In this document: one piece after another, positions 1 through 64,000 of the stretch | Layout: each line of letters starts with the position of its first letter | How positions within the stretch are numbered: position 1 is the stretch's first letter | NCBI GenBank assembly: GCA_002067965.1 | Contig: MVRN01000127.1 | Location: forward strand, 1-64,000 | Origin: Pelotomaculum sp. PtaU1.Bin035 | GTDB lineage: Bacteria; Bacillota; Desulfotomaculia; Desulfotomaculales; Pelotomaculaceae | Length of the DNA stretch: 64,000 nt | Direction of reading: 5' to 3' | Notes under the pieces: model-generated | Seen by the model: the letters and a program-made list of their open reading frames with translations, nothing else | The model's database searches: none | What the model was told of the DNA's origin: nothing | Made by a program: the position numbers and the translations under genes

Positions 1-4
1 GCGT

Positions 5-48
5 AAAGGCCGCAACCCCTTTATTTGCAAGGTTTGCGGCCTCTTTTT
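5..48 (+). terminator. Rho-independent terminator of an upstream gene
   Basis: A stem of AGGCCGCAA paired with TTGCGGCCT is followed directly by CTTTTTGT. It would end a transcript entering from before the window; the gene it serves is not visible. Confidence 0.8.
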
Positions 49-177
49 GTCCTCTTATGCTGTCAAAGTCAGGATTTTACCATTTGCAGGCGTCCGGTTC
101 AACGTTTATTTTGATAAAATATGTTGAAACATTATTATCTTACATAGCAACACAGAATATTTGTTCTGTCGTGATTG

Positions 178-206
178 TTGTCAATCACCAGTTGCTGTGC
201 TATAAT
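178..206 (+). promoter_or_regulatory. sigma-A promoter upstream of tadA
   Basis: A TTGTCA box at 178-183 and a perfect TATAAT box at 201-206 are separated by 17 nt. Transcription would start near 213 and give a leader of about 50 nt before the tadA GTG codon. The gap between the terminator at 5-48 and tadA holds nothing else I can support. Confidence 0.75.
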
Positions 207-261
207 ATCACTACTGCAGCTAGCAGGATAGATATTAAGGTTATAGAAGGAGCAGGTACTG

Positions 262-768
262 GTGGATCACGCCGGGTACATGCGTAAAGCCCTGGCGGAA
301 GCGGAAAAAGCTTATGCCTTGGGGGAAGTGCCGGTCGGTGCCATTGTAGTGGTGGGCGGCGAGATTATCGGGCGAGGCCATAACTTGCGCGAGACCTTAA
401 AGGACAGTACCGCCCATGCGGAAATACTGGCGCTCAGAGAGGCGGCGGGACGTCTTGGGGACTGGCGGTTGAATGGTTCCACTGTTTACTCCACTATCGA
501 GCCATGTCCCATGTGTGCCGGAGCCTTGGTGCAGTTCAGGGTAAAGGCGCTGGTTTACGGCGTTGCTGATCCAAAGGCTGGCGCGGTTGATTCAGTTATT
601 GACGTAGTTAGGCAGCCTTGTTTCAATCACCAGGTTGAAGTTGTCGCCGGAGTTCTGGAAGAAGATTGCCGGGCGATTATCCGGAGTTTCTTTAGAAAAT
701 TGAGGGAGAAAAAAGTTGCTGGAGAGATGGCCGAGTTGGTCGAAGGCGCTCGACTCGAAATCGAGTAA
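262..768 (+). CDS. tadA: tRNA-specific adenosine deaminase (TadA)
   Basis: TadA deaminates adenosine-34 to inosine in the anticodon of tRNA-Arg(ACG), in the cytoplasm. The cytidine-deaminase-fold zinc site is plain: an HAE motif (AHAEILAL, near residue 53), then the PCPMC motif (EPCPMCAGAL, near residue 83). The GTG start at 262 follows AGAAGGAG at 246-252. At 168 residues it is slightly long for the family. The last 15 or so residues (about from GEMAELVEGARLEIE) and the stop codon lie inside the tRNA-Ser gene that begins at 721, so the C-terminal tail is translated tRNA sequence. A good sigma-A promoter sits about 60 nt upstream. Function is confident; how the overlap with the tRNA is managed is unknown. 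Confidence 0.95.
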   Translation: MDHAGYMRKALAEAEKAYALGEVPVGAIVVVGGEIIGRGHNLRETLKDSTAHAEILALREAAGRLGDWRLNGSTVYSTIEPCPMCAGALVQFRVKALVYGVADPKAGAVDSVIDVVRQPCFNHQVEVVAGVLEEDCRAIIRSFFRKLREKKVAGEMAELVEGARLEIE

Positions 769-814
769 ACCGTGATGAGCGGTCTCCAGGGTTCGAATCC
801 CTGTCTCTCCGCCA
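721..814 (+). tRNA. tRNA-Ser (anticodon CGA)
   Basis: Acceptor stem GGAGAGA pairs with TCTCTCC before an encoded GCCA end. The anticodon loop CTCGAAA occupies 754-760, giving anticodon CGA at 756-758 (reads UCG). A long variable arm (ACCG/CGGT) is diagnostic of serine tRNA, and the T arm is intact (CAGGG-TTCGAAT-CCCTG, 787-803). Its first 48 nt overlap the end of tadA. The gene is the integration site of the element that follows, and remains complete. Confidence 0.95.
753..814 (+). repeat. Left attachment site, tRNA-Ser 3' part
   Basis: A 62-nt segment from the anticodon loop to the CCA end, repeated at 23248-23309 with three differences (positions 784, 787 and 803). The integrase gene starts less than 3 kb inside this end. 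Confidence 0.85.
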
Positions 815-828
815 AAAGCCTTATAAAT

Positions 829-872
829 CAAGGGGTTACCGCCTTTCAGGGTGGTAGCCCCTTGAACATTTT
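829..872 (+). terminator. Terminator-like hairpin downstream of tRNA-Ser, supplied by the element
   Basis: CAAGGGGTTACC at 829-840 pairs with GGTAGCCCCTTG at 853-864, followed by a weak T tract. It begins with the same CAAGGGGTT stem start as the terminator next to the right attachment site (23322-23357), so the element seems to replace the tRNA terminator it displaced. Confidence 0.6.
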
Positions 873-1021
873 CGCGCCAAAAACGGGATGCAGCCGACGG
901 GCCAGCCGACGGGAGTCGCCATTGGGCCGCCGTAATAGGCGAAAATCGTTGGCACTATTGAGAATTACAGAAAATATCATATCGGTGTTCATTTTTTTGG
1001 GTAATATTGGCTACTGAAGAC

Positions 1022-1255
1022 TCAGGCCTTTCTTATCCCATTAAGCCTGCCCTCGACGTACTCGGCGGTCCTCTCCGCGTTGAGGGACCTGAGTTCGTCG
1101 ATGCAGAACCATATGAGGCGCAGGTATTCCTTATTCCTCTTCAACAGGGGTTCCTCCCGGCCCTTCCGGCCGCGGATCAAAGCCGAGCTCCTTTCTGAGG
1201 GCTCATTTTCACAGAGGGGCGCTGCCAGCTTTTCTTCCATTTCATAGAAGTTCAT
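1022..1255 (-). CDS. Hypothetical small charged protein
   Basis: A 77-residue product rich in Glu, Arg and Leu. The ATG at 1255 has GGAG about 11 nt upstream. No known domain is recognised; it looks helical, with a conserved-looking stretch LIWFCIDELRSLNAERTAEYV. It is the last gene before the tRNA end of the element and points toward the attachment site. It could be an element accessory protein, but coding status itself is only moderately supported. Confidence 0.4.
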   Translation of the reverse strand: MNFYEMEEKLAAPLCENEPSERSSALIRGRKGREEPLLKRNKEYLRLIWFCIDELRSLNAERTAEYVEGRLNGIRKA

Positions 1256-1390
1256 TCGCTATTCACTCCGCTTTCTTTCCTTCTGTAAATTATTCCGGTT
1301 CGGTATTCCCGACACCACAGCCCGTTCCAACTTCACCATGCACTCCCCGCCATTTCTGTGCTGCGGCCAGATCCGGGGTGCACACCGGCG

Positions 1391-1430
1391 GGCCGCCGAA
1401 TTCAGCGTCACCAGCGTCAACCGTCACCGC
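1391..1430. repeat. Palindromic repeat, half copy 1
   Basis: Carries the left arm only (CAGCGTCACCAGCGTCAACC) with the CCGAATTCAGCG flank also seen in copy 2. No matching right arm follows. Confidence 0.6.
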
Positions 1431-1624
1431 CATGAGCCGTCAAGACCGCTGTCCAACGCCGTGGGCGGCGCGTTCAGGCGGACCAATTCATTATAATGGT
1501 GACAGCCACTCAGTGGGCCGAACCATGCCGCAGCGCTCCTTCTTTCTTGGCGGGCTGACGGCGGGGGGCAAGACGCCGGCTTTCCCTGGCCGGCATTTTT
1601 ATTGAGTGATGGCAAAATCAAGGC

Positions 1625-1725
1625 CGTCAGAATGCCGAATTCAGCGCCATCAGCGTCAACCGCCACGGGTCATTGGCCCATACTCAATGATGACGCTGGT
1701 GACGCTGCGGACGGCCAATTGACGG
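1625..1725. repeat. Palindromic repeat, copy 2
   Basis: Left arm CAGCGCCATCAGCGTCAACC and right arm TGATGACGCTGGTGACGCTG flank a central spacer. The right flank GGCCAATTGAC is the reverse complement of the GTCAA-N2-GGCC flank in copies 4 and 7, so this copy lies in the opposite orientation. Confidence 0.75.
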
Positions 1726-2056
1726 CCCCTCACCGGGAGTCGGCGCACGGTGCAGGAAGGTATGCTTTGCGCTGCCGCACCTGTCAGCACTTCGCGCCCG
1801 GATGCGGGGCGGCTGGGAACAGGCTGAAAGCGTGGATTTCCCGACGGGAATCTCTTTTTTCACCTACATCACAAACCGTGGCCAAGATGTAGACATCAAA
1901 ACAAAATCTTGTGCGGGCTAATGAGGGTTGACACCGATGACACTGCTGGCTTCAGTTTGCTGGTATCAGGGGCAGGTGAAAAGAGTGGTCCCTTCGGAAC
2001 AGACGGGACCACTCTTTGCCTAGGTGGAGAAATTATGCTCGGACCGGGGGTAGCGG

Positions 2057-2407
2057 TTAGTTGTGGTTTATTGTTTGTAAGTGAAAAGTGATGTCACATT
2101 TGACGAAGGCGGCGATGGAGGATTCAATCTCCGCTTTTATTGTCTTCATCGTATCAATCAGTTGCTTTGTCGTGTAAACGGGGATCGGGTATTCTTCTTT
2201 GTAGCAATGCATAATGGCTTTACCGCCATCCTCATAAGTGTCACCGATCTTCCAATCGTCCGGCAAGAGCTTGCTCAAGCTATGCTGCCTTGCTTTAAGC
2301 TCTTTTAATGTCAACCCGGGGAAAGACAAGAACATGTTTTCGAGCAGCGGCGCGTCGTAATCGGGTGTCTCGATTTCAAATCTCACGTTAAAGTCCATGT
2401 TTTCCAT
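2057..2407 (-). CDS. Hypothetical protein (element accessory)
   Basis: A 116-residue product with no family I recognise. AGGAG lies 9 nt before the ATG at 2407. The chain is acidic at the N terminus and contains a mostly helical C-terminal half (TKQLIDTMKTIKAEIESSIAAFV). No signal peptide or membrane segment is seen. It is the first gene after the integrase on the same strand, separated by about 140 nt, so it may be co-transcribed. Function is not assigned. Confidence 0.6.
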   Translation of the reverse strand: MENMDFNVRFEIETPDYDAPLLENMFLSFPGLTLKELKARQHSLSKLLPDDWKIGDTYEDGGKAIMHCYKEEYPIPVYTTKQLIDTMKTIKAEIESSIAAFVKCDITFHLQTINHN

Positions 2408-2550
2408 CTGTACTATTTCTCCTTTTTAATATAATAATCAAGCCTTGGAAAAATATTTTACCGATTTTTTGAGTCTGTTTTGACACAGACGTTGGTCCTG
2501 GTTCAGGTGGTATTGACGTGGTGAACATTATGAGCGTTCTCAATTTGACC

Positions 2551-3720
2551 TTAATTGTTTTGTGCATTCAACTTCTGGAATATCCCGGTGTCGATCTTTT
2601 CAGCCACCTCCTTCTGCATGTCCGAAAGGACGTGGGAATACAGGTCCAGTGTTATCGCTATGGATGAGTGCCCAAGCCTGGTGGAGGCGACCTTCGCCGG
2701 GACGCCGTACTTAAGCATCAATGTCGCGTTGGCATGGCGCAGGTCGTGCAGGCGTATGTGGCTAAAGCCTTTTTCTTTCAGGAATCTCTTGAACTTCTTG
2801 GAGTAGTAGCCCGGGCAGTACGGCGAACCATCCGGCTTGCAGCAGACGTGGCCGCCGTTGTTGTAGGCGCGCCCCAGCAAGAGCCTGTACTCCGCCTGGA
2901 TCTTTTTGTGTTTCTTCAACAAGATGATCAGGCTTTCCGGCAGGTCGATTGTCCGATTGCTGGACTCGGACTTCGGGTCTTTGCTGATCGACCCCTTCCT
3001 GGTCTGGACCAGGTTGTTATTAACAGTTATACACTTTTGATCAAAATCGACGTCACCCCACCTGAGCCCCAGCAATTCGCCGCGGCGCAGGCCCAGGGCC
3101 ACGGCCAGCGATATCGGCAGCTCCATGTCGGTTCCCTGGGCGGCCCTCATCAGGTAGATCAACTCCTGTTCCCCGTAGACTTTGGCCTTATACGGCCTGG
3201 CCTTCGGCAGGGTCACCAGTTCGGCCACGTTTCGCGTAACCAGCTGCATCCTGACCGCGTGGTCCAGAGCCTCGTGGATGTTGCGGTGGACGTAGCGGAC
3301 CGACCTAGCGGAGAGGCCGCCCTTGCCGTCGGCCCGGCCGCTTTCCAGCAGAGACCGGTATAACTTCTGCAACTGCATGGGCTTTAGCTCCTGTAGCGGT
3401 ACCCTGCCGATGTACGGGATGATGTGCTTTTCCACGTTGATGCGGTAGCTGTCCACGGTGGTGGGTGACAGGTTTGCCTCGACATATGTCTTCATCCAGT
3501 CGCGCAGGTAATCACCAAGCGTGATCTTGTCGGGTTCGATATAAGTCCCGTTGTCCAGTTCAGTCAACAGCTTTGCCAGGAGCTTCTGGGCGTCCGCCTT
3601 TGTGCCCCGGACGTTTTTGTAGATGCGCCTGCGCCTGCCGTCGGCCCCGGTGCCGGCCTCGACGATGATTTGCCAGACGTGGCCGTCCTTGACCTTTTTC
3701 TTCCTGATGTGACCAGCCAT
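2551..3720 (-). CDS. int: Tyrosine site-specific integrase
   Basis: Catalyses integration and excision at the tRNA-Ser attachment site. The 389-residue product has an arm-binding N domain with a basic start (MAGHIRKKKVKDG), a SAM-like core-binding domain (residues 60-170, LGDYLRDWMKTYVEANLSPTTVDSYR), and the catalytic domain. Catalytic residues are visible: Arg in LGLRRGELLGLRW (near 211), Lys in the beta-hairpin before SSNRTIDLP, HxxR in RLHDLRHANATL (near 325), His in LGHSSI, and Tyr in LDLYSH (near 358). The ATG at 3720 is preceded by GGGAGG at 7-8 nt; a longer frame upstream (to 4053) crosses repeat copy 3 and is rejected. Gene lies just inside the tRNA end, typical of tRNA-targeting islands. 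Confidence 0.95.
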   Translation of the reverse strand: MAGHIRKKKVKDGHVWQIIVEAGTGADGRRRRIYKNVRGTKADAQKLLAKLLTELDNGTYIEPDKITLGDYLRDWMKTYVEANLSPTTVDSYRINVEKHIIPYIGRVPLQELKPMQLQKLYRSLLESGRADGKGGLSARSVRYVHRNIHEALDHAVRMQLVTRNVAELVTLPKARPYKAKVYGEQELIYLMRAAQGTDMELPISLAVALGLRRGELLGLRWGDVDFDQKCITVNNNLVQTRKGSISKDPKSESSNRTIDLPESLIILLKKHKKIQAEYRLLLGRAYNNGGHVCCKPDGSPYCPGYYSKKFKRFLKEKGFSHIRLHDLRHANATLMLKYGVPAKVASTRLGHSSIAITLDLYSHVLSDMQKEVAEKIDTGIFQKLNAQNN

Positions 3721-3898
3721 TGAAATACCTCCCTTTGCAGTTTCTTGTTGCCGCGACGGGTCTCTCCGTACCCGGCCGGTGTGGCAACAATCATGATGGT
3801 GTTTAAGCGATAATATAGGTCTCAGGGGGGTGTTAAGAACGCCCGCACACGTAGTTGCATGCGGCCGATCGTCCCGACTGCGGGAGAAGCCTTTGCCC

Positions 3899-4000
3899 GG
3901 CGGGGCACCGAAAACAGCGTCACCAGCGTCAACCGTCACTGCTGGTTTGACTTGAAACACAGCGGTGACGCTGGTGATGCTACCCCCGGCTCCTTGCGGG
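3899..4000. repeat. Palindromic repeat, copy 3
   Basis: Left arm CAGCGTCACCAGCGTCAACC, long central loop, right arm GCGGTGACGCTGGTGATGCT, then a CCCCCGGC...TTGCGGG flank like that of copy 4. Both outer flanks are of the CCCGGC type, unlike the other copies. Confidence 0.75.
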
Positions 4001-4149
4001 TCCCCATGGAAACCATTTTCCGGGGGCTGAAGTGTGGGTTTTGCCACCATCAATGGACGAAAGCTTCCACGGAACCTATGATTGGCTCACAGTCCATTAA
4101 TGAGCAAAATCCCTAACCCAGCAAGGCAGTTAGATTGTGCTACTGAATG

Positions 4150-4172
4150 CGCCCGGGTGCAACACCCGGGCG
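4150..4172 (-). terminator. Strong GC hairpin after the excisionase-like gene
   Basis: CGCCCGGGTG and CACCCGGGCG form a perfect 10-bp stem around CAA, 11 nt past the stop of the 4183-4392 gene. No T run follows on the minus strand, so it may slow or process transcripts rather than terminate them. Confidence 0.5.
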
Positions 4173-4182
4173 TCATGGGATG

Positions 4183-4392
4183 TTAGAGCACCTTCCGGAA
4201 TCCCGGTTCGTTGAGCCAGGCTCGGAACAGCTCCTTTGGCACCTTATAGGCGTTACCGATCTTAATGCACGGGACGGCCCCGCTCTTGACCATGGCAAGG
4301 GCCTTGACGTAGCCGATGCCCAAATAGGCTGATATCATCCTGGGGCTTAGGATATCCGGAAGATCCGTCATCTTCGGTTGGTTTTTGCTCAT
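4183..4392 (-). CDS. Excisionase-like helix-turn-helix protein
   Basis: A 69-residue MerR/excisionase-type (HTH_17-like) protein: LSPRMISAYLGIGYVKALAMVKSGAVPCIKIGNAYKVPKELFRAWL fits the 'enter the helix, tyrosine, then KIG..Y.vp...l..wl' pattern of the family. Such proteins bend DNA at the attachment site or control int expression. It lies directly upstream of int on the same strand and downstream of the primase-helicase gene. A GGGGG ribosome site is about 13 nt from the ATG. Role as recombination directionality factor is inference. Confidence 0.75.
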   Translation of the reverse strand: MSKNQPKMTDLPDILSPRMISAYLGIGYVKALAMVKSGAVPCIKIGNAYKVPKELFRAWLNEPGFRKVL

Positions 4393-4466
4393 ATTTTTAA
4401 TAACCCCCTTTGATTAATTAAAAAACAATAGCACTATTTTTCTGGTACTCAGTCCACCGGGGTGTG

Positions 4467-6965
4467 TCAGTTCCCGTTTGTCGGTAGGGATTTGTCTTTG
4501 TCTTTTTTCTTCGCCTTCGCGAGCCTCTTGTTCTTCAAGGTGATAGTGGTCCCGTTCTTGCCATGCTGTGATGCGAATGTGATCCCTTTGCTCTTCAGGT
4601 CCGCCTTGATTTCCCTTAGCCGCCTGGAAAGTATATGTGGGGCTTTGGGCCAGTTCTTTGCCCGGATGTCCATTTTTTCACTCAAAGCTATACTTTCCAG
4701 CTGCTCATGAAGCTCGGTTACCATACCCTTCCAGTGCTTTTGTTTTTGCATAAAGGCCATGACGGCGGTGCCGACAGGGTTGGCGTTCAGGCATTCTTCC
4801 GCGGCCTTTTTGATGTTGGCGTTGTAAGCGTCCATAAACTCTTCTGATGTGTGACCAATGGCTTTAGCAACGGCGCAGCCCCATTTGGCGAACTCCGCCA
4901 TCCGGGGCAGTTCCTTCAGCTCCAGCTTCGGGTAGAGCGCCATGGCCTTCGAAAGCGTTTCCAGCATGGCCCCGAATATCTTTGGACGGTCCTTCTCAAA
5001 ATCTTCCCACACCTGGTTTTCTGTTTTCATGTCTTTTGGCTTGATTCGTTTCATTTCAATCAGAATGCTGCGGTCAAGTATGTCGCTCCGATGGACGACC
5101 ACGTTGATGCCGTTTAAGGCAACGACTCTTTTAAAAGAAAGGATTGTCTCGTCGTCGTCGCTGAACAGCGTGCGCTTGGACATGCCGCCGCCAGTCACGG
5201 CTGTACACAGCAAGTCACTTTGTGCCGCGGTTAGGTGATCCAGGTTGTCGTAGGTGGGCATCTGGTTATTGGCCAACTGAAGCGCCAATTCCTGGATGCT
5301 CCTGGGCATCGTGTAGAGGTCCTTTCTTGCCGGGTCCACCAGCGCCCTGATCATCCTGAGCATGGTTGACTTGGCAGCACCCTTTTCACCGTGGACCACC
5401 AGTATCGGTCTCGATATGTCCGGGACCAGGCTGACCACCAGGTAGACCTTGACAATCAGGCGCTGGCCTTTGTTCTTGAGCTTGATGTGCCTAAAAATCA
5501 GGTCCAGTTCATTACCTAACGCGGGTAAGACCTGGGCCTTCTGGTTCTTTGTGCGGTAAAATATCGTTGGTGGTTTTTCTAATACTTTTACGCCTTTCGC
5601 CGTAACCCTAACAGCACGCCAATCCTCATCGGCCAAGTCGTAATAGATTGCACCGCCCAGCCTGGCCAACCGAGTCGACAGCTGCGTTTCCTCGCCGTCG
5701 AATGTGGCTTTGCTCTCGAAGAACCCTATAACCTGGTTAATACTGTCCTTGCAGGGAGTTTTATTCTTTTTTTTGAAAAACTCATAAATTAGCCAGTTTT
5801 TAAACCGCTTGTCCTTGAGCCTGCAGACTTCCTTGTGGCCGTTGACATTAAAAGCCCCGTAAGCTTCGTCTAGCTCGCTCCTGAAGAATGTGGCGTCACC
5901 GGCTATGCTCAATAGCACGTCCGCCTGGGTTTCATCGTCCTTCCCGTCGCTTTTTTCGTTGTATTCCGGCTCGTATTTTTTGCGCAGGGAGTGCCAGTCT
6001 TCCTGTGAGCAGCTATTGTGATGGCATTTGGCGAATATTCCGCCGTTGTCGAATTGAATGATTACGGCGCTGCCGTTGGTGTGCTCTGGGTTCCATGGGC
6101 ACTGCTTGAGAACGTATTTCAGGTTGTTTCCTTTCCAGGTCCCCTTGGTCTTCCACTCGATGCCGTGTTTTACCATCCATGCCTCAAGGTCAAAGGGCTG
6201 GGCCTTGATGTCCACCTTTTTCTTCCTTGGGTTTTCAACCTCCATGCCCATGGCGGCGACTTCTTCAAGCTTTTCTGCGGGGACCTTTTTCAGGCGCTTT
6301 GGGCAACTTACCAACCTGGAGAGCCGGTGTGGGCGGTCGTCTGTCGACTCGCCTTTGCGGTTGTAGGTGCCGAATAACCTCGTGAGCCTGGACGGGTTGT
6401 AGGTGCTGGTGTCGACCTGCGCTTTTTCGTTGGAAAAGCGCAGGTCAAGTGCCTTCAAAATCCTGGCCAACAGGGCAACGCTGGCCTTGTTGTTGGGGAG
6501 ATCAACCCGGTAGAAGATCTGGTAACCGTTGCCGGTGTCGCAAAATATAGGTTCTCCCCAGCCAAGCCCGGACAAAAACTTCATGATTTCAACCGCGAGC
6601 TTTTTTGCGCTCATTTTTTCCGCGTCAGAGGACGAGATCTGCGCCGGCCGAACGGCGTCGATGTCGATCATGAGATAACGGCAAGAGGCAACCTCATCGT
6701 CGCTGGTCGTCTTTTCCGGATAAGCCCGGATCTTGTTCTTGCCCCGCGCCAGGAGGGCCGGCACGACGGGGTTCATCGTAATGTAGATGCCAGAGAATTC
6801 TTTATCATCGACAAACCTTCTCTTTACTGATCTGATCAATTCCTTTCGATTGTCGAAATAACCGCTGGCGTAGGACTTCCCGTTCTTGAACACCCTTACT
6901 TCGACGACATCGCCGGGACGCAAGAAGTGCTTCAGGGCTGCATACCGTTTCTTCTTTTTCGCCAA
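4467..6965 (-). CDS. Primase-helicase replication protein of the element
   Basis: An 832-residue protein that likely starts replication of the excised element. The N-terminal 250 residues look like an archaeo-eukaryotic-type primase (PrimPol): DID at residues 101-103, GNGYQIFYRV, and VDTSTYNPSRLTRLFGTYNRKG. A Cys/His zinc-binding segment follows (about 285-320, CPWNPEH...CHHNSC). The C-terminal half is an SF3/AAA-type helicase with Walker A GEKGAAKST (near 525), Walker B-like MPTYDNLD, sensor VALNGIN and an Arg-finger region RSDILDRSI. The start is TTG at 6965, nine nt after GGGGG. It is 21 nt downstream of the 6987-7349 gene. A basic C-terminal tail ends the protein. Confidence 0.85.
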   Translation of the reverse strand: MAKKKKRYAALKHFLRPGDVVEVRVFKNGKSYASGYFDNRKELIRSVKRRFVDDKEFSGIYITMNPVVPALLARGKNKIRAYPEKTTSDDEVASCRYLMIDIDAVRPAQISSSDAEKMSAKKLAVEIMKFLSGLGWGEPIFCDTGNGYQIFYRVDLPNNKASVALLARILKALDLRFSNEKAQVDTSTYNPSRLTRLFGTYNRKGESTDDRPHRLSRLVSCPKRLKKVPAEKLEEVAAMGMEVENPRKKKVDIKAQPFDLEAWMVKHGIEWKTKGTWKGNNLKYVLKQCPWNPEHTNGSAVIIQFDNGGIFAKCHHNSCSQEDWHSLRKKYEPEYNEKSDGKDDETQADVLLSIAGDATFFRSELDEAYGAFNVNGHKEVCRLKDKRFKNWLIYEFFKKKNKTPCKDSINQVIGFFESKATFDGEETQLSTRLARLGGAIYYDLADEDWRAVRVTAKGVKVLEKPPTIFYRTKNQKAQVLPALGNELDLIFRHIKLKNKGQRLIVKVYLVVSLVPDISRPILVVHGEKGAAKSTMLRMIRALVDPARKDLYTMPRSIQELALQLANNQMPTYDNLDHLTAAQSDLLCTAVTGGGMSKRTLFSDDDETILSFKRVVALNGINVVVHRSDILDRSILIEMKRIKPKDMKTENQVWEDFEKDRPKIFGAMLETLSKAMALYPKLELKELPRMAEFAKWGCAVAKAIGHTSEEFMDAYNANIKKAAEECLNANPVGTAVMAFMQKQKHWKGMVTELHEQLESIALSEKMDIRAKNWPKAPHILSRRLREIKADLKSKGITFASQHGKNGTTITLKNKRLAKAKKKDKDKSLPTNGN

Positions 6966-6986
6966 GCATTAAAACCCCCTTTATGA

Positions 6987-7349
6987 TTAGCTAAGTCGCC
7001 TCCTAATGTCTGCTACATAGTTTTGGAGCTTTTTTGTCTTCGGGTTGTACCAGGTTCTGACATCGACCCAGACATCCAGGGAGGGAAAGTCATTGATGTT
7101 CAAATTTTTCACGCCCTTGTTACGGACGCCAGCATTGGCGAGCATTCGCCTCAGACGGCGCTCGTCGCTGCTTGTATCATAGAAAGTCGGCTTGAATGTA
7201 ACAAAACGCGGACCATTCTCAACCAGTATCGTTATTCTCACGGAGTTGAGTTCCCACGGTAGGTCCGGGTAGCAGTTTTTGTAGACGTTCTGAATCCGTC
7301 CCTTGTGCCATCGGTCAGGTAGAATTTCACACTTTTTGGTTTTGGCCAT
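6987..7349 (-). CDS. Hypothetical protein upstream of the primase
   Basis: A 120-residue basic protein with mostly beta-type segments (SVRITILVENGPRFVTFKPTFYD) and a C-terminal WYNPKTKKLQNYVADIRRRLS. No family recognised. GGAGGTG is 8 nt before the ATG at 7349. Close spacing (21 nt) to the primase-helicase suggests one operon and a replication-linked job such as DNA binding, which is only inference. Confidence 0.65.
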   Translation of the reverse strand: MAKTKKCEILPDRWHKGRIQNVYKNCYPDLPWELNSVRITILVENGPRFVTFKPTFYDTSSDERRLRRMLANAGVRNKGVKNLNINDFPSLDVWVDVRTWYNPKTKKLQNYVADIRRRLS

Positions 7350-7378
7350 CTTCTTTCACCTCCGTCGGTAAAGATAAA

Positions 7379-7412
7379 TGCCGCATTCAGCTGTAATGAG
7401 GTGAATGCGGCA
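7379..7412 (-). terminator. Hairpin between the 18-residue ORF and the 120-residue gene
   Basis: TGCCGCATTCA and TGAATGCGGCA form a perfect 11-bp stem with a 12-nt loop. On the minus strand it is followed by a T-rich stretch (TTTATCTTTA), so it could be an attenuator between the two reading frames. Confidence 0.5.
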
Positions 7413-7418
7413 CCCAGT

Positions 7419-7475
7419 TTATGAGATGGTGTATTTGATTTCTGCCGGCGGATCTTTATTTTTGTTTTTAGACAT
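7419..7475 (-). CDS. Possible 18-residue peptide
   Basis: An ATG at 7475 with AGGAGG 6 nt upstream opens an 18-codon frame (MSKNKNKDPPAEIKYTIS) that stops at 7419, just before the hairpin at 7379-7412. The ribosome site is excellent, but such a short product could be a leader peptide or chance. No function can be assigned. Confidence 0.35.
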   Translation of the reverse strand: MSKNKNKDPPAEIKYTIS

Positions 7476-7538
7476 ATACTACCTCCTGTGGTATGAACAG
7501 TTTACCTTCTGTTTCTGCCACAAAACGCGGGAACTTTT

Positions 7539-8033
7539 CTACCAATCGTTAGCTAATATTTGCTGGTGTAATGTTGAGTAATCAAAGCTACGGCCAAGTG
7601 CCGTCTCGAATCTGGCCAGTTGCTTTAGCTTCGTTTTGATCCCACCGCAACCCGGTCTTTCAGCCGCCGGGCGTTGGCCGACCTTTTTGGGTCTGCCTTT
7701 TATCCGGGCGGCCAAGGCTTGTTTGATCACCTCTGCACTGGCGATGCCAATGGCAACAGCCGGATTGTTTTCAAGCGCCTTGATGATGCGGCGTACTTTT
7801 TCTTCCTCAACTTTAGTGATTACCGAGCCGTGCCAGGCAATTTCAGCCAACTCTTTATTTGTAGCCACTGGATATTTGATGAATAGCGGAACTACTCGTT
7901 CCATGGATTCACGCCTATCCCGCCTCACTCCTTTTCCTTTTCCGCGTTTGCCCCTCCCCCGTTTCGCCTCGTCAAGGTTTGATTGTTCTGGCTTTTGGTT
8001 ATTTTTTTTGAGGGCTGTTGCAATTGTAGGCAT
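7539..8033 (-). CDS. Hypothetical winged-helix-like protein with basic N terminus
   Basis: The 164-residue product starts at ATG 8033, nine nt after AGGAGG; a longer frame to 8078 lacks a ribosome site. Residues 15-45 are very basic (KRGRGKRGKGKGVRRDRR). A middle helical part (PLFIKYPVATNKELAEIAWHGSVITKVEEEKVRRIIKALENNPAVA) resembles a replication-initiator or phage wHTH segment. A second basic patch (AARIKGRPKKVG) follows. It is the first gene of the leftward replication operon, opposite the ArgR-like gene, and may be a DNA-binding starter or regulator. Assignment is tentative. Confidence 0.6.
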   Translation of the reverse strand: MPTIATALKKNNQKPEQSNLDEAKRGRGKRGKGKGVRRDRRESMERVVPLFIKYPVATNKELAEIAWHGSVITKVEEEKVRRIIKALENNPAVAIGIASAEVIKQALAARIKGRPKKVGQRPAAERPGCGGIKTKLKQLARFETALGRSFDYSTLHQQILANDW

Positions 8034-8411
8034 AGCTAATCGCCTCCTAAGTAGTGGTAGGGGGTGTTTGGTATGCATATGTTGAATAATTAATTGCTTC
8101 TACACTATACAAGAAATCCAAGATTAATTCAATATATAAGGATTGACTGGACTTTCTAGGTGGTGTACAATTATTCATACATGCATCAATATATTACATA
8201 TTTCAGTTTTATAAGGCCAATTGAAAACATTTTTAGGGTAAAATCCTCTAAATCTTTTGCACATAAACGGAAAACGATTTATGCGTCAAGCCGTTTTGAT
8301 GAAAAGGCTCAAACAGGCTGAAAAGGGACCAGCAAGTGCATGAAAAAAATTTCTTATAAATTTTAGAAACGACCCTTTGTCAGGCTAATATCCTGGGATG
8401 GAGGTTTAAAC
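8034..8411. other. Divergent A+T-rich control region between the replication operon and the ArgR-like gene
   Basis: About 380 bp that must carry the promoters of both operons. It is clearly richer in A+T than its neighbours. Two stretches look like arginine-repressor boxes: TTGAATAATTAATTGCTT at 8082-8099 and TTATTCATACATGCATCAA at 8171-8189, resembling TGAATWWWWATTCA. It is also a plausible replication origin for the primase-helicase. No gene is supported. Confidence 0.45.
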
Positions 8412-8954
8412 TTGGGCAACAGTGACCAAAATTCGGATGAAATACAAATTTCCGGGACTGAAGAAGATTTAATGGAGTATGGTTCTGCTGATAAGTTATT
8501 AAGGCAAAGTGTCCTTGTCGGGCTTGTTGCTAAAGGCAAGTTCAGGGATCAGGATGAGCTTCTAAATGCCTTGAAAGAAAAGGGCTTTGCGGTAAAACAA
8601 CCCACTTTGTCGCGCGATCTCAAAGCTCTGGGCATATTTAAAGTGAGAGGGAAGTATGAACTTTCACCTGAGGCTAAGCGTAGGCAAGACATGGAAAGGC
8701 TACGCCACCGGCTTTCGGAGTTCGGCGCGGAGAAGCCGCTTCCTGTGTCGACGGTTGCGATAAAGACAGGCCCGGGTTTTGCCCGGTCGGCGGGGAAGAT
8801 GTTGGAGGATTTCTTTGGGGAAGATATTATCGGCAGCATCGCCGGGGATGACATTGTAATACTCGCCGTGAGACGGGGCAAGCGGGAAAAGGGTAAGAGT
8901 TTTGCCTCTGATGTGGTTGAAAAGATCACGGGTTTGTTGGAAGGGGAAAGTTAG
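8412..8954 (+). CDS. ArgR-family regulator carried by the element
   Basis: A 180-residue protein with the two ArgR domains. The N-terminal winged helix (residues 28-85) has DELLNALKEKGFAVKQPTLSRDLKALGIFKVRGKYEL, matching the family pattern 'Q-ATLSRDLKELG-KV'. The C-terminal hexamerisation and arginine-binding domain includes VAIKTGPGFARSAGKML and GSIAGDDIVILAV, keeping the GDD residues. It is about 30 residues longer at the N terminus than chromosomal ArgR. TTG start with GGAGG upstream. Placed divergently from the replication operon, it may repress that operon or act as an accessory factor in recombination, as ArgR does at cer sites. A role in host arginine metabolism is less likely in this context. 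Confidence 0.8.
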   Translation: MGNSDQNSDEIQISGTEEDLMEYGSADKLLRQSVLVGLVAKGKFRDQDELLNALKEKGFAVKQPTLSRDLKALGIFKVRGKYELSPEAKRRQDMERLRHRLSEFGAEKPLPVSTVAIKTGPGFARSAGKMLEDFFGEDIIGSIAGDDIVILAVRRGKREKGKSFASDVVEKITGLLEGES

Positions 8955-9040
8955 GGTGTTGTCTGTACAGGTGTTCGGGGCTGGGAACTTGACGATGCTG
9001 CTTTTCCGGCGACACCGCGCCCGATGGTGCGGTGCGCCCA

Positions 9041-9118
9041 GTCAAGTGGCCAACTGAAGCGTCACCAGCGTCACCCGCGACGGTGACGCTGGTGACGCCA
9101 CTCCCGGCGCTTTGCGGG
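9041..9118. repeat. Palindromic repeat, copy 4
   Basis: GTCAAGTGGCCAACTGAAGC leads into GCGTCACCAGCGTCACC, a short CGCGA loop, GGTGACGCTGGTGACGCC, then CTCCCGGCGCTTTGCGGG. The stem is near perfect and the loop shortest in this copy. It lies between the 3' ends of the ArgR-like gene and the RHH gene, which converge. Confidence 0.85.
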
Positions 9119-9169
9119 TGGATGTGGGGCAGGGCCACGCCCGCACCCATCCGGCCGGTTTCTCCCGCA

Positions 9170-9508
9170 TCATGGCCTGTAGGGGAAGTCAAAGTGCTTG
9201 GATAGGTAGTATCCTACCGCCTCGTCCAGCAGGTTGGTGATCGAATTGATCAAGTTTTCCTTTTTCAACTCACGAACTTTGGAAAGCAGGTCACTACGCA
9301 GGTAGGTGGTGACGCGGGTGTGGCTGTCACCGAACTTTGGCTTTCTCTTCAGCGGCTGGGGCACGGCCTCTTGCCGCCTCTTCTCCCGGTAGGCCTTTAC
9401 CTGCTGCTCCATCCGGGCGGCATCGTCGGGCGGTGGCGTGATCACCCTTCCGTCCTTGGGGTAGGAGCCCTTCCTGATCTGCAGCCGGCCTGTTCCCTTC
9501 TTTTTCAT
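9170..9508 (-). CDS. Ribbon-helix-helix-like DNA-binding protein
   Basis: A 112-residue protein. The first 55 residues are basic and look disordered (RLQIRKGSYPKDGR..., EKRRQEAVPQPLKRKPKF). Residues 62-105 (HTRVTTYLRSDLLSKVRELKKENLINSITNLLDEAVGYYLSKH) match the ribbon-helix-helix layout of a beta strand followed by two helices. AGGAGG is 10 nt before the ATG at 9508. Such proteins act as small repressors or partition factors. With DUF960 and RadC genes upstream on the same strand, it is probably part of a maintenance operon. Confidence 0.65.
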   Translation of the reverse strand: MKKKGTGRLQIRKGSYPKDGRVITPPPDDAARMEQQVKAYREKRRQEAVPQPLKRKPKFGDSHTRVTTYLRSDLLSKVRELKKENLINSITNLLDEAVGYYLSKHFDFPYRP

Positions 9509-9651
9509 GCTTGATAAACCTCCTTGCCGTATAGAGTATAAACAGGGAACAACTGTATGCGTGAGCGTGTACGCTTATGTATCTGTTTACGTCTACGTTT
9601 TTCATGCGCAAAAAAAGGAGGGCGCAGAGCACACTCCCTTCTGGCCAGGCC

Positions 9652-9669
9652 GATACGGATTACCGTATC
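9652..9669. promoter_or_regulatory. Perfect inverted repeat, candidate operator
   Basis: GATACGG and CCGTATC flank ATTA, a typical operator-sized palindrome. It lies in the 280-bp gap upstream of the RHH-like gene and could be its autoregulatory site. The rest of this gap is A+T-rich with no gene. Confidence 0.4.
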
Positions 9670-9788
9670 CCGAATATGATATATTCTTGAAAACTTTTTT
9701 TGATTCAGAACTTAGATTATTAGAAATTTTCACGGGCATAAATTGCGCTAAAGTCATTATCATATCCAGCTGTTCCGATGAAAATTCA

Positions 9789-10103
9789 CTAATATTCGTG
9801 TGGCAACAACATCGTACAGTATGCGCCGCTGTCGATGACCCAAACACTCACGTTCAGGGTCTCCGACACGCGGCAAAGGCGTACCACGAGGTGGGGCGGG
9901 AGTTCCTGGGTGTTTACGATCCTGACGATGCTAGGGCAGTCGGATGCCCCAGTGAGGGAAACTACATCGAAAACCTGCAGGTAGTCCAGCGGCGGGTGCG
10001 GATTGGCCTTTCGATTGTCGACAATGTTCCAGATGGCGGCGATCAGGTCGGGTGGCAGAGATTCAGCCACTCCACGGGTCAGGTAGCGATGCCCTTCAAA
10101 CAT
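9789..10103 (-). CDS. DUF960-like protein
   Basis: A 104-residue protein whose pattern fits DUF960 proteins of plasmids and phages in Firmicutes: MFEGHRYLTRGVAESLPPDL at the start, then IWNIVDNRK and LDYLQVFDV, then VRIVNTQELPPH. Function of the family is unknown. GGAGG is 7 nt before the ATG at 10103. It sits 60-70 nt downstream of RadC on the same strand, in the element's accessory block. Confidence 0.6.
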   Translation of the reverse strand: MFEGHRYLTRGVAESLPPDLIAAIWNIVDNRKANPHPPLDYLQVFDVVSLTGASDCPSIVRIVNTQELPPHLVVRLCRVSETLNVSVWVIDSGAYCTMLLPHEY

Positions 10104-10172
10104 TATTAAACCTCCATTTCCTTGGTGTTTTTTCTAAATGGTTTATGTCTCCCGCTTGCAGGGAGAGCTTGA

Positions 10173-10646
10173 TCACCTGAATAGGCCGGCCTCCTTAAAG
10201 CTGGTGAACCTGCCGCCGGACCCGATCACGACATGGTCCAGTACGCTGATCCCCAGGAGTTCGCCGGCTTCTGACAGGCGTTTTGTTATGCTTTTATCTT
10301 CGGAACTGGGCGAAGGATCTCCACTTGGATGATTATGGAAAATTATTACAGAAGCGGCGTTCGCCAGCAGCGCCACCTTAAAGACCTCTCGCGGATGAAC
10401 TGTTGTACTCGATAAGGTTCCTAAACTTACCACAGAAACACATAAAGGCTCGTTTTTGGTGTTGAGGCAGGCAATGGCGAACACCTCGCGGTCAATATCC
10501 TCCAGAAACCGGCGCATTATCTCCACTGCGTCCACAGGTGTGCACACACGCCTGCCCCCGTAGAGGAAAGATCCCTCCCGGACCATCTTCAGCGAAACCA
10601 CGTCTACACGCTTTGCTGGCAAGGTGTTGTTAGCGTTCTTCTTCAA
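10173..10646 (-). CDS. radC: RadC-like JAB-domain protein
   Basis: A 157-residue protein covering the MPN/JAB (RadC) domain. The metal-site motif is intact: FHNHPSGDPSPSSEDKSITKRL (HxHPSGxxxPSxxD) with the upstream Glu in HPREVFKVAL, followed by LDHVVIGSGGRFTSFKEAGL. It lacks the N-terminal helix-hairpin-helix part of chromosomal RadC, which is usual for mobile-element copies. The TTG at 10646 has GAGGGG 8 nt upstream; a longer frame reaches 10676. It overlaps the end of the preceding gene by 17 nt. Role in the element is unknown; such short RadC proteins are common in islands and plasmids. Confidence 0.85.
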   Translation of the reverse strand: MKKNANNTLPAKRVDVVSLKMVREGSFLYGGRRVCTPVDAVEIMRRFLEDIDREVFAIACLNTKNEPLCVSVVSLGTLSSTTVHPREVFKVALLANAASVIIFHNHPSGDPSPSSEDKSITKRLSEAGELLGISVLDHVVIGSGGRFTSFKEAGLFR

Positions 10647-10896
10647 GTTGGTCACCCCTCTCTTTATCTTTATCATCTAGCGGCACAACCCTGACGATCT
10701 CGCCAGGGTTGTGTCCATGCCTCATTCGGTATTCCTTTTTCACCTGGCCCCACGAACGGTTGGTCGACAGTTCCCTGATAGTCGTCCCGTCCACCTTGAA
10801 CAGGCCGAAGTAGGCCGGGCCGCCCAGGCTGAAAACGTAAACCTTTAGCACTGTGCCCTTCTTATGCATACTGATAATTTGCCGGGTGGGTATCAT
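10630..10896 (-). CDS. Hypothetical protein upstream of radC
   Basis: An 88-residue basic protein of unknown family. The N-terminal half is beta-rich (KGTVLKVYVFSLGGPAYFGLFKVDGTTIREL), the C-terminal tail charged (DDKDKERGDQLEEER). Its stop overlaps the radC start region. AGGAGG lies 33 nt before the ATG at 10896, with a GGCAGG/CCTGCC hairpin between; an internal ATG at 10869 is an alternative start. Confidence 0.55.
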   Translation of the reverse strand: MIPTRQIISMHKKGTVLKVYVFSLGGPAYFGLFKVDGTTIRELSTNRSWGQVKKEYRMRHGHNPGEIVRVVPLDDKDKERGDQLEEER

Positions 10897-10957
10897 ATTG
10901 GTCGGCAGGCGCGTGAACGTCCTGCCGGCACCTCCTTCGCGTTTTGAGTAGAGTTAA

Positions 10958-11422
10958 TCAAGGTGTCTGCACCGTCTGTCGGGCAGGTGTAAACATGTTG
11001 GGGTAGCCGGAGTTCAAATCGATTCCCGCGTTCTCAGCCAGAAACTCCTCTGTTTCTTGGTCGAATTGGCCCACCGCGCTGTAGAAAATCATCATAAACT
11101 CATTGTCATACAGTACGGCCGCCTGGTAGTACCTCAGCCCCCCGTGCAGGTTCTTGACCTCCACCCATTCCGGCCCTGTGCCCAGCAGGCCGCCGTCTTG
11201 CGGGTTCAGGCCGACCTCCGACAGGTCGCGGGCGTCGTCGCCCGGCTCCAATATCACGAAGTAGCCGTGCTCTTCCAAGGAGAATTCCTGCAACGGCTCA
11301 CCGTCACCCAGCGCGGAGTGCAACTCGCCGAAATACTCTTCCAGGTGGTCAAGGAGCGGCTCAGTAAGTGCCTGGGAGGATCGCAACATTTGAATGTCGG
11401 CCAAGACTTTAACGGTTTTCAT
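10958..11422 (-). CDS. Hypothetical acidic protein
   Basis: A 154-residue, strongly acidic protein (LEEYFGELHSALGDGEPLQEFSLEEH, QFDQETEEFLAENAG). No domain is recognised and no signal peptide is seen. GGGGG precedes the ATG at 11422. It heads the leftward block with the 88-residue, radC and DUF960 genes. Its acidity and lack of cysteine motifs recall small element-encoded inhibitors, but there is no evidence for this. Confidence 0.55.
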   Translation of the reverse strand: MKTVKVLADIQMLRSSQALTEPLLDHLEEYFGELHSALGDGEPLQEFSLEEHGYFVILEPGDDARDLSEVGLNPQDGGLLGTGPEWVEVKNLHGGLRYYQAAVLYDNEFMMIFYSAVGQFDQETEEFLAENAGIDLNSGYPNMFTPARQTVQTP

Positions 11423-11572
11423 CTCTTTACCCCCTTCGTAAATATTGACCCAGCGGGCTATACTCTCCGCCGGGTCTGGTTATGGGATTGGTTAAATTTT
11501 TTCAACCTGCAAGCGCTGGAGTGCATCTCACCATATAGGGCGGGACCATGGTACGCAGGCTGTTTGCGTCGG

Positions 11573-11660
11573 CAGTCAGACGGCCGGCCGTAGCGTCACA
11601 GCGTCACCTCCCGGTGACGCTGTGACGGTGATGACGCTACGCCCAGCGTTCTGACGGGGT
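11573..11660. repeat. Palindromic repeat, copy 5
   Basis: CAGTCAGACGGCCGGCCGTA leads into GCGTCACAGCGTCACC, then GGTGACGCTGTGACG and GATGACGCTACGCCCAGCG, then TTCTGACGGGG. It lies in the gap between divergent genes 10958-11422 and 12009-12815. Confidence 0.8.
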
Positions 11661-12008
11661 GCCTTCACAGTACTTGGACAGGTGCTGCCCCCTTCTCTTA
11701 GACATTCAAAAAAGGACTGGTCTCTTCCGAGCCCGGTATTTGCTTACAAACGGCATTGGGTGACTTCAAAAACCGAGGGCTGACGGGTATCCCCTTGTTG
11801 ACCGTAAACCAATCGAAAAAGTTTTTTTAGTGACAGTAGTTGACATGTTTTAGTCCGTCCCCTGTGCTAGGATCTTGGTATCAATCGATCCCGAGCGGGG
11901 CCTGAGGTTGGGGAAACCGGAGGAGGTGTAGTAACTAGATTTTTGCCCGTGCCGATAAAATGGCACGATCCAGCGCTCCGCCGGCGAAGTGAGAGGGGAG
12001 AGGAGATT
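11661..12008 (+). promoter_or_regulatory. Leader region of the stalk-domain secreted protein
   Basis: About 350 bp before the TTG start. It includes a TTGACATG...TGTGCTAGGAT stretch (11840-11873) that resembles one before the 16301 gene (CTGACATG...GTGCTAAAAT, about 16218), then a G-rich leader with a hairpin GTGCC/GGCAC (11948-11966). The leader may be structured, but I could not match it to a known riboswitch. Confidence 0.4.
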
Positions 12009-12815
12009 TTGAGAAGGCATATTGTATACCTGACGGCAATCGTTCTGGTGCTACTGGCCCTGGCACCCGTGCCTGCGCTGGCAGTTGAAGGCAATGTCGT
12101 TTTCACCGTGGGCAGCGACACCTACTACATCAACGGCCTGGCCGGGAAGATGGACGCCGTGCCCTTCGTCGAATCGGGCCGGACGTTCGTGCCGGTCAGG
12201 TACCTGTCCGCCGGGCTGGGTGTCCCCATCAGATGGGACGAGGCGAAGGAGAGGGTTGAGATGCCCATTCCCTACAGCGAGGACGCCACCATATTCGTCC
12301 TCATGGAGGGCGACAAAAACATCTACGTCGAGAGCCCCATCGGCACCGGCGGGGTGCCCAGCCCGCACAAGGAGATGGACGTCGCGCCGGTCATCAGGGA
12401 CGGCCGCATGTACCTGCCGGCCAGGTATATCGCCGAACTGTACCGCTACCAGGTGGGGTGGGACGATGCCACCCAGTCAGTGCTCATAGGGCCGCCGGGC
12501 AAGCTGCTACAGCCGCCGCGGGCCAAGGTGCCGGTAGCCTCGGCTGAGGACCGAGCCGTTCAGATCGTCGCCGACGCCTACTACAACGGCTCCACGGACA
12601 GGCTCAGGCGCTTCGGTCAGATTTACCCGGGCCGTGATGTCTACCTAATTGAGCATCTCGTGTACGCGGGTAGCGATATGCCGTCGATCGAGGATGCCTT
12701 CCTCGTGGACACTAACAGTGGTAAGATTATCAAAAGGCTCTACGGAGGTGGAAGTGTGGATGAGTTTTGGCTTTGGGTAGATGCCTTTAAAAAGACCGGG
12801 AATCCTCCCGAGTAG
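12009..12815 (+). CDS. Secreted protein with copper-amine-oxidase-N stalk domain
   Basis: A 268-residue exported protein. The TTG start follows GAGAGGGGAGAGGAG. A signal peptide (RRHIVYLTAIVLVLLALAPVPALA) ends with an AxA-type cleavage site. Residues 30-160 carry the stalk domain (copper amine oxidase N-terminal-like) in two halves: RTFVPVRYLSAGLGVPIRWDEAKERVEM and RMYLPARYIAELYRYQVGWDDATQSVLIG. The C-terminal 100 residues are of unknown fold. The domain name is historical; no oxidase active site is present. Such proteins sit at the cell surface in Clostridia. Followed by a terminator at 12928-12965, so it is probably monocistronic. Confidence 0.8.
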   Translation: MRRHIVYLTAIVLVLLALAPVPALAVEGNVVFTVGSDTYYINGLAGKMDAVPFVESGRTFVPVRYLSAGLGVPIRWDEAKERVEMPIPYSEDATIFVLMEGDKNIYVESPIGTGGVPSPHKEMDVAPVIRDGRMYLPARYIAELYRYQVGWDDATQSVLIGPPGKLLQPPRAKVPVASAEDRAVQIVADAYYNGSTDRLRRFGQIYPGRDVYLIEHLVYAGSDMPSIEDAFLVDTNSGKIIKRLYGGGSVDEFWLWVDAFKKTGNPPE

Positions 12816-12927
12816 GGCTGCGGGAGGGGTAACACCTGTTATTACCTGGAATTTGAATTTCTAAATTCCACTGAAGATTTTTTCCTGCATTCCCTGGTAC
12901 ACCTGGTAAAGTTCAAGTGTTAAAATA

Positions 12928-12965
12928 GGCGGGAGGCATCTTGGTGCTTTCCCGCCGTTTTTTCT
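12928..12965 (+). terminator. Rho-independent terminator of the stalk-domain gene
   Basis: GGCGGGA pairs with TCCCGCC around a 16-nt loop and is followed by GTTTTTTCTG. It is about 110 nt past the stop of 12009-12815. Confidence 0.8.
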
Positions 12966-13027
12966 GATAATCCAATTTCCATCTGACTTTGAGACATGCT
13001 TTGCTCACCACCATGGTCCACCAGGTT

Positions 13028-13243
13028 CTAATCTATTTTGTTATCTTTCTTTTCTTCTACAGTAGGAGCTATTTCAGCCTTATCGTTTAGAGCTATGTGA
13101 TCCGGGTTGGCTTGGTGGGCGGTGATCTCCAAGTCTGGTAAGATGCGCCCGCAATAAGGACATCCCCTGTTCACCAGTTTAGATACCGGGCTGGCAGAAA
13201 CACTAATCTTTTGGCAGTTCGAACATTTATACCAATAAGCCAA
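13028..13243 (-). CDS. Small zinc-ribbon protein
   Basis: A 71-residue protein with two CxxC pairs (YKCSNCQKI near residue 7 and RGCPYCGRI near residue 28) that would bind one zinc ion as a ribbon. The remaining tail is acidic and probably disordered. TTG start with AAGGAG 10 nt upstream. It lies downstream of the WYL regulator gene on the same strand, with about 65 nt between. Could be a nucleic-acid or protein adaptor; no specific function is visible. Confidence 0.7.
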   Translation of the reverse strand: MAYWYKCSNCQKISVSASPVSKLVNRGCPYCGRILPDLEITAHQANPDHIALNDKAEIAPTVEEKKDNKID

Positions 13244-13310
13244 TCAACTACATCTCCTTAAATCTGAATTTTTACAACAGATTATAATCCTTTTTAGAAC
13301 GAGAAACCCG

Positions 13311-14318
13311 TCATAAGGTGACAGGTTTCTCGTATTTCTTGGTAATCTCCTCGGCTATTGACTTTAGCCTCTGCCGCAGGTCCTCCGGCTCCAGCACCTC
13401 CACCAGGGTGCCCCAGCGCAGCAGCCACCCGACCATGCCCTCCCACGTCTCCAGTTGGAACGTTGCCAGAACGCTGCCGTCCTCCCGTGCCTCCAACTGC
13501 TGGGAGGGGTGGAAGGTCATGTTTTGCAGGTCCTCGGCGGCCATGCCCGTGGCCAGGAGCCTGATGGTGAGCAGGCCGCCTTTCTTGTCCAGGTGGGTCG
13601 ACCAGGCGTTTTTGACGTGATCCCTCAGGGAGAAGTCCTCCGGGTAGTCAAACCGCTCGCCGGTGGTTGTGAGGCTTTCGATCCTGTCCAGGCGGAACAT
13701 GCGCTCGTCCCAGGCCTCGCAGCAGAAGGCTGCCAGGTACCACCGCTCTTCCTTGCAAATAAGCCCCAGCGGCCTGACCCTGCGGACCTTTCCCTTATAT
13801 TTGATCCGCAGCACCGCCTCCCTGGCCAGGGCGTCCATGCAGCGGTCTATCTTCTCGGCCATCCCCTCGCTGTCCCGGGCCTCCGGCTCCATAAAGATCA
13901 CCCGCTCGCTCATCTTCTGCATGTACCGGGCGAGTTTCTGGTAGCGCAGCAGCTGGTACATCAACTGACCCTGGTCGCCGGGCTGTGCTTGCACCCTGGC
14001 CCAGGGCTTGCTCCCCAGGCGCTCCAGCATCAGGCTCATGATGAAAACCCTCTTGTCGTCGGCCGTTTCGAACAGCGGGATGTCCATGGAGTACCTGCCC
14101 TTCGCCCGGCCTGGTCCGGGTGTCTGGAAGAAGATACCCATCTCTTCGGCGATCTTTTTCAGGTCTGCCAGGTCGCGCTGGATGGTCCTGACGTCCACTT
14201 CCTCATCGTCGAAGAAGTCGTCAAAGCTCAAGCCCCCGGTGGGCATGCTCTGCATCAGCTTGATCACGTGCCGCACCATCCTGGCGGTCTTGGATCTCTT
14301 GAACTCTTCATTTATCAC
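13311..14318 (-). CDS. WYL-domain transcriptional regulator
   Basis: A 335-residue protein with an N-terminal DeoR-like winged helix (residues 10-75, EVDVRTIQRDLADLKKIAEEMGIFF) and a central WYL domain (about 165-235) with RVRPLGLICKEERWYLAAFC and RMFRLDRIESL, followed by a WCX-type C-terminal region (LLTIRLLATGMA...). WYL domains bind nucleic-acid or nucleotide ligands and are common regulators of mobile elements and defence genes. It is transcribed leftward with the zinc-ribbon gene; the HU-like operon lies upstream on the same strand. Target genes are unknown. Confidence 0.85.
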   Translation of the reverse strand: MINEEFKRSKTARMVRHVIKLMQSMPTGGLSFDDFFDDEEVDVRTIQRDLADLKKIAEEMGIFFQTPGPGRAKGRYSMDIPLFETADDKRVFIMSLMLERLGSKPWARVQAQPGDQGQLMYQLLRYQKLARYMQKMSERVIFMEPEARDSEGMAEKIDRCMDALAREAVLRIKYKGKVRRVRPLGLICKEERWYLAAFCCEAWDERMFRLDRIESLTTTGERFDYPEDFSLRDHVKNAWSTHLDKKGGLLTIRLLATGMAAEDLQNMTFHPSQQLEAREDGSVLATFQLETWEGMVGWLLRWGTLVEVLEPEDLRQRLKSIAEEITKKYEKPVTL

Positions 14319-14405
14319 TGATTGGCCCTCCTGCTTTTAGTTCTCTGCAACGCACTCTTTATTGCCGGAATTATATCATTGACCAGGGGAAAAAACCTGT
14401 CAGAT

Positions 14406-15014
14406 TTAGACAGGTTTACAGTTTTCCTCAAGGCACGAATCAAAGGGGCGATCAGCATCTGCTTCCCCCTGGTTTTCTGTTGGTGCCGTTGTGGGACACA
14501 TCGCTAAATCACCGTTCTTGCGTCTGTGTCTGCGCTTCCTTTTGCTGCTATGGCTGTCTTCCAGGGTTGGTACTGTCACACCCGCTTTTGTCACTTCCTC
14601 ATGGATGCCTTCAATGGCTGTTGTGTCGTCTGCTGGGCTGAACTCCGTAATCGTTTTGGGTCCTACGCAGCCGCCGCCTACACCGCTGCCCATGGCGGCA
14701 GGGGGGCCGCTGCCGGGCGTTTTGCTTAAATTAACGGCCAACCGCTCCTTCAGTTTCTTCCCGGCCCTGAACGCCGGGTGCCTTCCCGCCGGCACCACCA
14801 GTTCCTCGCCGGTCCTCGGGTTGCGCCCGGGCCGCTCGCCCCAACTCCTGACCTCGAACGTGCCGAAACCGGCCAGTTGGACCTTCTCGCCCCTCTCCAG
14901 GGCGACGCCCACGGCCTCGACGAACGCTTCCAGGAATCTGTCGGCGGTCTTTAGCGTCGTGCCCGTCTTCTGCGCCATGGCGCGGGCCAGGTCGATCTTG
15001 ATCATCTTTGTCAT
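14406..15014 (-). CDS. HU-family DNA-binding protein with long basic tail
   Basis: A 202-residue protein whose first 95 residues are a standard HU/IHF fold: KIDLARAMAQKTGTTLKTADRFLEAFVEAV, then GEKVQLAGFGTFEVRSWGERPGRNPRTGEELVVPAGRHPAFRAGKKLKERL. HU is normally about 90 residues; here about 110 more follow, low in complexity and including a basic patch (SSKRKRRHRRKN). The ATG at 15014 overlaps the stop of the preceding gene in an ATGA arrangement, which decides the start. It may compact element DNA or help assemble recombination or replication complexes. The tail is odd and has no recognised domain. Confidence 0.85.
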   Translation of the reverse strand: MTKMIKIDLARAMAQKTGTTLKTADRFLEAFVEAVGVALERGEKVQLAGFGTFEVRSWGERPGRNPRTGEELVVPAGRHPAFRAGKKLKERLAVNLSKTPGSGPPAAMGSGVGGGCVGPKTITEFSPADDTTAIEGIHEEVTKAGVTVPTLEDSHSSKRKRRHRRKNGDLAMCPTTAPTENQGEADADRPFDSCLEENCKPV

Positions 15015-15490
15015 CGCCTCCATCTCCGCCAGTCGTGGCGGCCGTTCCTGCCGGTGCCTCTTTCGTAGACCCTTTGACCATTCTCTTTAACCCAATTCTC
15101 GTCCATCAGTTCCGGCGGCAGACAGTACGCCCATATGTTTCCGTCCTTGTCTACGTCGCCCTGGTTAGGGTAGCAGGGGCTGCATCGGGCGCACCTGGTG
15201 GCGTACCTGGACGCCACTACCTGTACGGTGTGTTGGTCGGGGTTGAAGATGGCGGAGTACTCGCCGCCGTGTTCAGGCGTGTAGCCGGTGTCCCGGTGAT
15301 CCCAGTTACCGTAGAGTGTGGTGTCCGCCTCCTCCGGGCCGCACCCGTCGAGGTATTCCTCTGCGCATGCCGCCAGGTGCCTCTCCCGGAGAAGATCGAT
15401 TGCGTCCCCGTCCCACATCCACAGGATGCTGCCGGCGTTGTGTACGCCTGTGGTGATGCGGCAGGGCAGGTCTCCTCGATGTCTACTCAA
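15011..15490 (-). CDS. Hypothetical protein coupled to the HU gene
   Basis: About 159 residues from a TTG start at 15490 that follows GAGGTGG; the frame extends to 15538 without a better site. It contains a cluster of cysteines (ATRCARCSPCYPNQGDVD) that may bind metal, and an acidic N-terminal half (MWDGDAIDLLRERHLAACAEEYLDGCGPEEAD). The C-terminal end is basic (GRNGRHDWRRWRR). Its stop codon overlaps the HU start (ATGA), so translation of the two is probably coupled. Family not recognised; looks like a phage- or island-type accessory protein. Confidence 0.6.
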   Translation of the reverse strand: MSRHRGDLPCRITTGVHNAGSILWMWDGDAIDLLRERHLAACAEEYLDGCGPEEADTTLYGNWDHRDTGYTPEHGGEYSAIFNPDQHTVQVVASRYATRCARCSPCYPNQGDVDKDGNIWAYCLPPELMDENWVKENGQRVYERGTGRNGRHDWRRWRR

Positions 15491-15863
15491 TATAGACCAC
15501 CTCACCAATTGAAATTGACCCTGCCATGGCAAAACCAATCCAGGCCCGGATCATAGTAATTATATATAGTCAAAAAATGACATTGTTTCAATTTAATGTA
15601 TCTGTATACTTAGTGGATTATCGACGTTGACTCGGTGGGTTAGTCCATGTGATAAAATAAATTCCCGCCACCAACCGTAACTTCGCTGTTAGTCGTACTC
15701 ACAGGGGATTTCTGGCATGGAGAAAGGCTCAGACGGACGTCTGTTAGGCAAGAAGGTTGTCCCGGCAACGCCGAGCGCAGCCGTAGAACCGACAAGGACA
15801 ATCTCCAGGAGGGCTAAAGCCACACATGAAGGGGTTTGCTGGCAGCGGCACCACGAGCCCTTG

Positions 15864-15950
15864 CCCCGCCAGAACGCCGGGCGTAGCGTCACCATCGTCA
15901 CAGCGTCAACAGGATGACGCTGTGACGCTACGGTCGGCCGATTGACTGGC
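15864..15950. repeat. Palindromic repeat, copy 6
   Basis: Inverse orientation relative to copy 5: CCCCGCCAGAACGCCGGGCG, then TAGCGTCACCATCGTCACAG, CGTCAACAGGATGACGCTG, TGACGCTACGGTCGGCCGA and TTGACTGGC. It is a clear member of the family and lies in a gap between divergent genes. Confidence 0.85.
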
Positions 15951-16079
15951 GGCCAGGGCAAGACCGCATGTTGCCACTAAGTTCGCATCGGACCAGCCTT
16001 TGTGAAACACTCATGTACTTGCGGAGCAGTTCTGCACAATGTGGAATATGTCAAAATATATGTAACTTCTGAGAAATAT

Positions 16080-16124
16080 TTCCAAGAAAAGAGAAGGTAA
16101 GACAAGAACCATGTCGAATAAGCA
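16080..16124 (+). repeat. 45-nt motif shared with 19688-19731, copy A
   Basis: TTCCAAGAAAAGAGAAGG, then AAGACAAGAACC and GTCGAATAA. The copy at 19688 has TTCCAAGGGAAAAGAAGG, AAAACAAAAACTC and GTCGAATAA. Each copy lies about 180-220 nt upstream of a rightward gene, which suggests a shared regulatory site or leader. Confidence 0.55.
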
Positions 16125-16300
16125 TTTAGATAAAATTTACAAATTACAAACCAAGAAAAGCTAAAGCAATTATTCGTATGAGGTAAATAACACCCGAAAA
16201 TTTAAACCTGTCAATAGCTGACATGATTTATAACGTGCCTCGGTGCTAAAATTAGGCTAGCTAGAGAAAAAAAGGGGAAATCAAAGGAGGAATGTTTTTC

Positions 16301-19300
16301 ATGAAGAGGTGGGCGCTCATCGTAGCGGTGCTGCTCGTCCTCTTTGCCGCTTTGCCGGGGGCGGCGGGCGCGGAGGTGGGGCAGACGGTCAAGCTGTGGG
16401 AGCTCGACACGAGCACTTGGGCGTGGGTCCAGGTGGACGCCCAACTGGCGTCCGAGACCGCGCGTGTCAAGGCGTTCGTCAAAGCAGGTGAGCAGTTCGA
16501 CCAGGCCAAGCTCGACAGGGTCATGCAGGCCTTCGACTCCGCCGCCGTCATGGACAAGGCGATGGAGCTCGGGAGCCCGCCGGACAACGACGGGGACGGC
16601 AAGGTCGCCGTTTTCTTCCACAATCTCGGCGGGACCAGCGGCCTCGTCAGGGACCAGAACTTTACTCCGGGAGACCCGAACAGCAACGGCATGGACATGT
16701 TCGACGTCAACACGCTGTACATCAGGGAGAACAACGGCTACCCCGACACCTACTCCGTCGGGGTCATGGCCCACGAGTTCACCCACGTGATCAACCACCG
16801 CTACGCCCAGATGGTGTTCGGCCCGGTCTCCGAGGGCCTGGCCATGTACAACGAGAACGAGGTCTACCCGGGCTACGGCAGGGTGGCCGACTCCGTCCAG
16901 CAGTATGTCTCGTTCTTCAAGGACACCGCCCTCGACGTCATCCGGTATGGCGAGAACTTCCTGATGATGCGATACATCGAGGACAGGTACGGCGGCAAGC
17001 AGACCGTCAGGGACGTCATGCAGAGCGGCGCGGTTACAATGGACGGCGTGATCGGCGTCCTGAACGGTAAGGGGTACAACGTCACTCTCAAGGACTTCTA
17101 CGAGGACTTCGCGATCTCCGTCATGGCCGACTCCGGGCAGTACGACATACCGTCGTATGACATCATCCACAGCTACGGCGGGGCGATGCCCTTTGAGAAC
17201 GCCCCTTTGAGCTTCCAGGGGGCCGTCAAGGGCCTGACCCCGAAGTGGAAGTACATCAACCCCAACGGGAAGCAGCAGCTCAGGCTGGCCCTGACGGCCG
17301 ACCAGACGATGGACGCCGCTGTTGTCAGGGCCGACATGACCTTCGGCGTTGCCAACGTCCCGGCCTCGATGAGCAACGTTTCGGTCCAAAAGATCCAGAT
17401 CGGGTCGACACCCACCAGCGTCGACCTGAGCAACCTGGGGGCCAACACCTACGTCTTCATGACCCCGCTCTACGCCCCGAGCCCGAGCGGTGGGACGGCG
17501 ACGCACGACATGCAGGCCAACTGGACGCTAGACGTCAGCGACCCGGGCGTTCCCCAGTCGATAGCCCTGAGCGCCAGCCCGGCCTCCATGAGCCTCCAGG
17601 CGGGGCAGACCGGGCAAGTGACCCCCACCGTGAACCCGGCGGACGCCGTCGTGTCCTACTCCTCCAGCGACACCTCCGTGGCGACCGTGAGCCAGGCCGG
17701 CCTCGTGACGGCGGTGTCGGCCGGTAGCGCGACCATAACGGTGAACGCCACCAAGGCGGGCTTCACGGCGGCCAGCGCCACGGTGTCAGTGTCGGTGACC
17801 GATCCTACCCCGCAGGCCATAGCCCTCTCCGTGTCCCCGGCCTCCGCGTCCCTGCAGGTAGGACAGACGAGGCAGATCACGGCGACCGTCAACCCGGCCG
17901 ACGCGGCGGTGGCGTACTCCTCAAGCGATAGCACAGTAGCGACCGTTAGTCAGGCCGGCTTGGTCACCGCCATGGCCTCCGGGAGCGCGACCATAACGGT
18001 CAACGCCAGCAAGGCGGGGTACACTGCGGCCAGCTCCACCGTCCAGGTCAGCGTGGCGACCCCATCGATCGTGATCACCTCGGCCCAGCAGAGCATTTCG
18101 ATCAAGACCGGGGAGACCGCGCAGATATCGCTCACTGTGGCCCCGGCGGATGCTGCGGTGACCTACTCGTCCAATAATACATCCGTGGCGACGGTTAGCC
18201 AGACGGGCTTGGTGACAGCGGTGGGCGTCGGGAGCGCGACGGTGACCGCCAACGCCAGCAAGGCGGGGTACAACAGCGCGTCCAAGGACTTCCCCGTGGC
18301 GGTCTCCGCCAAAGACATAAGCCTGGGCGTAACCCCGGCCTCCATGAACCTCCAGACCGGTCAGTCGGGGCAAATCGCGGTGACGGTGAGCCCGGGCGAC
18401 GCGACGTTGTCTTACTCCTCGGACAACACCTCCGTGGCCACCGTCAGCCAGGGCGGCCTGGTGAGCGCCGTGTCCGCCGGGAGCGCAACCATAACGGTGA
18501 ACGCCGGCAAGGCGGGCTACAATAGCGCTTCGAAATCCGTTATCATAAACGTGTCTTCACCCGGTGGTGGGGGCGGCGGCGGTGGAGGCGGAGGCGGCGG
18601 AACCCCCTCCACTACCCTCAGCGTCTCCCCTTCCTCGGTGTCGATGCAAGTCGGGGAGACCAAACAGCTGACCGCCTCGGCGAGCCCTGCGGACGTGGAC
18701 GTGACGTACTCCAGCAGCAACCCGTCGGTGGCGACGGTGAGCGCGGGCGGCCTGGTGACTGCGGCCTCAGCCGGGAGCGCGACCATAACGGTGAACGCCA
18801 GCAAGCAGGGATACAACCCTTCCACGGCAACGGTCCCCGTGAGCGTCGCCCCGGCCGCGATCAACCCGCCGCCCCAAAACCTGTTGCTCACGACCGACCC
18901 GACGAAGATCAACATGACCATGGCCGTCATAAACGGCTACCAGCACCTCCCCCAGAACCCGGTCTCCAAGACCACGGCGAACTTCTGGCTCAAGGTGACG
19001 TTCGGTGGACCCGTCGACCACTCCAAGGTCAAGAACGACACGTTCGTGCTCCACAGCGTCTCGGGCGACAGGCCGCTGGCGCTCTACGTGGCCGAGGACA
19101 AGGGGGACCCGAGGGTGTTCACGATCTACACGGTCCACCCGATCCAGGCGGGGGACTACTACCTCGTGATCGACAAGGGCATAGGGCTGTCCCAGACCTG
19201 GAAGTGCAAGGTGGTCGTCAGCCAGCAGGCAGCAGCCGCCAGGGCGCTCCGCAGCCTCGCCGGGACAACGGCGGCAAGGTCCTTCCCGGACATCTCCCTC

Positions 19301-19336
19301 GGTGCCATCCCCACCAGCGGGGGTGGGGGGAGGTGA
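16301..19336 (+). CDS. Secreted zinc metallopeptidase-like protein with five BIG2 domains
   Basis: A 1011-residue surface protein. ATG 16301 follows AGGAGG by 10 nt; an earlier ATG at 16292 is too close to that site. A signal peptide (KRWALIVAVLLVLFAALPGAAGA) is followed by a zinc-peptidase domain with MAHEFTHVINH (HExxH at His158-Glu159-His162) and SEGLAMYNENE, similar to M30/M6-type proteases. From about residue 420 there are five bacterial Ig-like (BIG2) repeats, each with 'YSSxxxSVATVSxxGLVTA.xxGSATITVNA'. A run of 13 glycines separates repeats 4 and 5. A C-terminal domain of about 140 residues follows. The gene is very GC-rich. It probably acts on, or adheres to, extracellular proteins; protease substrates are unknown. 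Confidence 0.85.
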   Translation: MKRWALIVAVLLVLFAALPGAAGAEVGQTVKLWELDTSTWAWVQVDAQLASETARVKAFVKAGEQFDQAKLDRVMQAFDSAAVMDKAMELGSPPDNDGDGKVAVFFHNLGGTSGLVRDQNFTPGDPNSNGMDMFDVNTLYIRENNGYPDTYSVGVMAHEFTHVINHRYAQMVFGPVSEGLAMYNENEVYPGYGRVADSVQQYVSFFKDTALDVIRYGENFLMMRYIEDRYGGKQTVRDVMQSGAVTMDGVIGVLNGKGYNVTLKDFYEDFAISVMADSGQYDIPSYDIIHSYGGAMPFENAPLSFQGAVKGLTPKWKYINPNGKQQLRLALTADQTMDAAVVRADMTFGVANVPASMSNVSVQKIQIGSTPTSVDLSNLGANTYVFMTPLYAPSPSGGTATHDMQANWTLDVSDPGVPQSIALSASPASMSLQAGQTGQVTPTVNPADAVVSYSSSDTSVATVSQAGLVTAVSAGSATITVNATKAGFTAASATVSVSVTDPTPQAIALSVSPASASLQVGQTRQITATVNPADAAVAYSSSDSTVATVSQAGLVTAMASGSATITVNASKAGYTAASSTVQVSVATPSIVITSAQQSISIKTGETAQISLTVAPADAAVTYSSNNTSVATVSQTGLVTAVGVGSATVTANASKAGYNSASKDFPVAVSAKDISLGVTPASMNLQTGQSGQIAVTVSPGDATLSYSSDNTSVATVSQGGLVSAVSAGSATITVNAGKAGYNSASKSVIINVSSPGGGGGGGGGGGGGTPSTTLSVSPSSVSMQVGETKQLTASASPADVDVTYSSSNPSVATVSAGGLVTAASAGSATITVNASKQGYNPSTATVPVSVAPAAINPPPQNLLLTTDPTKINMTMAVINGYQHLPQNPVSKTTANFWLKVTFGGPVDHSKVKNDTFVLHSVSGDRPLALYVAEDKGDPRVFTIYTVHPIQAGDYYLVIDKGIGLSQTWKCKVVVSQQAAAARALRSLAGTTAARSFPDISLGAIPTSGGGGR

Positions 19337-19419
19337 AGAAGCTCTCTTAGTGTTTGCAAACTTTTTTTGGGGGGTGACAACCGTCACCTTCACTTCCGCG
19401 ACGGCGACCAACGGTGCCC

Positions 19420-19503
19420 GTCAAGCAGCCAACCGTAGCGTCACAGCGTCATCCCAGATTGACGCTGTGACGCTGGTGACGCTGCTCCCGGTGTCCTGGC
19501 GGG
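19420..19503. repeat. Palindromic repeat, copy 7
   Basis: GTCAAGCAGCCAACCGTAGC leads into GCGTCACAGCGTCATCC, then GATTGACGCTGTGACGCTGG, TGACGCTGCTCCCGGTGTCC and TGGCGGG. It is the last copy before the AT-rich cargo; none occurs further right in the window. Confidence 0.85.
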
Positions 19504-19687
19504 ACCTGTGTCACTCGACTGAGCCGGGCTGTCTCATCATGTATAGGTTTGAGCCGCATGGAGAGCGTCCTTGTTTCGCCATACGTTTTCCTTGACATTT
19601 CTGGATAATCCCATGGGGGATGCGTGCTAATTTGGTGCGGAGAAGAAAAGATGCTTGTCGAAGTATGTAGAAAAATGTAGGTAGATC

Positions 19688-19731
19688 CTTCCAAGGGAAA
19701 AGAAGGAAAAACAAAAACTCCGTCGAATAAA
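19688..19731 (+). repeat. 45-nt motif shared with 16080-16124, copy B
   Basis: TTCCAAGGGAAAAGAAGG, AAAACAAAAACTC and GTCGAATAA. It lies about 180 nt upstream of the GIY-YIG gene at 19909. Confidence 0.55.
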
Positions 19732-19908
19732 AGCAGTCAAGGCAAACCTATAAATGATGTATTAAAATAAGTTAAAAAAATTGCCTTGATGGGACAGAAA
19801 TCCGATACTTTTAACGCGTCAAGAATGACATTTTTTTTCTTTGTGACTGGAAGAGGGTGGTGCCAGAATTGAGATATTGATATAAAAATAACGCTAGGGG
19901 GGGGAATT

Positions 19909-20226
19909 TTGGCAAATCTAAAGCCGGGTCGAATGAGACAAAGCAATGAAGTTAAGGGAAAAGATTGTCAAATACCTTCTGAACCGGGGATTTACCGACA
20001 CATTGATAGAGAAAATGGTGATATAGGTTATGTAGGCCAAAGTAAGAACCTTCGCGCTCGGCAACAACAGCACGTTCGAGAAGGCAAGCTAAACCTTGAG
20101 AAACAATATGTATCTTATTCCGTAAATTCTGAACTAAATAAAACAGACTTGCAAAGAATTGAAAAAGAACATATTGCTCGGCATAACCCTCAAGGCAATA
20201 CTTATCGAGGTGGAAACGGGAGGTAA
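19909..20226 (+). CDS. GIY-YIG domain protein
   Basis: A 105-residue protein, nearly all one GIY-YIG nuclease-fold domain. The defining parts are present: PGIYRHI (GIY), GYVGQSKNLRARQQQH (YIG-like YVG with the conserved Arg), RIEKEHIARHNP (catalytic Glu, Asn). TTG start with a G-rich ribosome site. No DNA-binding accessory domain is attached. It opens the AT-rich right-end cargo, 74 nt before the first TerB-like gene, and may be the nuclease effector of, or a neighbour to, the TerB-LRAT modules. Nuclease activity is expected from the motifs but substrate is unknown. Confidence 0.75.
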   Translation: MANLKPGRMRQSNEVKGKDCQIPSEPGIYRHIDRENGDIGYVGQSKNLRARQQQHVREGKLNLEKQYVSYSVNSELNKTDLQRIEKEHIARHNPQGNTYRGGNGR

Positions 20227-20300
20227 CTTCATAATAAAAGTCGTGCGTGTTGTGTCCCCAAAATAACATACTTAATATTTTGCAATGGGAGGAAGATAAT

Positions 20301-20705
20301 TTGTTTGCTAATATGTTATTGAAGGAAGAGAAGGAAAGTCTCTTAAAATTATTATTATATTTATCAATGATTGATGGAAAACTTACCAAGGAAGAAATTG
20401 ATTTTATTAATAGCATAGCATCCGAAATTGGGTTGAGCTCGCAAAATATTTCTGATAATATTGACGATCTGGAAATAGACGGAATACTATCAGAAATAAA
20501 GAGCGATTCCTCGAAGAAAATTTTATTAATAGAATTAGTGAACATTGCAGTGTCCGATGGTGAATATTCGGATACAGAAAAAAGAGGATTAGAAATTATT
20601 TGTAACAAGCTAGGTATTAGTAGCGAAATACTAAATCGAATTGAGAAGTGGGTAAGTGAAGGTAAAGCATGGATGAAAAATGGGTTAAACTTGATCGGCG
20701 AATAA
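20301..20705 (+). CDS. TerB-like protein, module 1
   Basis: A 134-residue helical protein of the TerB superfamily (name from tellurite resistance; function is not necessarily that). The TTG start at 20301 follows GGGAGG by 8 nt. Two Asp-Gly motifs typical of TerB metal sites are seen: LSMIDGKLTKEE (Asp25) and AVSDGEYSDTE (near residue 86). It ends with a helical 'RIEKWVSEGKAWMKNG', which recurs in the 21823-22266 protein. It is 19 nt upstream of the first LRAT-like gene, so the two are probably co-translated and may interact. TerB proteins often sit in conflict or stress systems as membrane-associated sensors. Confidence 0.7.
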   Translation: MFANMLLKEEKESLLKLLLYLSMIDGKLTKEEIDFINSIASEIGLSSQNISDNIDDLEIDGILSEIKSDSSKKILLIELVNIAVSDGEYSDTEKRGLEIICNKLGISSEILNRIEKWVSEGKAWMKNGLNLIGE

Positions 20706-20724
20706 AAGACTTGGAGGGATTAAA

Positions 20725-21600
20725 ATGTCCAAAGGGGATCATCTGTATGTCGATAGAGGGCTATACACCCATCATGGTATAGATGATGGGGAAGGGAACG
20801 TTATTCAGTATTCTGGTTTGCAGGATGGGTTTGAAAGCGGCCCTATAAACGTTGTACCTTTACATGAGTTTACAAGCGGTTCTGAATTGAAGATTAAAAA
20901 ATATGCTGATGCAGAAAGAAAATATTCTAGGGATGAAATAGTCGCGAGGGCAAGAAGCCGTGTTGGTGAAGATGGATATTCGGTTTGGGGTAATAACTGT
21001 GAACATTTTGCAGAATGGTGTGTAACTGGAAACCATGAGAGTAAACAAGTCGAAAAGGCTGTTGCAGGAGGGGCAGTTGTTAGTGGTGTTGGGACAGGCG
21101 TTGGTGCTGTTGCAGTTGTTTCCTCTGCTGGAGCTGTGGCAGGATTGTCAGGTTCGGGTATAATGTCAGGGCTGGCTGCCGTTGGGGGGGCTGTCGGTGG
21201 TGGTGCTGTAGCTGGAGCAGCGGCTTTAGCCGGAAGTGCAGGAGCAGGCGTAGCTACAATATTAAATAACACAGTTTTTAAAGATGATCAAAACTTAGAT
21301 CAGGATGAGAGGGATGCAAGAAATGTAGGACGCAAGGCTTCTGTTGTAGGTGCCGGTGCAGCAACAGCAGGAGGAATTGCAGCTATCGCTGCGAGTGGTA
21401 CCGCTGGTTTATCAGCTGCCGGAATTACGAGTGGCTTAGCTGCTATAGGAGCTACTACTGGGGCGGCAACCGGGATCGCGGCGGTTACAGGAGCCAGTGC
21501 TATGGCAATTGGAACTGCTACTGTTGTTGCTGCCCCTGCTGTTGCTGCGGTTGCAGTTGGAATGGGGATATACAAAGCTTTTAAATGGTTAAGACGTTAA
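20725..21600 (+). CDS. LRAT/NlpC-P60-type protein with C-terminal Ala/Gly membrane region, module 1
   Basis: A 291-residue protein. The first 105 residues are an LRAT-like (circularly permuted papain-like) domain: GDHLYVDRGLYTHHGIDDG with His16/His17, VIQYSG with Gln28 where the family has His, and NNCEHFAEWC with the catalytic Cys92. Such enzymes transfer or cleave acyl chains on lipids or peptides. From residue 110 two very Ala/Gly-rich hydrophobic blocks (about 112-175 and 205-285) flank a charged middle (DDQNLDQDERDARNVGRK). These may be glycine-zipper-like membrane hairpins. ATG preceded by GGAGG. Probably membrane-anchored, partnered with the upstream TerB-like protein. Confidence 0.75.
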   Translation: MSKGDHLYVDRGLYTHHGIDDGEGNVIQYSGLQDGFESGPINVVPLHEFTSGSELKIKKYADAERKYSRDEIVARARSRVGEDGYSVWGNNCEHFAEWCVTGNHESKQVEKAVAGGAVVSGVGTGVGAVAVVSSAGAVAGLSGSGIMSGLAAVGGAVGGGAVAGAAALAGSAGAGVATILNNTVFKDDQNLDQDERDARNVGRKASVVGAGAATAGGIAAIAASGTAGLSAAGITSGLAAIGATTGAATGIAAVTGASAMAIGTATVVAAPAVAAVAVGMGIYKAFKWLRR

Positions 21601-21822
21601 TTCCATTGCAAAAAGTCAATTTTTGCTCTATATTTCCTTTTAAATCTAGAAAAAACTAAACGGAGCATTTGGATTATTTTACACCTTATACAAGTAGGCA
21701 GCATGGCATAAAGATTAACTTCGTGTGGTTATAACCTACAACACAAATGCCGCCGAACAGTCGCCGTAACATTATAGATTAGATAAAACGAATCTTTTTT
21801 TTGGAAAGGTGCTGTTGGTTTA
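21601..21822. other. Gap between modules 1 and 2
   Basis: AT-rich spacer with the 20-nt motif at 21751-21770. A small promoter may lie here, but none is clear enough to report. Confidence 0.4.
21751..21770 (+). repeat. 20-nt motif copy 1 (CGCCGAACAGTCGCCGTAAC)
   Basis: Matches 23104-23123 with one mismatch, and 25420-25439 more distantly. Copies 1 and 2 flank the second TerB-LRAT module. Confidence 0.6.
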
Positions 21823-22266
21823 ATGATAAATATTTTAGAAATACTAGACAGTGAAAGAGCCAGAATTAATTTTATTAAAGGACTCATTTACCTTTCTAAG
21901 GCAACAGAAAAAAAAGAAGGTTTGGGCGGAATCGATGAAAGTGAATTAGTTTTTTTAAGAAATTCCATGAGAGCCTTGTGTTTAGAGCAAGAAATTCAAA
22001 ATAAACTTGAAGAATTTATTATGCTTAAGGAAATTAGAATTGATCTGTCCTTTGATTCCAAAAAGCAAACTTTATTTTTCTTCAGGGAAGCTATACAGCT
22101 TTGTTATATTGATGGTATGTACCAACAAGCTGAAAAAGATATGGTATTAGAAATGGCGAAAATGCTAGGAGTAGAGCTAAATATTATTGATAAGATTGAA
22201 AAGTGGGTTTTGGAAGGCATCGAATGGTTACAACGTGGAGATAAGTTACTAGAATTGGAGGGCTAG
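21823..22266 (+). CDS. TerB-like protein, module 2
   Basis: A 147-residue relative of the 20301-20705 protein. The first Asp-Gly site is replaced by an insertion (KATEKKEGLGGIDESE), while the second is kept (LCYIDGMYQQAEKD, near residue 107). The C-terminal helix IEKWVLEGIEWLQRG matches that of module 1. ATG start with GGAAAGGTG upstream. It is 3 nt from the following LRAT-like gene, indicating tight coupling. Role as a sensor or scaffold for the partner is inference. Confidence 0.65.
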   Translation: MINILEILDSERARINFIKGLIYLSKATEKKEGLGGIDESELVFLRNSMRALCLEQEIQNKLEEFIMLKEIRIDLSFDSKKQTLFFFREAIQLCYIDGMYQQAEKDMVLEMAKMLGVELNIIDKIEKWVLEGIEWLQRGDKLLELEG

Positions 22267-22269
22267 AGG

Positions 22270-23043
22270 ATGGGCTTTTGGAAGTTTGTTGCATGTGTTG
22301 CCGGTGGTGCAGCCGCAATTGCTGCTGCCCCTTTGATTCTACCGGCAGCAGCAGCGGTAGGAGCAGTAGCAGCAACTGCGGGAACAGCGGCAGTTGCTGC
22401 AGGAACAGCAGTGGTAGGGACAGCAGCCGCCGCAGCGGGAACAACTACAACTGCTGCAGTTGTGGCTGGAGCAGCCGCCGCGGCGAAGGCGAATTTGAGT
22501 TCTAAAGCACAGCCACGAAAAACGCATGCCGAATATGGAGATGTTATAGGTGTAAAGCGATATTACAAAAAATTACTACCTTTTTATCACTATGCAATTT
22601 ACGTAAACGATATAAGTGTTATTCATTACACATCACTAAACTCAGATGTTAGTGGTGAAAACAAAATCATGGAAACAGATATGAAACACTTTTTGCGAGG
22701 TGAAAAATCTTATTTTGTTATCAAATTTGGAAAAACATCTAATGATAGAACAGTGTATAATGTGAATGCTGGCGCATGCGTGTCAAGTTTTAATCTGCAT
22801 AAGAAATTGTTGGACTCACTTCATGAACTAAAATATAATCTTTATTCACCTTCAGAAACAGTGCAAAGAGCTAGAAATAGATTGGGTGAGGCCGATTATG
22901 ACTTATTTGGTAATAATTGTGAACACTTTGCAATTTGGTGTAAGACAGGAATGCATCGATCTTATCAGGTTGAACGTAGGCCTATTGATAGTAAACTTGA
23001 TGAGTTTATAAATATTTTGGAGAGGGTTAATATATATACATAG
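22270..23043 (+). CDS. LRAT-type protein with N-terminal Ala-rich membrane region, module 2
   Basis: A 257-residue protein with the domain order of module 1 reversed: residues 1-75 are an Ala/Val/Gly/Thr-rich hydrophobic stretch, then the LRAT-like domain (about 85-230). The full catalytic set is seen: His107 (FYHYAIYV), His119 (SVIHYTS) and Cys217 (NNCEHFAIWC). The segment after the Cys (KTGMHRSYQVE) matches the module 1 protein (VTGNHESKQVE). ATG preceded by GAGGG overlapping the stop region of the TerB-like gene. Probably membrane-bound, acting on lipids or acylated peptides; LRAT-like acyltransferase versus peptidase cannot be told from the sequence. Confidence 0.75.
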   Translation: MGFWKFVACVAGGAAAIAAAPLILPAAAAVGAVAATAGTAAVAAGTAVVGTAAAAAGTTTTAAVVAGAAAAAKANLSSKAQPRKTHAEYGDVIGVKRYYKKLLPFYHYAIYVNDISVIHYTSLNSDVSGENKIMETDMKHFLRGEKSYFVIKFGKTSNDRTVYNVNAGACVSSFNLHKKLLDSLHELKYNLYSPSETVQRARNRLGEADYDLFGNNCEHFAIWCKTGMHRSYQVERRPIDSKLDEFINILERVNIYT

Positions 23044-23247
23044 TTTTTATTCTAGTGGCTTACGTGGATAAACCTTCTTGATTAGGTAGCTATGTAAATA
23101 AATCGCCAAACAGTCGCCGTAACGTCAGAAAGTAGACGCAAAAAGCTGTAGATAGTTGCAAAGCGAGGACGGCAAGGTTTGCTAAAGACCGATGATGATG
23201 AACAACACTAGTAAACATCCGAAATCACACAAAATGTGCTCCGCAAA
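23044..23247. other. Right-end arm of the element before attR
   Basis: About 200 bp with the 20-nt motif (23104-23123) 125-145 nt from the attachment copy. The same layout recurs at 25411-25600, so the two segments are homologous. Likely integrase arm-binding sequence. No gene seen. Confidence 0.5.
23104..23123 (+). repeat. 20-nt motif copy 2 (CGCCAAACAGTCGCCGTAAC)
   Basis: One mismatch to copy 1 at 21751. It lies 144 nt before the right attachment copy. Confidence 0.6.
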
Positions 23248-23309
23248 ACTCGAAATCGAGTAAACCGTGATGAGCGGTTTCTAGGGTTCGAATCCCTATC
23301 TCTCCGCCA
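23248..23309 (+). repeat. Right attachment site: 3' part of a tRNA-Ser
   Basis: Matches 753-814 from the anticodon loop to GCCA, with differences at the positions equal to 784, 787 and 803. Two of these (T instead of C, and A instead of G) pair with each other in the T stem, so the stem is kept. The 5' part of the tRNA is absent. It marks the right end of the element. Confidence 0.9.
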
Positions 23310-23321
23310 ATTTAATAATAT

Positions 23322-23357
23322 CAAGGGGTTTCGTGATCGAACGCGAAGCCCCTTTTT
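23322..23357 (+). terminator. Terminator after the right tRNA copy, likely the original tRNA-Ser terminator
   Basis: AAGGGGTTTCG pairs with CGCGAAGCCCCTT around GTGATCGAA, followed by TTTTTG. In the uninterrupted chromosome this would directly follow tRNA-Ser. Confidence 0.8.
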
Positions 23358-23581
23358 GATCGACTACTTGGGAAAGAAGTTTTTCCTAACATTTTTCTAA
23401 CATCAATTTCATTGAAAGACACTATAAGATAATGCCCTTATTTAAAGAAGATTGTCTCGAACCAGTCTAAGAGAAAAAGAGGTCTGCTGGAAAATATTTG
23501 GGGGCTAATCGGGATTTTATCACGATCCAATATTTATTAAATCTTTGAAATGCGTATTAACAATAGTCTCACTGACATTAA

Positions 23582-24157
23582 TTATATTTGTTGTATATTT
23601 TGCGATTTCATATATTCTAAACCTTCTTTGAACACATTCCCCACAGCCTGACCTAAATCAAAGTAACTGGTGCCCATCATAATCATCGGATTGATTTTTA
23701 GTGGGTCAGGCTTGTCGTCTGTCAAGCATTGCTTATTTAGGTATGTAGAAACTATCTCCCCAAAGAACACTTCAAAGCCGCAAATAGGAACGTTTTGAAT
23801 GATCTTACAGAGAAAATTCAACGGGCATTCGCTAATCATGGGAGCTTTTTCAAGTTCATCGTAAAACGGAGTAAACACAACTGACTTGTCTGTTATTTTT
23901 CCCGATATTATACCGCAATAATCTGTTATTTGAACCATATCTGCCGAGGGTACATTGATACTAAAATATCCATTTTCCTTAACCCCAATAGTTGTATAAT
24001 GAGTGCTTTTTAATGAGATGTAAAACACTGGTTCCAGGCACACCACACCAAACGCCCCAACGGTGGCATAATTAGGCTTGCCATTTACATCGGCTCCGAC
24101 AAGAACAGTTGGAGCAGGACTCACCATAGGATAATTTTTGATTTTTACTTTTTCCAC
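23582..24157 (-). CDS. Flavin reductase-like FMN-binding protein
   Basis: A 191-residue protein of the flavin reductase / FMN-binding split-barrel family: YPMVSPAPTVLVGADVNGKPNYATVGAFGVVCLEPVFYISL at the start, then YTTIGVKENGYFSINVPS. Related clostridial proteins reduce flavins or bind FMN in electron transfer. The GTG at 24157 with GGGAGG 7 nt upstream is the best start; the frame can extend to 24172 through the ribosome site. The preceding small reading frame overlaps its start (ATGTGG), suggesting coupling. It is the first host-like gene right of the element. Confidence 0.8.
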   Translation of the reverse strand: MEKVKIKNYPMVSPAPTVLVGADVNGKPNYATVGAFGVVCLEPVFYISLKSTHYTTIGVKENGYFSINVPSADMVQITDYCGIISGKITDKSVVFTPFYDELEKAPMISECPLNFLCKIIQNVPICGFEVFFGEIVSTYLNKQCLTDDKPDPLKINPMIMMGTSYFDLGQAVGNVFKEGLEYMKSQNIQQI

Positions 24158-24327
24158 ATAAAAACCTCCCAAATTTTATTTTGCTTGGAAACCAGCATTT
24201 CAATATATTCATAAATAAAGTGGAAATAGCCATTTAGGAACGTCTTGTCATAATCGTTAGGCAGACGCGGCTTGAAGTTATCCGGAATTACCAGTTTCCT
24301 TGAGTGTGTCAGTTTCGGCTTTCTCAT
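24145..24327 (-). CDS. Small hypothetical protein overlapping the flavin reductase start
   Basis: A 60-residue frame (MRKPKLTHSRKLVIPDN...) with GAGGAA upstream of the ATG at 24327. Its stop lies just inside the following gene, so the two overlap by 13 nt. Rich in aromatic residues at its C terminus (YFHFIYEYIEML). It may be real, or the end of a broken gene. No family recognised. Confidence 0.4.
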   Translation of the reverse strand: MRKPKLTHSRKLVIPDNFKPRLPNDYDKTFLNGYFHFIYEYIEMLVSKQNKIWEVFMWKK

Positions 24328-24382
24328 ACTCTGATCGTTTCCTCAGCATCTTATCATATTTCGGGCAGAAATGGCATGCCTT

Positions 24383-24417
24383 AGAATGAATTCATGTGCA
24401 TAGCACAAATTCATTCT
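24383..24417. repeat. Inverted repeat before the IS21 remnant
   Basis: AGAATGAATT and AATTCATTCT flank CATGTGCATAGCAC. It may be an operator, or part of the insertion sequence end. Confidence 0.4.
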
Positions 24418-24431
24418 GAGGAGGTTATCTC

Positions 24432-24733
24432 ATGACGCCATACCGGGAGATCCTGAGGCTTCAAAGCAGGGATTCAGCCGCGGAGCATTGCGGCAAGCTG
24501 CAACTGCTCCAGAAACACCGTGGCAAAGACCATTGAGAAAACCAATGAGCATAACCTCACTGTCCCTTTGCCAAAAGAATTTACGTTTCTTAATACTCGC
24601 CGGCCGGATAGCGGGCGCAGATCGGCGAGGGGGCCGTTGTCGAGGCCATGCTGGACAGGATAATCCATAATTCCCATACAAGTACTTGCTGCTGAATGAC
24701 CGGCTCACTCGGGACGAAATATGCAAAAAATGA
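24432..24733 (+). pseudogene. IS21-family transposase remnant (IstA start joined to IstB-like end)
   Basis: MTPYREILRLQS is a typical IstA N terminus. After a frame change the reading continues with QPRSIAASCNCSRNTVAK, the IstA helix-turn-helix. From about 24640 the text resembles an IstB end (EAMLDRIIHNS, then after another frame change LLLNDRLTRDEICKK). The rest of istA and most of istB are missing, so the copy is dead. Confidence 0.6.
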
Positions 24734-24797
24734 AAAAACGCATTTTTTATCAGGATTATGATATAATTATGATATTAATTAACCGGGAGGTGTTTGA

Positions 24798-25073
24798 ATG
24801 CCAATAATTCGTCCCGTTTCCGATTTGCGGAACAAAACCCCAGAGATTGAGGAGATTTGCATAAAAGAGCAGAAGCCGGTTTTTATCACCAAGAACGGCA
24901 ACGGCCATTTAGTCATTATGAGCCAACAGCTTTTTGAACAACAGCAAGCCCTATTAGACCTTTATGATAAGCTGGACGAGGCCGAAGAACAAAGCCGCGC
25001 CGGAAAAAGCCGCCCGTTCCGTGATGTTATGGCAAGCTTAAGGAGCCGTGTCCATGCCAAAACATCTGATTAG
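24798..25073 (+). CDS. Phd/YefM-type antitoxin
   Basis: A 91-residue protein starting MPIIRPVSDLRNKTPEIEEICIKEQKPVFITKNGNGHLVIMSQQLFEQ, the classic Phd/YefM layout of DNA-binding N domain. The C-terminal part (LDEAEEQSRAGKSRPFRDVMASLR) would wrap the toxin. GGGAGG precedes the ATG. AT-rich direct repeats (TATGATAT twice, about 24758-24782) just upstream are the probable autoregulatory site. Its end overlaps the toxin gene by 20 nt. Functional as far as can be seen. Confidence 0.85.
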   Translation: MPIIRPVSDLRNKTPEIEEICIKEQKPVFITKNGNGHLVIMSQQLFEQQQALLDLYDKLDEAEEQSRAGKSRPFRDVMASLRSRVHAKTSD

Positions 25074-25335
25074 TATCACTGAGGCAGCAGAGCAGGATCT
25101 GGCAGATAACCCTGCCGCCGCACTTAAACTGGCTGAAAATATCGAGCAGAGCATTTTACAGCTTGAAAACTTCCCACTGATCGGTACGATACCCAAAAAT
25201 CGAAGACTAAACCGGCAAGGATATCGTATTCTGATAGTCGATAGTTACTTGATGTTCTACGTTCTGCTGGACAACGAGACAGTGGAAATCCGGCGCATTA
25301 TTAGCGGAAAAAGAGACTATAAGTTTTTGCTTTAG
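25054..25335 (+). CDS. RelE/ParE-family toxin
   Basis: A 93-residue ParE/RelE-fold toxin: ITEAAEQDLADNPAAALKLAENIEQSILQLENFP (two helices), then IPKNRRLNRQGYRILIVDSYLMFYVLLDNETVEIRRIISGKRDY, which has the usual 'R.l....yRilivd.Y.i.Y.......v.I.ri..g.rdy' form. The ATG at 25054 is 8 nt from AGGAG; a GTG at 25048 is too close. RelE types cleave ribosome-bound mRNA and ParE types poison gyrase; this sequence cannot decide which. Confidence 0.85.
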   Translation: MPKHLISITEAAEQDLADNPAAALKLAENIEQSILQLENFPLIGTIPKNRRLNRQGYRILIVDSYLMFYVLLDNETVEIRRIISGKRDYKFLL

Positions 25336-25419
25336 CGGAAGCATTCCTTTGGCGAAGTAGCGAAGCGGGAAGTATAAGCGTTGCCGCCTGACGAGTTTAA
25401 GAGAAGGAATTATTAAAAT

Positions 25420-25439
25420 CGCCAAATAGCCGCCGGAAT
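25420..25439 (+). repeat. 20-nt motif copy 3 (diverged)
   Basis: CGCCAAATAGCCGCCGGAAT, related to the copies at 21751 and 23104. It lies 145 nt before the degenerate attachment copy at 25565, as copy 2 does before attR. Confidence 0.5.
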
Positions 25440-25564
25440 GGTAAAAAATATATACGAATAACAGTCAACAGTTAAAAATCTTTAGTGTAGGGGTTAGCCC
25501 TGGAATCGTTAATAGACAAGCATTTCCGAAAACAGTAGAAGCCAACGGAGAGGTCTTCCGCAAA

Positions 25565-25600
25565 ACTCGAAATAGATAGGCCGTGATAAGCGGCCTCTAG
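25565..25600 (+). repeat. Degenerate third copy of the tRNA-Ser attachment segment
   Basis: ACTCGAAATAGATAGGCCG then TGATAAGCGGCCTCTAG resembles 23248-23283. The variable arm still pairs (GGCCG with CGGCC). It loses similarity after CTCTAG, so the T arm and acceptor end are gone. Probable scar of an older insertion. Confidence 0.55.
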
Positions 25601-25841
25601 CATGACTTTACGAAATATTAGTTTTCAACAGGTAGCCGCCGCTTACGGCGGTCAGTTGTAATTAACTCTTTTGGTAATTTAACAAAATATTAAGATATTC
25701 CATTAAAAATGAAAAAAGTCTTTCACTTCGAAAAATTTACGCCTGCTTTACTCATCTTCACAACTTCTTTCATAATTTTCTTTAATCGTAAATATAATGT
25801 TTGCATTAGCTGAAATATTTTCTGGAATATGTGATTTTATG

Positions 25842-25870
25842 TTGGAAAACACTATGCTTTTTTGTATAAT
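25842..25870 (+). promoter_or_regulatory. sigma-A promoter of the XRE regulator gene
   Basis: TTGGAA at 25842-25847 and a perfect TATAAT at 25865-25870, 17 nt apart, 30 nt upstream of the ATG at 25901. Confidence 0.65.
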
Positions 25871-25900
25871 AAAACCAACTTACCTGAAGGGATTGGAACT

Positions 25901-26116
25901 ATGGCCATCAGCTACATTAAGCTATGGAAGCTTTTACTTGACAATAAAATGAAAAAGACCGATTTGCTCAGTCTTGCCGATATCAGCACGACTACCCTGG
26001 CAAAGCTGTCGAAAGACCTGCCCGTCAGCATGGAAGTAATGAGCCGGATTTGCCGTGCGCTTTCCTGTGATATTGGCGACGTGATGGAAATAATCCCCGA
26101 TAAAAAAGGCGATTAG
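25901..26116 (+). CDS. XRE/Cro-type transcriptional regulator
   Basis: A 71-residue protein that is one helix-turn-helix of the Cro/C1 class: YIKLWKLLLDNKMKKTDLLSLADISTTTLAKLSKDLPVSMEVMSRICRALSCDIGDVMEI. ATG at 25901 with AAGGG upstream; the frame extends to 25862 without a ribosome site and across the promoter. Such small regulators often precede restriction or BREX operons in Clostridia. The next gene, 12 nt away, is broken, so its target operon may be lost. Confidence 0.8.
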   Translation: MAISYIKLWKLLLDNKMKKTDLLSLADISTTTLAKLSKDLPVSMEVMSRICRALSCDIGDVMEIIPDKKGD

Positions 26117-26128
26117 GAGGATGCTGTC

Positions 26129-26341
26129 ATGGGTTTGGAACTGCCTTACACGTCCTCTATAAAGGATATGCCCTTTCTATTTTCCGATATGCGCAGGACT
26201 GCGCAGTTGTGTGCGGCATTTAATTGTGATCGATGGTTTGAAAATGAAATGTATATTCACACTTGCTTAAGGCAATCAATTTTTGGTTGTGTAGATTGGA
26301 AGCAATGCGGGACACTTTGCCGCTACGGTTATTTAACTTAA
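26129..26341 (+). pseudogene. Fragment resembling the BrxA (DUF1819) N terminus
   Basis: AGGAGG precedes an ATG whose first 28 residues (LPYTSSIKDMPFLFSDMRRTAQLC) recall DUF1819/BrxA proteins of BREX systems. After this the frame diverges (CDRWFENEMYIHTCLRQ...) and stops after 70 residues, where BrxA would be about 200. Its place directly after the XRE gene fits a BREX locus. The resemblance is from memory of the family and is tentative. Confidence 0.3.
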
Positions 26342-26351
26342 TAGGAATTTG

Positions 26352-27053
26352 TTAAATTTGAACTTCCTGTCCCGGCTTAATTGCTTCAACTTTTACCTCG
26401 GGTGCCTTTTTCGAGGATAAATCAATGAATTCTGCCGCATCTTGTGTCAGTACGGGAAATGTTCGGTAATGGATGGGGATGGCAACTTTAGGTTTAATTA
26501 AAGAAAGACTCACCGCCGCCTGGAGCGGGTTCATGGTAAAGACGCTCCCAATCGGTACAAGGGCGAGGTCTATGTTGTATATATCGCCAAAAAGCCTCAT
26601 ACTATCGAAAACACCGGTGTCCCCGGTGTGGTATATGGTTTTTCCGTCGTCCAGAATAATGATGTAACCTGCCGGGGTTCCGGCGGCGCAGGAGTGAAAC
26701 GCCTGAACCATGATCACTTTGACGCCCGCTATTTCCGCTTCGGCACCGATATTCATTCCCATGCCGTAATGTACAATATTATCGGAGCTGACTCCGGCTT
26801 TCCGGAGTGTATCCGCCAACTCGGGCTGTACTATCACTGTGGCGCCGGTGGATTTTACCAGATCCGGCACATCGGTTCCAAGATGATCAAAATGGTCATG
26901 GGTAATCAGTATTAGATCGGCCTGCTTGATATCATCTTTTTTAATTGGACAGCTAGGATTACCGGAAATCCAGGGGTCAATTAATATAACGGCTCCTTTT
27001 TCCGTGGTGATTTGACAGGCGGCATGTCCCAGCCACCTTACCCTGTGGGCCAT
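26352..27053 (-). CDS. Metallo-beta-lactamase-fold hydrolase (UPF0173 type)
   Basis: A 233-residue protein of the MBL-fold 'metal-dependent hydrolase' group. The zinc motif THDHFDHLG is at about residues 50-58, with further ligands in AFHSCA, HTGDTGVFD and IPIHYRTFP. It begins MAHRVRWLGHAACQI, typical of UPF0173/YtkL. GGAGGG precedes the ATG at 27053. Cytoplasmic; physiological substrate of the family is unknown. It appears intact and host-like, between the BREX-like fragment and the small basic gene. Confidence 0.85.
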   Translation of the reverse strand: MAHRVRWLGHAACQITTEKGAVILIDPWISGNPSCPIKKDDIKQADLILITHDHFDHLGTDVPDLVKSTGATVIVQPELADTLRKAGVSSDNIVHYGMGMNIGAEAEIAGVKVIMVQAFHSCAAGTPAGYIIILDDGKTIYHTGDTGVFDSMRLFGDIYNIDLALVPIGSVFTMNPLQAAVSLSLIKPKVAIPIHYRTFPVLTQDAAEFIDLSSKKAPEVKVEAIKPGQEVQI

Positions 27054-27301
27054 TTTTTTCCCTCCTTTAATGTATGAAAATTTATATCTATGATGAAGTG
27101 TTCTATAGCATGGATTTTTTTCCTGCTTATTTAATGGAAATTCTTAAATACTATAAACAAGCATATCTAAGTACCGGTGTTCAGTTTCAAACGGGGAGAT
27201 ATATTAAAATTAGTTCGGGAAAGTATTTAAGAAACAATGCACCGTGGGTCGTTTAATTAAATGTGCTTAAAGAAGAATAATAATTTCAGGGAGGTTTAAT
27301 T

Positions 27302-27505
27302 ATGGGATTTTCATCTAGGTTTTCACGTTCATCAAGTAAGGGACATTATCGTCATGGAAACCATGGTAGTAACTATTACAAAAGACGTGGGAAATCCGGT
27401 ATCTTGGGAAAAATTATTGATGCCATAACCGGTTCAAAAAGCCGCTCTCATTCTCACTCTCATTCAAATGGTTACCGGCGCCGCCGTCGTAGCTCATGGT
27501 CATAA
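27302..27505 (+). CDS. Small Ser/Arg/His-rich basic protein
   Basis: A 67-residue protein with a perfect ribosome site (GGGAGG, 8 nt before the ATG). Composition is striking: serine-rich start (GFSSRFSRSSSKGHYRHGNHG), a short hydrophobic helix (GILGKIIDAITG) in the middle, a SHSHSHS run, then YRRRRRSSWS. The centre could insert in membranes; the ends could bind nucleic acid or metal. No family recognised. A terminator lies about 110 nt downstream. Confidence 0.6.
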   Translation: MGFSSRFSRSSSKGHYRHGNHGSNYYKRRGKSGILGKIIDAITGSKSRSHSHSHSNGYRRRRRSSWS

Positions 27506-27612
27506 AGATAAAATAGGCAAGCTTTTGGCATGGCAGTATGTTAAATAGTATGTTAATAAATAGAAGAAGATGGTAAAATCTGAGATCGAAATGAGCGGTT
27601 TCCCTTGCAAAC

Positions 27613-27656
27613 CAAGGAGTTAACGTTTTTATACGGCAGCTCCTTGTTTTTTTTTG
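27613..27656 (+). terminator. Rho-independent terminator with long T run
   Basis: CAAGGAG pairs with CTCCTTG around a 20-nt loop, followed by ten T. It may end the small-protein gene. Just upstream, ATCGAAATGAGCGGTTTC (27585-27602) is like a shortened tRNA-Ser attachment copy, and its stem start resembles the two tRNA-adjacent terminators. Confidence 0.75.
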
Positions 27657-27780
27657 TCTAAAAGATTGAGCAAAATTGATAATTGCCATGCTAAAGGGGA
27701 ATATTTAATTGTGTTCAAATTCCGCAACAGCTTATGGTAATGATTCCCATGTCACACTTCTGATTTTCTTCAGGGGGACT

Positions 27781-30700
27781 ATGATTCTAAATACTGAACA
27801 ACTTCGACAAAAAGCTCATGAACTTGCACTGACACACGACCCTTATGTGAGACGCGGGCCATCAAAGCGCCTGTGGCGGGAGTTTTATGCGGACGTCGAG
27901 AAATTACGCGCGTTTATCCGCTACCTGCGGGACGGCTATGCAAGCTGTTCGCAACCAGCGGAAGAATGGCTGCTCGATCATGCTGAGTTCGTCGAAGAAC
28001 AGGTATTGGTCATCCGCCACCAGCTTTCCGAAGTTATTTTGCGGGATTTGCCGCGCCTGCGCAAGACCGGCAAGACTAGGGTACTGTCCATCTGCGCTGA
28101 TTACCTCGAGCATGTGGACGGAAACCTTGACGAGGATTCGCTCGTTTCATACATTAATTTTTACCAGGAAGTGTCGGTATTGACCATTGCCGAGGCTTGG
28201 GCGGTCCCGGTTATCCTGCGCATTGCCTTGATCGGGCGCCTGGCCGAAGTCATGGAACTGGTCCGCGAACGGCGGGAGGTGTGTGCGTTAGCCGAACGGT
28301 TGCTTGCACGGATAGAGCCATCGAAGTTAAGTCCGGAGGTTCTGAAGGCCGCCCTGGAAGAAGCGGGGCAAGATATGCCGCTCTCCGGGCCGCTGATCGT
28401 CCACTTGGTCAGGCACCTGCGCGAGTGGTCCGACGACTCGGCAACCGTGCGTGAATGGCTGATGTGCAAGCTGGAAAACGGCTCTGACTGCCTTGATCGA
28501 ATCGTCTCATACGAGTATCAAATGCAGGCTGCCTATCAAGTAACCACAGGCAACCTCATCGGGAGTCTGCGCAAAATTTCTCGCTGGGACTGGCACGATC
28601 CCTTCGAGCAAATTTCTATGGTTGAGCACAATCTCCGCGAAGAAAGATCAGGCATCTACCCGCTTCTTGATTTTTCAAGCCGCGACGCGTTGCGAAAGCG
28701 TGTTGAACAATTGGCCCGCCGCTTGCGCCTGCCGGAAAATCTGGTTGCGAAGCAAGCCGTCGAGCTTGCGGCTAAGGAATACGAGCAGGCTTGCGGGAGG
28801 CGGGCACTGGCGGAAAAGGCCGCCGGCAATTCAAAGGAAAGTGGACGCACCTCCCCCGGAGGAATGTCCCCGAAGCATGAATGTCCCCAACGTATAATGT
28901 CCCCAGTTGAGGAACTGCCGCGCGAAGCATTTGCCGCATACTACCTGCTTGAGCCGGACGGCGTCAAAGAGTTGCGGCACGCGCTGAAAATGTGCGGCAC
29001 TCCCCGGTATTTGCCGGAATTGGGGATTTTGCGTCGCGCAACCGCAATGTATTTTACCATCCTGACGGGATTGTTTACGGCCATCCTTCTCGGGTTCACT
29101 GTTTGGATTGGAGGCGGCGCGAACTTAACGGCCGCCCAGTGGCCGGTGATTCTGATCGCGCTGACGCTTCCCGCAAGCCAGTGGGCAGTCACGGCGGCAC
29201 ACTGGCTTATAGAGTGCGCTATGCGGCCACGGCTGCTGTTGAGATACGATTTCTCGCGCGGGATCCCGGATGAAGCGGCCACTATGGTCGTGATTCCCGT
29301 AATCTGGCCGACAGTCAAAGATGTGCTGGAATTGGCGGACCGTCTGGAAATGCATTACTTGGCCAACCGCGATTCGAATATCCACTTCGCTCTCCTGGGT
29401 GACTTTGTTGACGCCGGCGCGGAGAGGCTGCCGGAGGATAATGCCGTCATTGCAGCCGCGCGGGCAAGCATTGAGGGGTTAAATTGTTCGTACTCCCACC
29501 CGGGCGGGAGTACATTTCACCTTTTTCAGCGCCGCAGGTTGTGGAACCCGTCAGAGGGCGCGTGGATGGGTTGGGAGCGCAAGCGGGGAAAATTAGTGGA
29601 ATTTGTAGAACTGCTAAAAGGGCGGACAGATACGACTTACGACTGCGTTGTTGGGGACGCGTCTATCCTGCCGCGCATCCGTTACATCATCACCCTTGAC
29701 GCGGATACGCAGCTGCCGGTGGGAAGCGCCCAGCGGATGATCGGCACTATGCATCTCCCTTACAACCGGCCGCGCTTAAACAGTATGCGGACACGGGTCG
29801 TTGAGGGATATGGCGTATTGCAGCCGCGTATCGGTATTAGCCACGAGGCTGCTTTGCGCTCGCGATTTGCTTATTTATGGTCGGCGAATCCGGGAATCGA
29901 CCCGTATGCCTTTGCCGCTTCCGATCCGTACCAGGATGGGTTGGGACAGGGTATTTTTACGGGAAAAGGGATATTTGATGTCGACGCGTTTGCGAAAGTT
30001 TTGTGTGAACGTATTCCAGAAAACCGGGTGCTCAGTCACGACTTGTTGGAAGGTGGATTTTTACGCGCCGGCCTGCTGTCGGACATCGAATTAATCGATG
30101 AGCACCCGTCTACGTTCAGTGCTTATCAGAAGAGAATGCACCGTTGGGTGCGTGGCGATTGGCAATTGCTCATTTGGTTGTTTCACCGTGTCCGCGACCG
30201 GTGGGGAAAGTTTTTGCCGGTTGATCTATCCCCCCTCACTCGCTGGCAGGTGATCGACAATCTGCGCCGCAGTTTGCTGCCGCCGGCGCTTTTTGCGGTG
30301 CTGTTGTTAGGCTTTTCCGTCTTACCAGGCTCTCCCGGGCGCTGGCTTGCTTTTGTATTCGCTACATTATCTTTGCCGTTGATTTGCCAATTGGCGGCGA
30401 TTGGGAGGACGATTTGGCGGCCACAGGGCTTGCTGGCTACAGCCGGCCAAATACTGGTAACCGTTGTGACACTTCCGTTTCAAAGCGTGCTGTTGTTTGA
30501 CGCGATAACTAGGACCCTGTATCGCTTGTTCGTATCAAAACGTCATTTGCTGGAATGGGTCAGCGCCGCGGAAATTGAACGCCGCAGCCATGGCGGGCGC
30601 CAACCGGCACTGCCTGGTATGTATGGAGGTTATGCGCTGTTGTTTCTCTTTGCGCCGGCAGCGGTGGCCAGTACCGTTCCGGCGCTGCGGTGGGCAGGAT

Positions 30701-33700
30701 TGGCGCTTTGCGCTGTTTGGGCTTTTGCGCCGCTTGCTATCCGCTGGCTGGACCGGCCCCTGCGGCGGCCCGAGCGCCCGCTTGCGGCGGCTGAGGAGGC
30801 GGAATTGCGAAAGTTGTCGGAACAGATTTGGATGTTTTTTGAGGATTATGTTACTGAGGCGGAGCATTGGCTGCCGCCTGATAACGTTCAAATCGACCCG
30901 CCTATCGGGGTAGTCCACCGTACTTCGCCCACCAACACCGGGCTTTATCTCGCCTGCGCGCTGGCGGCGCGGGATTTCGGGTTCATCGATACACCCGGGT
31001 TGATCGAGCGTTTGGAACGCACGGTCAGTACAATTGAGCAAATGGATAAATGGAAAGGCCATCTTTATAACTGGTATGACACAGTCACTCTCAAACCATT
31101 ACCCCCGCAGTACGTGTCAACGGTGGATTCCGGCAATTTTATCGGCTGTTTAATTACAGTTAAAGAGGGGCTGGCGGAGTGGCTCAATTCGATTATCGGC
31201 GGGGATGTACAGCCAGGTTCTGACCGGGTTCGCGGTAAGGCGGCGGAAGCCTTGAATGTCGCCTTTGCCGGGGAGTTGACGCCTGCCCTGAAAGATGAAG
31301 ACGCAGGCAAACGCAAAAAATCGTCCAGTAGTCTCCGGGAAGATTGGGTGGTACGCGGGCAAAACCTGATTGCCCGTTTAGATACGCTGATAAACGGGAC
31401 GGATTTTCGCCCGCTTTACGACCATAAAGCCAAATTATTCAACCTGGGCTACCACTCCGGGCTGCGTAAACCTGATCAGATCCTGTATGACCTGTTGGCG
31501 TCAGAGGCAAGGCAGACAAGCTTTATTGCCATCGCCCTCGGTCATGTGCCGGTGTCGCACTGGCATGCGCTGGGGCGGACAATGGCCAAGGTAGGGCGGC
31601 GGGTAACGCTGCTCTCGTGGTCCGGGACCATGTTTGAATTTTTAATGCCTTTGCTTTTTATGCGCACCTACCGGAGCACCATCTGGGACAGCACCTGCCG
31701 TGCGGTGGTCAAGCGGCAAATCGAGTATGCGCACCGGCGGGGAGTACCGTTCGGCATCTCCGAATCCGGCTACTACGCCTTTGATTATCAAATGAACTAT
31801 CAATACAGGGCGTTTGGTGTTCCCGGTCTCGGATTCAAGCGCGGCCTGGAACAAGATTTAGTCGTGGCGCCCTACGCGGCGATCCTTGCCTTACCCTTCG
31901 CCAAGCGTCAAGGGCTGGAGGATTTATGTAAAATGAAGGAGTTGGGCGCCTGTGGAAAATACGGCTTCTACGAAGCCATAGATTTCACGTCCGAGCGGCT
32001 GCCGAAGGATAAGAAAAACATGATCATCCGAAGTTATATGGCCCATCACCAGGGGATGAGTCTGCTTGCCCTGGCCAACTTGCTGGCGCCGAAAAAAATA
32101 TACGAGCGCTTTCATCGTGACAAGCGTGTGCGGTCAACGGAACTGCTTTTACAAGAGCGAATTCCCGCGCGGCCTAAAATCATAAAACATTCCGCCATGG
32201 CACGTGCGCGTGTGCCTGATATCAGGCTGGCGGAGACTGGCGCCCGGCGCGAATACCTCAGCGCGGACACGCCTGTACCCGAGGTTTGCGTCCTTTCCAA
32301 CGGGACCTTTATGACCATAGTAACCAACAGCGGCAGCGGGCTAATCCGGTATGAAGGGCTGGCTGTCTCGCGCTGGCGGGAGGATCCGGTGCTGGACGAT
32401 TGGGGGATCTACATATATATCCGTGACGTTGCCCGCGATATGATATGGTCTCCGGCGTTTCAGCCTTGCCGTGTGCCGTCTTCTGAGCAGCGGGTGCAAT
32501 TTTCCCTTGACCGGGCCACCTTTATGCGTGTTGACGGGGATATGCGGACGAGTTTGGAAATCTGCGTGTCTCCGGAATGGAATGCGGAAGTCCGCAGGCT
32601 GACGCTTACTAACACGGGGAATGAAGCACGGATCATCGAGGTCACAACGTTTCTTGAACTGGCCCTGGCGCCTCCCATGGCCGACGACGCGCACCCGGCT
32701 TTCAGCAAATTGTTCATTAAAACGGAATATGCGGAGGATGCCCGGTGCCTGCTGGCCTGGCGCAGGCCTCGCCAGGAAGATGAGAAGCCGTTATGGGTGG
32801 CGCATGCGCTAATAGCCGGGTGCCAGGCCATAGGGCCGGTGGAATACGAGTCCGACCGGGCCTGTTTTATCGGCCGGGGCCATACGGTCTCCCAGCCGCA
32901 AGGAATCCGTTCCCGCCTGCGCGGAACGGTGGGCTCCGTGACTGACCCCGCCATGATCATGCGGAAGCGGTTAAGCATCAAGTCCGGTGAGCAGGCGCAG
33001 TTGTTCGCTGTTACTGCCGTGGCGGGTACGAAAGAAGAGGTGCTCGACATAGTCAGCCGTTTTCCGGGGGGGCTGATGGTGGAGCGAACATTTCAACTGG
33101 CCTGGAACCGCAGTCAAATCGAGCTCCGGCATCTGCGCCTTACTGCCGCCCGGGCGATGACTTTCCAGGCTTTTGCGGGCCGGGTGCTGTATACTCCGCC
33201 GCTGCGGCAGGAGCGGCAGCAAAGTATCGCTGTGAATGTAAAAGGACAGTCCGGCCTCTGGACATACGGAGTTTCCGGAGACGTGCCGGTGATCCTGGTA
33301 CGGATCGAGAACAGGGCTGATATTCAGTTTATCGTTAAGCTGTTGGCCGGACACGAGTATTTGCGCTGCCTGGGATTGATTTTCGACTTGGTTGTTCTGA
33401 ATGAATCGGCGGGAGGATATCAGCAGGATCTGAGTGAAGCGCTGCGGCGGGCGGTGGAACAAGTCGTCCACCGGAAAGGTGCGGAGCCGGGCGGCGTTTT
33501 TATTATAAATGCCAGTCAATTGCCGGTTTCGGACAGGACGCTGCTGCTCGCCGCGGCCCGTGTTGTATTGCGGGCAGGCGGTCCCAGCCTCAAGGCGCAA
33601 ACCAAACCGCCCCGGCGGGATGCCGTCTTGCCGGCGCCCTTCAAGCCGGCGGCGTCGTTAAACAGGTTCACCTCGCTTGTGCCTGACGACATGCGCGAGT

Positions 33701-36192
33701 TGATGTTCTTCAACGGTTGGGGTGGATTTTCACCGGATGGCCGTGAGTATCAGATTATTATTAAAAACGGCAATCACCTGCCGGCGCCGTGGATCAATGT
33801 AATCGCCAATCCACACTTCGGCTGCCTTGTCTCCGAACTCGGCACGGGTTACACCTGGTGGCGCAACAGCCGTGAGTACAAGCTGACCCCGTGGTCTAAC
33901 GATCCTGTGCTCGACCCGCCGGGTGAAGTTTGTTACCTGCGGGACGAAGAGAGCGGCGAAATATGGCCTGTCACGCCGTCCGCCGGACAAGCGGGCCAGC
34001 CTTACAACGTTGCCCATGGCCGGGGGTTCACCTGTTTTCGCCACGAGAGACATGGTGTCAAGCAGGAAATGACCGTTTTTGTCCCGCTCGACGATCCGGT
34101 CAAGGTGATCAAATTGCGGCTGCAGAACCGGAGTGCCGGGAGGCGGCGCCTTTCCGTCACATATTACGCGGAATGGGTACTGGGTGTGCAGCGCCAGGCG
34201 AACGCCCCGTTCATTGTCACGGAGTGGGATGAGTCGGCCAGGATCATGCTGGCACGCAACACGTATCAGGAGGCGTTTCGAGATGCTGCAGCCTTTTTGG
34301 GCGTGTACCCGCAGCCGGAAACGTCTGTGGAGCCATCGTCTTCAGAAAAATTCGAAGCGAGGGGGAACTCCGCCATTGCGGGAGATCTGTCTTGGACGGC
34401 AGACCGCGGCGAATTTCTCGGCCGCAACGGCACAATGGAAAATCCCGCCGCCATGAGCCGGGAGTGCCTGTCAAGAAAAACAGGACCCCTTTATGACCCT
34501 TGCGGCGCGGTGCAGGCCAAGTTTACACTGGAGCCCGGGGCTGAACGGACAGTCTGCGTCCTGCTCGGCTGCGAACATTCCCGGGACGCTGCCGTGAAAC
34601 TGGCGCAAAAATACCGCCAAACCCATGTCTGCGACCAGGCATTTGAACTGGTGCGGGAATTCTGGGAGGGCGTTTTGGGCCAGATTTCGGTTTCCACGCC
34701 CTGCCCGGAGGTGGATTTACTATTAAACGGCTGGTTGATTTACCAGACCCTCGGTTGCAGAATGTGGGCGCGAGCCGCTTTTTATCAGGCGGGAGGCGCG
34801 TACGGCTTCCGTGATCAATTGCAAGACGCTTTGGCGCTCCTGCACACCCGCCCCGACTATACGCGGGCGCAGATTTTGCTGCACGCCGCGCACCAGTACG
34901 AGGAGGGCGATGTGCAGCATTGGTGGCATGAAGAGACGCAGCGCGGCATCCGATCGCGTTTCTCCGACGATTTGCTGTGGCTGCCATATGCCGTGGGACG
35001 GTATGTCGGCCATACGGGGGACGACAGCGTACTTGACGAGGCGGCGCCGTTTCTGCAAAGCGAACCTTTACGGGAAGGCGAACATGAACGATACGAGCCG
35101 GCCCGGGTCTCTGCCCGGAACGGCACTGTTCTCGAACACTGCTTGCGTGCCATCGACAGGAGTTTACAACGCTTTGGCGGGCACGGGCTGCCGCTGATCG
35201 GGGCCGGCGACTGGAACGACGGTATGAACCGTGTTGGTGCTGAAGGCCACGGTGAGAGTGTGTGGCTCGGCTGGTTTCTCTGTGAAGTGCTGGATCTGTT
35301 TACGGATCTGTGCCGGCGGCGCGGCGATGAAGAGCGGGCGGGACGCTACCGGGATGTACGTGAAAAACTTGTCTCCTCTCTTGATGAGCACGCCTGGGAT
35401 GGGCTGTGGTACCGGCGGGCTTTCACTGACGCCGGGCAATGGCTGGGTTCTATTTGCAATGAAGAATGCAGGATCGACGCTATTGCCCAGTCGTGGTCGG
35501 TCATCTCCGGAGCGGCTCCGAAAGAGAAAGCATTGCGGGCGATGCAGTCATTCGACCACGAACTTGTGGACCGGGATCTTTTCATCGCGCGTCTTTTGAC
35601 TCCGCCTTTCAACCGCACGGATCCCAGTCCCGGCTATATACAGGGCTATCCGCCCGGAATTCGGGAGAACGGATCTCAATATACGCATGGTGTCATATGG
35701 AGCGTTATTGCCTGGTGCCGGCTTGGAATTGCAGATAAGGCTTTCGAATTGTTTCAAATGTTAAATCCTCTGTACCACACTCGTACTCCTATTGAAGTAC
35801 GGCAGTATGCCGGAGAACCATACGTCATGGCGGCGGACGTTTACATGGCGGAGGCGCGCCAAAGACGCGCCGGATGGACGTGGTACAGCGGCGCCGCGGG
35901 ATGGATGTATCAGGCGGGAGTTGAATGGATCCTTGGCCTTCGCCGCCGTGGAAAACGGCTGTACGTTCGCCCGTGCATCCCTTGTGAATGGCGGGAGTTT
36001 TCCGTCAACTACCGTTTTGGCGGCGCGCGCTACCTTATTACTGTCAGTAATCCGCTGAGCAAGTCCGGCGGAGCGGCCGCTTTTCGAATTGATGGGCGGG
36101 AAGTTGCTCATATGGAGCAGGACGTGCGGGAGGGTCCTTACGTTGATTTGTGTGACGACGGGCAGGTCCATCATGTCGTCCTGATGTTATAG
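27781..36192 (+). CDS. ndvB: Cyclic beta-(1,2)-glucan synthase (NdvB type)
   Basis: A 2803-residue inner-membrane enzyme that makes and cyclises beta-1,2-glucan from UDP-glucose. After a helical N region there are membrane helices (about 420-445, 455-475) and a GT84 transferase domain with TLDADTQLP (about 638-645) and the HRWVRGDW motif (about 786). More membrane helices follow (about 834-985). A glycoamylase-like domain (LYNWYDTVTLKPLPPQYVSTVDSGNFIG, near 1095) comes next. The C-terminal third is a GH94 phosphorylase domain with RDQLQDALAL, HQYEEGDVQHWWHEET and GAGDWNDGMN (near 2475) carrying the catalytic Asp. ATG 27781 follows GGGGGA. Length is normal for the family. An odd linker at 28863-28904 has three AATGTCCCC repeats. 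Confidence 0.9.
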   Translation: MILNTEQLRQKAHELALTHDPYVRRGPSKRLWREFYADVEKLRAFIRYLRDGYASCSQPAEEWLLDHAEFVEEQVLVIRHQLSEVILRDLPRLRKTGKTRVLSICADYLEHVDGNLDEDSLVSYINFYQEVSVLTIAEAWAVPVILRIALIGRLAEVMELVRERREVCALAERLLARIEPSKLSPEVLKAALEEAGQDMPLSGPLIVHLVRHLREWSDDSATVREWLMCKLENGSDCLDRIVSYEYQMQAAYQVTTGNLIGSLRKISRWDWHDPFEQISMVEHNLREERSGIYPLLDFSSRDALRKRVEQLARRLRLPENLVAKQAVELAAKEYEQACGRRALAEKAAGNSKESGRTSPGGMSPKHECPQRIMSPVEELPREAFAAYYLLEPDGVKELRHALKMCGTPRYLPELGILRRATAMYFTILTGLFTAILLGFTVWIGGGANLTAAQWPVILIALTLPASQWAVTAAHWLIECAMRPRLLLRYDFSRGIPDEAATMVVIPVIWPTVKDVLELADRLEMHYLANRDSNIHFALLGDFVDAGAERLPEDNAVIAAARASIEGLNCSYSHPGGSTFHLFQRRRLWNPSEGAWMGWERKRGKLVEFVELLKGRTDTTYDCVVGDASILPRIRYIITLDADTQLPVGSAQRMIGTMHLPYNRPRLNSMRTRVVEGYGVLQPRIGISHEAALRSRFAYLWSANPGIDPYAFAASDPYQDGLGQGIFTGKGIFDVDAFAKVLCERIPENRVLSHDLLEGGFLRAGLLSDIELIDEHPSTFSAYQKRMHRWVRGDWQLLIWLFHRVRDRWGKFLPVDLSPLTRWQVIDNLRRSLLPPALFAVLLLGFSVLPGSPGRWLAFVFATLSLPLICQLAAIGRTIWRPQGLLATAGQILVTVVTLPFQSVLLFDAITRTLYRLFVSKRHLLEWVSAAEIERRSHGGRQPALPGMYGGYALLFLFAPAAVASTVPALRWAGLALCAVWAFAPLAIRWLDRPLRRPERPLAAAEEAELRKLSEQIWMFFEDYVTEAEHWLPPDNVQIDPPIGVVHRTSPTNTGLYLACALAARDFGFIDTPGLIERLERTVSTIEQMDKWKGHLYNWYDTVTLKPLPPQYVSTVDSGNFIGCLITVKEGLAEWLNSIIGGDVQPGSDRVRGKAAEALNVAFAGELTPALKDEDAGKRKKSSSSLREDWVVRGQNLIARLDTLINGTDFRPLYDHKAKLFNLGYHSGLRKPDQILYDLLASEARQTSFIAIALGHVPVSHWHALGRTMAKVGRRVTLLSWSGTMFEFLMPLLFMRTYRSTIWDSTCRAVVKRQIEYAHRRGVPFGISESGYYAFDYQMNYQYRAFGVPGLGFKRGLEQDLVVAPYAAILALPFAKRQGLEDLCKMKELGACGKYGFYEAIDFTSERLPKDKKNMIIRSYMAHHQGMSLLALANLLAPKKIYERFHRDKRVRSTELLLQERIPARPKIIKHSAMARARVPDIRLAETGARREYLSADTPVPEVCVLSNGTFMTIVTNSGSGLIRYEGLAVSRWREDPVLDDWGIYIYIRDVARDMIWSPAFQPCRVPSSEQRVQFSLDRATFMRVDGDMRTSLEICVSPEWNAEVRRLTLTNTGNEARIIEVTTFLELALAPPMADDAHPAFSKLFIKTEYAEDARCLLAWRRPRQEDEKPLWVAHALIAGCQAIGPVEYESDRACFIGRGHTVSQPQGIRSRLRGTVGSVTDPAMIMRKRLSIKSGEQAQLFAVTAVAGTKEEVLDIVSRFPGGLMVERTFQLAWNRSQIELRHLRLTAARAMTFQAFAGRVLYTPPLRQERQQSIAVNVKGQSGLWTYGVSGDVPVILVRIENRADIQFIVKLLAGHEYLRCLGLIFDLVVLNESAGGYQQDLSEALRRAVEQVVHRKGAEPGGVFIINASQLPVSDRTLLLAAARVVLRAGGPSLKAQTKPPRRDAVLPAPFKPAASLNRFTSLVPDDMRELMFFNGWGGFSPDGREYQIIIKNGNHLPAPWINVIANPHFGCLVSELGTGYTWWRNSREYKLTPWSNDPVLDPPGEVCYLRDEESGEIWPVTPSAGQAGQPYNVAHGRGFTCFRHERHGVKQEMTVFVPLDDPVKVIKLRLQNRSAGRRRLSVTYYAEWVLGVQRQANAPFIVTEWDESARIMLARNTYQEAFRDAAAFLGVYPQPETSVEPSSSEKFEARGNSAIAGDLSWTADRGEFLGRNGTMENPAAMSRECLSRKTGPLYDPCGAVQAKFTLEPGAERTVCVLLGCEHSRDAAVKLAQKYRQTHVCDQAFELVREFWEGVLGQISVSTPCPEVDLLLNGWLIYQTLGCRMWARAAFYQAGGAYGFRDQLQDALALLHTRPDYTRAQILLHAAHQYEEGDVQHWWHEETQRGIRSRFSDDLLWLPYAVGRYVGHTGDDSVLDEAAPFLQSEPLREGEHERYEPARVSARNGTVLEHCLRAIDRSLQRFGGHGLPLIGAGDWNDGMNRVGAEGHGESVWLGWFLCEVLDLFTDLCRRRGDEERAGRYRDVREKLVSSLDEHAWDGLWYRRAFTDAGQWLGSICNEECRIDAIAQSWSVISGAAPKEKALRAMQSFDHELVDRDLFIARLLTPPFNRTDPSPGYIQGYPPGIRENGSQYTHGVIWSVIAWCRLGIADKAFELFQMLNPLYHTRTPIEVRQYAGEPYVMAADVYMAEARQRRAGWTWYSGAAGWMYQAGVEWILGLRRRGKRLYVRPCIPCEWREFSVNYRFGGARYLITVSNPLSKSGGAAAFRIDGREVAHMEQDVREGPYVDLCDDGQVHHVVLML

Positions 36193-36228
36193 GTAAAAAT
36201 AAACGCGTCAGGCATAAAATAGTTCAAT

Positions 36229-36279
36229 GGCGACGGTATCTGGTTGAGATAACCTACCAGTTATTGTCGCCCTTTTTTT
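36229..36279 (+). terminator. Terminator of the glucan synthase gene
   Basis: GGCGAC pairs with GTCGCC, with an inner CTGGT/ACCAG stem, followed by seven T. Located 37 nt past the stop. Confidence 0.85.
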
Positions 36280-36476
36280 GTCTTTACCCATGTGGCTAAA
36301 AAAATCGAAATAAGCAAGGGCAATGTGACCGTCCAGGCAATGCCCATTTTCCGCCATCGTACAAGCCTGTGGGTGTAAGACTTGGGCACCCAGTTTCTTG
36401 CCGCGCAGTTGACAATTGGCAAACAATTAAATAAAATGTTTATAATTACACAATCAATTTAAGGAAGTGTTTGTAG

Positions 36477-37646
36477 GTGAGTATGTTGAATCTTTTCTGG
36501 AATGCTTCACCGGAAGAATTCAAAAACGGATATATCGAGGAAGAGAATTATTATATTTGCTTGCTTTGCGGCAAAAAAATTGAGAAAGGGATTGTCTACC
36601 CCGAGGGAGGCATTCTCTATGAAGCCGGAAGGTATATACGCGTCCATATTGAGAAGGAGCATCAATCGGTGTTTGAGTGCCTGATCCGGCTGGATAAACG
36701 CCTCACAGGTCTTACAGAACATCAGAAAAACATCCTTCAACTATTTTACCAGGGTAAAAGTGATGAAGAAGTGCAAAAGGAAATGGGCATCGGCAGCGCT
36801 TCCACCATCCGGAACCATCGTTTTGTATTAAAAGAGAAAGAACGTCAGGCCAAAGTGTTTCTGGCGCTGATGGATCTCTTGAAGGATAAGAATAAGCGTT
36901 TGTCAGGCTGTTTGCCTCCATATAAAACGGCCGGGACGATAGATGATCGATACAGTATTACTCAGGAAGAAAGTGAGAAAATACTTAAGAAATATTTCCC
37001 TGAAGGTACGGATGGGCCATTAACCACTTTTGATATGAAAGAAAAAAATAGGCTGGTTGTATTAAGGGAACTGGCGAAGAAATTTGAAGCAAAAAAGTTC
37101 TATAAAGAGAAGGAAGTAAACGAAATATTGAAAACCGCTTATGATGATTTTACTACTTTGCGAAGATATTTGATTGAATACGGATTTTTAGGCAGAAAGC
37201 CTGACGGCAGCCGGTATTGGCTGAAAGGGGATCCAAACGGGAAGGAGGAAGGAAATATGGACCGTAAAAAAGAAATGAAGCAACAGTATAAAGATATGAA
37301 AACTGAGGGCGGGGTTTACCAGATTAAAAACACGAAAAATCAGAAGGTGTTTGTGGTTGCGACTCCAAATTTTAAGACTATAAATGGAAAACTGGGCATG
37401 TTGAAATGGGGTTCGCATAAAAACAGGCAGCTTCAAGAGGAATGGAATCAATTTGGCGAAGACGCTTTTGTATTTGAAGTCCTTGAGGTTTTGGAAGAAA
37501 AGGAAGAGGGCTTTTTTGACAAAAAGGACGTGTTGAAAAAAATGGAGAAAAAATGGCTGGATAAGCTGCAGCCATTCGGAGAGCGCGGCTATAATCAACC
37601 TAAAAAAAGAGAGGAAGACGGCAATGAAAATCGTGGCGATTGGTGA
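36477..37646 (+). CDS. DUF2087 / GIY-YIG two-domain protein
   Basis: A 389-residue protein. Residues 20-60 may bind zinc (CLLCGKKI ... VHIEKEH). Residues 78-120 form a LuxR-type helix-turn-helix (LTEHQKNILQLFYQGKSDEEVQKEMGIGSASTIRNHR). Residues 165-250 are DUF2087 (LTTFDMKEKNRLVVLRELAKKF ... LRRYLIEYGFLGRKPDGSRYWL). The C-terminal 110 residues form a GIY-YIG-like domain (GGVYQIKNTKNQKVFVVATPNFKTI ... FVFEVLEVLE ... KWLDKLQPFGERGYN). GTG start. Combined regulator and nuclease-fold architecture is known in Clostridia; the role is unclear. It sits upstream of the HNH and type I R-M genes. Confidence 0.8.
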   Translation: MSMLNLFWNASPEEFKNGYIEEENYYICLLCGKKIEKGIVYPEGGILYEAGRYIRVHIEKEHQSVFECLIRLDKRLTGLTEHQKNILQLFYQGKSDEEVQKEMGIGSASTIRNHRFVLKEKERQAKVFLALMDLLKDKNKRLSGCLPPYKTAGTIDDRYSITQEESEKILKKYFPEGTDGPLTTFDMKEKNRLVVLRELAKKFEAKKFYKEKEVNEILKTAYDDFTTLRRYLIEYGFLGRKPDGSRYWLKGDPNGKEEGNMDRKKEMKQQYKDMKTEGGVYQIKNTKNQKVFVVATPNFKTINGKLGMLKWGSHKNRQLQEEWNQFGEDAFVFEVLEVLEEKEEGFFDKKDVLKKMEKKWLDKLQPFGERGYNQPKKREEDGNENRGDW

Positions 37647-37961
37647 AAGCCCTTACTGGATTTCAGCCATGAAGTTGTTTAAAGTCCACGTGACGGGTTG
37701 ATGTTAATGGTTAACAAACTAAAAAATGTGTTGACTTTGGAAATTATTTTTGTATAATGTAATTATTGGTTTTTCCTCTCTAGAGCGGGTTAAGCTGCAA
37801 AAATAGAGATAAAAAACGGGCCCGGGAATTGGCCGTCCCCGGACCTGACGCTGAAATCAGCACAAGTACATGCAAATACATAATATCATAAATAGTTCCG
37901 CTGAAGCAATGATATTTGTGGTTTTGCTGACAGAAGCTCTTTGTCTCGGAAAGGAGAGACT
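37647..37961. other. Gap with a promoter before the HNH gene
   Basis: About 310 bp. A good promoter is at 37731-37758. Further along, a CGGGCCCGGGAATT stretch and repeated TACATGCAAATACATAA text are seen but not interpretable. No gene is supported. Confidence 0.5.
37731..37758 (+). promoter_or_regulatory. sigma-A promoter upstream of the HNH gene
   Basis: TTGACT at 37731-37736 and TATAAT at 37753-37758 with a 16-nt spacer. It gives a leader of about 200 nt before 37962. Confidence 0.7.
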
Positions 37962-38279
37962 ATGGCAATTCAACAAAATCGCGCGCTTTTGAATTTGTCT
38001 TATGACCGGGGGACGATATTAGCCGTATGGAAAAAGGCGACTGTCGATTCAGAATATAACCCGGACGAGTACAGGCGAGACTGCTGTGGCGCGTGGATTA
38101 AGTTTGCTGATTACGGCAACGACAAGTCCGATTTCGGCTGGGAAATCGACCATGTGATGCCGATAGCCAAGGGTGGCACGGATGATCTGAGCAATCTTCA
38201 GCCGCTGCATTGGCTCAACAACCGGGGCAAGGGCAACGACTGGCCGGACTGGACGTGTTCCTACCGGGCAATAACATAG
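37962..38279 (+). CDS. HNH endonuclease-like protein
   Basis: A 105-residue protein with an HNH core: CCGAWIKFADYGNDKSDFGWEIDHVMPIAKGGTDDLSNLQPLHWLNNRGKG, containing the DH pair, the NLQPL Asn segment and a terminal NN-K. ATG at 37962 with GGAGAGACT directly upstream. HNH proteins of this type are common beside restriction systems; it could be a restriction nuclease or simple accessory. Separated from the R-M operon by a strong terminator, so it is an independent unit. Confidence 0.8.
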   Translation: MAIQQNRALLNLSYDRGTILAVWKKATVDSEYNPDEYRRDCCGAWIKFADYGNDKSDFGWEIDHVMPIAKGGTDDLSNLQPLHWLNNRGKGNDWPDWTCSYRAIT

Positions 38280-38333
38280 AGGGCTGTTATTCGTGGCGCG
38301 GACGGACCCGTTCCCTCCAGAATGTTTTTTAAA

Positions 38334-38372
38334 TGCCAGAGCCAACTTTCCGCAGTGAAAGTGGCTCTGGCA
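38334..38372 (+). terminator. Strong hairpin after the HNH gene
   Basis: TGCCAGAGCCAACTTTC pairs with GAAAGTGGCTCTGGCA with one mismatch. No long T run follows, yet the stem is among the strongest in the window. Confidence 0.7.
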
Positions 38373-38431
38373 TCGATTTATAAAGACAACCTTTTGTTCT
38401 GCCGGGAGCCTGTTAATAAGGGGGTTTGAAA

Positions 38432-39034
38432 GTGACGGCGCGAAAAAATGTTAAACTGGGTGAAATCGCCATTATATTAAATGGTTTGCCCGATGCGAAG
38501 CAACACGAACTAGTGTACAAGGCAAGTTTAATAACATATAATTTTATTCAGCCGAACCATTTGGGATTTTTCAACGATATGCATATTACTGCGGAAATAA
38601 AGAGGCAAACCCCCGTTGACGACAGCTATTTCATCAGGGAAAATGATATTTTACTTAAACGGCTTAATCCGGATATTGCGACGTTAATAAGCAAGGACAT
38701 GCCGGATACAACTTTTTCGAGTAATCTCTTCGTTATCCGTCTGTTTGAAGAATATCACCCGGCCTATATAGCCTGCTTGCTGGAAAACCAGGGCATGGCA
38801 TGGCTAAACAGTAATATTACCGGTGCGGTCGCGGCAATAAAGTCTATATCAACAAAAGCGTTAAAGGCGTTGGATATACCCGCCATAGAATATGGGAAGC
38901 AGAAAGCAATTGGCCGGATGTGGCTGCTGCACAAGAAACGGATACAGCTGTTGAACTCTTTGGCTGTAGAAGATCAAAGGCTTATGGCGGCAGTAATAAA
39001 AAGCGTCACGGCAAATACCGGGGAGGAACTATGA
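38432..39034 (+). CDS. Single-domain type I restriction S-subunit-like protein
   Basis: A 200-residue protein resembling one half of an HsdS: KNVKLGEIAIILNGLP at the start, a target-recognition-like middle (DDSYFIRENDILLKRLNPDIATL), then IKSISTKALKALDIPAIEYGKQKAIGRMWLLHKKRIQLLNSLA, which fits the conserved coiled-coil helix. GTG 38432 is 7 nt after GGGGG. The stop overlaps the hsdM start (ATGA). Such half-S proteins before hsdM are seen in some Clostridial loci; it may dimerise to form an alternative specificity subunit, or be an evolutionary remnant. Confidence 0.65.
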   Translation: MTARKNVKLGEIAIILNGLPDAKQHELVYKASLITYNFIQPNHLGFFNDMHITAEIKRQTPVDDSYFIRENDILLKRLNPDIATLISKDMPDTTFSSNLFVIRLFEEYHPAYIACLLENQGMAWLNSNITGAVAAIKSISTKALKALDIPAIEYGKQKAIGRMWLLHKKRIQLLNSLAVEDQRLMAAVIKSVTANTGEEL

Positions 39035-40617
39035 TGGCGACTACCAGAAAAGACATTGAGGCCGCGCTTTGGAGGGGCGCGAATACATTTAGGGGGGCTA
39101 TCGACGCGGCCAACTACAAAGATTATATCCTGCCCATGCTTTTCGTTAAATACCTAAGCGACACCTATCTGGAAAACGTTGAAGAATTAAGGAAAAAGTA
39201 CGATAATCCGATCAGGTTGGAAAGAGCGATAAACAGGCTCCCCTTTGTGATCAATAAAGAACAGAGCTTCTCCTGGCTTTATGAAAAAAGATATAAAGAT
39301 AACCTGGGGGAACTTATTAATACGGCTTTGTGCGGCATAGAAGACGACAACCCTTCCCTGTTTACGGGGATCTTCAGAAACATAGACTTTAACAGTGAAG
39401 CCATGCTGGGCAATCAAAGGCAAAGAAACACCCGCTTGCGGGAACTGCTGGAAGATTTCGAGTCCCTTGACCTGCGCCCCTCTTCCATCAGGCCCGAGGA
39501 AGGCAAGGTGGCCGCCGATACCATTGGCGAAGCGTACGAATATATGATCGGCGAGTTCGCCAGCCAGGCCGGCAAAAAAGCCGGTTCCTTCTTTACTCCC
39601 TCCGAAGTGTCGGAACTGATGGCGCGCATCGTCGACCCAAAAATAAGCGACACCATGTACGACCCAACCTGCGGCTCCGGCTCCCTGCTTATAAAAACCG
39701 GAAAAACGGCCCAGGCCAAGGAAAACAACGCGATAAAAAAGCTTGCCCTGTACGGCCAGGAAATGAACGGCTCCTCCTGGTCCATGGCCAAAATGAACAT
39801 GTTTCTCCACGAGATTATGGACGCCAGGATACTCTGGGGCGATACCCTGGCCAACCCCCTGCACATTGACCCGGACGGCAATCTCATGCAGTTCGACGTC
39901 ATAGTGGCCAACATGCCTTTTTCCCAGGATAAATGGGCGGCGGGATTTAACACCGGCGGCGAGATGACCGGCAGGGGCAAAGAATTCAAAATGCAAGCCT
40001 CTCTTGACAGGTACCATCGCTTTGAATGGGGGGTGCCCCCCGCCAGCAAGGGGGACTGGGCGTTTTTGCTGCATATGATTGCCAGCCTCAAGAGCGGGGG
40101 CAGGATTGCCGCTGTCGCTCCCCACGGCGTTTTGTTCAGGGGCGCGTCGGAAGGGAGGATCAGGCAGGCTGTAGTCGAGAAGAACCTGTTGGACGCGGTT
40201 ATCGGCCTGCCCGCCAATCTGTTTTACGGGACAAGCATCCCGGCCTGCATTTTAGTTTTTAAGAAAAACCGCAACCGTGACGACGTATTGTTTATTGACG
40301 CTTCCGCCAAGGATGAAAACGGCAGGCTTCGCTTTAAAAAGGACAAGAACCAGAATAAGCTTGAAACAAAACATATCGAGGACATTATAAATACCTACAA
40401 AAGCAGGGTGGATGTCAAAAGATTTGCCCATGTGGCCGGTGTTTATGAAATCAGGGCCAACGAATACAACCTGAATATCCCCCGCTATGTTGATACCTTT
40501 GAAGAGGAAGTATTGGTGGATATTGAAGAGGTTAAAAACAATATCGCCAATATCCAAAAGGATCTTGCCGAAGTAGAAGCGCAGATGGCCAGGTATTTAA
40601 AGGAGCTGGGACTATGA
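39031..40617 (+). CDS. hsdM: Type I restriction-modification methyltransferase, M subunit
   Basis: A 528-residue N6-adenine methyltransferase. The N-terminal helical domain (residues 5-150) is typical: IEAALWRGANTFRGAIDAANYKDYILPMLFVKYLSDTY. The SAM-binding motif is YDPTCGSGSLL (near residue 208). The catalytic motif reads ANMPFS (near residue 291) instead of the usual NPPF/Y, a known variation in this family. ATG 39031 follows GGGAGG and overlaps the previous stop. It forms the methylase with HsdS, protecting host DNA. It is followed by an aborted four-codon frame and a 150-bp gap before hsdS. Confidence 0.95.
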   Translation: MMATTRKDIEAALWRGANTFRGAIDAANYKDYILPMLFVKYLSDTYLENVEELRKKYDNPIRLERAINRLPFVINKEQSFSWLYEKRYKDNLGELINTALCGIEDDNPSLFTGIFRNIDFNSEAMLGNQRQRNTRLRELLEDFESLDLRPSSIRPEEGKVAADTIGEAYEYMIGEFASQAGKKAGSFFTPSEVSELMARIVDPKISDTMYDPTCGSGSLLIKTGKTAQAKENNAIKKLALYGQEMNGSSWSMAKMNMFLHEIMDARILWGDTLANPLHIDPDGNLMQFDVIVANMPFSQDKWAAGFNTGGEMTGRGKEFKMQASLDRYHRFEWGVPPASKGDWAFLLHMIASLKSGGRIAAVAPHGVLFRGASEGRIRQAVVEKNLLDAVIGLPANLFYGTSIPACILVFKKNRNRDDVLFIDASAKDENGRLRFKKDKNQNKLETKHIEDIINTYKSRVDVKRFAHVAGVYEIRANEYNLNIPRYVDTFEEEVLVDIEEVKNNIANIQKDLAEVEAQMARYLKELGL

Positions 40618-40771
40618 GCGATATCTAAAAAAATAGCTGAGGATATAACCTGCCTACTTCTGGTGATGGCGTCCTTCGGCAGTTAGATTAAAAGTTATTA
40701 ATATTTAACGTGGATATAAGTGGGCGTCGTTTTATGACATCTATACGGGCCTGGATTAATAGGAGAGAGTG
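40618..40771. other. Gap between hsdM and hsdS with an aborted start
   Basis: An ATG at 40615 overlapping the hsdM stop reads only MSDI before a stop. Normally hsdS would begin here. The 150 bp that follow hold no gene, then AGGAG and the present hsdS start. It suggests replacement or deletion at the 5' end of hsdS. Confidence 0.5.
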
Positions 40772-42019
40772 ATGCAAAAAGATAGTGAATACTCTGTAGC
40801 AAAAGGGCCTTACAAAGGCTACCCGGGTGACTGGATAGTTATTGAATTAGGTATTTTGCTAAATAAAGTTAGAAGACCAGTAGAAGTCATCCCTGATCAT
40901 GAATACCGGGAAATTGGCATCCGTTCTCATGGAAAAGGACTGTTTCATAAAGAGCCGGTTAAAGGAAGCGACCTGGGAAGTAAATCCGTTTTTTGGGTTG
41001 AGGTGGACTGCTTAATCATTAATATTGTTTTTGCATGGGAGCAAGCCGTCGGAATTACCACCGCTCAGGAAAAAGGAATGATTGCTTCGCACAGGTTCCC
41101 GATGTGGCAGCCAAAAGGAAACATAGACTTAAATTACCTTTTGAGGATTTTTTTGACACCTTACGGCAGGTATCTCCTTGAATTGGCCTCGCCTGGCGGA
41201 GCGGGGAGAAATAGGACGCTCGGGCGGGATAACTTTGATAAAACCCCGGTCTGCATACCTTCAAGTATTAAAGAGCAGCAAAGAATAGTTCAAATCCTCT
41301 CAGCTTGGGACAAGGCCATCGGACTAAAAGAGCAGCTGATTAACGAGAAAAAAAGACAGAAAAAATGGCTGATGCAAAACCTGCTCACAGGAGTAAGGCG
41401 TCTTCCCGGTTTTACAGGAGAGTGGCAAAAGGTTCGTTTGGGGGACGTTTGCACTGTAAATGATAATTTGTTAAGCGAAAATACCCAATCGGATTTAAAA
41501 TTTTGGTATGTGGATTTGTCTAGTATTAATGGAGGGAGGATTACAGAACCAGCAAAGGCGGTTAAATTTGATGAATTACCTTTGAGAGCGAGGCGATTGT
41601 TTAAAAAGGGCGACATTCTTATGTCTACATTAAGGCCGTATTTACTTGGCTTCGCTTATATAGATAAGGAATATGACTATTATGTTTGTTCTACCGGTTT
41701 TGCCGTAGTCCGGGCAAAAGAAGGTGTTTGTTCGAAATTTGTTTACTACGCTCTGTTTTCTGAAGGTGTTGTTCGTCAAATGAATCAATGTTTAATGGGT
41801 ACAAATTATCCTGCGTTGAGCAATAATGATATTAATCAACTGTATTTTGAACTCCCTCTCCTCCCGGAGCAAGCTGCCATCGCCGATATCATATCCACGG
41901 CGGACCGGGAAATTGACTTGCACAAAAAGCAGCTTGGTGAGCTGATAAAGCAGAAAAATACCCTGACGCAACTATTGCTGACAGGTGCTGTCAGAGTCAA
42001 TTCGCAGGAGGTTTCTTGA
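40772..42019 (+). CDS. hsdS: Type I restriction-modification specificity subunit
   Basis: A 415-residue HsdS with two target-recognition domains. The first (residues 15-160) and second (about 220-380) each end in a conserved helix: IKEQQRIVQILSAWDKAIGLKEQLINEKKRQKKWLMQNLLTG and LPEQAAIADIISTADREIDLHKKQLGELIKQKNTLTQLLLTG. These spacer helices set the distance between half-sites. ATG 40772 follows AGGAG. The sequence recognised cannot be predicted. Its stop overlaps the hsdR start. Confidence 0.9.
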   Translation: MQKDSEYSVAKGPYKGYPGDWIVIELGILLNKVRRPVEVIPDHEYREIGIRSHGKGLFHKEPVKGSDLGSKSVFWVEVDCLIINIVFAWEQAVGITTAQEKGMIASHRFPMWQPKGNIDLNYLLRIFLTPYGRYLLELASPGGAGRNRTLGRDNFDKTPVCIPSSIKEQQRIVQILSAWDKAIGLKEQLINEKKRQKKWLMQNLLTGVRRLPGFTGEWQKVRLGDVCTVNDNLLSENTQSDLKFWYVDLSSINGGRITEPAKAVKFDELPLRARRLFKKGDILMSTLRPYLLGFAYIDKEYDYYVCSTGFAVVRAKEGVCSKFVYYALFSEGVVRQMNQCLMGTNYPALSNNDINQLYFELPLLPEQAAIADIISTADREIDLHKKQLGELIKQKNTLTQLLLTGAVRVNSQEVS

Positions 42020-45000
42020 TGCTTAACGACACAATGCCCGGCGAACGCCCGGAGAGTCAGGACCGGGCGATAAAAGTTTTAGAGAGATTAGGATACCAGT
42101 ACATACCGCGTTCCCAGGCGGAGATTTTGCGCGGACGGCTTTCCAATGTGCTGTTCATTGATGTTTTGCGCGAGTTTCTGCACCGGCAGTCCTTTGTGTA
42201 CAGGGGCAAGCGGACGCCCTTTTCCGACCGGTCGATCGGAAAGGCGATAAACGATATCGACGCGCCGCTTGTTGCCGGCCTGATGTCCGCGAGCAAGATG
42301 ATCTACGACCTGCTAATTTCCGGCAACAGCTACGAAGAAGAGTTGTTTGACGGCGGACGCCAGTCCTTCGACTTAAAGTTTATCGACTGGGAGCAGCCGG
42401 AAAACAATATCTGGCAGGTGACGGACGAATTCCCGGTGGAATGTCTGAACGGCAAATATGCGCGGCCGGATATCGTGCTGCTCGTCAACGGCATTCCCCT
42501 GGTTGTGATCGAATGCAAAAAATCCAGCGTGGATGTGGAGCAGGGTGTCTCGCAAAACATACTCAACTGGCAGCCTGAATATATCCCTCATCTGTTAAAA
42601 TTCTCCCAAATTGTCATGGCCATGAGCCCCAACACCGTTAAATACGGCACCTGCGGCACCCTTTCCGAATACTTTTGCATATGGCGGGAAAGAGACTATC
42701 AATGGCAGCAGGAAAAATGCAGTAATATCAGCCCCGACGGACGGGTTGGTGAACAGGACAGGGCGATTGTTTCCTTGCTCTCCCGGGATAGGCTGCTGGA
42801 ATTGATTCGTTATTTCATCCTATATGACAACAATGTAAAAAAAATAGCTCGTTATCAGCAGTTTTTCGGCATCCAGGCAGCTATGAAACGTATAAAAGGT
42901 GAAGACAACAAGAATACCAAAAGCGGTGTGATCTGGCATACGCAAGGCAGTGGCAAATCTTTGACCATGGTGATGCTGGTTAAAAAAATTCTGACTGACC
43001 CGGAAATCAAAAATCCCCGTTTTGTGCTGGTCAACGACCGGATCAACCTGGATAAACAGCTTAGAGATAATTTCGCTAAAACACAGCTTAGCCCGGCCCG
43101 CGCCAAAACCGGTAAAGGCCTGATCGAGCTGTTAAATGACAAAAGCGTGACTATCATTACCACCCTGGTACATAAATTTGACACGGCGGCCAAAAGCAGG
43201 ATCAGGATTGAAGACAATAATATTTTTTTACTGGTGGACGAGAGTCACCGCACCCACTACGGCCAGCTTCATAGTTTAATGATTGACGTGCTGCCCAACG
43301 CGATAAAGATAGGATTTACCGGCACGCCTCTGCTCAAGAAAGACAAGTTCAACACCTATAAAAGATTCGGGCCGCTTATTGACAGTTACCCGATTGACCG
43401 GGCTGTGGAAGACGGTGTCATTGTTCCTCTTGTCTATGAGGGCAGGATTATCCCCCAGGACGTGGCCGGCGGGAAGATAGACGAATACCTCAAATATATC
43501 ATCGCGCCGTTAAACCCTGAGCGGCAGAAAGATATGAAGCGCAAGTGGAGCCGGTTTTTGCCCCTGGCGCAGACCCGCCAGCGTATCGATATGGTGGCCT
43601 TTGATATTCACGAGCACTATATCGTTTACGCCAAACCAAAGGGGTTTAAGGCCTTGGTCGCGGCCTCATCCCGCCCGTCCGCTATCGACCTGCATAAATC
43701 TATCAAAAGGCTTGGCGGGGTGAAAACGGCGGTAGTGATATCGCCCGAAAATATTAATGAGGGCGAGGAGCTTACCGGAGAAAACAAGAAGAAAATTAAG
43801 GCCTTTTTCAAAGAAGAGGTGGAGCCGCTCTTTGGCAACAACTATGAGGAATATGAGGACTGGGCAAAAAACAGCTTTATTGGCGGTGAAGACGTGGATA
43901 TGCTGATTGTCAAAGATATGCTGCTGACCGGCTTTGACGCGCCGTCCGCCGCCGTGCTTTATGTGGATAAGCCCATGAAGGAACACTCGCTGCTGCAGGC
44001 CATCGCCCGGGTCAACCGCGTGTGCCCCGGCAAAGATTTCGGGCTCATCGTGGATTATTGGGGTATTTTCAGCAAGCTTAATACTGCCATGGATATGTAT
44101 TCAGATGAAAAATCGGGCATGGACGGATATGACCAGGCTGATATAGAAAAGGCTATTCTTGGCGCCGGTGATCAGAAGCTCAAACTGGAAAAGGCCCATC
44201 AAGGATTGTGGGCGGTATTTGAGGGGAGGGAATTTGATCGAAGCAATTCCGAAGGCTGGCAGAGCGTACTGGCGGATATTGATTTTAGAAAGATTTTTTA
44301 TGAACGGCTTTCAAAATTTTCACGTTTATTAGATTTGGTCATGGGAAGCTATGCTTTATATAACGCTGTCGGATATGACAATGTTCAAAAATACAAGCAA
44401 GATTTACTTCATTTTCAAAAACTTCGCGGGGCAATTTTGCTCCGTTACAATGAAAAAGTGGACTTTAGCAGATATGAAGACGGTATTCGCAGCCTTCTAA
44501 ATAAATTTGTGCTTTCCGAACCCGGCCAAATTATTGCTGAACCTGTTTCCATCCATGATCCCGAGGGGATGAAGGAGCAGCTTGAAAAGCTGGACAGCAA
44601 AGCCGCTAAAGGTGACGCCATTCGTACGCGCATGGACAGAGAACTGGAAACCTGCCGTTATGATGATCCTTTACTGCATAAGAAGTTTTCCGAGCAAATC
44701 AGAGAAACCTTTGAAGAGTACAAAGCATCAAGGAATGACGATTCTTATCTTTATAAAATGGAAAAAATCGCAGATGATTTTAAAAGAGGCTATACCAGCC
44801 GCCATTACCCCTCCTGTATAGACAATGACAGTGACGCGAAAGCTTTTTATGGATCGATTCAAAATATCATTGCCGGTGAAATTAAGAATGTTTCGCCGGA
44901 AATAGATGAAGCTATGGGGCATATGGCTATTGAGGTCAAAAAGGCTATATCCAACCGGGCAAAGGTGGACTGGCGTTTTAACGTATCGGTGCAAAGAGAT

Positions 45001-45123
45001 ATGACACAAGTGCTTGACGATCTTATTTGGGATTTTATCGAAGAACACGGGATAGAACTGCCGGTTGAGAAAATTGATTTAATATTAGAAGGACTTATGA
45101 AAACAGCAATTAGCAGGTATTAG
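42019..45123 (+). CDS. hsdR: Type I restriction-modification translocase-nuclease subunit
   Basis: A 1034-residue R subunit. The N-terminal nuclease domain shows the D...ExK pattern: YARPDIVLLVNGIPLVVIECKKS (near residue 150). The motor has Walker A WHTQGSGKSLTM (near 312), DEAD-like VDESHRTHYG (near 410), motif III GFTGTPLL, and motif VI-like LLQAIARVNR. AGGAGG is 7 nt before the ATG. The C-terminal helical region (EQIRETFEEYKASRND...) is typical for assembly with HsdM/HsdS. Cuts unmethylated foreign DNA after translocation. Appears intact. Confidence 0.95.
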   Translation: MLNDTMPGERPESQDRAIKVLERLGYQYIPRSQAEILRGRLSNVLFIDVLREFLHRQSFVYRGKRTPFSDRSIGKAINDIDAPLVAGLMSASKMIYDLLISGNSYEEELFDGGRQSFDLKFIDWEQPENNIWQVTDEFPVECLNGKYARPDIVLLVNGIPLVVIECKKSSVDVEQGVSQNILNWQPEYIPHLLKFSQIVMAMSPNTVKYGTCGTLSEYFCIWRERDYQWQQEKCSNISPDGRVGEQDRAIVSLLSRDRLLELIRYFILYDNNVKKIARYQQFFGIQAAMKRIKGEDNKNTKSGVIWHTQGSGKSLTMVMLVKKILTDPEIKNPRFVLVNDRINLDKQLRDNFAKTQLSPARAKTGKGLIELLNDKSVTIITTLVHKFDTAAKSRIRIEDNNIFLLVDESHRTHYGQLHSLMIDVLPNAIKIGFTGTPLLKKDKFNTYKRFGPLIDSYPIDRAVEDGVIVPLVYEGRIIPQDVAGGKIDEYLKYIIAPLNPERQKDMKRKWSRFLPLAQTRQRIDMVAFDIHEHYIVYAKPKGFKALVAASSRPSAIDLHKSIKRLGGVKTAVVISPENINEGEELTGENKKKIKAFFKEEVEPLFGNNYEEYEDWAKNSFIGGEDVDMLIVKDMLLTGFDAPSAAVLYVDKPMKEHSLLQAIARVNRVCPGKDFGLIVDYWGIFSKLNTAMDMYSDEKSGMDGYDQADIEKAILGAGDQKLKLEKAHQGLWAVFEGREFDRSNSEGWQSVLADIDFRKIFYERLSKFSRLLDLVMGSYALYNAVGYDNVQKYKQDLLHFQKLRGAILLRYNEKVDFSRYEDGIRSLLNKFVLSEPGQIIAEPVSIHDPEGMKEQLEKLDSKAAKGDAIRTRMDRELETCRYDDPLLHKKFSEQIRETFEEYKASRNDDSYLYKMEKIADDFKRGYTSRHYPSCIDNDSDAKAFYGSIQNIIAGEIKNVSPEIDEAMGHMAIEVKKAISNRAKVDWRFNVSVQRDMTQVLDDLIWDFIEEHGIELPVEKIDLILEGLMKTAISRY

Positions 45124-45126
45124 ACT

Positions 45127-45858
45127 ATGAGTATGAAGAAGCTTTATTTTACGAAGCTATTGGGCAATATTGAAGTAATTATTGAGCGCAAGAGCATAAA
45201 AAACATCCGGCTTAAGGTGTTCCCAAGCGGTATCGTGAAGTTATCAGCGCCAACTGGAGTATCGGACAAATACCTTGAAGATTTTCTTAAAAGTAAAACG
45301 GCATGGATTGAAAAGTCTTTGAATTTCTTCAAAGACACGAAAGCCGGTGAGTCTGAAACAATAATACAAAGCGGAGCTACTACCCGTATTTTAGGCAGGC
45401 AAATCAGAATCATTGTCAATGAAGCTAAATTCCACAGGATTGAACAAAAGGAGGATTGTGTTTATATTCAGTCTCCCGCCCCTAAAGATACGCAAGCCTT
45501 ACAAAAGCAATTTGGGCGGTGGTGGCAAAAACAGAGCAAGTCATATTTTTTAGCGGCTATTGACAGGTTGTATCCAATTATTGCTAAACATGGTTTTGGT
45601 AAACCGGAACTCCAGGTCAGGAGGATGAAAACTATTTGGGGCAGCTGCTCCAGAAGGTATGGCAAAATCAACCTGAATTACTATTTGTACAAAGCTCCGC
45701 CGCCCTGTATCGATTATGTTGTATTACATGAACTGGCGCACTTTCTTTATCCCAAACATAATAAAGTATTTTATGATTTTCTGACTGTCCATATGCCGGA
45801 TTGGAAAGAGCGAAAAAGAATACTTGATCATGAGATTGCAAAAGAACTGGGTAATTAA
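45127..45858 (+). CDS. YgjP-type (DUF45) zinc metallopeptidase
   Basis: A 243-residue protein of the M48/WLM-like DUF45 family. The zinc motif is VVLHELAHFLYPKHNKVFYDFL (HExxH near residue 200). Upstream has the usual WGSCSRRYGKINLNYYLYKAPP. It starts 3 nt after hsdR and is therefore the last gene of the R-M operon; such genes are commonly linked to type I systems, with a role perhaps in processing HsdR, not shown. ATG has a poor ribosome site, consistent with coupling. Confidence 0.85.
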   Translation: MSMKKLYFTKLLGNIEVIIERKSIKNIRLKVFPSGIVKLSAPTGVSDKYLEDFLKSKTAWIEKSLNFFKDTKAGESETIIQSGATTRILGRQIRIIVNEAKFHRIEQKEDCVYIQSPAPKDTQALQKQFGRWWQKQSKSYFLAAIDRLYPIIAKHGFGKPELQVRRMKTIWGSCSRRYGKINLNYYLYKAPPPCIDYVVLHELAHFLYPKHNKVFYDFLTVHMPDWKERKRILDHEIAKELGN

Positions 45859-45874
45859 TCGGGCTTTATCGGCT

Positions 45875-46870
45875 TTATATTATTGCCTCTATTTTCTGCC
45901 TTTGCTCGGCGTTACCAATAATGATTATCTTCATCCCGGGCTTCAGTTTCATTTTCGGAGACGGATTATAAACCCACTTGGACTCGGGGGTCTGGACAGC
46001 CACAGGGAATAGACCGGCTATATTAAGAAAATCGACTTCACCGATAGTCTTGTCAATAGCATTGGAGTTATCCGGAATATTTATTTCCTCTACTCTTAGG
46101 TTCTCGTCCTTGTCCCTCAACATAATGTCCATAAAGCCCACGGCGGAAGGGCGGACCATTTCCGAGGCAATTCTCATTCCGCCGATATAGTTTGGGGATA
46201 CCACCGAGTCGGCGCCGGATTTTATAAACTTCCCAATCAGTTTGTTGTCTTTGCATCTGGAAACAATACGTATATTATCGTTTAGTTGTCTTGCAGACAG
46301 GGTTATAAGCAGGTTATCCTTGTCCTCCGCCACGCATGCCATGATCCCCTTTGCCCTTTTAATACCGGCTTTAATCAGCACTTCGTCGTTGGTCGAATCC
46401 CCTTCGATCCAGAGCATGTTATCCAGCGTTTCGCTCTCAATTTCTTGGATGCGTGCGGAGTTTTTTTCCACGACTACCATCTTCCGCTTCGTTTCAATAA
46501 ACTCGCGAATAATGTGAATGCCGGTTTCACCGATGCCGCAAAGGATATAGTGTCCATTTAGTTCCCGAATGATTTTGTCCATCTTTTTTCTCCAGAAATT
46601 CCTTAAAAGATCTCCCTCCACGAGGAAGGCTGTTATAGTTGATAGAAAATAAAGAAATACGCTGATTCCGCATACTATCAAGAACATTGTGAATACCCTG
46701 CCGCCGGTTGTGTCGGAATGGGCGGTAATCTCCCCATATCCCACCGAAGCGAGGGTGATTAAGGTCATATAAGCGCAGTCAATCCAACTGGATTCTCCAT
46801 TGCTTATGATCCGGTAACCTATCGTCCCAATTATAAAAATGGCTGTGACAATAGGTATAGCCTGGATCAC
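45875..46870 (-). CDS. Potassium channel with TrkA-type RCK domains
   Basis: A 331-residue membrane protein. Two transmembrane helices (residues 4-25 and 55-85) flank a pore loop with the filter LASVGYGE (canonical TVGYG with Thr to Ser). A Rossmann-type RCK_N domain follows (HYILCGIGETGIHIIREFIETKRKMVVVEKN ... IEGDSTNDEVLIKAGIKRAKGI), and then RCK_C (RVEEINIPDNSNAIDKTIGEVDFLNIAG). The GTG at 46870 has a weak site; an in-frame ATT at 46894 preceded by GGAGGGGG six nt away would add IDDFKKR, which matches the normal start of this family. Tail-to-tail with the R-M operon (16 nt apart). Confidence 0.9.
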   Translation of the reverse strand: MIQAIPIVTAIFIIGTIGYRIISNGESSWIDCAYMTLITLASVGYGEITAHSDTTGGRVFTMFLIVCGISVFLYFLSTITAFLVEGDLLRNFWRKKMDKIIRELNGHYILCGIGETGIHIIREFIETKRKMVVVEKNSARIQEIESETLDNMLWIEGDSTNDEVLIKAGIKRAKGIMACVAEDKDNLLITLSARQLNDNIRIVSRCKDNKLIGKFIKSGADSVVSPNYIGGMRIASEMVRPSAVGFMDIMLRDKDENLRVEEINIPDNSNAIDKTIGEVDFLNIAGLFPVAVQTPESKWVYNPSPKMKLKPGMKIIIIGNAEQRQKIEAII

Positions 46871-47184
46871 TCTCTTTTTGAAATCGTCTATAATTCACCA
46901 CCCCCTCCGGTGAAAATGAACTCCCCAAAACGATATGATTTTATCGTTAATGATAACATATGTTATGTTGTGCATCAAACAAAAAAGACACCTATAATCG
47001 CGGCAGCAATTATTAATTGATATAAGCTTAGGCAACGAGGAAACTAAGACTTGTCTAAATATGGGTGCTGGCAAAGCCAATTGGAACCACTCGCATGAAT
47101 CATGCCAAATAAGATTTTTTTCACAAATTTAATAAACTTGAATAATATGGAATTAGATGGCTAATAAGAAGGAAGGTGCTGCTT
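46871..47184. other. Divergent gap between channel and MASE3 genes
   Basis: About 310 bp, AT-rich. It contains the ribosome site and probable true start of the channel (46894-46910) and stretches such as GGCAAAGCCAATTGGAACC that only faintly recall a c-di-GMP aptamer. No gene is supported. Confidence 0.4.
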
Positions 47185-48018
47185 GTGAATCTATTTCATT
47201 TTATCCATAGAAGCAAAGACATATTGCTGACAATAGTAATAGCCCTTTTTGCTTTAGCTGCAGAAAATTTTTTGCTTTTTCATATAGCGGCTGAGGGAAT
47301 TACTATTGTCATAGGTATAATATTTATTATTAAGGTTTATAAGATAAGGGAAACTTATAGTAATTCTTTAATGATATTATTAGGTTGTGCTTTATTAGCT
47401 GTTGGTCTAATTGATTTTTTGCATGTGATAACATATTTCGGAATGGAAGTTCCAATAAGAGATAGCGCTAACAAATCCACACAACTGTGGATTGCCGGAC
47501 GATATGTGTTATCTATCTCTTTTCTGTTGGCACCGTTTTTTCTAAAACGTAAATATCCGGGATATTATTTTTACTTGGTTTATGCATTGGTATCATCGAT
47601 TATTTTAGGAGCCATATTCTTATCTGAGACAATACCAGCTTGTTTAACAGAAGATAAGGGTCTCACCAATTTTAAAATATATAATGAATATATCATTATT
47701 GCAATATTCTTTTTTGCATTGGCGCATTTCTATGGGAATAGAAAACTAATTGACCGGAACTGTTTTGTTGGAACACAAGTTGCTCTGATTATTTTCATTG
47801 TATCTGAAATTTGTTTTATTTTATATATGCAAGTATATTCAGTTGTTAATATTCTTGGCCATATGTTAAAAGTCCTAGCTTATGTTTATGTCTATTATGG
47901 TTTAGTATTACATGAACCAAATATTTTCAGGCGAAAACATTTTTTATCAAAACCTTTGCTAAAGAAACCAAGCACTAAACAAAATTATCATAGGATTTAT
48001 AAGATTAAAAGAAGATAG
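47185..48018 (+). CDS. Stand-alone MASE3 membrane sensor domain
   Basis: A 277-residue protein with about eight transmembrane helices and no soluble output domain. It fits the MASE3 pattern: FHIAAEGITIVIGIIFIIKVYKIRE early on, LIDFLHVITYFGM, and TQLWIAGRYVLSISFLLAPFF. MASE3 normally precedes GGDEF, histidine kinase or chemotaxis domains; here the protein ends with a basic tail (FRRKHFLSKPLLKKPSTKQ). The GTG at 47185 is 8 nt from AGGAAGG. Either it works alone or with partners, or the output domain was lost in the rearranged zone that follows. Confidence 0.65.
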   Translation: MNLFHFIHRSKDILLTIVIALFALAAENFLLFHIAAEGITIVIGIIFIIKVYKIRETYSNSLMILLGCALLAVGLIDFLHVITYFGMEVPIRDSANKSTQLWIAGRYVLSISFLLAPFFLKRKYPGYYFYLVYALVSSIILGAIFLSETIPACLTEDKGLTNFKIYNEYIIIAIFFFALAHFYGNRKLIDRNCFVGTQVALIIFIVSEICFILYMQVYSVVNILGHMLKVLAYVYVYYGLVLHEPNIFRRKHFLSKPLLKKPSTKQNYHRIYKIKRR

Positions 48019-48343
48019 CAATTCCTGGTGCTTTCCGTACTTCTGTGTCCCAATACTTCGGAAATTACTGGTACTGGTGTCTTCTTTTCGAGCAGGACTC
48101 CTGCCAAACTATGGCGGAAAGATTTCTGTGCCTGACTATGGTGTGTAAAAACCCAGTTGATTAGCGTAGTTCATCAATAGCTGCTGGCTTATTAAACACA
48201 CATCCGCTTACATTATTGTTTTTCAGATAGCTGAGAAAGTGCTGGAAACGGTGCTTATAATCCCCAACGGTTTCACGGGAAATTCCATAGGATTTTCTGT
48301 ATGCGAAATAGTTTTGCATCGTTTGGCCAATAGCACCCGGCAA
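48019..48343 (-). pseudogene. Tyrosine recombinase remnant with internal deletion
   Basis: On the minus strand, 48343-48161 encode an N-terminal core-binding domain (TMQNYFAYRKSYGISRETVGDYKHRFQHFLSYLKNN). 48127-48019 encode a C-terminal catalytic end (KSFRHSLAGVLLEKKTPVPVISEVLGHRSTESTRNCY) in another frame. The middle is missing. It is the dead integrase of a lost element. Confidence 0.75.
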
Positions 48344-48365
48344 ATCGCGGTATTTCTGGTTAGCT

Positions 48366-49080
48366 TTAGTTTATACTGCATTTATTTTCCTTTTGCGTAG
48401 CTTTTCCTCCATGCAATAGATGATATAAAAAGGCGCATGCGAACGCAACAATCACCATACCTATATAGATACCCCTGTAGCCCCCAAAAGGAATAAATAC
48501 TCCTAATATAACTGGTCCAATTCCAACCCCCAAGTCTAAGAATATATAAAAGGTGGAGTTCGCCAAGCCCAGCCGTTGCTGTGGTGTGACCTTAACGGCA
48601 ATTGCCAGTCCACAAGACTGTACGATTCCCACGCCGAAGCCGAGAAAAGCACCGGCTAATAATAAGGTAACATTATGGTGAGCTTGGCTAAGAAGCGCCA
48701 TTCCGATCATGAAGATAAGAAAAGCTGGATACATGGTTATATTTTCACCTTTGGAATCAAACAATCGGCCGGTAAACGGTCTCGAAATTAAGATGGCGAC
48801 AGAATATATCATAAAAAAGAAACTGGCGGCGTCCACTAAATGAATTTCATTGGCATACGGTGTGAGGAAGGAAAGGATACTTGAATAGCAAAAGTAAATA
48901 ATAGCGCAAACAATGCAAATTGGAATGGTCTTAGATTCAAAGAAATTGCTCCATTTAAATACTTTCATCTCCTCTAATTGTTCATTTGTCAACTTAACTT
49001 CAGGCACAGATAAAAAGAATACGTTTGCCAAAGTCAATACTGCAGATATTGTGCAAACAATAAAAATCAACCTATGGAAA
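48366..49080 (-). pseudogene. C-terminal half of an MFS transporter
   Basis: From about 49080 leftward the minus strand encodes the last six or seven membrane helices of a major-facilitator protein (FLTPYANEIHLVDAASFFFMIYSVAILISRPFTGRLFDSKGENITMYPAF ... LGFGVGIVQSCGLAIAVKVTPQQRLGLANSTFYIFLDLGVGIGPVILG). The first half is missing. The open frame runs on to 49205 only because it crosses antisense LysR sequence. Probably nonfunctional. Confidence 0.7.
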
Positions 49081-49495
49081 TACAAAAACAACTTATGAAT
49101 GGCGAAATCGATCTCTGTATTTCTTCCCTGCCTATTGACCAGTTGGAAATTCATTGTGTGCCCTTGATAAATGAAGAAATTTTTTTGGCTGTACCACAAG
49201 AGCATCGTTTGGCAAAGCGGAATTTACTCCAAATATTACATTTGAATGCTCTACTCCTGAAGTAATATGCCGACTGGTTAAAGCCGGATTTGGTAACGCC
49301 TTTATTCCAGCTTATTGGTGGGATATAATTAATACGGAATCATTAGTAAAATTGCATATTGAAAATCCTACTTGTCAGCGAACCATTTGGTTATCTTGGG
49401 TCAAAGGGCATTACTTGTCAATGGCAGCTCGCAATTTCAGTCAATTTGTGATTAAATATTTTCACGAGCTTAATGGAAACGAACACTCAATTTAG
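49072..49495 (+). pseudogene. LysR-type regulator C-terminal remnant
   Basis: The plus strand encodes the substrate-binding domain of a LysR regulator: LMNGEIDLCISSLPI ... FLAVPQEHRLAKRN, then after a frame break near 49230, FECSTPEVICRLVKAGFGNAFIPAYWW ... WLSWVKGHYLSMAARNFSQFV. The DNA-binding half is missing. It meets the broken MFS gene head-on at about 49075, so one deletion likely removed the start of both. Confidence 0.7.
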
Positions 49496-49724
49496 GTTTT
49501 GTCAGTATAGACATCGTCCGTAGATTAATTCTTTATTAGGATGAAAACATATTAGGTCTAAAGGGACATTCTTCTGAACTAAAATAGTGTAAATTTTCCA
49601 GTAAGATCAATGAGAACCGTCCCCACATTGGCACATTGGTCACCCATTGGTCACCGATGGTGGGCCTGACCTTAATTCCGGCAAAATCAGTATTATCCCT
49701 GTTAATTAAGTGCTAGTATATTAA

Positions 49725-49754
49725 AATAAGACCCGTCAAGGGTCTTATTGTTTT
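49725..49754 (+). terminator. Rho-independent terminator
   Basis: AATAAGACCC pairs perfectly with GGGTCTTATT around GTCAA, followed by GTTTT. Its own gene is no longer obvious (maybe the LysR remnant). Confidence 0.75.
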
Positions 49755-50026
49755 CGCTACCCTATAAGGTCCACACATAACTATACGTACGGTAGATTGT
49801 GAAGCAGCCTCTATAATGTTTCACCAGAATATAGACAATGTTTAAAAACCTTTTTATTACCGAAAATCGTAATATAAATCATCAAAAGCGTGGTTTTATG
49901 ACCGGTGGGTTGGAGGGGAACCTTATCGGCTATATACTTGTAGGAGCATGTATTTGACGGCGCTGTTTCTGAGCTTAATAGCAGAAAGGTTTTTTTGTTA
50001 TGGCGATGTAATTGCCGGGCCGCTAA

Positions 50027-50067
50027 CCCGGCTATGTTTTTGAACCATAGCCGCCGGGGTGTTTTTT
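50027..50067 (+). terminator. Terminator-like hairpin before the zinc-ribbon cluster
   Basis: CCGGCTATG pairs with CATAGCC-G-CCGG with a one-nt bulge, followed by GGTGTTTTTT. Confidence 0.65.
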
Positions 50068-50198
50068 CTTTCTATCATGTTGTTATCATAAATATATCTA
50101 GCGGCAAAGGGGGGGACAAATAAACAGTTAGAACTGGATTTAAGGTCGTAATTTGTTTGATTTTTTTGATTTGGATGAGAGACGGAGTGATTTGAGAT

Positions 50199-51935
50199 AT
50201 GTCTATATGTCCGGTTTGCAATGATAATATTCAAGACTCTTCGGCCAGGTTTTGTCCATCGTGCGGCACGCCGGTCAGTTCTAAAAATATGCGCAAAGCC
50301 CCTTGGATTATTGCGGGTGCGGTAATCTGTCTGGTATTAATCACCGGAGTTGTTTTCCGGGATAAGCTTGGCCTCATCTTTCCGTTTTTAAGGTCCGGCA
50401 CCGCTTTTGCAGCTACCCTTGCTCCCGAAAATACGGAGCTCTTTTTTGTAATTGATCCCGATATGACGCAGCTGAAAAACTACGAGCGGATTAAAGATAT
50501 TTATCTGGCAGTACCGGAAGTGAAAGAAGCATTTGACGATTTACAGGATAACGTGAAAGGTGATTCTTATGCCGACATTGATTTTGGGCAGGATGTCAAA
50601 CCTTGGCTTGGAAGCGAGGCGGCTTTGATTATGCCGGACGCGTTTTCATCCGGGAGTGAGCCGGAATATCTTCTTGCAGTGGCTGTGAAGGACAAAAAAA
50701 AGGCAAAAGAATTTGTTGTCAAGCTGCGTCAAAAAGAAGAGAATTCGGGCGGTATTTTTAAAGAAGAAAATTATAAGGAAGTATTGATCACTACAGAGGA
50801 TAGAAGCAGTATGAGTAACAAAAAGTTTGTTTACGCCCTGGTCAAGGACCACTTAATTCTTTCCAACAGTAAGGCTCTTGTTGCTCAGGCAATCGATAAA
50901 TACAAGGACAAGGGCGAAAGCCTCGCCAGGAATGAAAGCTACGAAGAAATTATGAGTAAGCTGCCGAAAAGCAGGTCCGGCGCTTTTTATATGGATTTTG
51001 ACGCAATCATGGGAGCGGCGGAAAAAGCCGGCCTTGAGAATTTTGACCAACTGAGGGCATATAAAGGGATCGGTATGTCCTTGTCCTTTGTGGAAGAAGG
51101 TGTGCGTATCGATTACTCTGTGGCATATGACCGGAATAAAGTGAGCCAAAGCAGCGGGGATAACGCTAAAGGTGCGGTCGGCCTCAAGAACGCGACAGAA
51201 ATAATACCTGCTGACGCCATGGCCTACGTTGGTATTTCCAACCTCAAGCAAGGACTGGAGGATTTTGTCTCGAGCGTAAAAACCCAACCGGGTTATAGGG
51301 GAGAATTATCCGATTTCAAAAGGGAAACAGGTCTTGACCCTGAAAGTGATATTCTGTCCTGGATGGATGGGGTGCTCGCCATTGGATTTTTGCCCGACAG
51401 GAGCGGTCTTTTTGGTGAGAAAAACGCTCCCTTCGGGATAATTGCCCTGATTGGAACGAATGATCTCAAAACAACCGCCAACAGTATGAAAACCCTTGCA
51501 AATTCCTTAGTCAGGCTAGGTGCCGGAAAAAACGATAAAACATATAACAACCAGGAAGTCCATTATCTTTTTGAGCGACGTACGGGTAAAGTTGTGGCAG
51601 GTTACGGCATCCGGGATAATTTTCTCGTCATTGGTTCCTCAATTGATATGCTGGAAAAAGGCATGGGCACAAACAATGACAGAATAGGCAGAAACGCAAG
51701 CTTCAAAAAAGCTACCGCCGGCTTGCCGTCAATACAGGATGGCTGTATTTACGTGGATGTCGAAGAAATGACAAATTCGATATATAACTCCTTGGACAGT
51801 TATAACCGGCAGGAGTTTAACCGCAGTGTTTATCCTTACTTGAAACCTGTAAAAACTGTCAGCCTGGGAGTGGAGGGCGCAAATGGCGGGGATCATTTTA
51901 ATACCGGCGCGGTTCTTATCCGTATAGACAGGTAA
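50199..51935 (+). CDS. DUF3352 membrane protein with N-terminal zinc ribbon
   Basis: A 578-residue protein. Residues 1-30 form a zinc ribbon (SICPVCNDNIQDSSARFCPSCGTPV), in the cytoplasm; residues 35-55 are a membrane helix (WIIAGAVICLVLITGVVF). The large outside part is DUF3352: TLAPENTELFFVIDPDM, KPWLGSEAALIMPDAF, AAIDKYKDKGESLARNESYEEIMSKLP, VGLKNATEIIPADAMAYVGISNL. Function of DUF3352 is unknown. It is the first gene of the co-directional cluster, 48 nt before the VWA gene. GGAG lies upstream of the ATG. Confidence 0.8.
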   Translation: MSICPVCNDNIQDSSARFCPSCGTPVSSKNMRKAPWIIAGAVICLVLITGVVFRDKLGLIFPFLRSGTAFAATLAPENTELFFVIDPDMTQLKNYERIKDIYLAVPEVKEAFDDLQDNVKGDSYADIDFGQDVKPWLGSEAALIMPDAFSSGSEPEYLLAVAVKDKKKAKEFVVKLRQKEENSGGIFKEENYKEVLITTEDRSSMSNKKFVYALVKDHLILSNSKALVAQAIDKYKDKGESLARNESYEEIMSKLPKSRSGAFYMDFDAIMGAAEKAGLENFDQLRAYKGIGMSLSFVEEGVRIDYSVAYDRNKVSQSSGDNAKGAVGLKNATEIIPADAMAYVGISNLKQGLEDFVSSVKTQPGYRGELSDFKRETGLDPESDILSWMDGVLAIGFLPDRSGLFGEKNAPFGIIALIGTNDLKTTANSMKTLANSLVRLGAGKNDKTYNNQEVHYLFERRTGKVVAGYGIRDNFLVIGSSIDMLEKGMGTNNDRIGRNASFKKATAGLPSIQDGCIYVDVEEMTNSIYNSLDSYNRQEFNRSVYPYLKPVKTVSLGVEGANGGDHFNTGAVLIRIDR

Positions 51936-51983
51936 CCAAGGAATCTTTATTATCGACCGCATTTATGATTAGAGGTGACTGAT

Positions 51984-54314
51984 TTGGCCAAAGCCGAGCG
52001 AAAAAAACATTTGTGGCTAGGTATAATGCTGCTTCTTCTCTCTATTGCCGTCTATGCGGGCTGCGGCCAATCCGGAGCCAAAGTGGATACGCAGCTTGAA
52101 ACAGCCGTTAAATATTTGAGCGAGGGGAAATACGAGGAAGCCGTGTTGGCCTATAACGGGGTTTTTAAAATAGAGCCCAATAATCTGGCGGCCTATAAGG
52201 GCCTCGGCAAAACATACGCTTTGCTGGGCAACAGCGACGAAGCGGAAAAAACATACCGGCAAGGTATATATTTCGTGGACGACAAAGAACAGTTGAAGCT
52301 TTGCCTGGCGGGTCTCTATATTGATAAAAAAAGCTATGGCCAGGCCGGAGAAGCCTACTATGAGCTGATCAGGGCAAATCCGGGGTGCATTCCCGCCTAT
52401 GAGGGCCTGGCCAGGCTCCTGATTGCTCAGGGCAGGATTGAAGAAGCTATCAGCCGGCTGCTGGAGTGCGCTTCCAAAAACGCTGACAAAGAGCGCAGTT
52501 TCAGCCTCTTGGCGGAAGTGTATATTAAGGCGGGCGATAGAGACAACGCCCTAAAAGCGATAAATAAATCCCTGGAAATAAGCTTAAACCAGCAGGCGGC
52601 TTACGAACTGATTGAAAAATTGTTTAATAAAGACTGGCAGAGGGTCATAGAGCAGGGAACGCGGTCGCAGGCGGAAAATCAAAAAGTAGGCGGGATGATT
52701 AAAATATATGGTTATTACAACTCCGGGCGCTACCAAGACGCTATTAATGAATTTGAAGCCTTGCCCGGGCAGGATGCACAATATTACAAGGCTATGATTT
52801 ATGCCGCTTTCTCCCAACTTAAGAACAATAACTTAAAAACGGCGGATAAAATCATCGAAAGCATCAACCTCCAGGCAGAAAAGAATCCCTGCCTCTTTGC
52901 GGACGTTGCCAGGTACTATCTGGAAAAAGGCGATTTCGGAAAGGCTCAAAGCATAGCATTCCAAGGTATAGAGCTTGATGATACCCGTATAGAGAATTAC
53001 CGTGTCCTTTATGATCTGGCCATTAGGAAAAACGACCCGAAAGCCAAGTACTACCCTTACCTGGTGCTGAGCAGGTGTACGGAACCGGCGGGTTGGCTGG
53101 AAGAAAAACTGAGAGAGCAAGGAATACAGGTTGATTTTTTAAGCAATCAGCCGGCCCCCGCTGGATCAACGGTTTCTCCCTGGAGCAGCGCCAAGGGGAA
53201 AACCGGCGGCTCCGTTCCGGATACTGCAAGTGATCCTATCCTTACCAGCACGGCAATAGTTATGGATGTCTCGGACAGCATGAATGAAAGCTGGCAGGGA
53301 GGCAAAAAAATCAGTTCCGCTAAAACAGCGGCAGCGCAAATGCTGGGATTGATCGAGTGGGAGAGCGAAAAATTGGGGCCGGAACACGAGGTCTGCGTTG
53401 TTTCCTTTGCTGACAACGCGAGCCTGAAGTTGCCGGCCACGCCGGATATCGGGCGGGCAAAACAAACAGTGGCAGGTCTGAGTACGGGAAACAGCACCAA
53501 TATCGGTGAAGCTCTGGATTTAGCCAACTCCCAATTGAAAAACACACCGGCCAGAAAGAAGATAATTGTCTTGCTTTCTGACGGCCAGACAAACAGGGGA
53601 TTGTCACGGGACGATATTATTAAAGGGCCTGTTAACATGGCCCGGGAAGCGGGGATTGTCATTTATACCATTGGTTTCGGCAGTCCCGGCGCCTTGGATG
53701 AAGACCTTCTCAGAAGAATAGCAAGCAGCACCGGGGGAAGCTACAGCAACGCTGCGGGGAGCTTTGATCTGCAGAATGTTTACCTGAAGGTGCGCCATGA
53801 GGCTGCGGGAAACATTTTGTCCGAACTGAAGGGGGATATAAGCCAGGGAGAGACCAGAGAAATCGGCAAGGTCCAGGTGTCCAAAGATTTGGGCCAGTTG
53901 CATTCAACCCTTAATTGGGGTGGCAGCGCCCTTGACCTGATGCTGAAGGACCCGCGCGGCAAGACTGTGGATGAAAACTACCCCGGCGCCAAAGTCTTTA
54001 GGGAAAAACCGGCCTATGTGATTGTGGAGGATCCTGTGCCTGGAGAATGGACGGCGATTGCCTACGGAAAGGAGGTGCCGGAAAAGAGGCTGGCTTATGA
54101 TTTTCTTGCTTCGGGCAGGGAAAAAGAGAAAAAAGATATGTCGTTCATAGGTGGGATTGCTTTACCGGCGGGGGTGTTGTTCGTATTGGCAGTGTTGCTG
54201 CTTGCATATAAAAGAGCATTTAAGGGATGCTGCCCCGCCTGTGGCTTAAAACTGCAGCCAAGCGTCCCGTATTGCCCGTCTTGCGGCCATGAAATGCAAA
54301 AATTAAGCAGATAG
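51984..54314 (+). CDS. TPR and von Willebrand factor A membrane protein with C-terminal zinc ribbon
   Basis: A 776-residue protein. The N-terminal hydrophobic segment ends YAGCGQSG, close to but not a textbook lipobox. Residues 35-340 are TPR-like repeats (LETAVKYLSEGKYEEAVLAYNGVFKIEPNNLAAYKGLGKTYALLG ...). A VWA domain (about 415-600) has MIDAS DVSDSMNES (near 428), STNIGEA and LLSDGQTN. After a beta-rich region, a membrane helix (IGGIALPAGVLFVLAVLLLAY, near 720) leads to a cytoplasmic zinc ribbon (CCPACGLKLQPSVPYCPSCGHE). TTG 51984 follows GAGGTG. It looks like an envelope protein that binds partners through TPR and VWA. Confidence 0.85.
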   Translation: MAKAERKKHLWLGIMLLLLSIAVYAGCGQSGAKVDTQLETAVKYLSEGKYEEAVLAYNGVFKIEPNNLAAYKGLGKTYALLGNSDEAEKTYRQGIYFVDDKEQLKLCLAGLYIDKKSYGQAGEAYYELIRANPGCIPAYEGLARLLIAQGRIEEAISRLLECASKNADKERSFSLLAEVYIKAGDRDNALKAINKSLEISLNQQAAYELIEKLFNKDWQRVIEQGTRSQAENQKVGGMIKIYGYYNSGRYQDAINEFEALPGQDAQYYKAMIYAAFSQLKNNNLKTADKIIESINLQAEKNPCLFADVARYYLEKGDFGKAQSIAFQGIELDDTRIENYRVLYDLAIRKNDPKAKYYPYLVLSRCTEPAGWLEEKLREQGIQVDFLSNQPAPAGSTVSPWSSAKGKTGGSVPDTASDPILTSTAIVMDVSDSMNESWQGGKKISSAKTAAAQMLGLIEWESEKLGPEHEVCVVSFADNASLKLPATPDIGRAKQTVAGLSTGNSTNIGEALDLANSQLKNTPARKKIIVLLSDGQTNRGLSRDDIIKGPVNMAREAGIVIYTIGFGSPGALDEDLLRRIASSTGGSYSNAAGSFDLQNVYLKVRHEAAGNILSELKGDISQGETREIGKVQVSKDLGQLHSTLNWGGSALDLMLKDPRGKTVDENYPGAKVFREKPAYVIVEDPVPGEWTAIAYGKEVPEKRLAYDFLASGREKEKKDMSFIGGIALPAGVLFVLAVLLLAYKRAFKGCCPACGLKLQPSVPYCPSCGHEMQKLSR

Positions 54315-54329
54315 AGGGAGGAACTATTA

Positions 54330-55127
54330 ATGGATTATGACAAGCTGGAAGTAAATTACTTAGTACGGCGGTTGGCCGGTTTCTTTGTTACCTTAATAAT
54401 ACTGATTATCATAAAAGCTGTTATTACCAGCCTTCCTTCGATGGATACCCTGGTATTCAAGCAGTATGGCATCACTATCGCAAACATTGCTTCTGCGGTT
54501 ATATCCTCTATTATTATTGGCTTAATCTTGATTTTTGGGCAGGATATCGCCTTTCGGGTTGTCCGGATTGTTCCCTCTTATCCGGAGGCAAACCCTTTAA
54601 TAAACACAGTGTCCATACTTATTTCAATCGTTATAGCTTATATGGCCTTTAACAAGATATTGTCGCCTCTCTTCGCCAAAATCAATCTAGCCTGGCTTTA
54701 TCCGGTTCTTTTCCTGTGCATAGCCATCTTCCCTGTTTATAGAATAACCGCCTTGCTTTTTACCAGTTCGGGTAAGATCACGGACCTTTTCATCGGGGAA
54801 AGGCGGGCCGCGGCTTCGGCTAATACGGTCGTATGCCCCAATTGCGGGGATATCGTGCCTGAAAGTAAATTTTGCAGCCGGTGCGGAAAGGAAATGATTA
54901 GAGAAAAAGCAGATAGCGTATTTTGTCAAAAATGCGGCAGCGTACTCAAACCGGGAGTAAAATTTTGCGCCAAATGTGGAACCGGCACGGCAAGCGTGGA
55001 GAGTCCCATTGAGGAGAGCCCGCCGGTAGAAGAGGCGGTTAGATGCGCCTGCGCCCAATGCAATACTCCCCTTGAGCCCGGTGACGAGTTTTGTATGAAT
55101 TGCGGGGCGAAGGCGAGTGTATCGTAA
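54330..55127 (+). CDS. Membrane protein with three C-terminal zinc ribbons
   Basis: A 265-residue protein. Four to five membrane helices occupy residues 10-150 (LAGFFVTLIILIIIKAVI, IIGLILIFGQ, VSILISIVIAYMAF, LYPVLFLCIAIFPVYRITALLF). The cytoplasmic tail carries three ribbons: CPNCGDIVPESKFCSRCG, CQKCGSVLKPGVKFCAKCG, CAQCNTPLEPGDEFCMNCG. GGAGG precedes the ATG, 15 nt after the previous gene. Ribbon repeats may bind the single ribbons of the neighbours or recruit a shared partner. No family name for the membrane part is known to me. Confidence 0.8.
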   Translation: MDYDKLEVNYLVRRLAGFFVTLIILIIIKAVITSLPSMDTLVFKQYGITIANIASAVISSIIIGLILIFGQDIAFRVVRIVPSYPEANPLINTVSILISIVIAYMAFNKILSPLFAKINLAWLYPVLFLCIAIFPVYRITALLFTSSGKITDLFIGERRAAASANTVVCPNCGDIVPESKFCSRCGKEMIREKADSVFCQKCGSVLKPGVKFCAKCGTGTASVESPIEESPPVEEAVRCACAQCNTPLEPGDEFCMNCGAKASVS

Positions 55128-55186
55128 GCCGGCTTTTATTGTATCTTGCCGGGGTCTGAGAAGCTTATGAAGGTAGGGTGTTTGGT

Positions 55187-56305
55187 ATGTTCTGCCCAAG
55201 ATGCAATAATGAAGTTAAAACGCCGGGGGCAAGGTTTTGCCCTGATTGCGGGGGTGTGCTGGCAATACCCGCGGTGACGGCATGCCCGCGATGCGGGTTT
55301 GCCGCCCGGCAGGGGAGCAAGTTCTGTGGAAAATGCGGCCTCTCTTTAGAGGCCTCTTCAGATATCAGCCGCTCCGCAATGCAAGATGAAGCACGAGAGA
55401 TATATGCAGCCGGCTGCCAGCCCGGACTAAAAGGTAGTGCGAAAAGAAGCGGGGCCGCTCAAACGTCAGGGTTCTTTTCTTCCAAAAGAGTAATACTGCT
55501 GGTCATGGTGCTAGTAGCCGCTGCCGCCCTGGGCGGGATCGCTTATGCTTTCCTGTGGGGGTATGTGATGGATCGGGAATCTCCGGAGGTAACCATAACC
55601 TCGCCTGCGGGAGACAAGGCCATAACCCTGGGCACATCCGGCGGAACTGCCGGGGATGTTATCGAAATCAAGGCCAAAGACCGCAAATTAGAAAAGGTCG
55701 ACCTCCTTGTTAATGGGGTGCCGGTTAAATCTTATAATCATTTCGACAGCATGATTTTCAATTGGGAAGCTGATAAGGAAGGAAAATACACATTCTACGC
55801 GGTGGCGCGGGACTATTGCGGCAATATGGGCAAATCCCCGCCCCTGGTGATCGAAGTCAAGAACCCTGTTGCCCCGCCGGCGGTAATGACGGCTAACTAT
55901 CCGAACCAGGAAAAGCAAGTAATAGAAGCGTTTTCTTATAATTGGATCAAAACAATAACAGAGAGAAAGATTAACGAGCACATGGACTGTTACGCCGACA
56001 ATCTGGATATCTACTACAAGGCAAGCAATGTGCCGAAGAGCGATATTCTCAAAAGCAGGCAAGAAATGTTTAATACTTATAGCAAAATAAACATGAGTAT
56101 TTACAACTTGCAGGTAAACCTGGAAAGCAATAATTCTGCCACTGCGATATTTAACAAGAAGTGGGACTGCTCAGGAAAAGAAACCTTTTCAGGTGAAGTG
56201 CTTCAAAAACTTAGCCTGAAGAATTTCAACGGAAAATGGCAGATTATCGGCGAAGAAGAAATTAAGGTCCTATGGGCTGTGAAAAATGGCAAAACGATAG
56301 AATAA
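55187..56305 (+). CDS. Zinc-ribbon membrane protein with Ig-like and NTF2-like domains
   Basis: A 372-residue protein. Two N-terminal ribbons (CPRCNNEVKTPGARFCPDCG and CPRCGFAARQGSKFCGKCG), then a membrane helix at about 105-125 (VILLVMVLVAAAALGGIAYAFLW). Outside it has an Ig-like domain (SPEVTITSPAGDKAIT ... GKYTFYAVARDYCGNMGKSPPLVIEV) and a C-terminal domain of about 110 residues (VIEAFSYNWIKTITERKINEHMDCYADNLDIYYKASN ... GKWQIIGEEEI) that looks like SnoaL/NTF2-like DUF4440. ATG 55187 chosen over 55178. Same topology as neighbours. Confidence 0.75.
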   Translation: MFCPRCNNEVKTPGARFCPDCGGVLAIPAVTACPRCGFAARQGSKFCGKCGLSLEASSDISRSAMQDEAREIYAAGCQPGLKGSAKRSGAAQTSGFFSSKRVILLVMVLVAAAALGGIAYAFLWGYVMDRESPEVTITSPAGDKAITLGTSGGTAGDVIEIKAKDRKLEKVDLLVNGVPVKSYNHFDSMIFNWEADKEGKYTFYAVARDYCGNMGKSPPLVIEVKNPVAPPAVMTANYPNQEKQVIEAFSYNWIKTITERKINEHMDCYADNLDIYYKASNVPKSDILKSRQEMFNTYSKINMSIYNLQVNLESNNSATAIFNKKWDCSGKETFSGEVLQKLSLKNFNGKWQIIGEEEIKVLWAVKNGKTIE

Positions 56306-56345
56306 TAGCATATTGGGGAAAAAACAGTGGTAAGGAGGAACACCG

Positions 56346-56837
56346 ATGTCCTTTTGTTCTGACTGCGGGGCAAAAGTTGAAGCCGGAGCCAAGTTTTGCG
56401 AGAATTGCGGATATGTCCTGGATGCCCGGCCTGCCGCACCTTTATCATCTTTTAAAATTAGTAAATTTTACGTCAAAATAGCTATTGCCGCAGTATTGGT
56501 CCTGATATTGGTTGTATTTTTATCTTCAACATTGGGAAAAAGCAACATTGTATCGGCATATTATCCCGAATCAGTCGCGAAAGCTTTTGTTGAAGGCGCT
56601 GTTAAAGGGGACAAAAGCGTTGAAAGGTTGTGCGCGGGTGACGATACTGACAGGGTATTCAACATGGGTGTGATGGCGCTTGGGCTCAGTATGACCAAGG
56701 ACAGGAATTTCACCTATAAAACCACTAAAAAAACCGAGAGTAAAGCTATGGTGCAGGTTTCAGGCTCATCCGGCCACCTTTGCGACATTGAGCTGGAATA
56801 CAGCAAAGGGAAGTGGCTTGTCAGCTGTGTTTATTAA
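56346..56837 (+). CDS. Small zinc-ribbon membrane protein
   Basis: A 163-residue protein: one ribbon (FCSDCGAKVEAGAKFCENCGYVL), a membrane helix at 42-63 (VKIAIAAVLVLILVVFLSS), and an outside domain of about 95 residues (ESVAKAFVEGAVKGDKSVERLCAGDD ... LEYSKGKWLVSCVY) with the helix-then-sheet look of a DUF4878/NTF2-like fold. Two cysteines (LCAGDD, HLCDIEL) may pair. AGGAGG precedes the ATG. Shares layout with the 55187 protein. Confidence 0.75.
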   Translation: MSFCSDCGAKVEAGAKFCENCGYVLDARPAAPLSSFKISKFYVKIAIAAVLVLILVVFLSSTLGKSNIVSAYYPESVAKAFVEGAVKGDKSVERLCAGDDTDRVFNMGVMALGLSMTKDRNFTYKTTKKTESKAMVQVSGSSGHLCDIELEYSKGKWLVSCVY

Positions 56838-56920
56838 TGACAGGACACCCGGCCGGGTCCTGTTTCGAAAGCGGCTAAAGTAATTAATAAGTAATCAAAC
56901 AAATGTGGGGAGATTGAAAA

Positions 56921-57158
56921 TGATACAGTCACCTGGGATGAACAGACCCAGACCGTCAAAGCCGCCAAAGGGAACACCACCATTCAATTGAAGATAGGCG
57001 ACTCGACAGCCTACAAGAACGGCCGGCCCGTCAGCCTTGACCCGCCTCCCCAAATCCTAAACGGCAGCACCATGGTCCCGGTGCGCTTCGTCAGCGAGGC
57101 CCTGGGCGCGGAAGTGAAGTGGGATGAGGCAACTCAAACTGTAAAAATTAACATATAA
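56921..57158 (+). pseudogene. Fragment of a copper-amine-oxidase-N stalk domain
   Basis: Reading from about 56921 gives NDTVTWDEQTQTVKAAKGNTTIQLKIGDSTAYKNG, then LNGSTMVPVRFVSEALGAEVKWDEATQTVKINI and a stop. This is the end of a stalk domain. No start codon lies in frame after an upstream stop at about 56896, so the gene lost its 5' part. Confidence 0.65.
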
Positions 57159-57183
57159 ACAAGGAAAAAAGGGAGTGAATAAA

Positions 57184-57924
57184 TTGAAATCTTGTCCGGA
57201 TTGTGGGGGACAAATACTGGATAACGCCGGCTTATGCGGCAATTGCGGGAACACAAAGACACAGCCGGAAGCGGCGGCAGGATCCCCTGGTAGCCGGAGT
57301 GCGGGATTGGGAATGAAATATAAAATTATCATAGGTTCTGTACTGGCCGTCCTGCTGGTGCTCGGCGGCTTCTGGAGTTTGAATACCTATGGAACAGAAG
57401 CCCGGGTGCAGGCCAAATTAGAACTGGCTGTAAAATACCTGAGTGAAAACAAATATGAAGAAGCTATCCTGGCCTTTAACGAAGCCATCAGGATTGACCC
57501 CCGCAATATGGAAGCCCGGGTGGGATTGGCCCAGGCCTATATAGGGATCGGCGATTATCAAAAAGCGGAAGAAGCCGTTTCCACAGCCAGGGGCATTGGT
57601 ACGATTATGCCTGAACAATACCAGAAATTAATAGCGGCTTATATAAAACAGGGGAGGCTTACAGAAGCCGAAAGACTGTTGGCCGAAGCCCGGGAAAAAT
57701 ATGCGGCAAATGCCTTCATAGCTGACGCCGAAAAACTATTGGGCCAGGAAAAAGCAGCCGCCGCGGCACTTAACAATCCGCCTCCGGCGGAACCACCTCC
57801 CGCTCCGGTAATTGAGGAACCACCGAAGCAGGCCCCCGCCCCGGCAGTCACAACACCACCCGGGCAGAACCCGAAGCCGGTAGTAAATCAACCGGATTCC
57901 GGCTCGGTATCAAACATCTATTAA
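57184..57924 (+). CDS. Zinc-ribbon membrane protein with TPR repeats and Pro-rich tail
   Basis: A 246-residue protein. Ribbon at residues 4-22 (CPDCGGQILDNAGLCGNCG), a membrane helix at about 45-65 (IIIGSVLAVLLVLGGFWSL), then TPR repeats: KLELAVKYLSENKYEEAILAFNEAIRIDPRNMEARVGLAQAYIGIGDYQKAEEAV, closely similar to the first TPR of the VWA protein (LETAVKYLSEGKYEEAVLAYNGVFKIEPNN). The last 60 residues are Pro/Ala-rich. TTG 57184 is 8 nt from GGGAG. It may compete with, or scaffold alongside, the VWA protein. Confidence 0.75.
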   Translation: MKSCPDCGGQILDNAGLCGNCGNTKTQPEAAAGSPGSRSAGLGMKYKIIIGSVLAVLLVLGGFWSLNTYGTEARVQAKLELAVKYLSENKYEEAILAFNEAIRIDPRNMEARVGLAQAYIGIGDYQKAEEAVSTARGIGTIMPEQYQKLIAAYIKQGRLTEAERLLAEAREKYAANAFIADAEKLLGQEKAAAAALNNPPPAEPPPAPVIEEPPKQAPAPAVTTPPGQNPKPVVNQPDSGSVSNIY

Positions 57925-58131
57925 TTATTGTAATATTCTTTTCGTGAGCGGCATGACAAAAACTTGACAGGTCCTCTATGATGCTGATTAATGCTTTAAT
58001 GGTTTTTTTAAATAATTGGTTTAGGCGGAAGTTAATAAAGTAAGGTTCGTTTATTGGAGGTGGCTGGTTGGGAAAAAGTATATAGTTGGGCTTGCGATTT
58101 AGAAAATAATTTGTTATAGGGAGGCATTTTT

Positions 58132-58497
58132 ATGAGTCAAAGAGGCACATCAAACGCGCCACTGATTTTAGGGATTATTGGCGCTATAGTTTCACTGCCG
58201 AATGTTTTATGCGCGAGCACTTGTGGTGCGATAGTTGGGATGGGCGCGACCAATTCACACAGCGGGGCAGGCTTTGGTGTGATTTTTGGATTTGCGCCGG
58301 TGATTATCGGATTCATTTCCGCTTTCCTGGGGAAATCCAATCCTGTTATTTCAGGCGCCGGTTTACTTATTGCGGCTGTTTGTACATTTATCTTTCTTGT
58401 TATTACGTTATTTACAAATATTTTTGCGTGGGCTGCGTTAATATTGTTTTTAATAGGCGGGATTATGGCTTTTGTTCAGAAGAAAGAAGCATCTTAA
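58132..58497 (+). CDS. Small four-helix membrane protein (DUF4064-like)
   Basis: A 121-residue protein with four hydrophobic helices (PLILGIIGAIVSLPNVLC, GVIFGFAPVIIGFISAFLG, GAGLLIAAVCTFIFLVITLF, WAALILFLIGGIMAFV), in the style of DUF4064 proteins. GGGAGG precedes the ATG. It is 207 nt from the previous gene; the gap holds AT-rich text that may contain a second promoter. Function unknown. Confidence 0.7.
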   Translation: MSQRGTSNAPLILGIIGAIVSLPNVLCASTCGAIVGMGATNSHSGAGFGVIFGFAPVIIGFISAFLGKSNPVISGAGLLIAAVCTFIFLVITLFTNIFAWAALILFLIGGIMAFVQKKEAS

Positions 58498-58609
58498 ACA
58501 TACAAGATAACTGGCGCGGATCCAATTGGAGAGGTCTATTTTATTCAGTTAATGGATTGCCGCGTCAGCCTTGTTTTATTTTAGCCCCACTACTAATGAG
58601 GAGATGAGC

Positions 58610-59317
58610 ATGGATAGATATCCCATCATCGATTTTGGCAACTTCCCAATATATAACATCATGGGTGGTTTGGGATTTATCGCCGGCTTGCTGCTGTTCA
58701 TGAAAAACCTGAATGGTATTGATGAGCCGGAGAGGGAAAAGGACAAGATACTGACATTATTGGCCGTGTCTTTTTTGTCAGCTATGTTTTTTGCAAACTT
58801 TATTAACTGGTTTGTTATTCCGGGAGTGCTCAATTACAGCTTAATCGATAGGTTCAGAGTTGCAGGCTTTACTTTTTATTTTGGCCTTATAGCTTTCTTT
58901 TTTACATCATATGTATTACTCAAGATATATAAATTCCAGGTTGGAAAAATAATAAATTTTGTAATACCTTCCGCATTGATCTTTCATTCATTCGGCAGAA
59001 TTGGATGTTCATTCGGCGGTTGTTGCTATGGCAAAGAAATTAATTACAATCTGTTCAACCATTTCCTTATAGAGAGATTTCCGGCAAGAGAAATTGAAGC
59101 TTTTTTATTATTCGTTTTGTTTGTTACCGCGTATTTTTTTATAAAGAAAGACAGGCTGGTTTTTTATTTATATACATATCCTGTTATTAGATTTTTTTTA
59201 GAATATGGCCGTGGCGATGTTAGAGGGAAATTATTTACCGATATACTGTCCCCAGCGCAAATGGTGTCAATATTTATAGTCGTTCTTACAACGATCGTGT
59301 TGGTTATTAAGAAGTGA
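58610..59317 (+). CDS. lgt: Prolipoprotein diacylglyceryl transferase paralogue
   Basis: A 235-residue membrane protein that resembles Lgt, which adds diacylglycerol to the lipobox Cys of lipoproteins. It keeps the hallmark HSFGRIGCSFGGCCYGK (about residues 128-144) and RFFLEYGRGDVRGK near the C terminus, where Lgt has R.fiE..R.D. Six or seven membrane helices are seen. The first part (YPIIDFGNFPIYNIMGGLGFIAGLL) is shortened relative to housekeeping Lgt. ATG 58610 is 6 nt after GAGGAG. Likely a second, specialised copy for a local client. Confidence 0.75.
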   Translation: MDRYPIIDFGNFPIYNIMGGLGFIAGLLLFMKNLNGIDEPEREKDKILTLLAVSFLSAMFFANFINWFVIPGVLNYSLIDRFRVAGFTFYFGLIAFFFTSYVLLKIYKFQVGKIINFVIPSALIFHSFGRIGCSFGGCCYGKEINYNLFNHFLIERFPAREIEAFLLFVLFVTAYFFIKKDRLVFYLYTYPVIRFFLEYGRGDVRGKLFTDILSPAQMVSIFIVVLTTIVLVIKK

Positions 59318-59396
59318 CCCGAAGGATACTGTCAATTTATATTGAATCCATACAAAAGCGATTCCAACTGACATATGTCAATGGAGGGGACTTGGA

Positions 59397-59765
59397 TTGA
59401 CCGTATTTGAAATATTATCAGATTTTATTAAAGAAACTCCGGGGCCCTGGTTGTTAACTTTCGGAGCGGCGCAGATCGGTAAAACTTTAGCAGAACCAAA
59501 CTATGGTTTTATGCAGTTTCTGGCCAATGAAGCTGAATTCTTTGAAGATAACAGTAGTGTCTTATTTTCAAATTATAACAACACTTGCAGAATGAATTTT
59601 ATAGTTGCGGCACTTGTGAATCCGAGGAGTCCGGGCTCCGGGCAATTGATTTTTGACTATTATAACGCGTTTATCCCAATTGAGGATTCTGAAGAAACGG
59701 GTGTCTGGTTTTTAGCCGTAGAAAAGTTTAATCCACTATTAGAATATGGTGTTGCCGGTAAATAG
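59397..59765 (+). CDS. Small hypothetical protein upstream of the TPR-CHAT gene
   Basis: A 122-residue protein with no recognised family (TVFEILSDFIKETPGPWLLTFGAAQIGKTLAEPNYGFMQFLANEAEFFEDNSS ...). It has no signal peptide or membrane helix. TTG start with GGAGGGG upstream. It ends 24 nt before the TPR-CHAT gene, so it is likely co-translated with it and may be a substrate or regulator of the CHAT peptidase. That link is inference from position only. Confidence 0.6.
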   Translation: MTVFEILSDFIKETPGPWLLTFGAAQIGKTLAEPNYGFMQFLANEAEFFEDNSSVLFSNYNNTCRMNFIVAALVNPRSPGSGQLIFDYYNAFIPIEDSEETGVWFLAVEKFNPLLEYGVAGK

Positions 59766-59789
59766 CTTGTGTATCTGTCGAGGTGCTTT

Positions 59790-62700
59790 ATGTTTCGAGT
59801 TGAAGAGCTGCTTTTTGAATATTTTTTTGAATATATTGATGAACTCCGCCGGAAGGGACAAATTGAAAGTGCCATTGATGGTGTGAAAAAATTTTTATCC
59901 GTTATGGAAGGCATTTGGGGTGACATAAACCCTTATTATCTTAAGATTGTCAATGGCCTGGCAATGACTTATCATTCCATTGGGCGGATGAAAGAAGCTG
60001 AACCGCTTTATCTTAAGGCAGTAAACCAAGCTCAAATTAATGGGGAAGAAAAAGAGGATTACCTTTTTTACCTCAACAACCTCGCCTTACTGTACCAGGA
60101 ATCGGGCCGTCTGAAAGAAGCGGAGCCATTATTTAAGAAATTAGTTGAGCTTACTCTTAAAACAGTAGGCCGCAAGCATATTAAATATGCGGATTGCCTT
60201 CATAACCTGGGTTATTTGTATTATTCTTTGGGACAATTTAAAACAGCGAAGAATATGCTGTTAAAATCTTTGGAGATAACCCGTGAAATACTTGGAGATA
60301 AAAATTCCAGCTATGCTAATGGGCTGGAGAGTTTATTAGAATTTTATATTTCCACGGGTGACCTGGCGGAGGCAAAAAAGATATGCAGGAAGGCGCTGAA
60401 ATTAAGAAGGATAATTAAAGGCAAAAGGACTCCGGAATATGCCCGCTGTTTGAACAAATTAGCTGCAATATGTCAAATCAAGGGGAAATATAAAACAGCG
60501 GAGCTAATATACCGCCGGGTAATAAAAATAGATATTGAGAATAAAAAAGAAGGGCATCCGAACTTTGGCGTAACCTTACAAAGTTTGGCTGAATTGTACA
60601 AGGCATTAGGAAGATATGAAAAGTCCGAGGCGATGTATATTGAATCCTTAAAGATAAATCGCGCTGTCCTGGGTGATCTGCATATGAATGTTGCCAGGTG
60701 CATTTATGATCTTGCCGCGCTATATATGACAGCCGGGCGCTACCAGGAATCCGAAGCCCTTTTTTCCCAAGCGATTGATATAAAAAGCAAAATTGTGGGG
60801 GAAAAAAATTATGAGTACGCGTCAAGTCTTAACGGGTTGGCTGAACTTTACACTGTAATGGGCCGCTACAGAGAAGCAGAGCAGTTAATTCAAAGAGCAA
60901 TAACAATTAATGAAGAGGCTCTTGGGGACAGGAGCCTTGAATACGCGGTGAATATTAACGATCTTGCCAACTTGTATGCCTTTACCGGCCGGTTTAATGA
61001 GGCCGAAGAACTGCATAAAATAGTCGCCGGGATCAGGTATGATATCTTGGGCGGGATGAGCAAGGGCTACGCCATCGCCATGAACAATTTAGCTTACTTA
61101 TATTTTTTAATGGGCAGATATGAGGAATCCGGCGAGTTATATAAAGAGGCTTTGTTAATTATATGTAAAATATTGGGGCGGGACAACTCTGATTATGCAA
61201 CCTGCCTTAATGGGCAGGCCATGGTAGGATACGCCCTGGGGCAATATGAGGAAGCTGAAGCGCTATATGTGAAAGCGCTGGAGATCAAACGGAGCATAGC
61301 CGGTGAGATGCATCCTGAATACGCCACGAATTTATGCAACCTGGCAATGTTGTATCATAATACGGAACGGTACTATGAGGCAGAGCAGAAATACCTGCGG
61401 GTACTGGTGATAAGGCGCATGGTTTTAGGTGACAGGCATCCTGACTTGGCCGTCAGCCTGAATAATCTCGCTGTGCTGTATATAGATATGGGAAAGTACT
61501 CTGAATCCGAATTATTGCTCAATGCCGCAGGGAAAATAATATTTAATGTTTTGGGTGAAGAGCACTCGCTTTATGCTTTCAACCTCAATAATTTGGCCTG
61601 GCTTTGCCAGAATACGGGCCAATATAGAAAAGCCGAGGGGCTGTACTTAAAGTCGGCACAAAAAATGCTTCACGCCCTGGGTGACAAACATCCGGATTAT
61701 GCTGCCGTGTTAAGCAGCCTTGGCTGGATAAAAGCTGCAACCGGACAATATGGTGAAGCGTTGCGGTACTTAAGTGAGAGCGTTAAAATCAATGATATGC
61801 TGCTGGAAAGGCTGGCGGCCTATCTTCCGGAGCAGCAGCTGCTTTCATTTGCAAGCAAGCTGGAAGGAGAGACGTTTTTATTATTATCTTTTGTCTGGCG
61901 CTGTCTGAAAGATAATAATGACGCTGTCAAGATAGCTTCGGATACTGTGATAAAACGTAAAGCTATAGTATACGAGGCAACGGCGGTCCAGCACCAAGCT
62001 GCAATAACCCGCAAGTACCCGCGCCTGGAAGGAATCTTCATTGAAATGAAACAAGTACATAATGAGTTGGCCGGAAGAATGCTCAGCGGGCCGGCAGATG
62101 ATGAAGATATTGAAACATTTAAAACAAATTTGGAATGTCTGGATAACCGGTTAAAAGAATTGCAGAGTCAAATTGCCAAACAAGTGCCTCAAATAGATAT
62201 CCAAATGCGTTTGCAGGGCGCGGACAGGCGGGCGATTTCCAATTCGCTTCCTCCAAATGCTATTCTAATAGAGTTTATAAGGTTTATACCTGTTACTTTT
62301 GCAGCAACAGAAAACGAGGAGTACGAACCTGCCCGTTACATTGCCTTTATCGTAGCCTCAGAGCAGCCGGAAAAAACAATTCTTTTGGATTTTGGAACTG
62401 CGGAAGAGATTGATTTTAAAATTAATAATTTCAGGAAAATAATTATGGACGGCGCGGATAACCGGGGCCACGGTGATTTGGGGTTGGCAACAGGCTTAAT
62501 AAAGGATGAGTGCCGCATTCTGTATGATATGTTATTTATGCCTGTTGCAGAGGTATTACATGAAAATAACTTGAAAAAGACGGACCATATAATTATCGCG
62601 CCTGATGGAGAAATCTGTCAAGTTCCCTTCGAGGCGTTTGTTTCCCCCCGGGATAGGTTCATTATTGAGGATTATAACATAAGCTATGTAACTGTTGGAC

Positions 62701-63581
62701 GTGATATAGTGCGGTTTGGGGTTGGATACGATGGTGCTGATGAGGCGGTTATTATTGCAGACCCGGACTATAACTTAACTAAGCCTGAAGAAGGTACAGA
62801 AAATATACAATGGCAGCGAGGCGGGCTGCTTAGTAAATTAAGAGGCCGGGGAAAATATTTCCCCCCCTTGCCGCTGACCCGCAGGGAGGGAAAAAAGGTG
62901 GCGGAACGGGTTAGCGGCATGGGGCTGAAAGTTAGAGAGTTCTATGGAAAAAAGGCTTCAAAAAAACAAGTTAAAGAAGTGGCGGCACCAAAGATTTTAC
63001 ATATAGCCACACATGGCTTCTTTCTTCCGGATAAGGAAAGGCCTGTTAAAATGCAGCTTAGAGGAATTATTGACAAAAGAAATATGCCGGAGTATATAAA
63101 ATCGTCTATTTTTAAACATAACCTTGAAAATCCTTTACTACGGTCCGGTTTGGTTTTTGCGGGAGTAAACATAGTATTGAGCGGGGGAAAACCTCCGGAA
63201 GAGGCAGAGGACGGTATTTTAACCGCCCTTGAGGTTATGACAATGGATTTAACAGGGACTGAGCTGGTCGCATTATCAGCATGTCAATCCGGTATGGGCG
63301 AAGTGCGTTGCGGAGAGGGCGTAGCCGGCCTGCGCAAGTCATTCATCCTTGGCGGAGCCAGGACCATATTAATCAGCTTGTGGGAAGTACCTGATTTTGA
63401 GACTTTGATGCTGATGGAATCATTTTATACTAGTGTATTTAGGGGTGAGGACAAATCAGCAGCGCTTCGGATGGCAAAGTTGGAACTTATTAATAGGTTG
63501 CGCAAGGGTAATGAATTTGTAAACCCCTGGTATTGGGCGGGATTTATTTGCCAAGGGGATACATTGCCAATTCAACAGTAG
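59790..63581 (+). CDS. TPR-CHAT caspase-like protein
   Basis: A 1263-residue protein. Residues 30-680 are about fifteen kinesin-light-chain-type TPR repeats of 42 residues (pattern 'YAxxLNNLAxLYxxxGRYxEAExLYxxAL.I....LG'). A coiled linker (about 680-820) follows. The C-terminal CHAT domain (about 900-1263), a caspase-family peptidase fold, has the catalytic His in ILHIATHGFF (near 1074) and Cys in ALSACQSGMGEV (near 1164), then GEGVAGLRKSFILGGARTILISLWEV. Both catalytic residues are present. TPR-CHAT proteins act in type III CRISPR (Craspase), gasdermin and other defence or signalling pathways; no CRISPR array is seen here. ATG 59790 has GAGGTG. Confidence 0.9.
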   Translation: MFRVEELLFEYFFEYIDELRRKGQIESAIDGVKKFLSVMEGIWGDINPYYLKIVNGLAMTYHSIGRMKEAEPLYLKAVNQAQINGEEKEDYLFYLNNLALLYQESGRLKEAEPLFKKLVELTLKTVGRKHIKYADCLHNLGYLYYSLGQFKTAKNMLLKSLEITREILGDKNSSYANGLESLLEFYISTGDLAEAKKICRKALKLRRIIKGKRTPEYARCLNKLAAICQIKGKYKTAELIYRRVIKIDIENKKEGHPNFGVTLQSLAELYKALGRYEKSEAMYIESLKINRAVLGDLHMNVARCIYDLAALYMTAGRYQESEALFSQAIDIKSKIVGEKNYEYASSLNGLAELYTVMGRYREAEQLIQRAITINEEALGDRSLEYAVNINDLANLYAFTGRFNEAEELHKIVAGIRYDILGGMSKGYAIAMNNLAYLYFLMGRYEESGELYKEALLIICKILGRDNSDYATCLNGQAMVGYALGQYEEAEALYVKALEIKRSIAGEMHPEYATNLCNLAMLYHNTERYYEAEQKYLRVLVIRRMVLGDRHPDLAVSLNNLAVLYIDMGKYSESELLLNAAGKIIFNVLGEEHSLYAFNLNNLAWLCQNTGQYRKAEGLYLKSAQKMLHALGDKHPDYAAVLSSLGWIKAATGQYGEALRYLSESVKINDMLLERLAAYLPEQQLLSFASKLEGETFLLLSFVWRCLKDNNDAVKIASDTVIKRKAIVYEATAVQHQAAITRKYPRLEGIFIEMKQVHNELAGRMLSGPADDEDIETFKTNLECLDNRLKELQSQIAKQVPQIDIQMRLQGADRRAISNSLPPNAILIEFIRFIPVTFAATENEEYEPARYIAFIVASEQPEKTILLDFGTAEEIDFKINNFRKIIMDGADNRGHGDLGLATGLIKDECRILYDMLFMPVAEVLHENNLKKTDHIIIAPDGEICQVPFEAFVSPRDRFIIEDYNISYVTVGRDIVRFGVGYDGADEAVIIADPDYNLTKPEEGTENIQWQRGGLLSKLRGRGKYFPPLPLTRREGKKVAERVSGMGLKVREFYGKKASKKQVKEVAAPKILHIATHGFFLPDKERPVKMQLRGIIDKRNMPEYIKSSIFKHNLENPLLRSGLVFAGVNIVLSGGKPPEEAEDGILTALEVMTMDLTGTELVALSACQSGMGEVRCGEGVAGLRKSFILGGARTILISLWEVPDFETLMLMESFYTSVFRGEDKSAALRMAKLELINRLRKGNEFVNPWYWAGFICQGDTLPIQQ

Positions 63582-63649
63582 AGATTTTGTAAGAAAGTCC
63601 ATATTTGCTTATTAATATATGTTCAAGCAAAGTAAGGGGTTGAATTAGC

Positions 63650-64000
63650 TTGAGTTCAACAGTTTATTCCGGGTACCGTATTTCCGAGCGGGAACGGCGG
63701 AGGTTGGAAGAAGAGAGAAAACGCAAGCTGGAAGAGGAGCGCAAGCGGCTGGAGGAAGAAAAACGAAAAAGAAAAATTAAAGAGGGAAAAGAACATATTG
63801 AAATAATAAAACGCTTTCGTGAGGTGGCTTCAAGCATACAATCAACGAGTTATAAAATTAGTAAGAATAACGGGGCTCCGGTACAAGCCAGTCCTTATGG
63901 CAGTGAAAAAAAAGATCCGGCCAGGTTTATGGAGGAGACTGTGCAGTCAATTAAAGAACAATTGGAGAATATCCCAACGGAATTGTCGAATATATTGCGC
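63650..64000 (+). CDS. Coiled-coil protein, cut by the window end
   Basis: TTG at 63650 after AAGGGG starts an open frame of 117 codons to the window end. It has a strongly charged coiled coil (SERERRRLEEERKRKLEEERKRLEEEKRKRK), then KEGKEHIEIIKRFREVASSIQS. No signal peptide. It is 68 nt after the TPR-CHAT gene and same strand, so part of the cluster. Function is unknown. Confidence 0.65.
   Translation, partial: MSSTVYSGYRISERERRRLEEERKRKLEEERKRLEEEKRKRKIKEGKEHIEIIKRFREVASSIQSTSYKISKNNGAPVQASPYGSEKKDPARFMEETVQSIKEQLENIPTELSNILR

Follow-up and report, generated by a model that had tools for sequence, protein, structure and literature searches.

The window analysed here, 64,000 nt of contig MVRN01000127.1, contains an island integrated at a tRNA-Ser(CGA) gene (721-814). 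Its ends, attL (753..815, the 3' end of the tRNA gene; no strand assigned) and attR (23248..23310, the right end; no strand assigned), form a 63-nt direct repeat that is 95% identical between the two copies. A tyrosine-recombinase integrase (2551..4053, minus strand; NCBIfam XerA/XerD/integrase matches, E 8e-19 to 2e-14) lies at the left end, and other island genes encode a RadC-family protein and a regulator with similarity to ArgR. At the right end, distal to the integrase, are two TerB-LRAT gene pairs, module 1 (20301-21600) and module 2 (21823-23043), both intact and both read rightward. Module 1 comprises TerB1 (20301..20705, plus strand) and, 19 nt downstream, LRAT1 (20725..21600, plus strand); in module 2 only 3 nt separate TerB2 (21823..22266, plus strand) from LRAT2 (22270..23043, plus strand). 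A preliminary description of this DNA had proposed two adjacent rightward pairs with gaps of 3-19 nt, carried as cargo at the end of an element far from its integrase. The open reading frames, together with Pfam and fold evidence, bear out the pairs, and the att repeats at tRNA-Ser bear out their position.

The TerB genes have a GC content of 31-32%, compared to 53% for the island. The 2.54-Mb genome encodes exactly two LRAT proteins and two small TerB proteins, and all four genes lie in the island, where they are paired one to one; this pairing of the genome's sole LRAT and small TerB genes is more than chance. Module 2 is bracketed by a 20-nt repeat (copy 1 on its left, 21751..21770; copy 2 on its right, 23104..23123; both plus strand) that occurs genome-wide in these two copies only. 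The repeats are unlike attC, and attC-like ends around module 2 were therefore rejected.

TerB1 (134 aa) has its best start at the TTG codon at 20301, with a GGGAGG ribosome-binding site, in agreement with the start of the Vibrio homologue described below. It matches PF05099 with 42.2 bits against a cut-off of 24.4 (E=1.2e-10). TerB2 (147 aa) is divergent and scores under the Pfam cut-off (14.5 bits, E=0.045). When its AlphaFold2 model (pLDDT 88.5) was searched with Foldseek, the best PDB match was the solved TerB structure 2ou3 (prob 1.00, TM 0.62, Foldseek E 0.12), and on the strength of this model TerB2 is assigned the all-helical TerB fold despite its sub-threshold profile score. The two proteins have a C-terminal region in common (35% over 62 aa, E=2e-10) that includes the motif IEKWV..G..W...G, which agrees with the C-terminal helix noticed earlier in both modules. 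Small TerB proteins of this kind are rare (299 Bacillota genomes hold about 8 in addition to those of the window), and a search of plasmids and viral contigs for TerB proteins with the pair-type C-terminus found none.

Both LRAT proteins match PF04970 well above the cut-off of 24.3 bits (LRAT1, 83.9 bits, E=1.4e-23; LRAT2, 81 bits, E=1.1e-22) and, as the preliminary description had pointed out, both contain the catalytic motif NNCEHFA. Beyond this the two differ, since BLAST aligns only a 45-aa segment around the catalytic cysteine (62% identical). LRAT1 carries the general-base His16 and the catalytic Cys92, which are invariant among its relatives together with the surrounding residues, and has Gln28 at the third triad position where relatives carry histidine; LRAT2 keeps all three residues (His107, His119 and Cys217), with His119 at the third position. 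A profile search of the PDB with LRAT matched PLAAT2 (2.5e-13). The AlphaFold2 model of LRAT1 is confident over the N-terminal domain, with low confidence in the C-terminal membrane half. The best solved Foldseek matches of this model were PLAAT4, HRASLS2 (PLAAT2) and PLAAT3 (prob 1.00, TMt 0.71-0.83), so that LRAT1 is modelled with the PLAAT-like, papain-like fold that had been set as a check on the original proposal. By analogy with these enzymes LRAT1 and LRAT2 are predicted to act as phospholipases or acyltransferases. The LRAT domain had no match among the PADLOC families.

Ala/Gly-rich hydrophobic stretches had also been described for the two LRAT proteins. They are present in both, but the layout is not the same. 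In LRAT1 an N-terminal LRAT domain is followed by a C-terminal membrane module (about residues 110-291), while in LRAT2 an Ala-rich hydrophobic segment (residues 1-68, from hydropathy) precedes a C-terminal LRAT domain. Given this opposite placement of the membrane segments, and the similarity of LRAT2 to Bacillota-type LRATs, we rejected the idea that module 2 is a plain duplicate of module 1.

The C-terminal half of LRAT1 is conserved at the level of single residues (GIMSGLA, D..ER.R..GR, GITSGLA) and resembles part of BnzA from the anti-phage system Bunzi. LRAT1 matches BnzA with E=2.5e-5, aligning only to about residues 289-376 of 544, and the PADLOC BnzA HMM matches 7 of 11 LRAT1-family members (best 6.8e-9). 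Against a model derived from three complete BnzA sequences identified in this analysis, the C-terminal halves of 8 of the 11 members scored 8.7-28.3 bits (16.4 for the window protein), compared to a maximum of 2.2 bits among 5,500 shuffles. A model of the module (E<=1e-3), run against all open reading frames of about 285 loci, gave matches to BnzA proteins, to LRAT1-family members and to copies of the module standing alone, and to nothing else. The shuffles and this specificity argue against an artefact of Gly/Ala composition, which we rejected, and at the level of sequence the membrane module of LRAT1 is taken to be homologous to part of BnzA. A likeness of the membrane repeats to ISG12-type (interferon-inducible) proteins was not supported, there being no such Pfam match.

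Stand-alone copies of the module were found beside BnzB (L223, 161 aa; BnzB match 1.7e-57), beside a dynamin-family protein on a conjugative element of E. coli (L287, 82 aa), beside hsdR in E. coli (L288, 106 aa) and on a Calothrix plasmid (L289, 194 aa). Bunzi is listed as a TerB-containing system, as is Shango (PMC10952713). Within canonical BnzA we found a weak DUF533 match, and profile-profile comparison gave no clear TerB; the case for TerB in BnzA consists of that match, the literature listing and one fusion. In this fusion (L242) a TerB domain (PF05099, 25.8 bits, above cut-off) shares one protein with a membrane segment similar to PDC-M09A, and the gene immediately downstream encodes a BnzB relative (1.6e-39). 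Taken with the Bunzi listing and the window pair, the fusion suggests that TerB is linked to such membrane modules in both fused and split form.

To place the pairs among related loci, we kept 80 loci from bacterial genomes and 28 from viral contigs in scans with LRAT alignments. A TerB search in all open reading frames of these 108 loci found TerB in three. Two of them, in Shewanella (L039) and Vibrio salilacus (L040), hold the best-scoring relatives of LRAT1, with TerB directly 3' of LRAT (E 2e-18 and 4e-19, respectively); the order is thus the reverse of that in the window, where TerB comes first. In Vibrio, LRAT and TerB alone occupy the interval between attC sites at about 3104-3221 and 4493-4613 and form a single integron cassette. 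In Shewanella, the LRAT gene starts just past an attC-like end; a ThsB-like TIR gene (PDC-S66, 3.6e-104; ThsB, 1.6e-50) lies before it, and TerB, DUF5677 and an AbiJ-like gene (5e-8) come after. In the third locus (L080, Hydrogenovibrio), TerB is accompanied by PDC-M09A (2.7e-25), and LRAT is fused to a membrane protein of the PDC-M09B type (1.1e-11). L074 holds another LRAT-M09B fusion, again with M09A, on a contig that begins just before M09A. LRAT is therefore found on two different membrane proteins, BnzA-type in the window and PDC-M09B-type in L080 and L074. Small TerB proteins are so rare that, by a rough estimate, fewer than 0.01 would be expected beside LRAT in 108 loci, and the three cases greatly exceed this.

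In a tree of 23 full-length LRAT1-type proteins, the window protein groups with those of L039, L040 and L043 (support 100/99). Three of the four members of this clade have TerB; the fourth, L043, is without TerB and adjoins a PLD-helicase. Outside such branches the pairing is not the rule. TerB was beside LRAT in none of the 19 other Bacillota genomes with LRAT, and any LRAT was present in only 28 of 398 Bacillota genomes, a patchy distribution. LRAT occurred in 73 of 297 Vibrionaceae genomes and 53 of 296 Shewanella-order genomes, and when loci retrieved from these genomes were searched for TerB, the L039 and L040 sites alone contained it. Full-length LRAT1 homologues without TerB occur in cyanobacteria and actinobacteria, and the cyanobacterial ones, as in Nostoc, sit by apparent housekeeping genes. 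As the majority of LRAT genes are without a TerB neighbour, we rejected LRAT-TerB as a general rule and ascribe the pairing to particular branches. The expectation that homologues would recur as pairs near defence genes is borne out by the defence-rich Shewanella locus and the Vibrio cassette, but it does not extend to the other loci just described.

A small GIY-YIG-like protein (19909..20226, plus strand; PF01541 E=2.6e-4, just under the cut-off) is encoded upstream of the pairs and ends 74 nt before TerB1. It had been put forward as a possible further component. None of the paired homologues (L039, L040, L080) has such a gene beside it, so this candidate was rejected, and the TerB-LRAT unit probably does not include it.

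The preliminary description had also suggested that the system was undescribed. This is partly right: the LRAT domain itself is unmatched in PADLOC, and among the papers we searched none linked LRAT with TerB or named LRAT as anti-phage. It does not hold for the plan of TerB plus membrane module, which is already known from Bunzi; BnzA has the same module, and the window pairs are a variant on a related plan. Module 1 resembles Bunzi in combining TerB with the BnzA-type module in one operon. However, TerB is a separate gene, LRAT stands in place of the rest of BnzA, and loci covering 19225-24456 gave no BnzB match. As full-length BnzA and BnzB, two defining features, are both missing, we do not regard the window pair as Bunzi. 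Relatives of the two-gene PADLOC candidate PDC-M09 (A+B) are encoded with a small TerB at L080, L281, L282 and L283, and L080 and L074 carry the LRAT-M09B fusions; in contrast, the window pairs match neither M09A nor M09B, and the membrane segments of their LRATs are of other types. Shango (TerB, ATPase and helicase) is likewise a mobile defence operon that encodes a small TerB protein (PMC10250203), but there is no ATPase or helicase open reading frame between 19336 and 23600. Dionysus, another anti-phage system, is also reported to encode TerB (van den Berg et al. 2025 preprint, cited in PMC12926258) and may overlap with the window pair. PLAAT/HRASLS proteins and Tox-Act1-type permuted NlpC/P60 effectors share the fold and the catalytic Cys/His with the window proteins, and PLAATs also have a membrane segment (PMC9338259, PMC12994826). 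The window proteins differ in being bacterial, in their larger Gly/Ala-rich membrane module, in their TerB partner and in having no secretion context that we could see.

Tox-Act1, a permuted NlpC/P60 enzyme of the LRAT group, cleaves PG and PE in E. coli (PMC12994826). When PLAATs are recruited to organelle membranes, destruction of these membranes requires the membrane segment of the enzyme (PMC9338259). Together with the PLAAT-like fold, these findings lead us to favour a two-part immunity module in which TerB controls a membrane-tethered phospholipase/acyltransferase, a reading to which we give a probability of about 0.5. The recurrence of the pair, the membrane module in common with BnzA, the mobile setting and the defence genes nearby also speak for it. 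That the pair acts at the membrane, as first predicted, is plausible. The LRAT protein would be anchored in the inner membrane, facing the cytosol, and would act as a PLAAT-like thiol phospholipase/acyltransferase; TerB, in the cytosol, would regulate it by acting on either the membrane module or the enzyme. TerB might keep LRAT inactive, or make its activity depend on a signal from phage or membrane stress. Once triggered, LRAT would deacylate membrane phospholipids or transfer their acyl groups, and the lysolipids would disrupt the membrane so that the infected cell halts before phage release, that is, by abortive infection. Several observations count against this reading: most LRATs lack TerB, the cyanobacterial homologues have housekeeping sites, LRAT1 has Gln28, its membrane half is modelled with low confidence, profile comparison showed no clear TerB in BnzA itself, and the gene order differs.

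Some of the same features could be explained by an addiction pair, with LRAT as a constitutive membrane toxin and TerB as the antitoxin, retaining the island in the cell. Two-gene operons with gaps of 3-19 nt, two copies at the island end and a two-gene integron cassette would all suit such a pair, and cassette arrays often hold toxin-antitoxin systems. Permuted NlpC/P60 enzymes can moreover be toxic (PMC12994826). We nevertheless consider this reading unlikely, as a lethal toxin would not be expected to occur without its antitoxin, as the full-length cyanobacterial and actinobacterial homologues do, and the membrane module is common to phage-defence proteins rather than known toxin-antitoxin families. 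Much the same low weight falls to a role in membrane stress or lipid remodelling for the host or the element (e.g. acyl transfer or repair), with TerB as a stress sensor. TerB is known from metal-stress operons, and the conserved, housekeeping-like loci of the cyanobacterial homologues agree with such a role, as does the function of LRAT-group enzymes in lipid metabolism (PMC12994826); the TerB-paired branch, however, is found on a mobile island, in an integron cassette and beside defence genes, and LRAT is patchily distributed in Bacillota.

The replacement of the third triad histidine by Gln28 in LRAT1, and the peptidase activity of NlpC/P60 relatives, leave some room for an LRAT domain that is a protease or amidase acting on a phage or host protein, or a catalytically dead binding domain. 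The best structure and sequence matches are nonetheless to lipid-acting PLAATs, Cys92, His16 and their surroundings are invariant, and LRAT2 keeps its full set of residues, making this alternative improbable. Islands do carry unrelated genes, and most LRAT genes stand without TerB, as would be the case if the pairs were chance neighbours in miscellaneous cargo. Two independent-looking pairs at one locus, made up of the genome's only such genes, together with recurrence in Shewanella, Vibrio and Hydrogenovibrio and a single cassette holding both genes, make coincidence highly improbable.

More tentatively than the TerB-gated lipase itself, we suggest that the membrane module is a portable part that defence systems combine with LRAT plus TerB, with BnzB, with dynamin or with the BnzA core. 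The module would then serve all of them for membrane targeting or sensing, and LRAT would be an anti-phage effector domain not reported before. If the favoured reading is correct, the LRAT/PLAAT fold would join the enzymes of bacterial immunity, and Bunzi, PDC-M09 and the dynamin operon would be linked via related membrane parts. TerB occurs in several phage-defence systems without a known role, and PLAAT chemistry is well understood from the human enzymes; a TerB beside such an enzyme offers a direct test of its role, namely whether TerB gates a membrane lipase.

Among the neighbours of the wider LRAT1 family there were strong matches to Hma-family and DISARM-type helicases, which, judging from its sequence, appear to belong to locus L045. 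A NACHT gene lies near the LRAT gene of a Nostoc plasmid (L031).

Small TerB genes adjoined sets of two genes resembling PDC-M09 or PDC-M40 (PADLOC candidate defence systems) at loci L279, L280, L281, L282 and L283 from other genomes, and some of the large partner proteins in these sets had HNH-like motifs. These arrangements suggest that TerB may be a general third component. In a Bacillota genome (L242:293-1950), a BnzB relative was immediately preceded by a TerB-membrane fusion protein, a pair that is possibly a compact variant of the anti-phage system Bunzi (BnzA/BnzB). The LRAT1/BnzA-type membrane module also occurred in stand-alone form (82 aa) directly 5' of a dynamin-family protein gene in E. 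coli cq9 (L287:4920-7451), within a conjugative element with traU and traN upstream.

Within the tRNA-Ser island, the 20-nt repeat CGCCRAACAGTCGCCGTAAC lies on either side of module 2, the TerB2-LRAT2 pair (window positions 21751-21770 and 23104-23123); these are the only two copies in the genome. Palindromic repeats of 39-84 nt with the core GTGACGCTGGTGACG are scattered in the gaps separating island genes (at 1385, 1624, 1688, 3897, 3963, 9039, 9081, 11575 and 19420), and their exact 16-mer is confined to the island. The island also encodes a secreted protein of 1,014 aa (16292-19336) with five Ig-like (Big-type) repeats and a metalloprotease-like HEFTH region. Just beyond the island's right end is a toxin-antitoxin pair (Phd/YefM-like and RelE/ParE-like, 24798-25335), and a 2,827-aa NdvB/cyclic-glucan-synthase-like protein is encoded downstream of the island (27709-36192).
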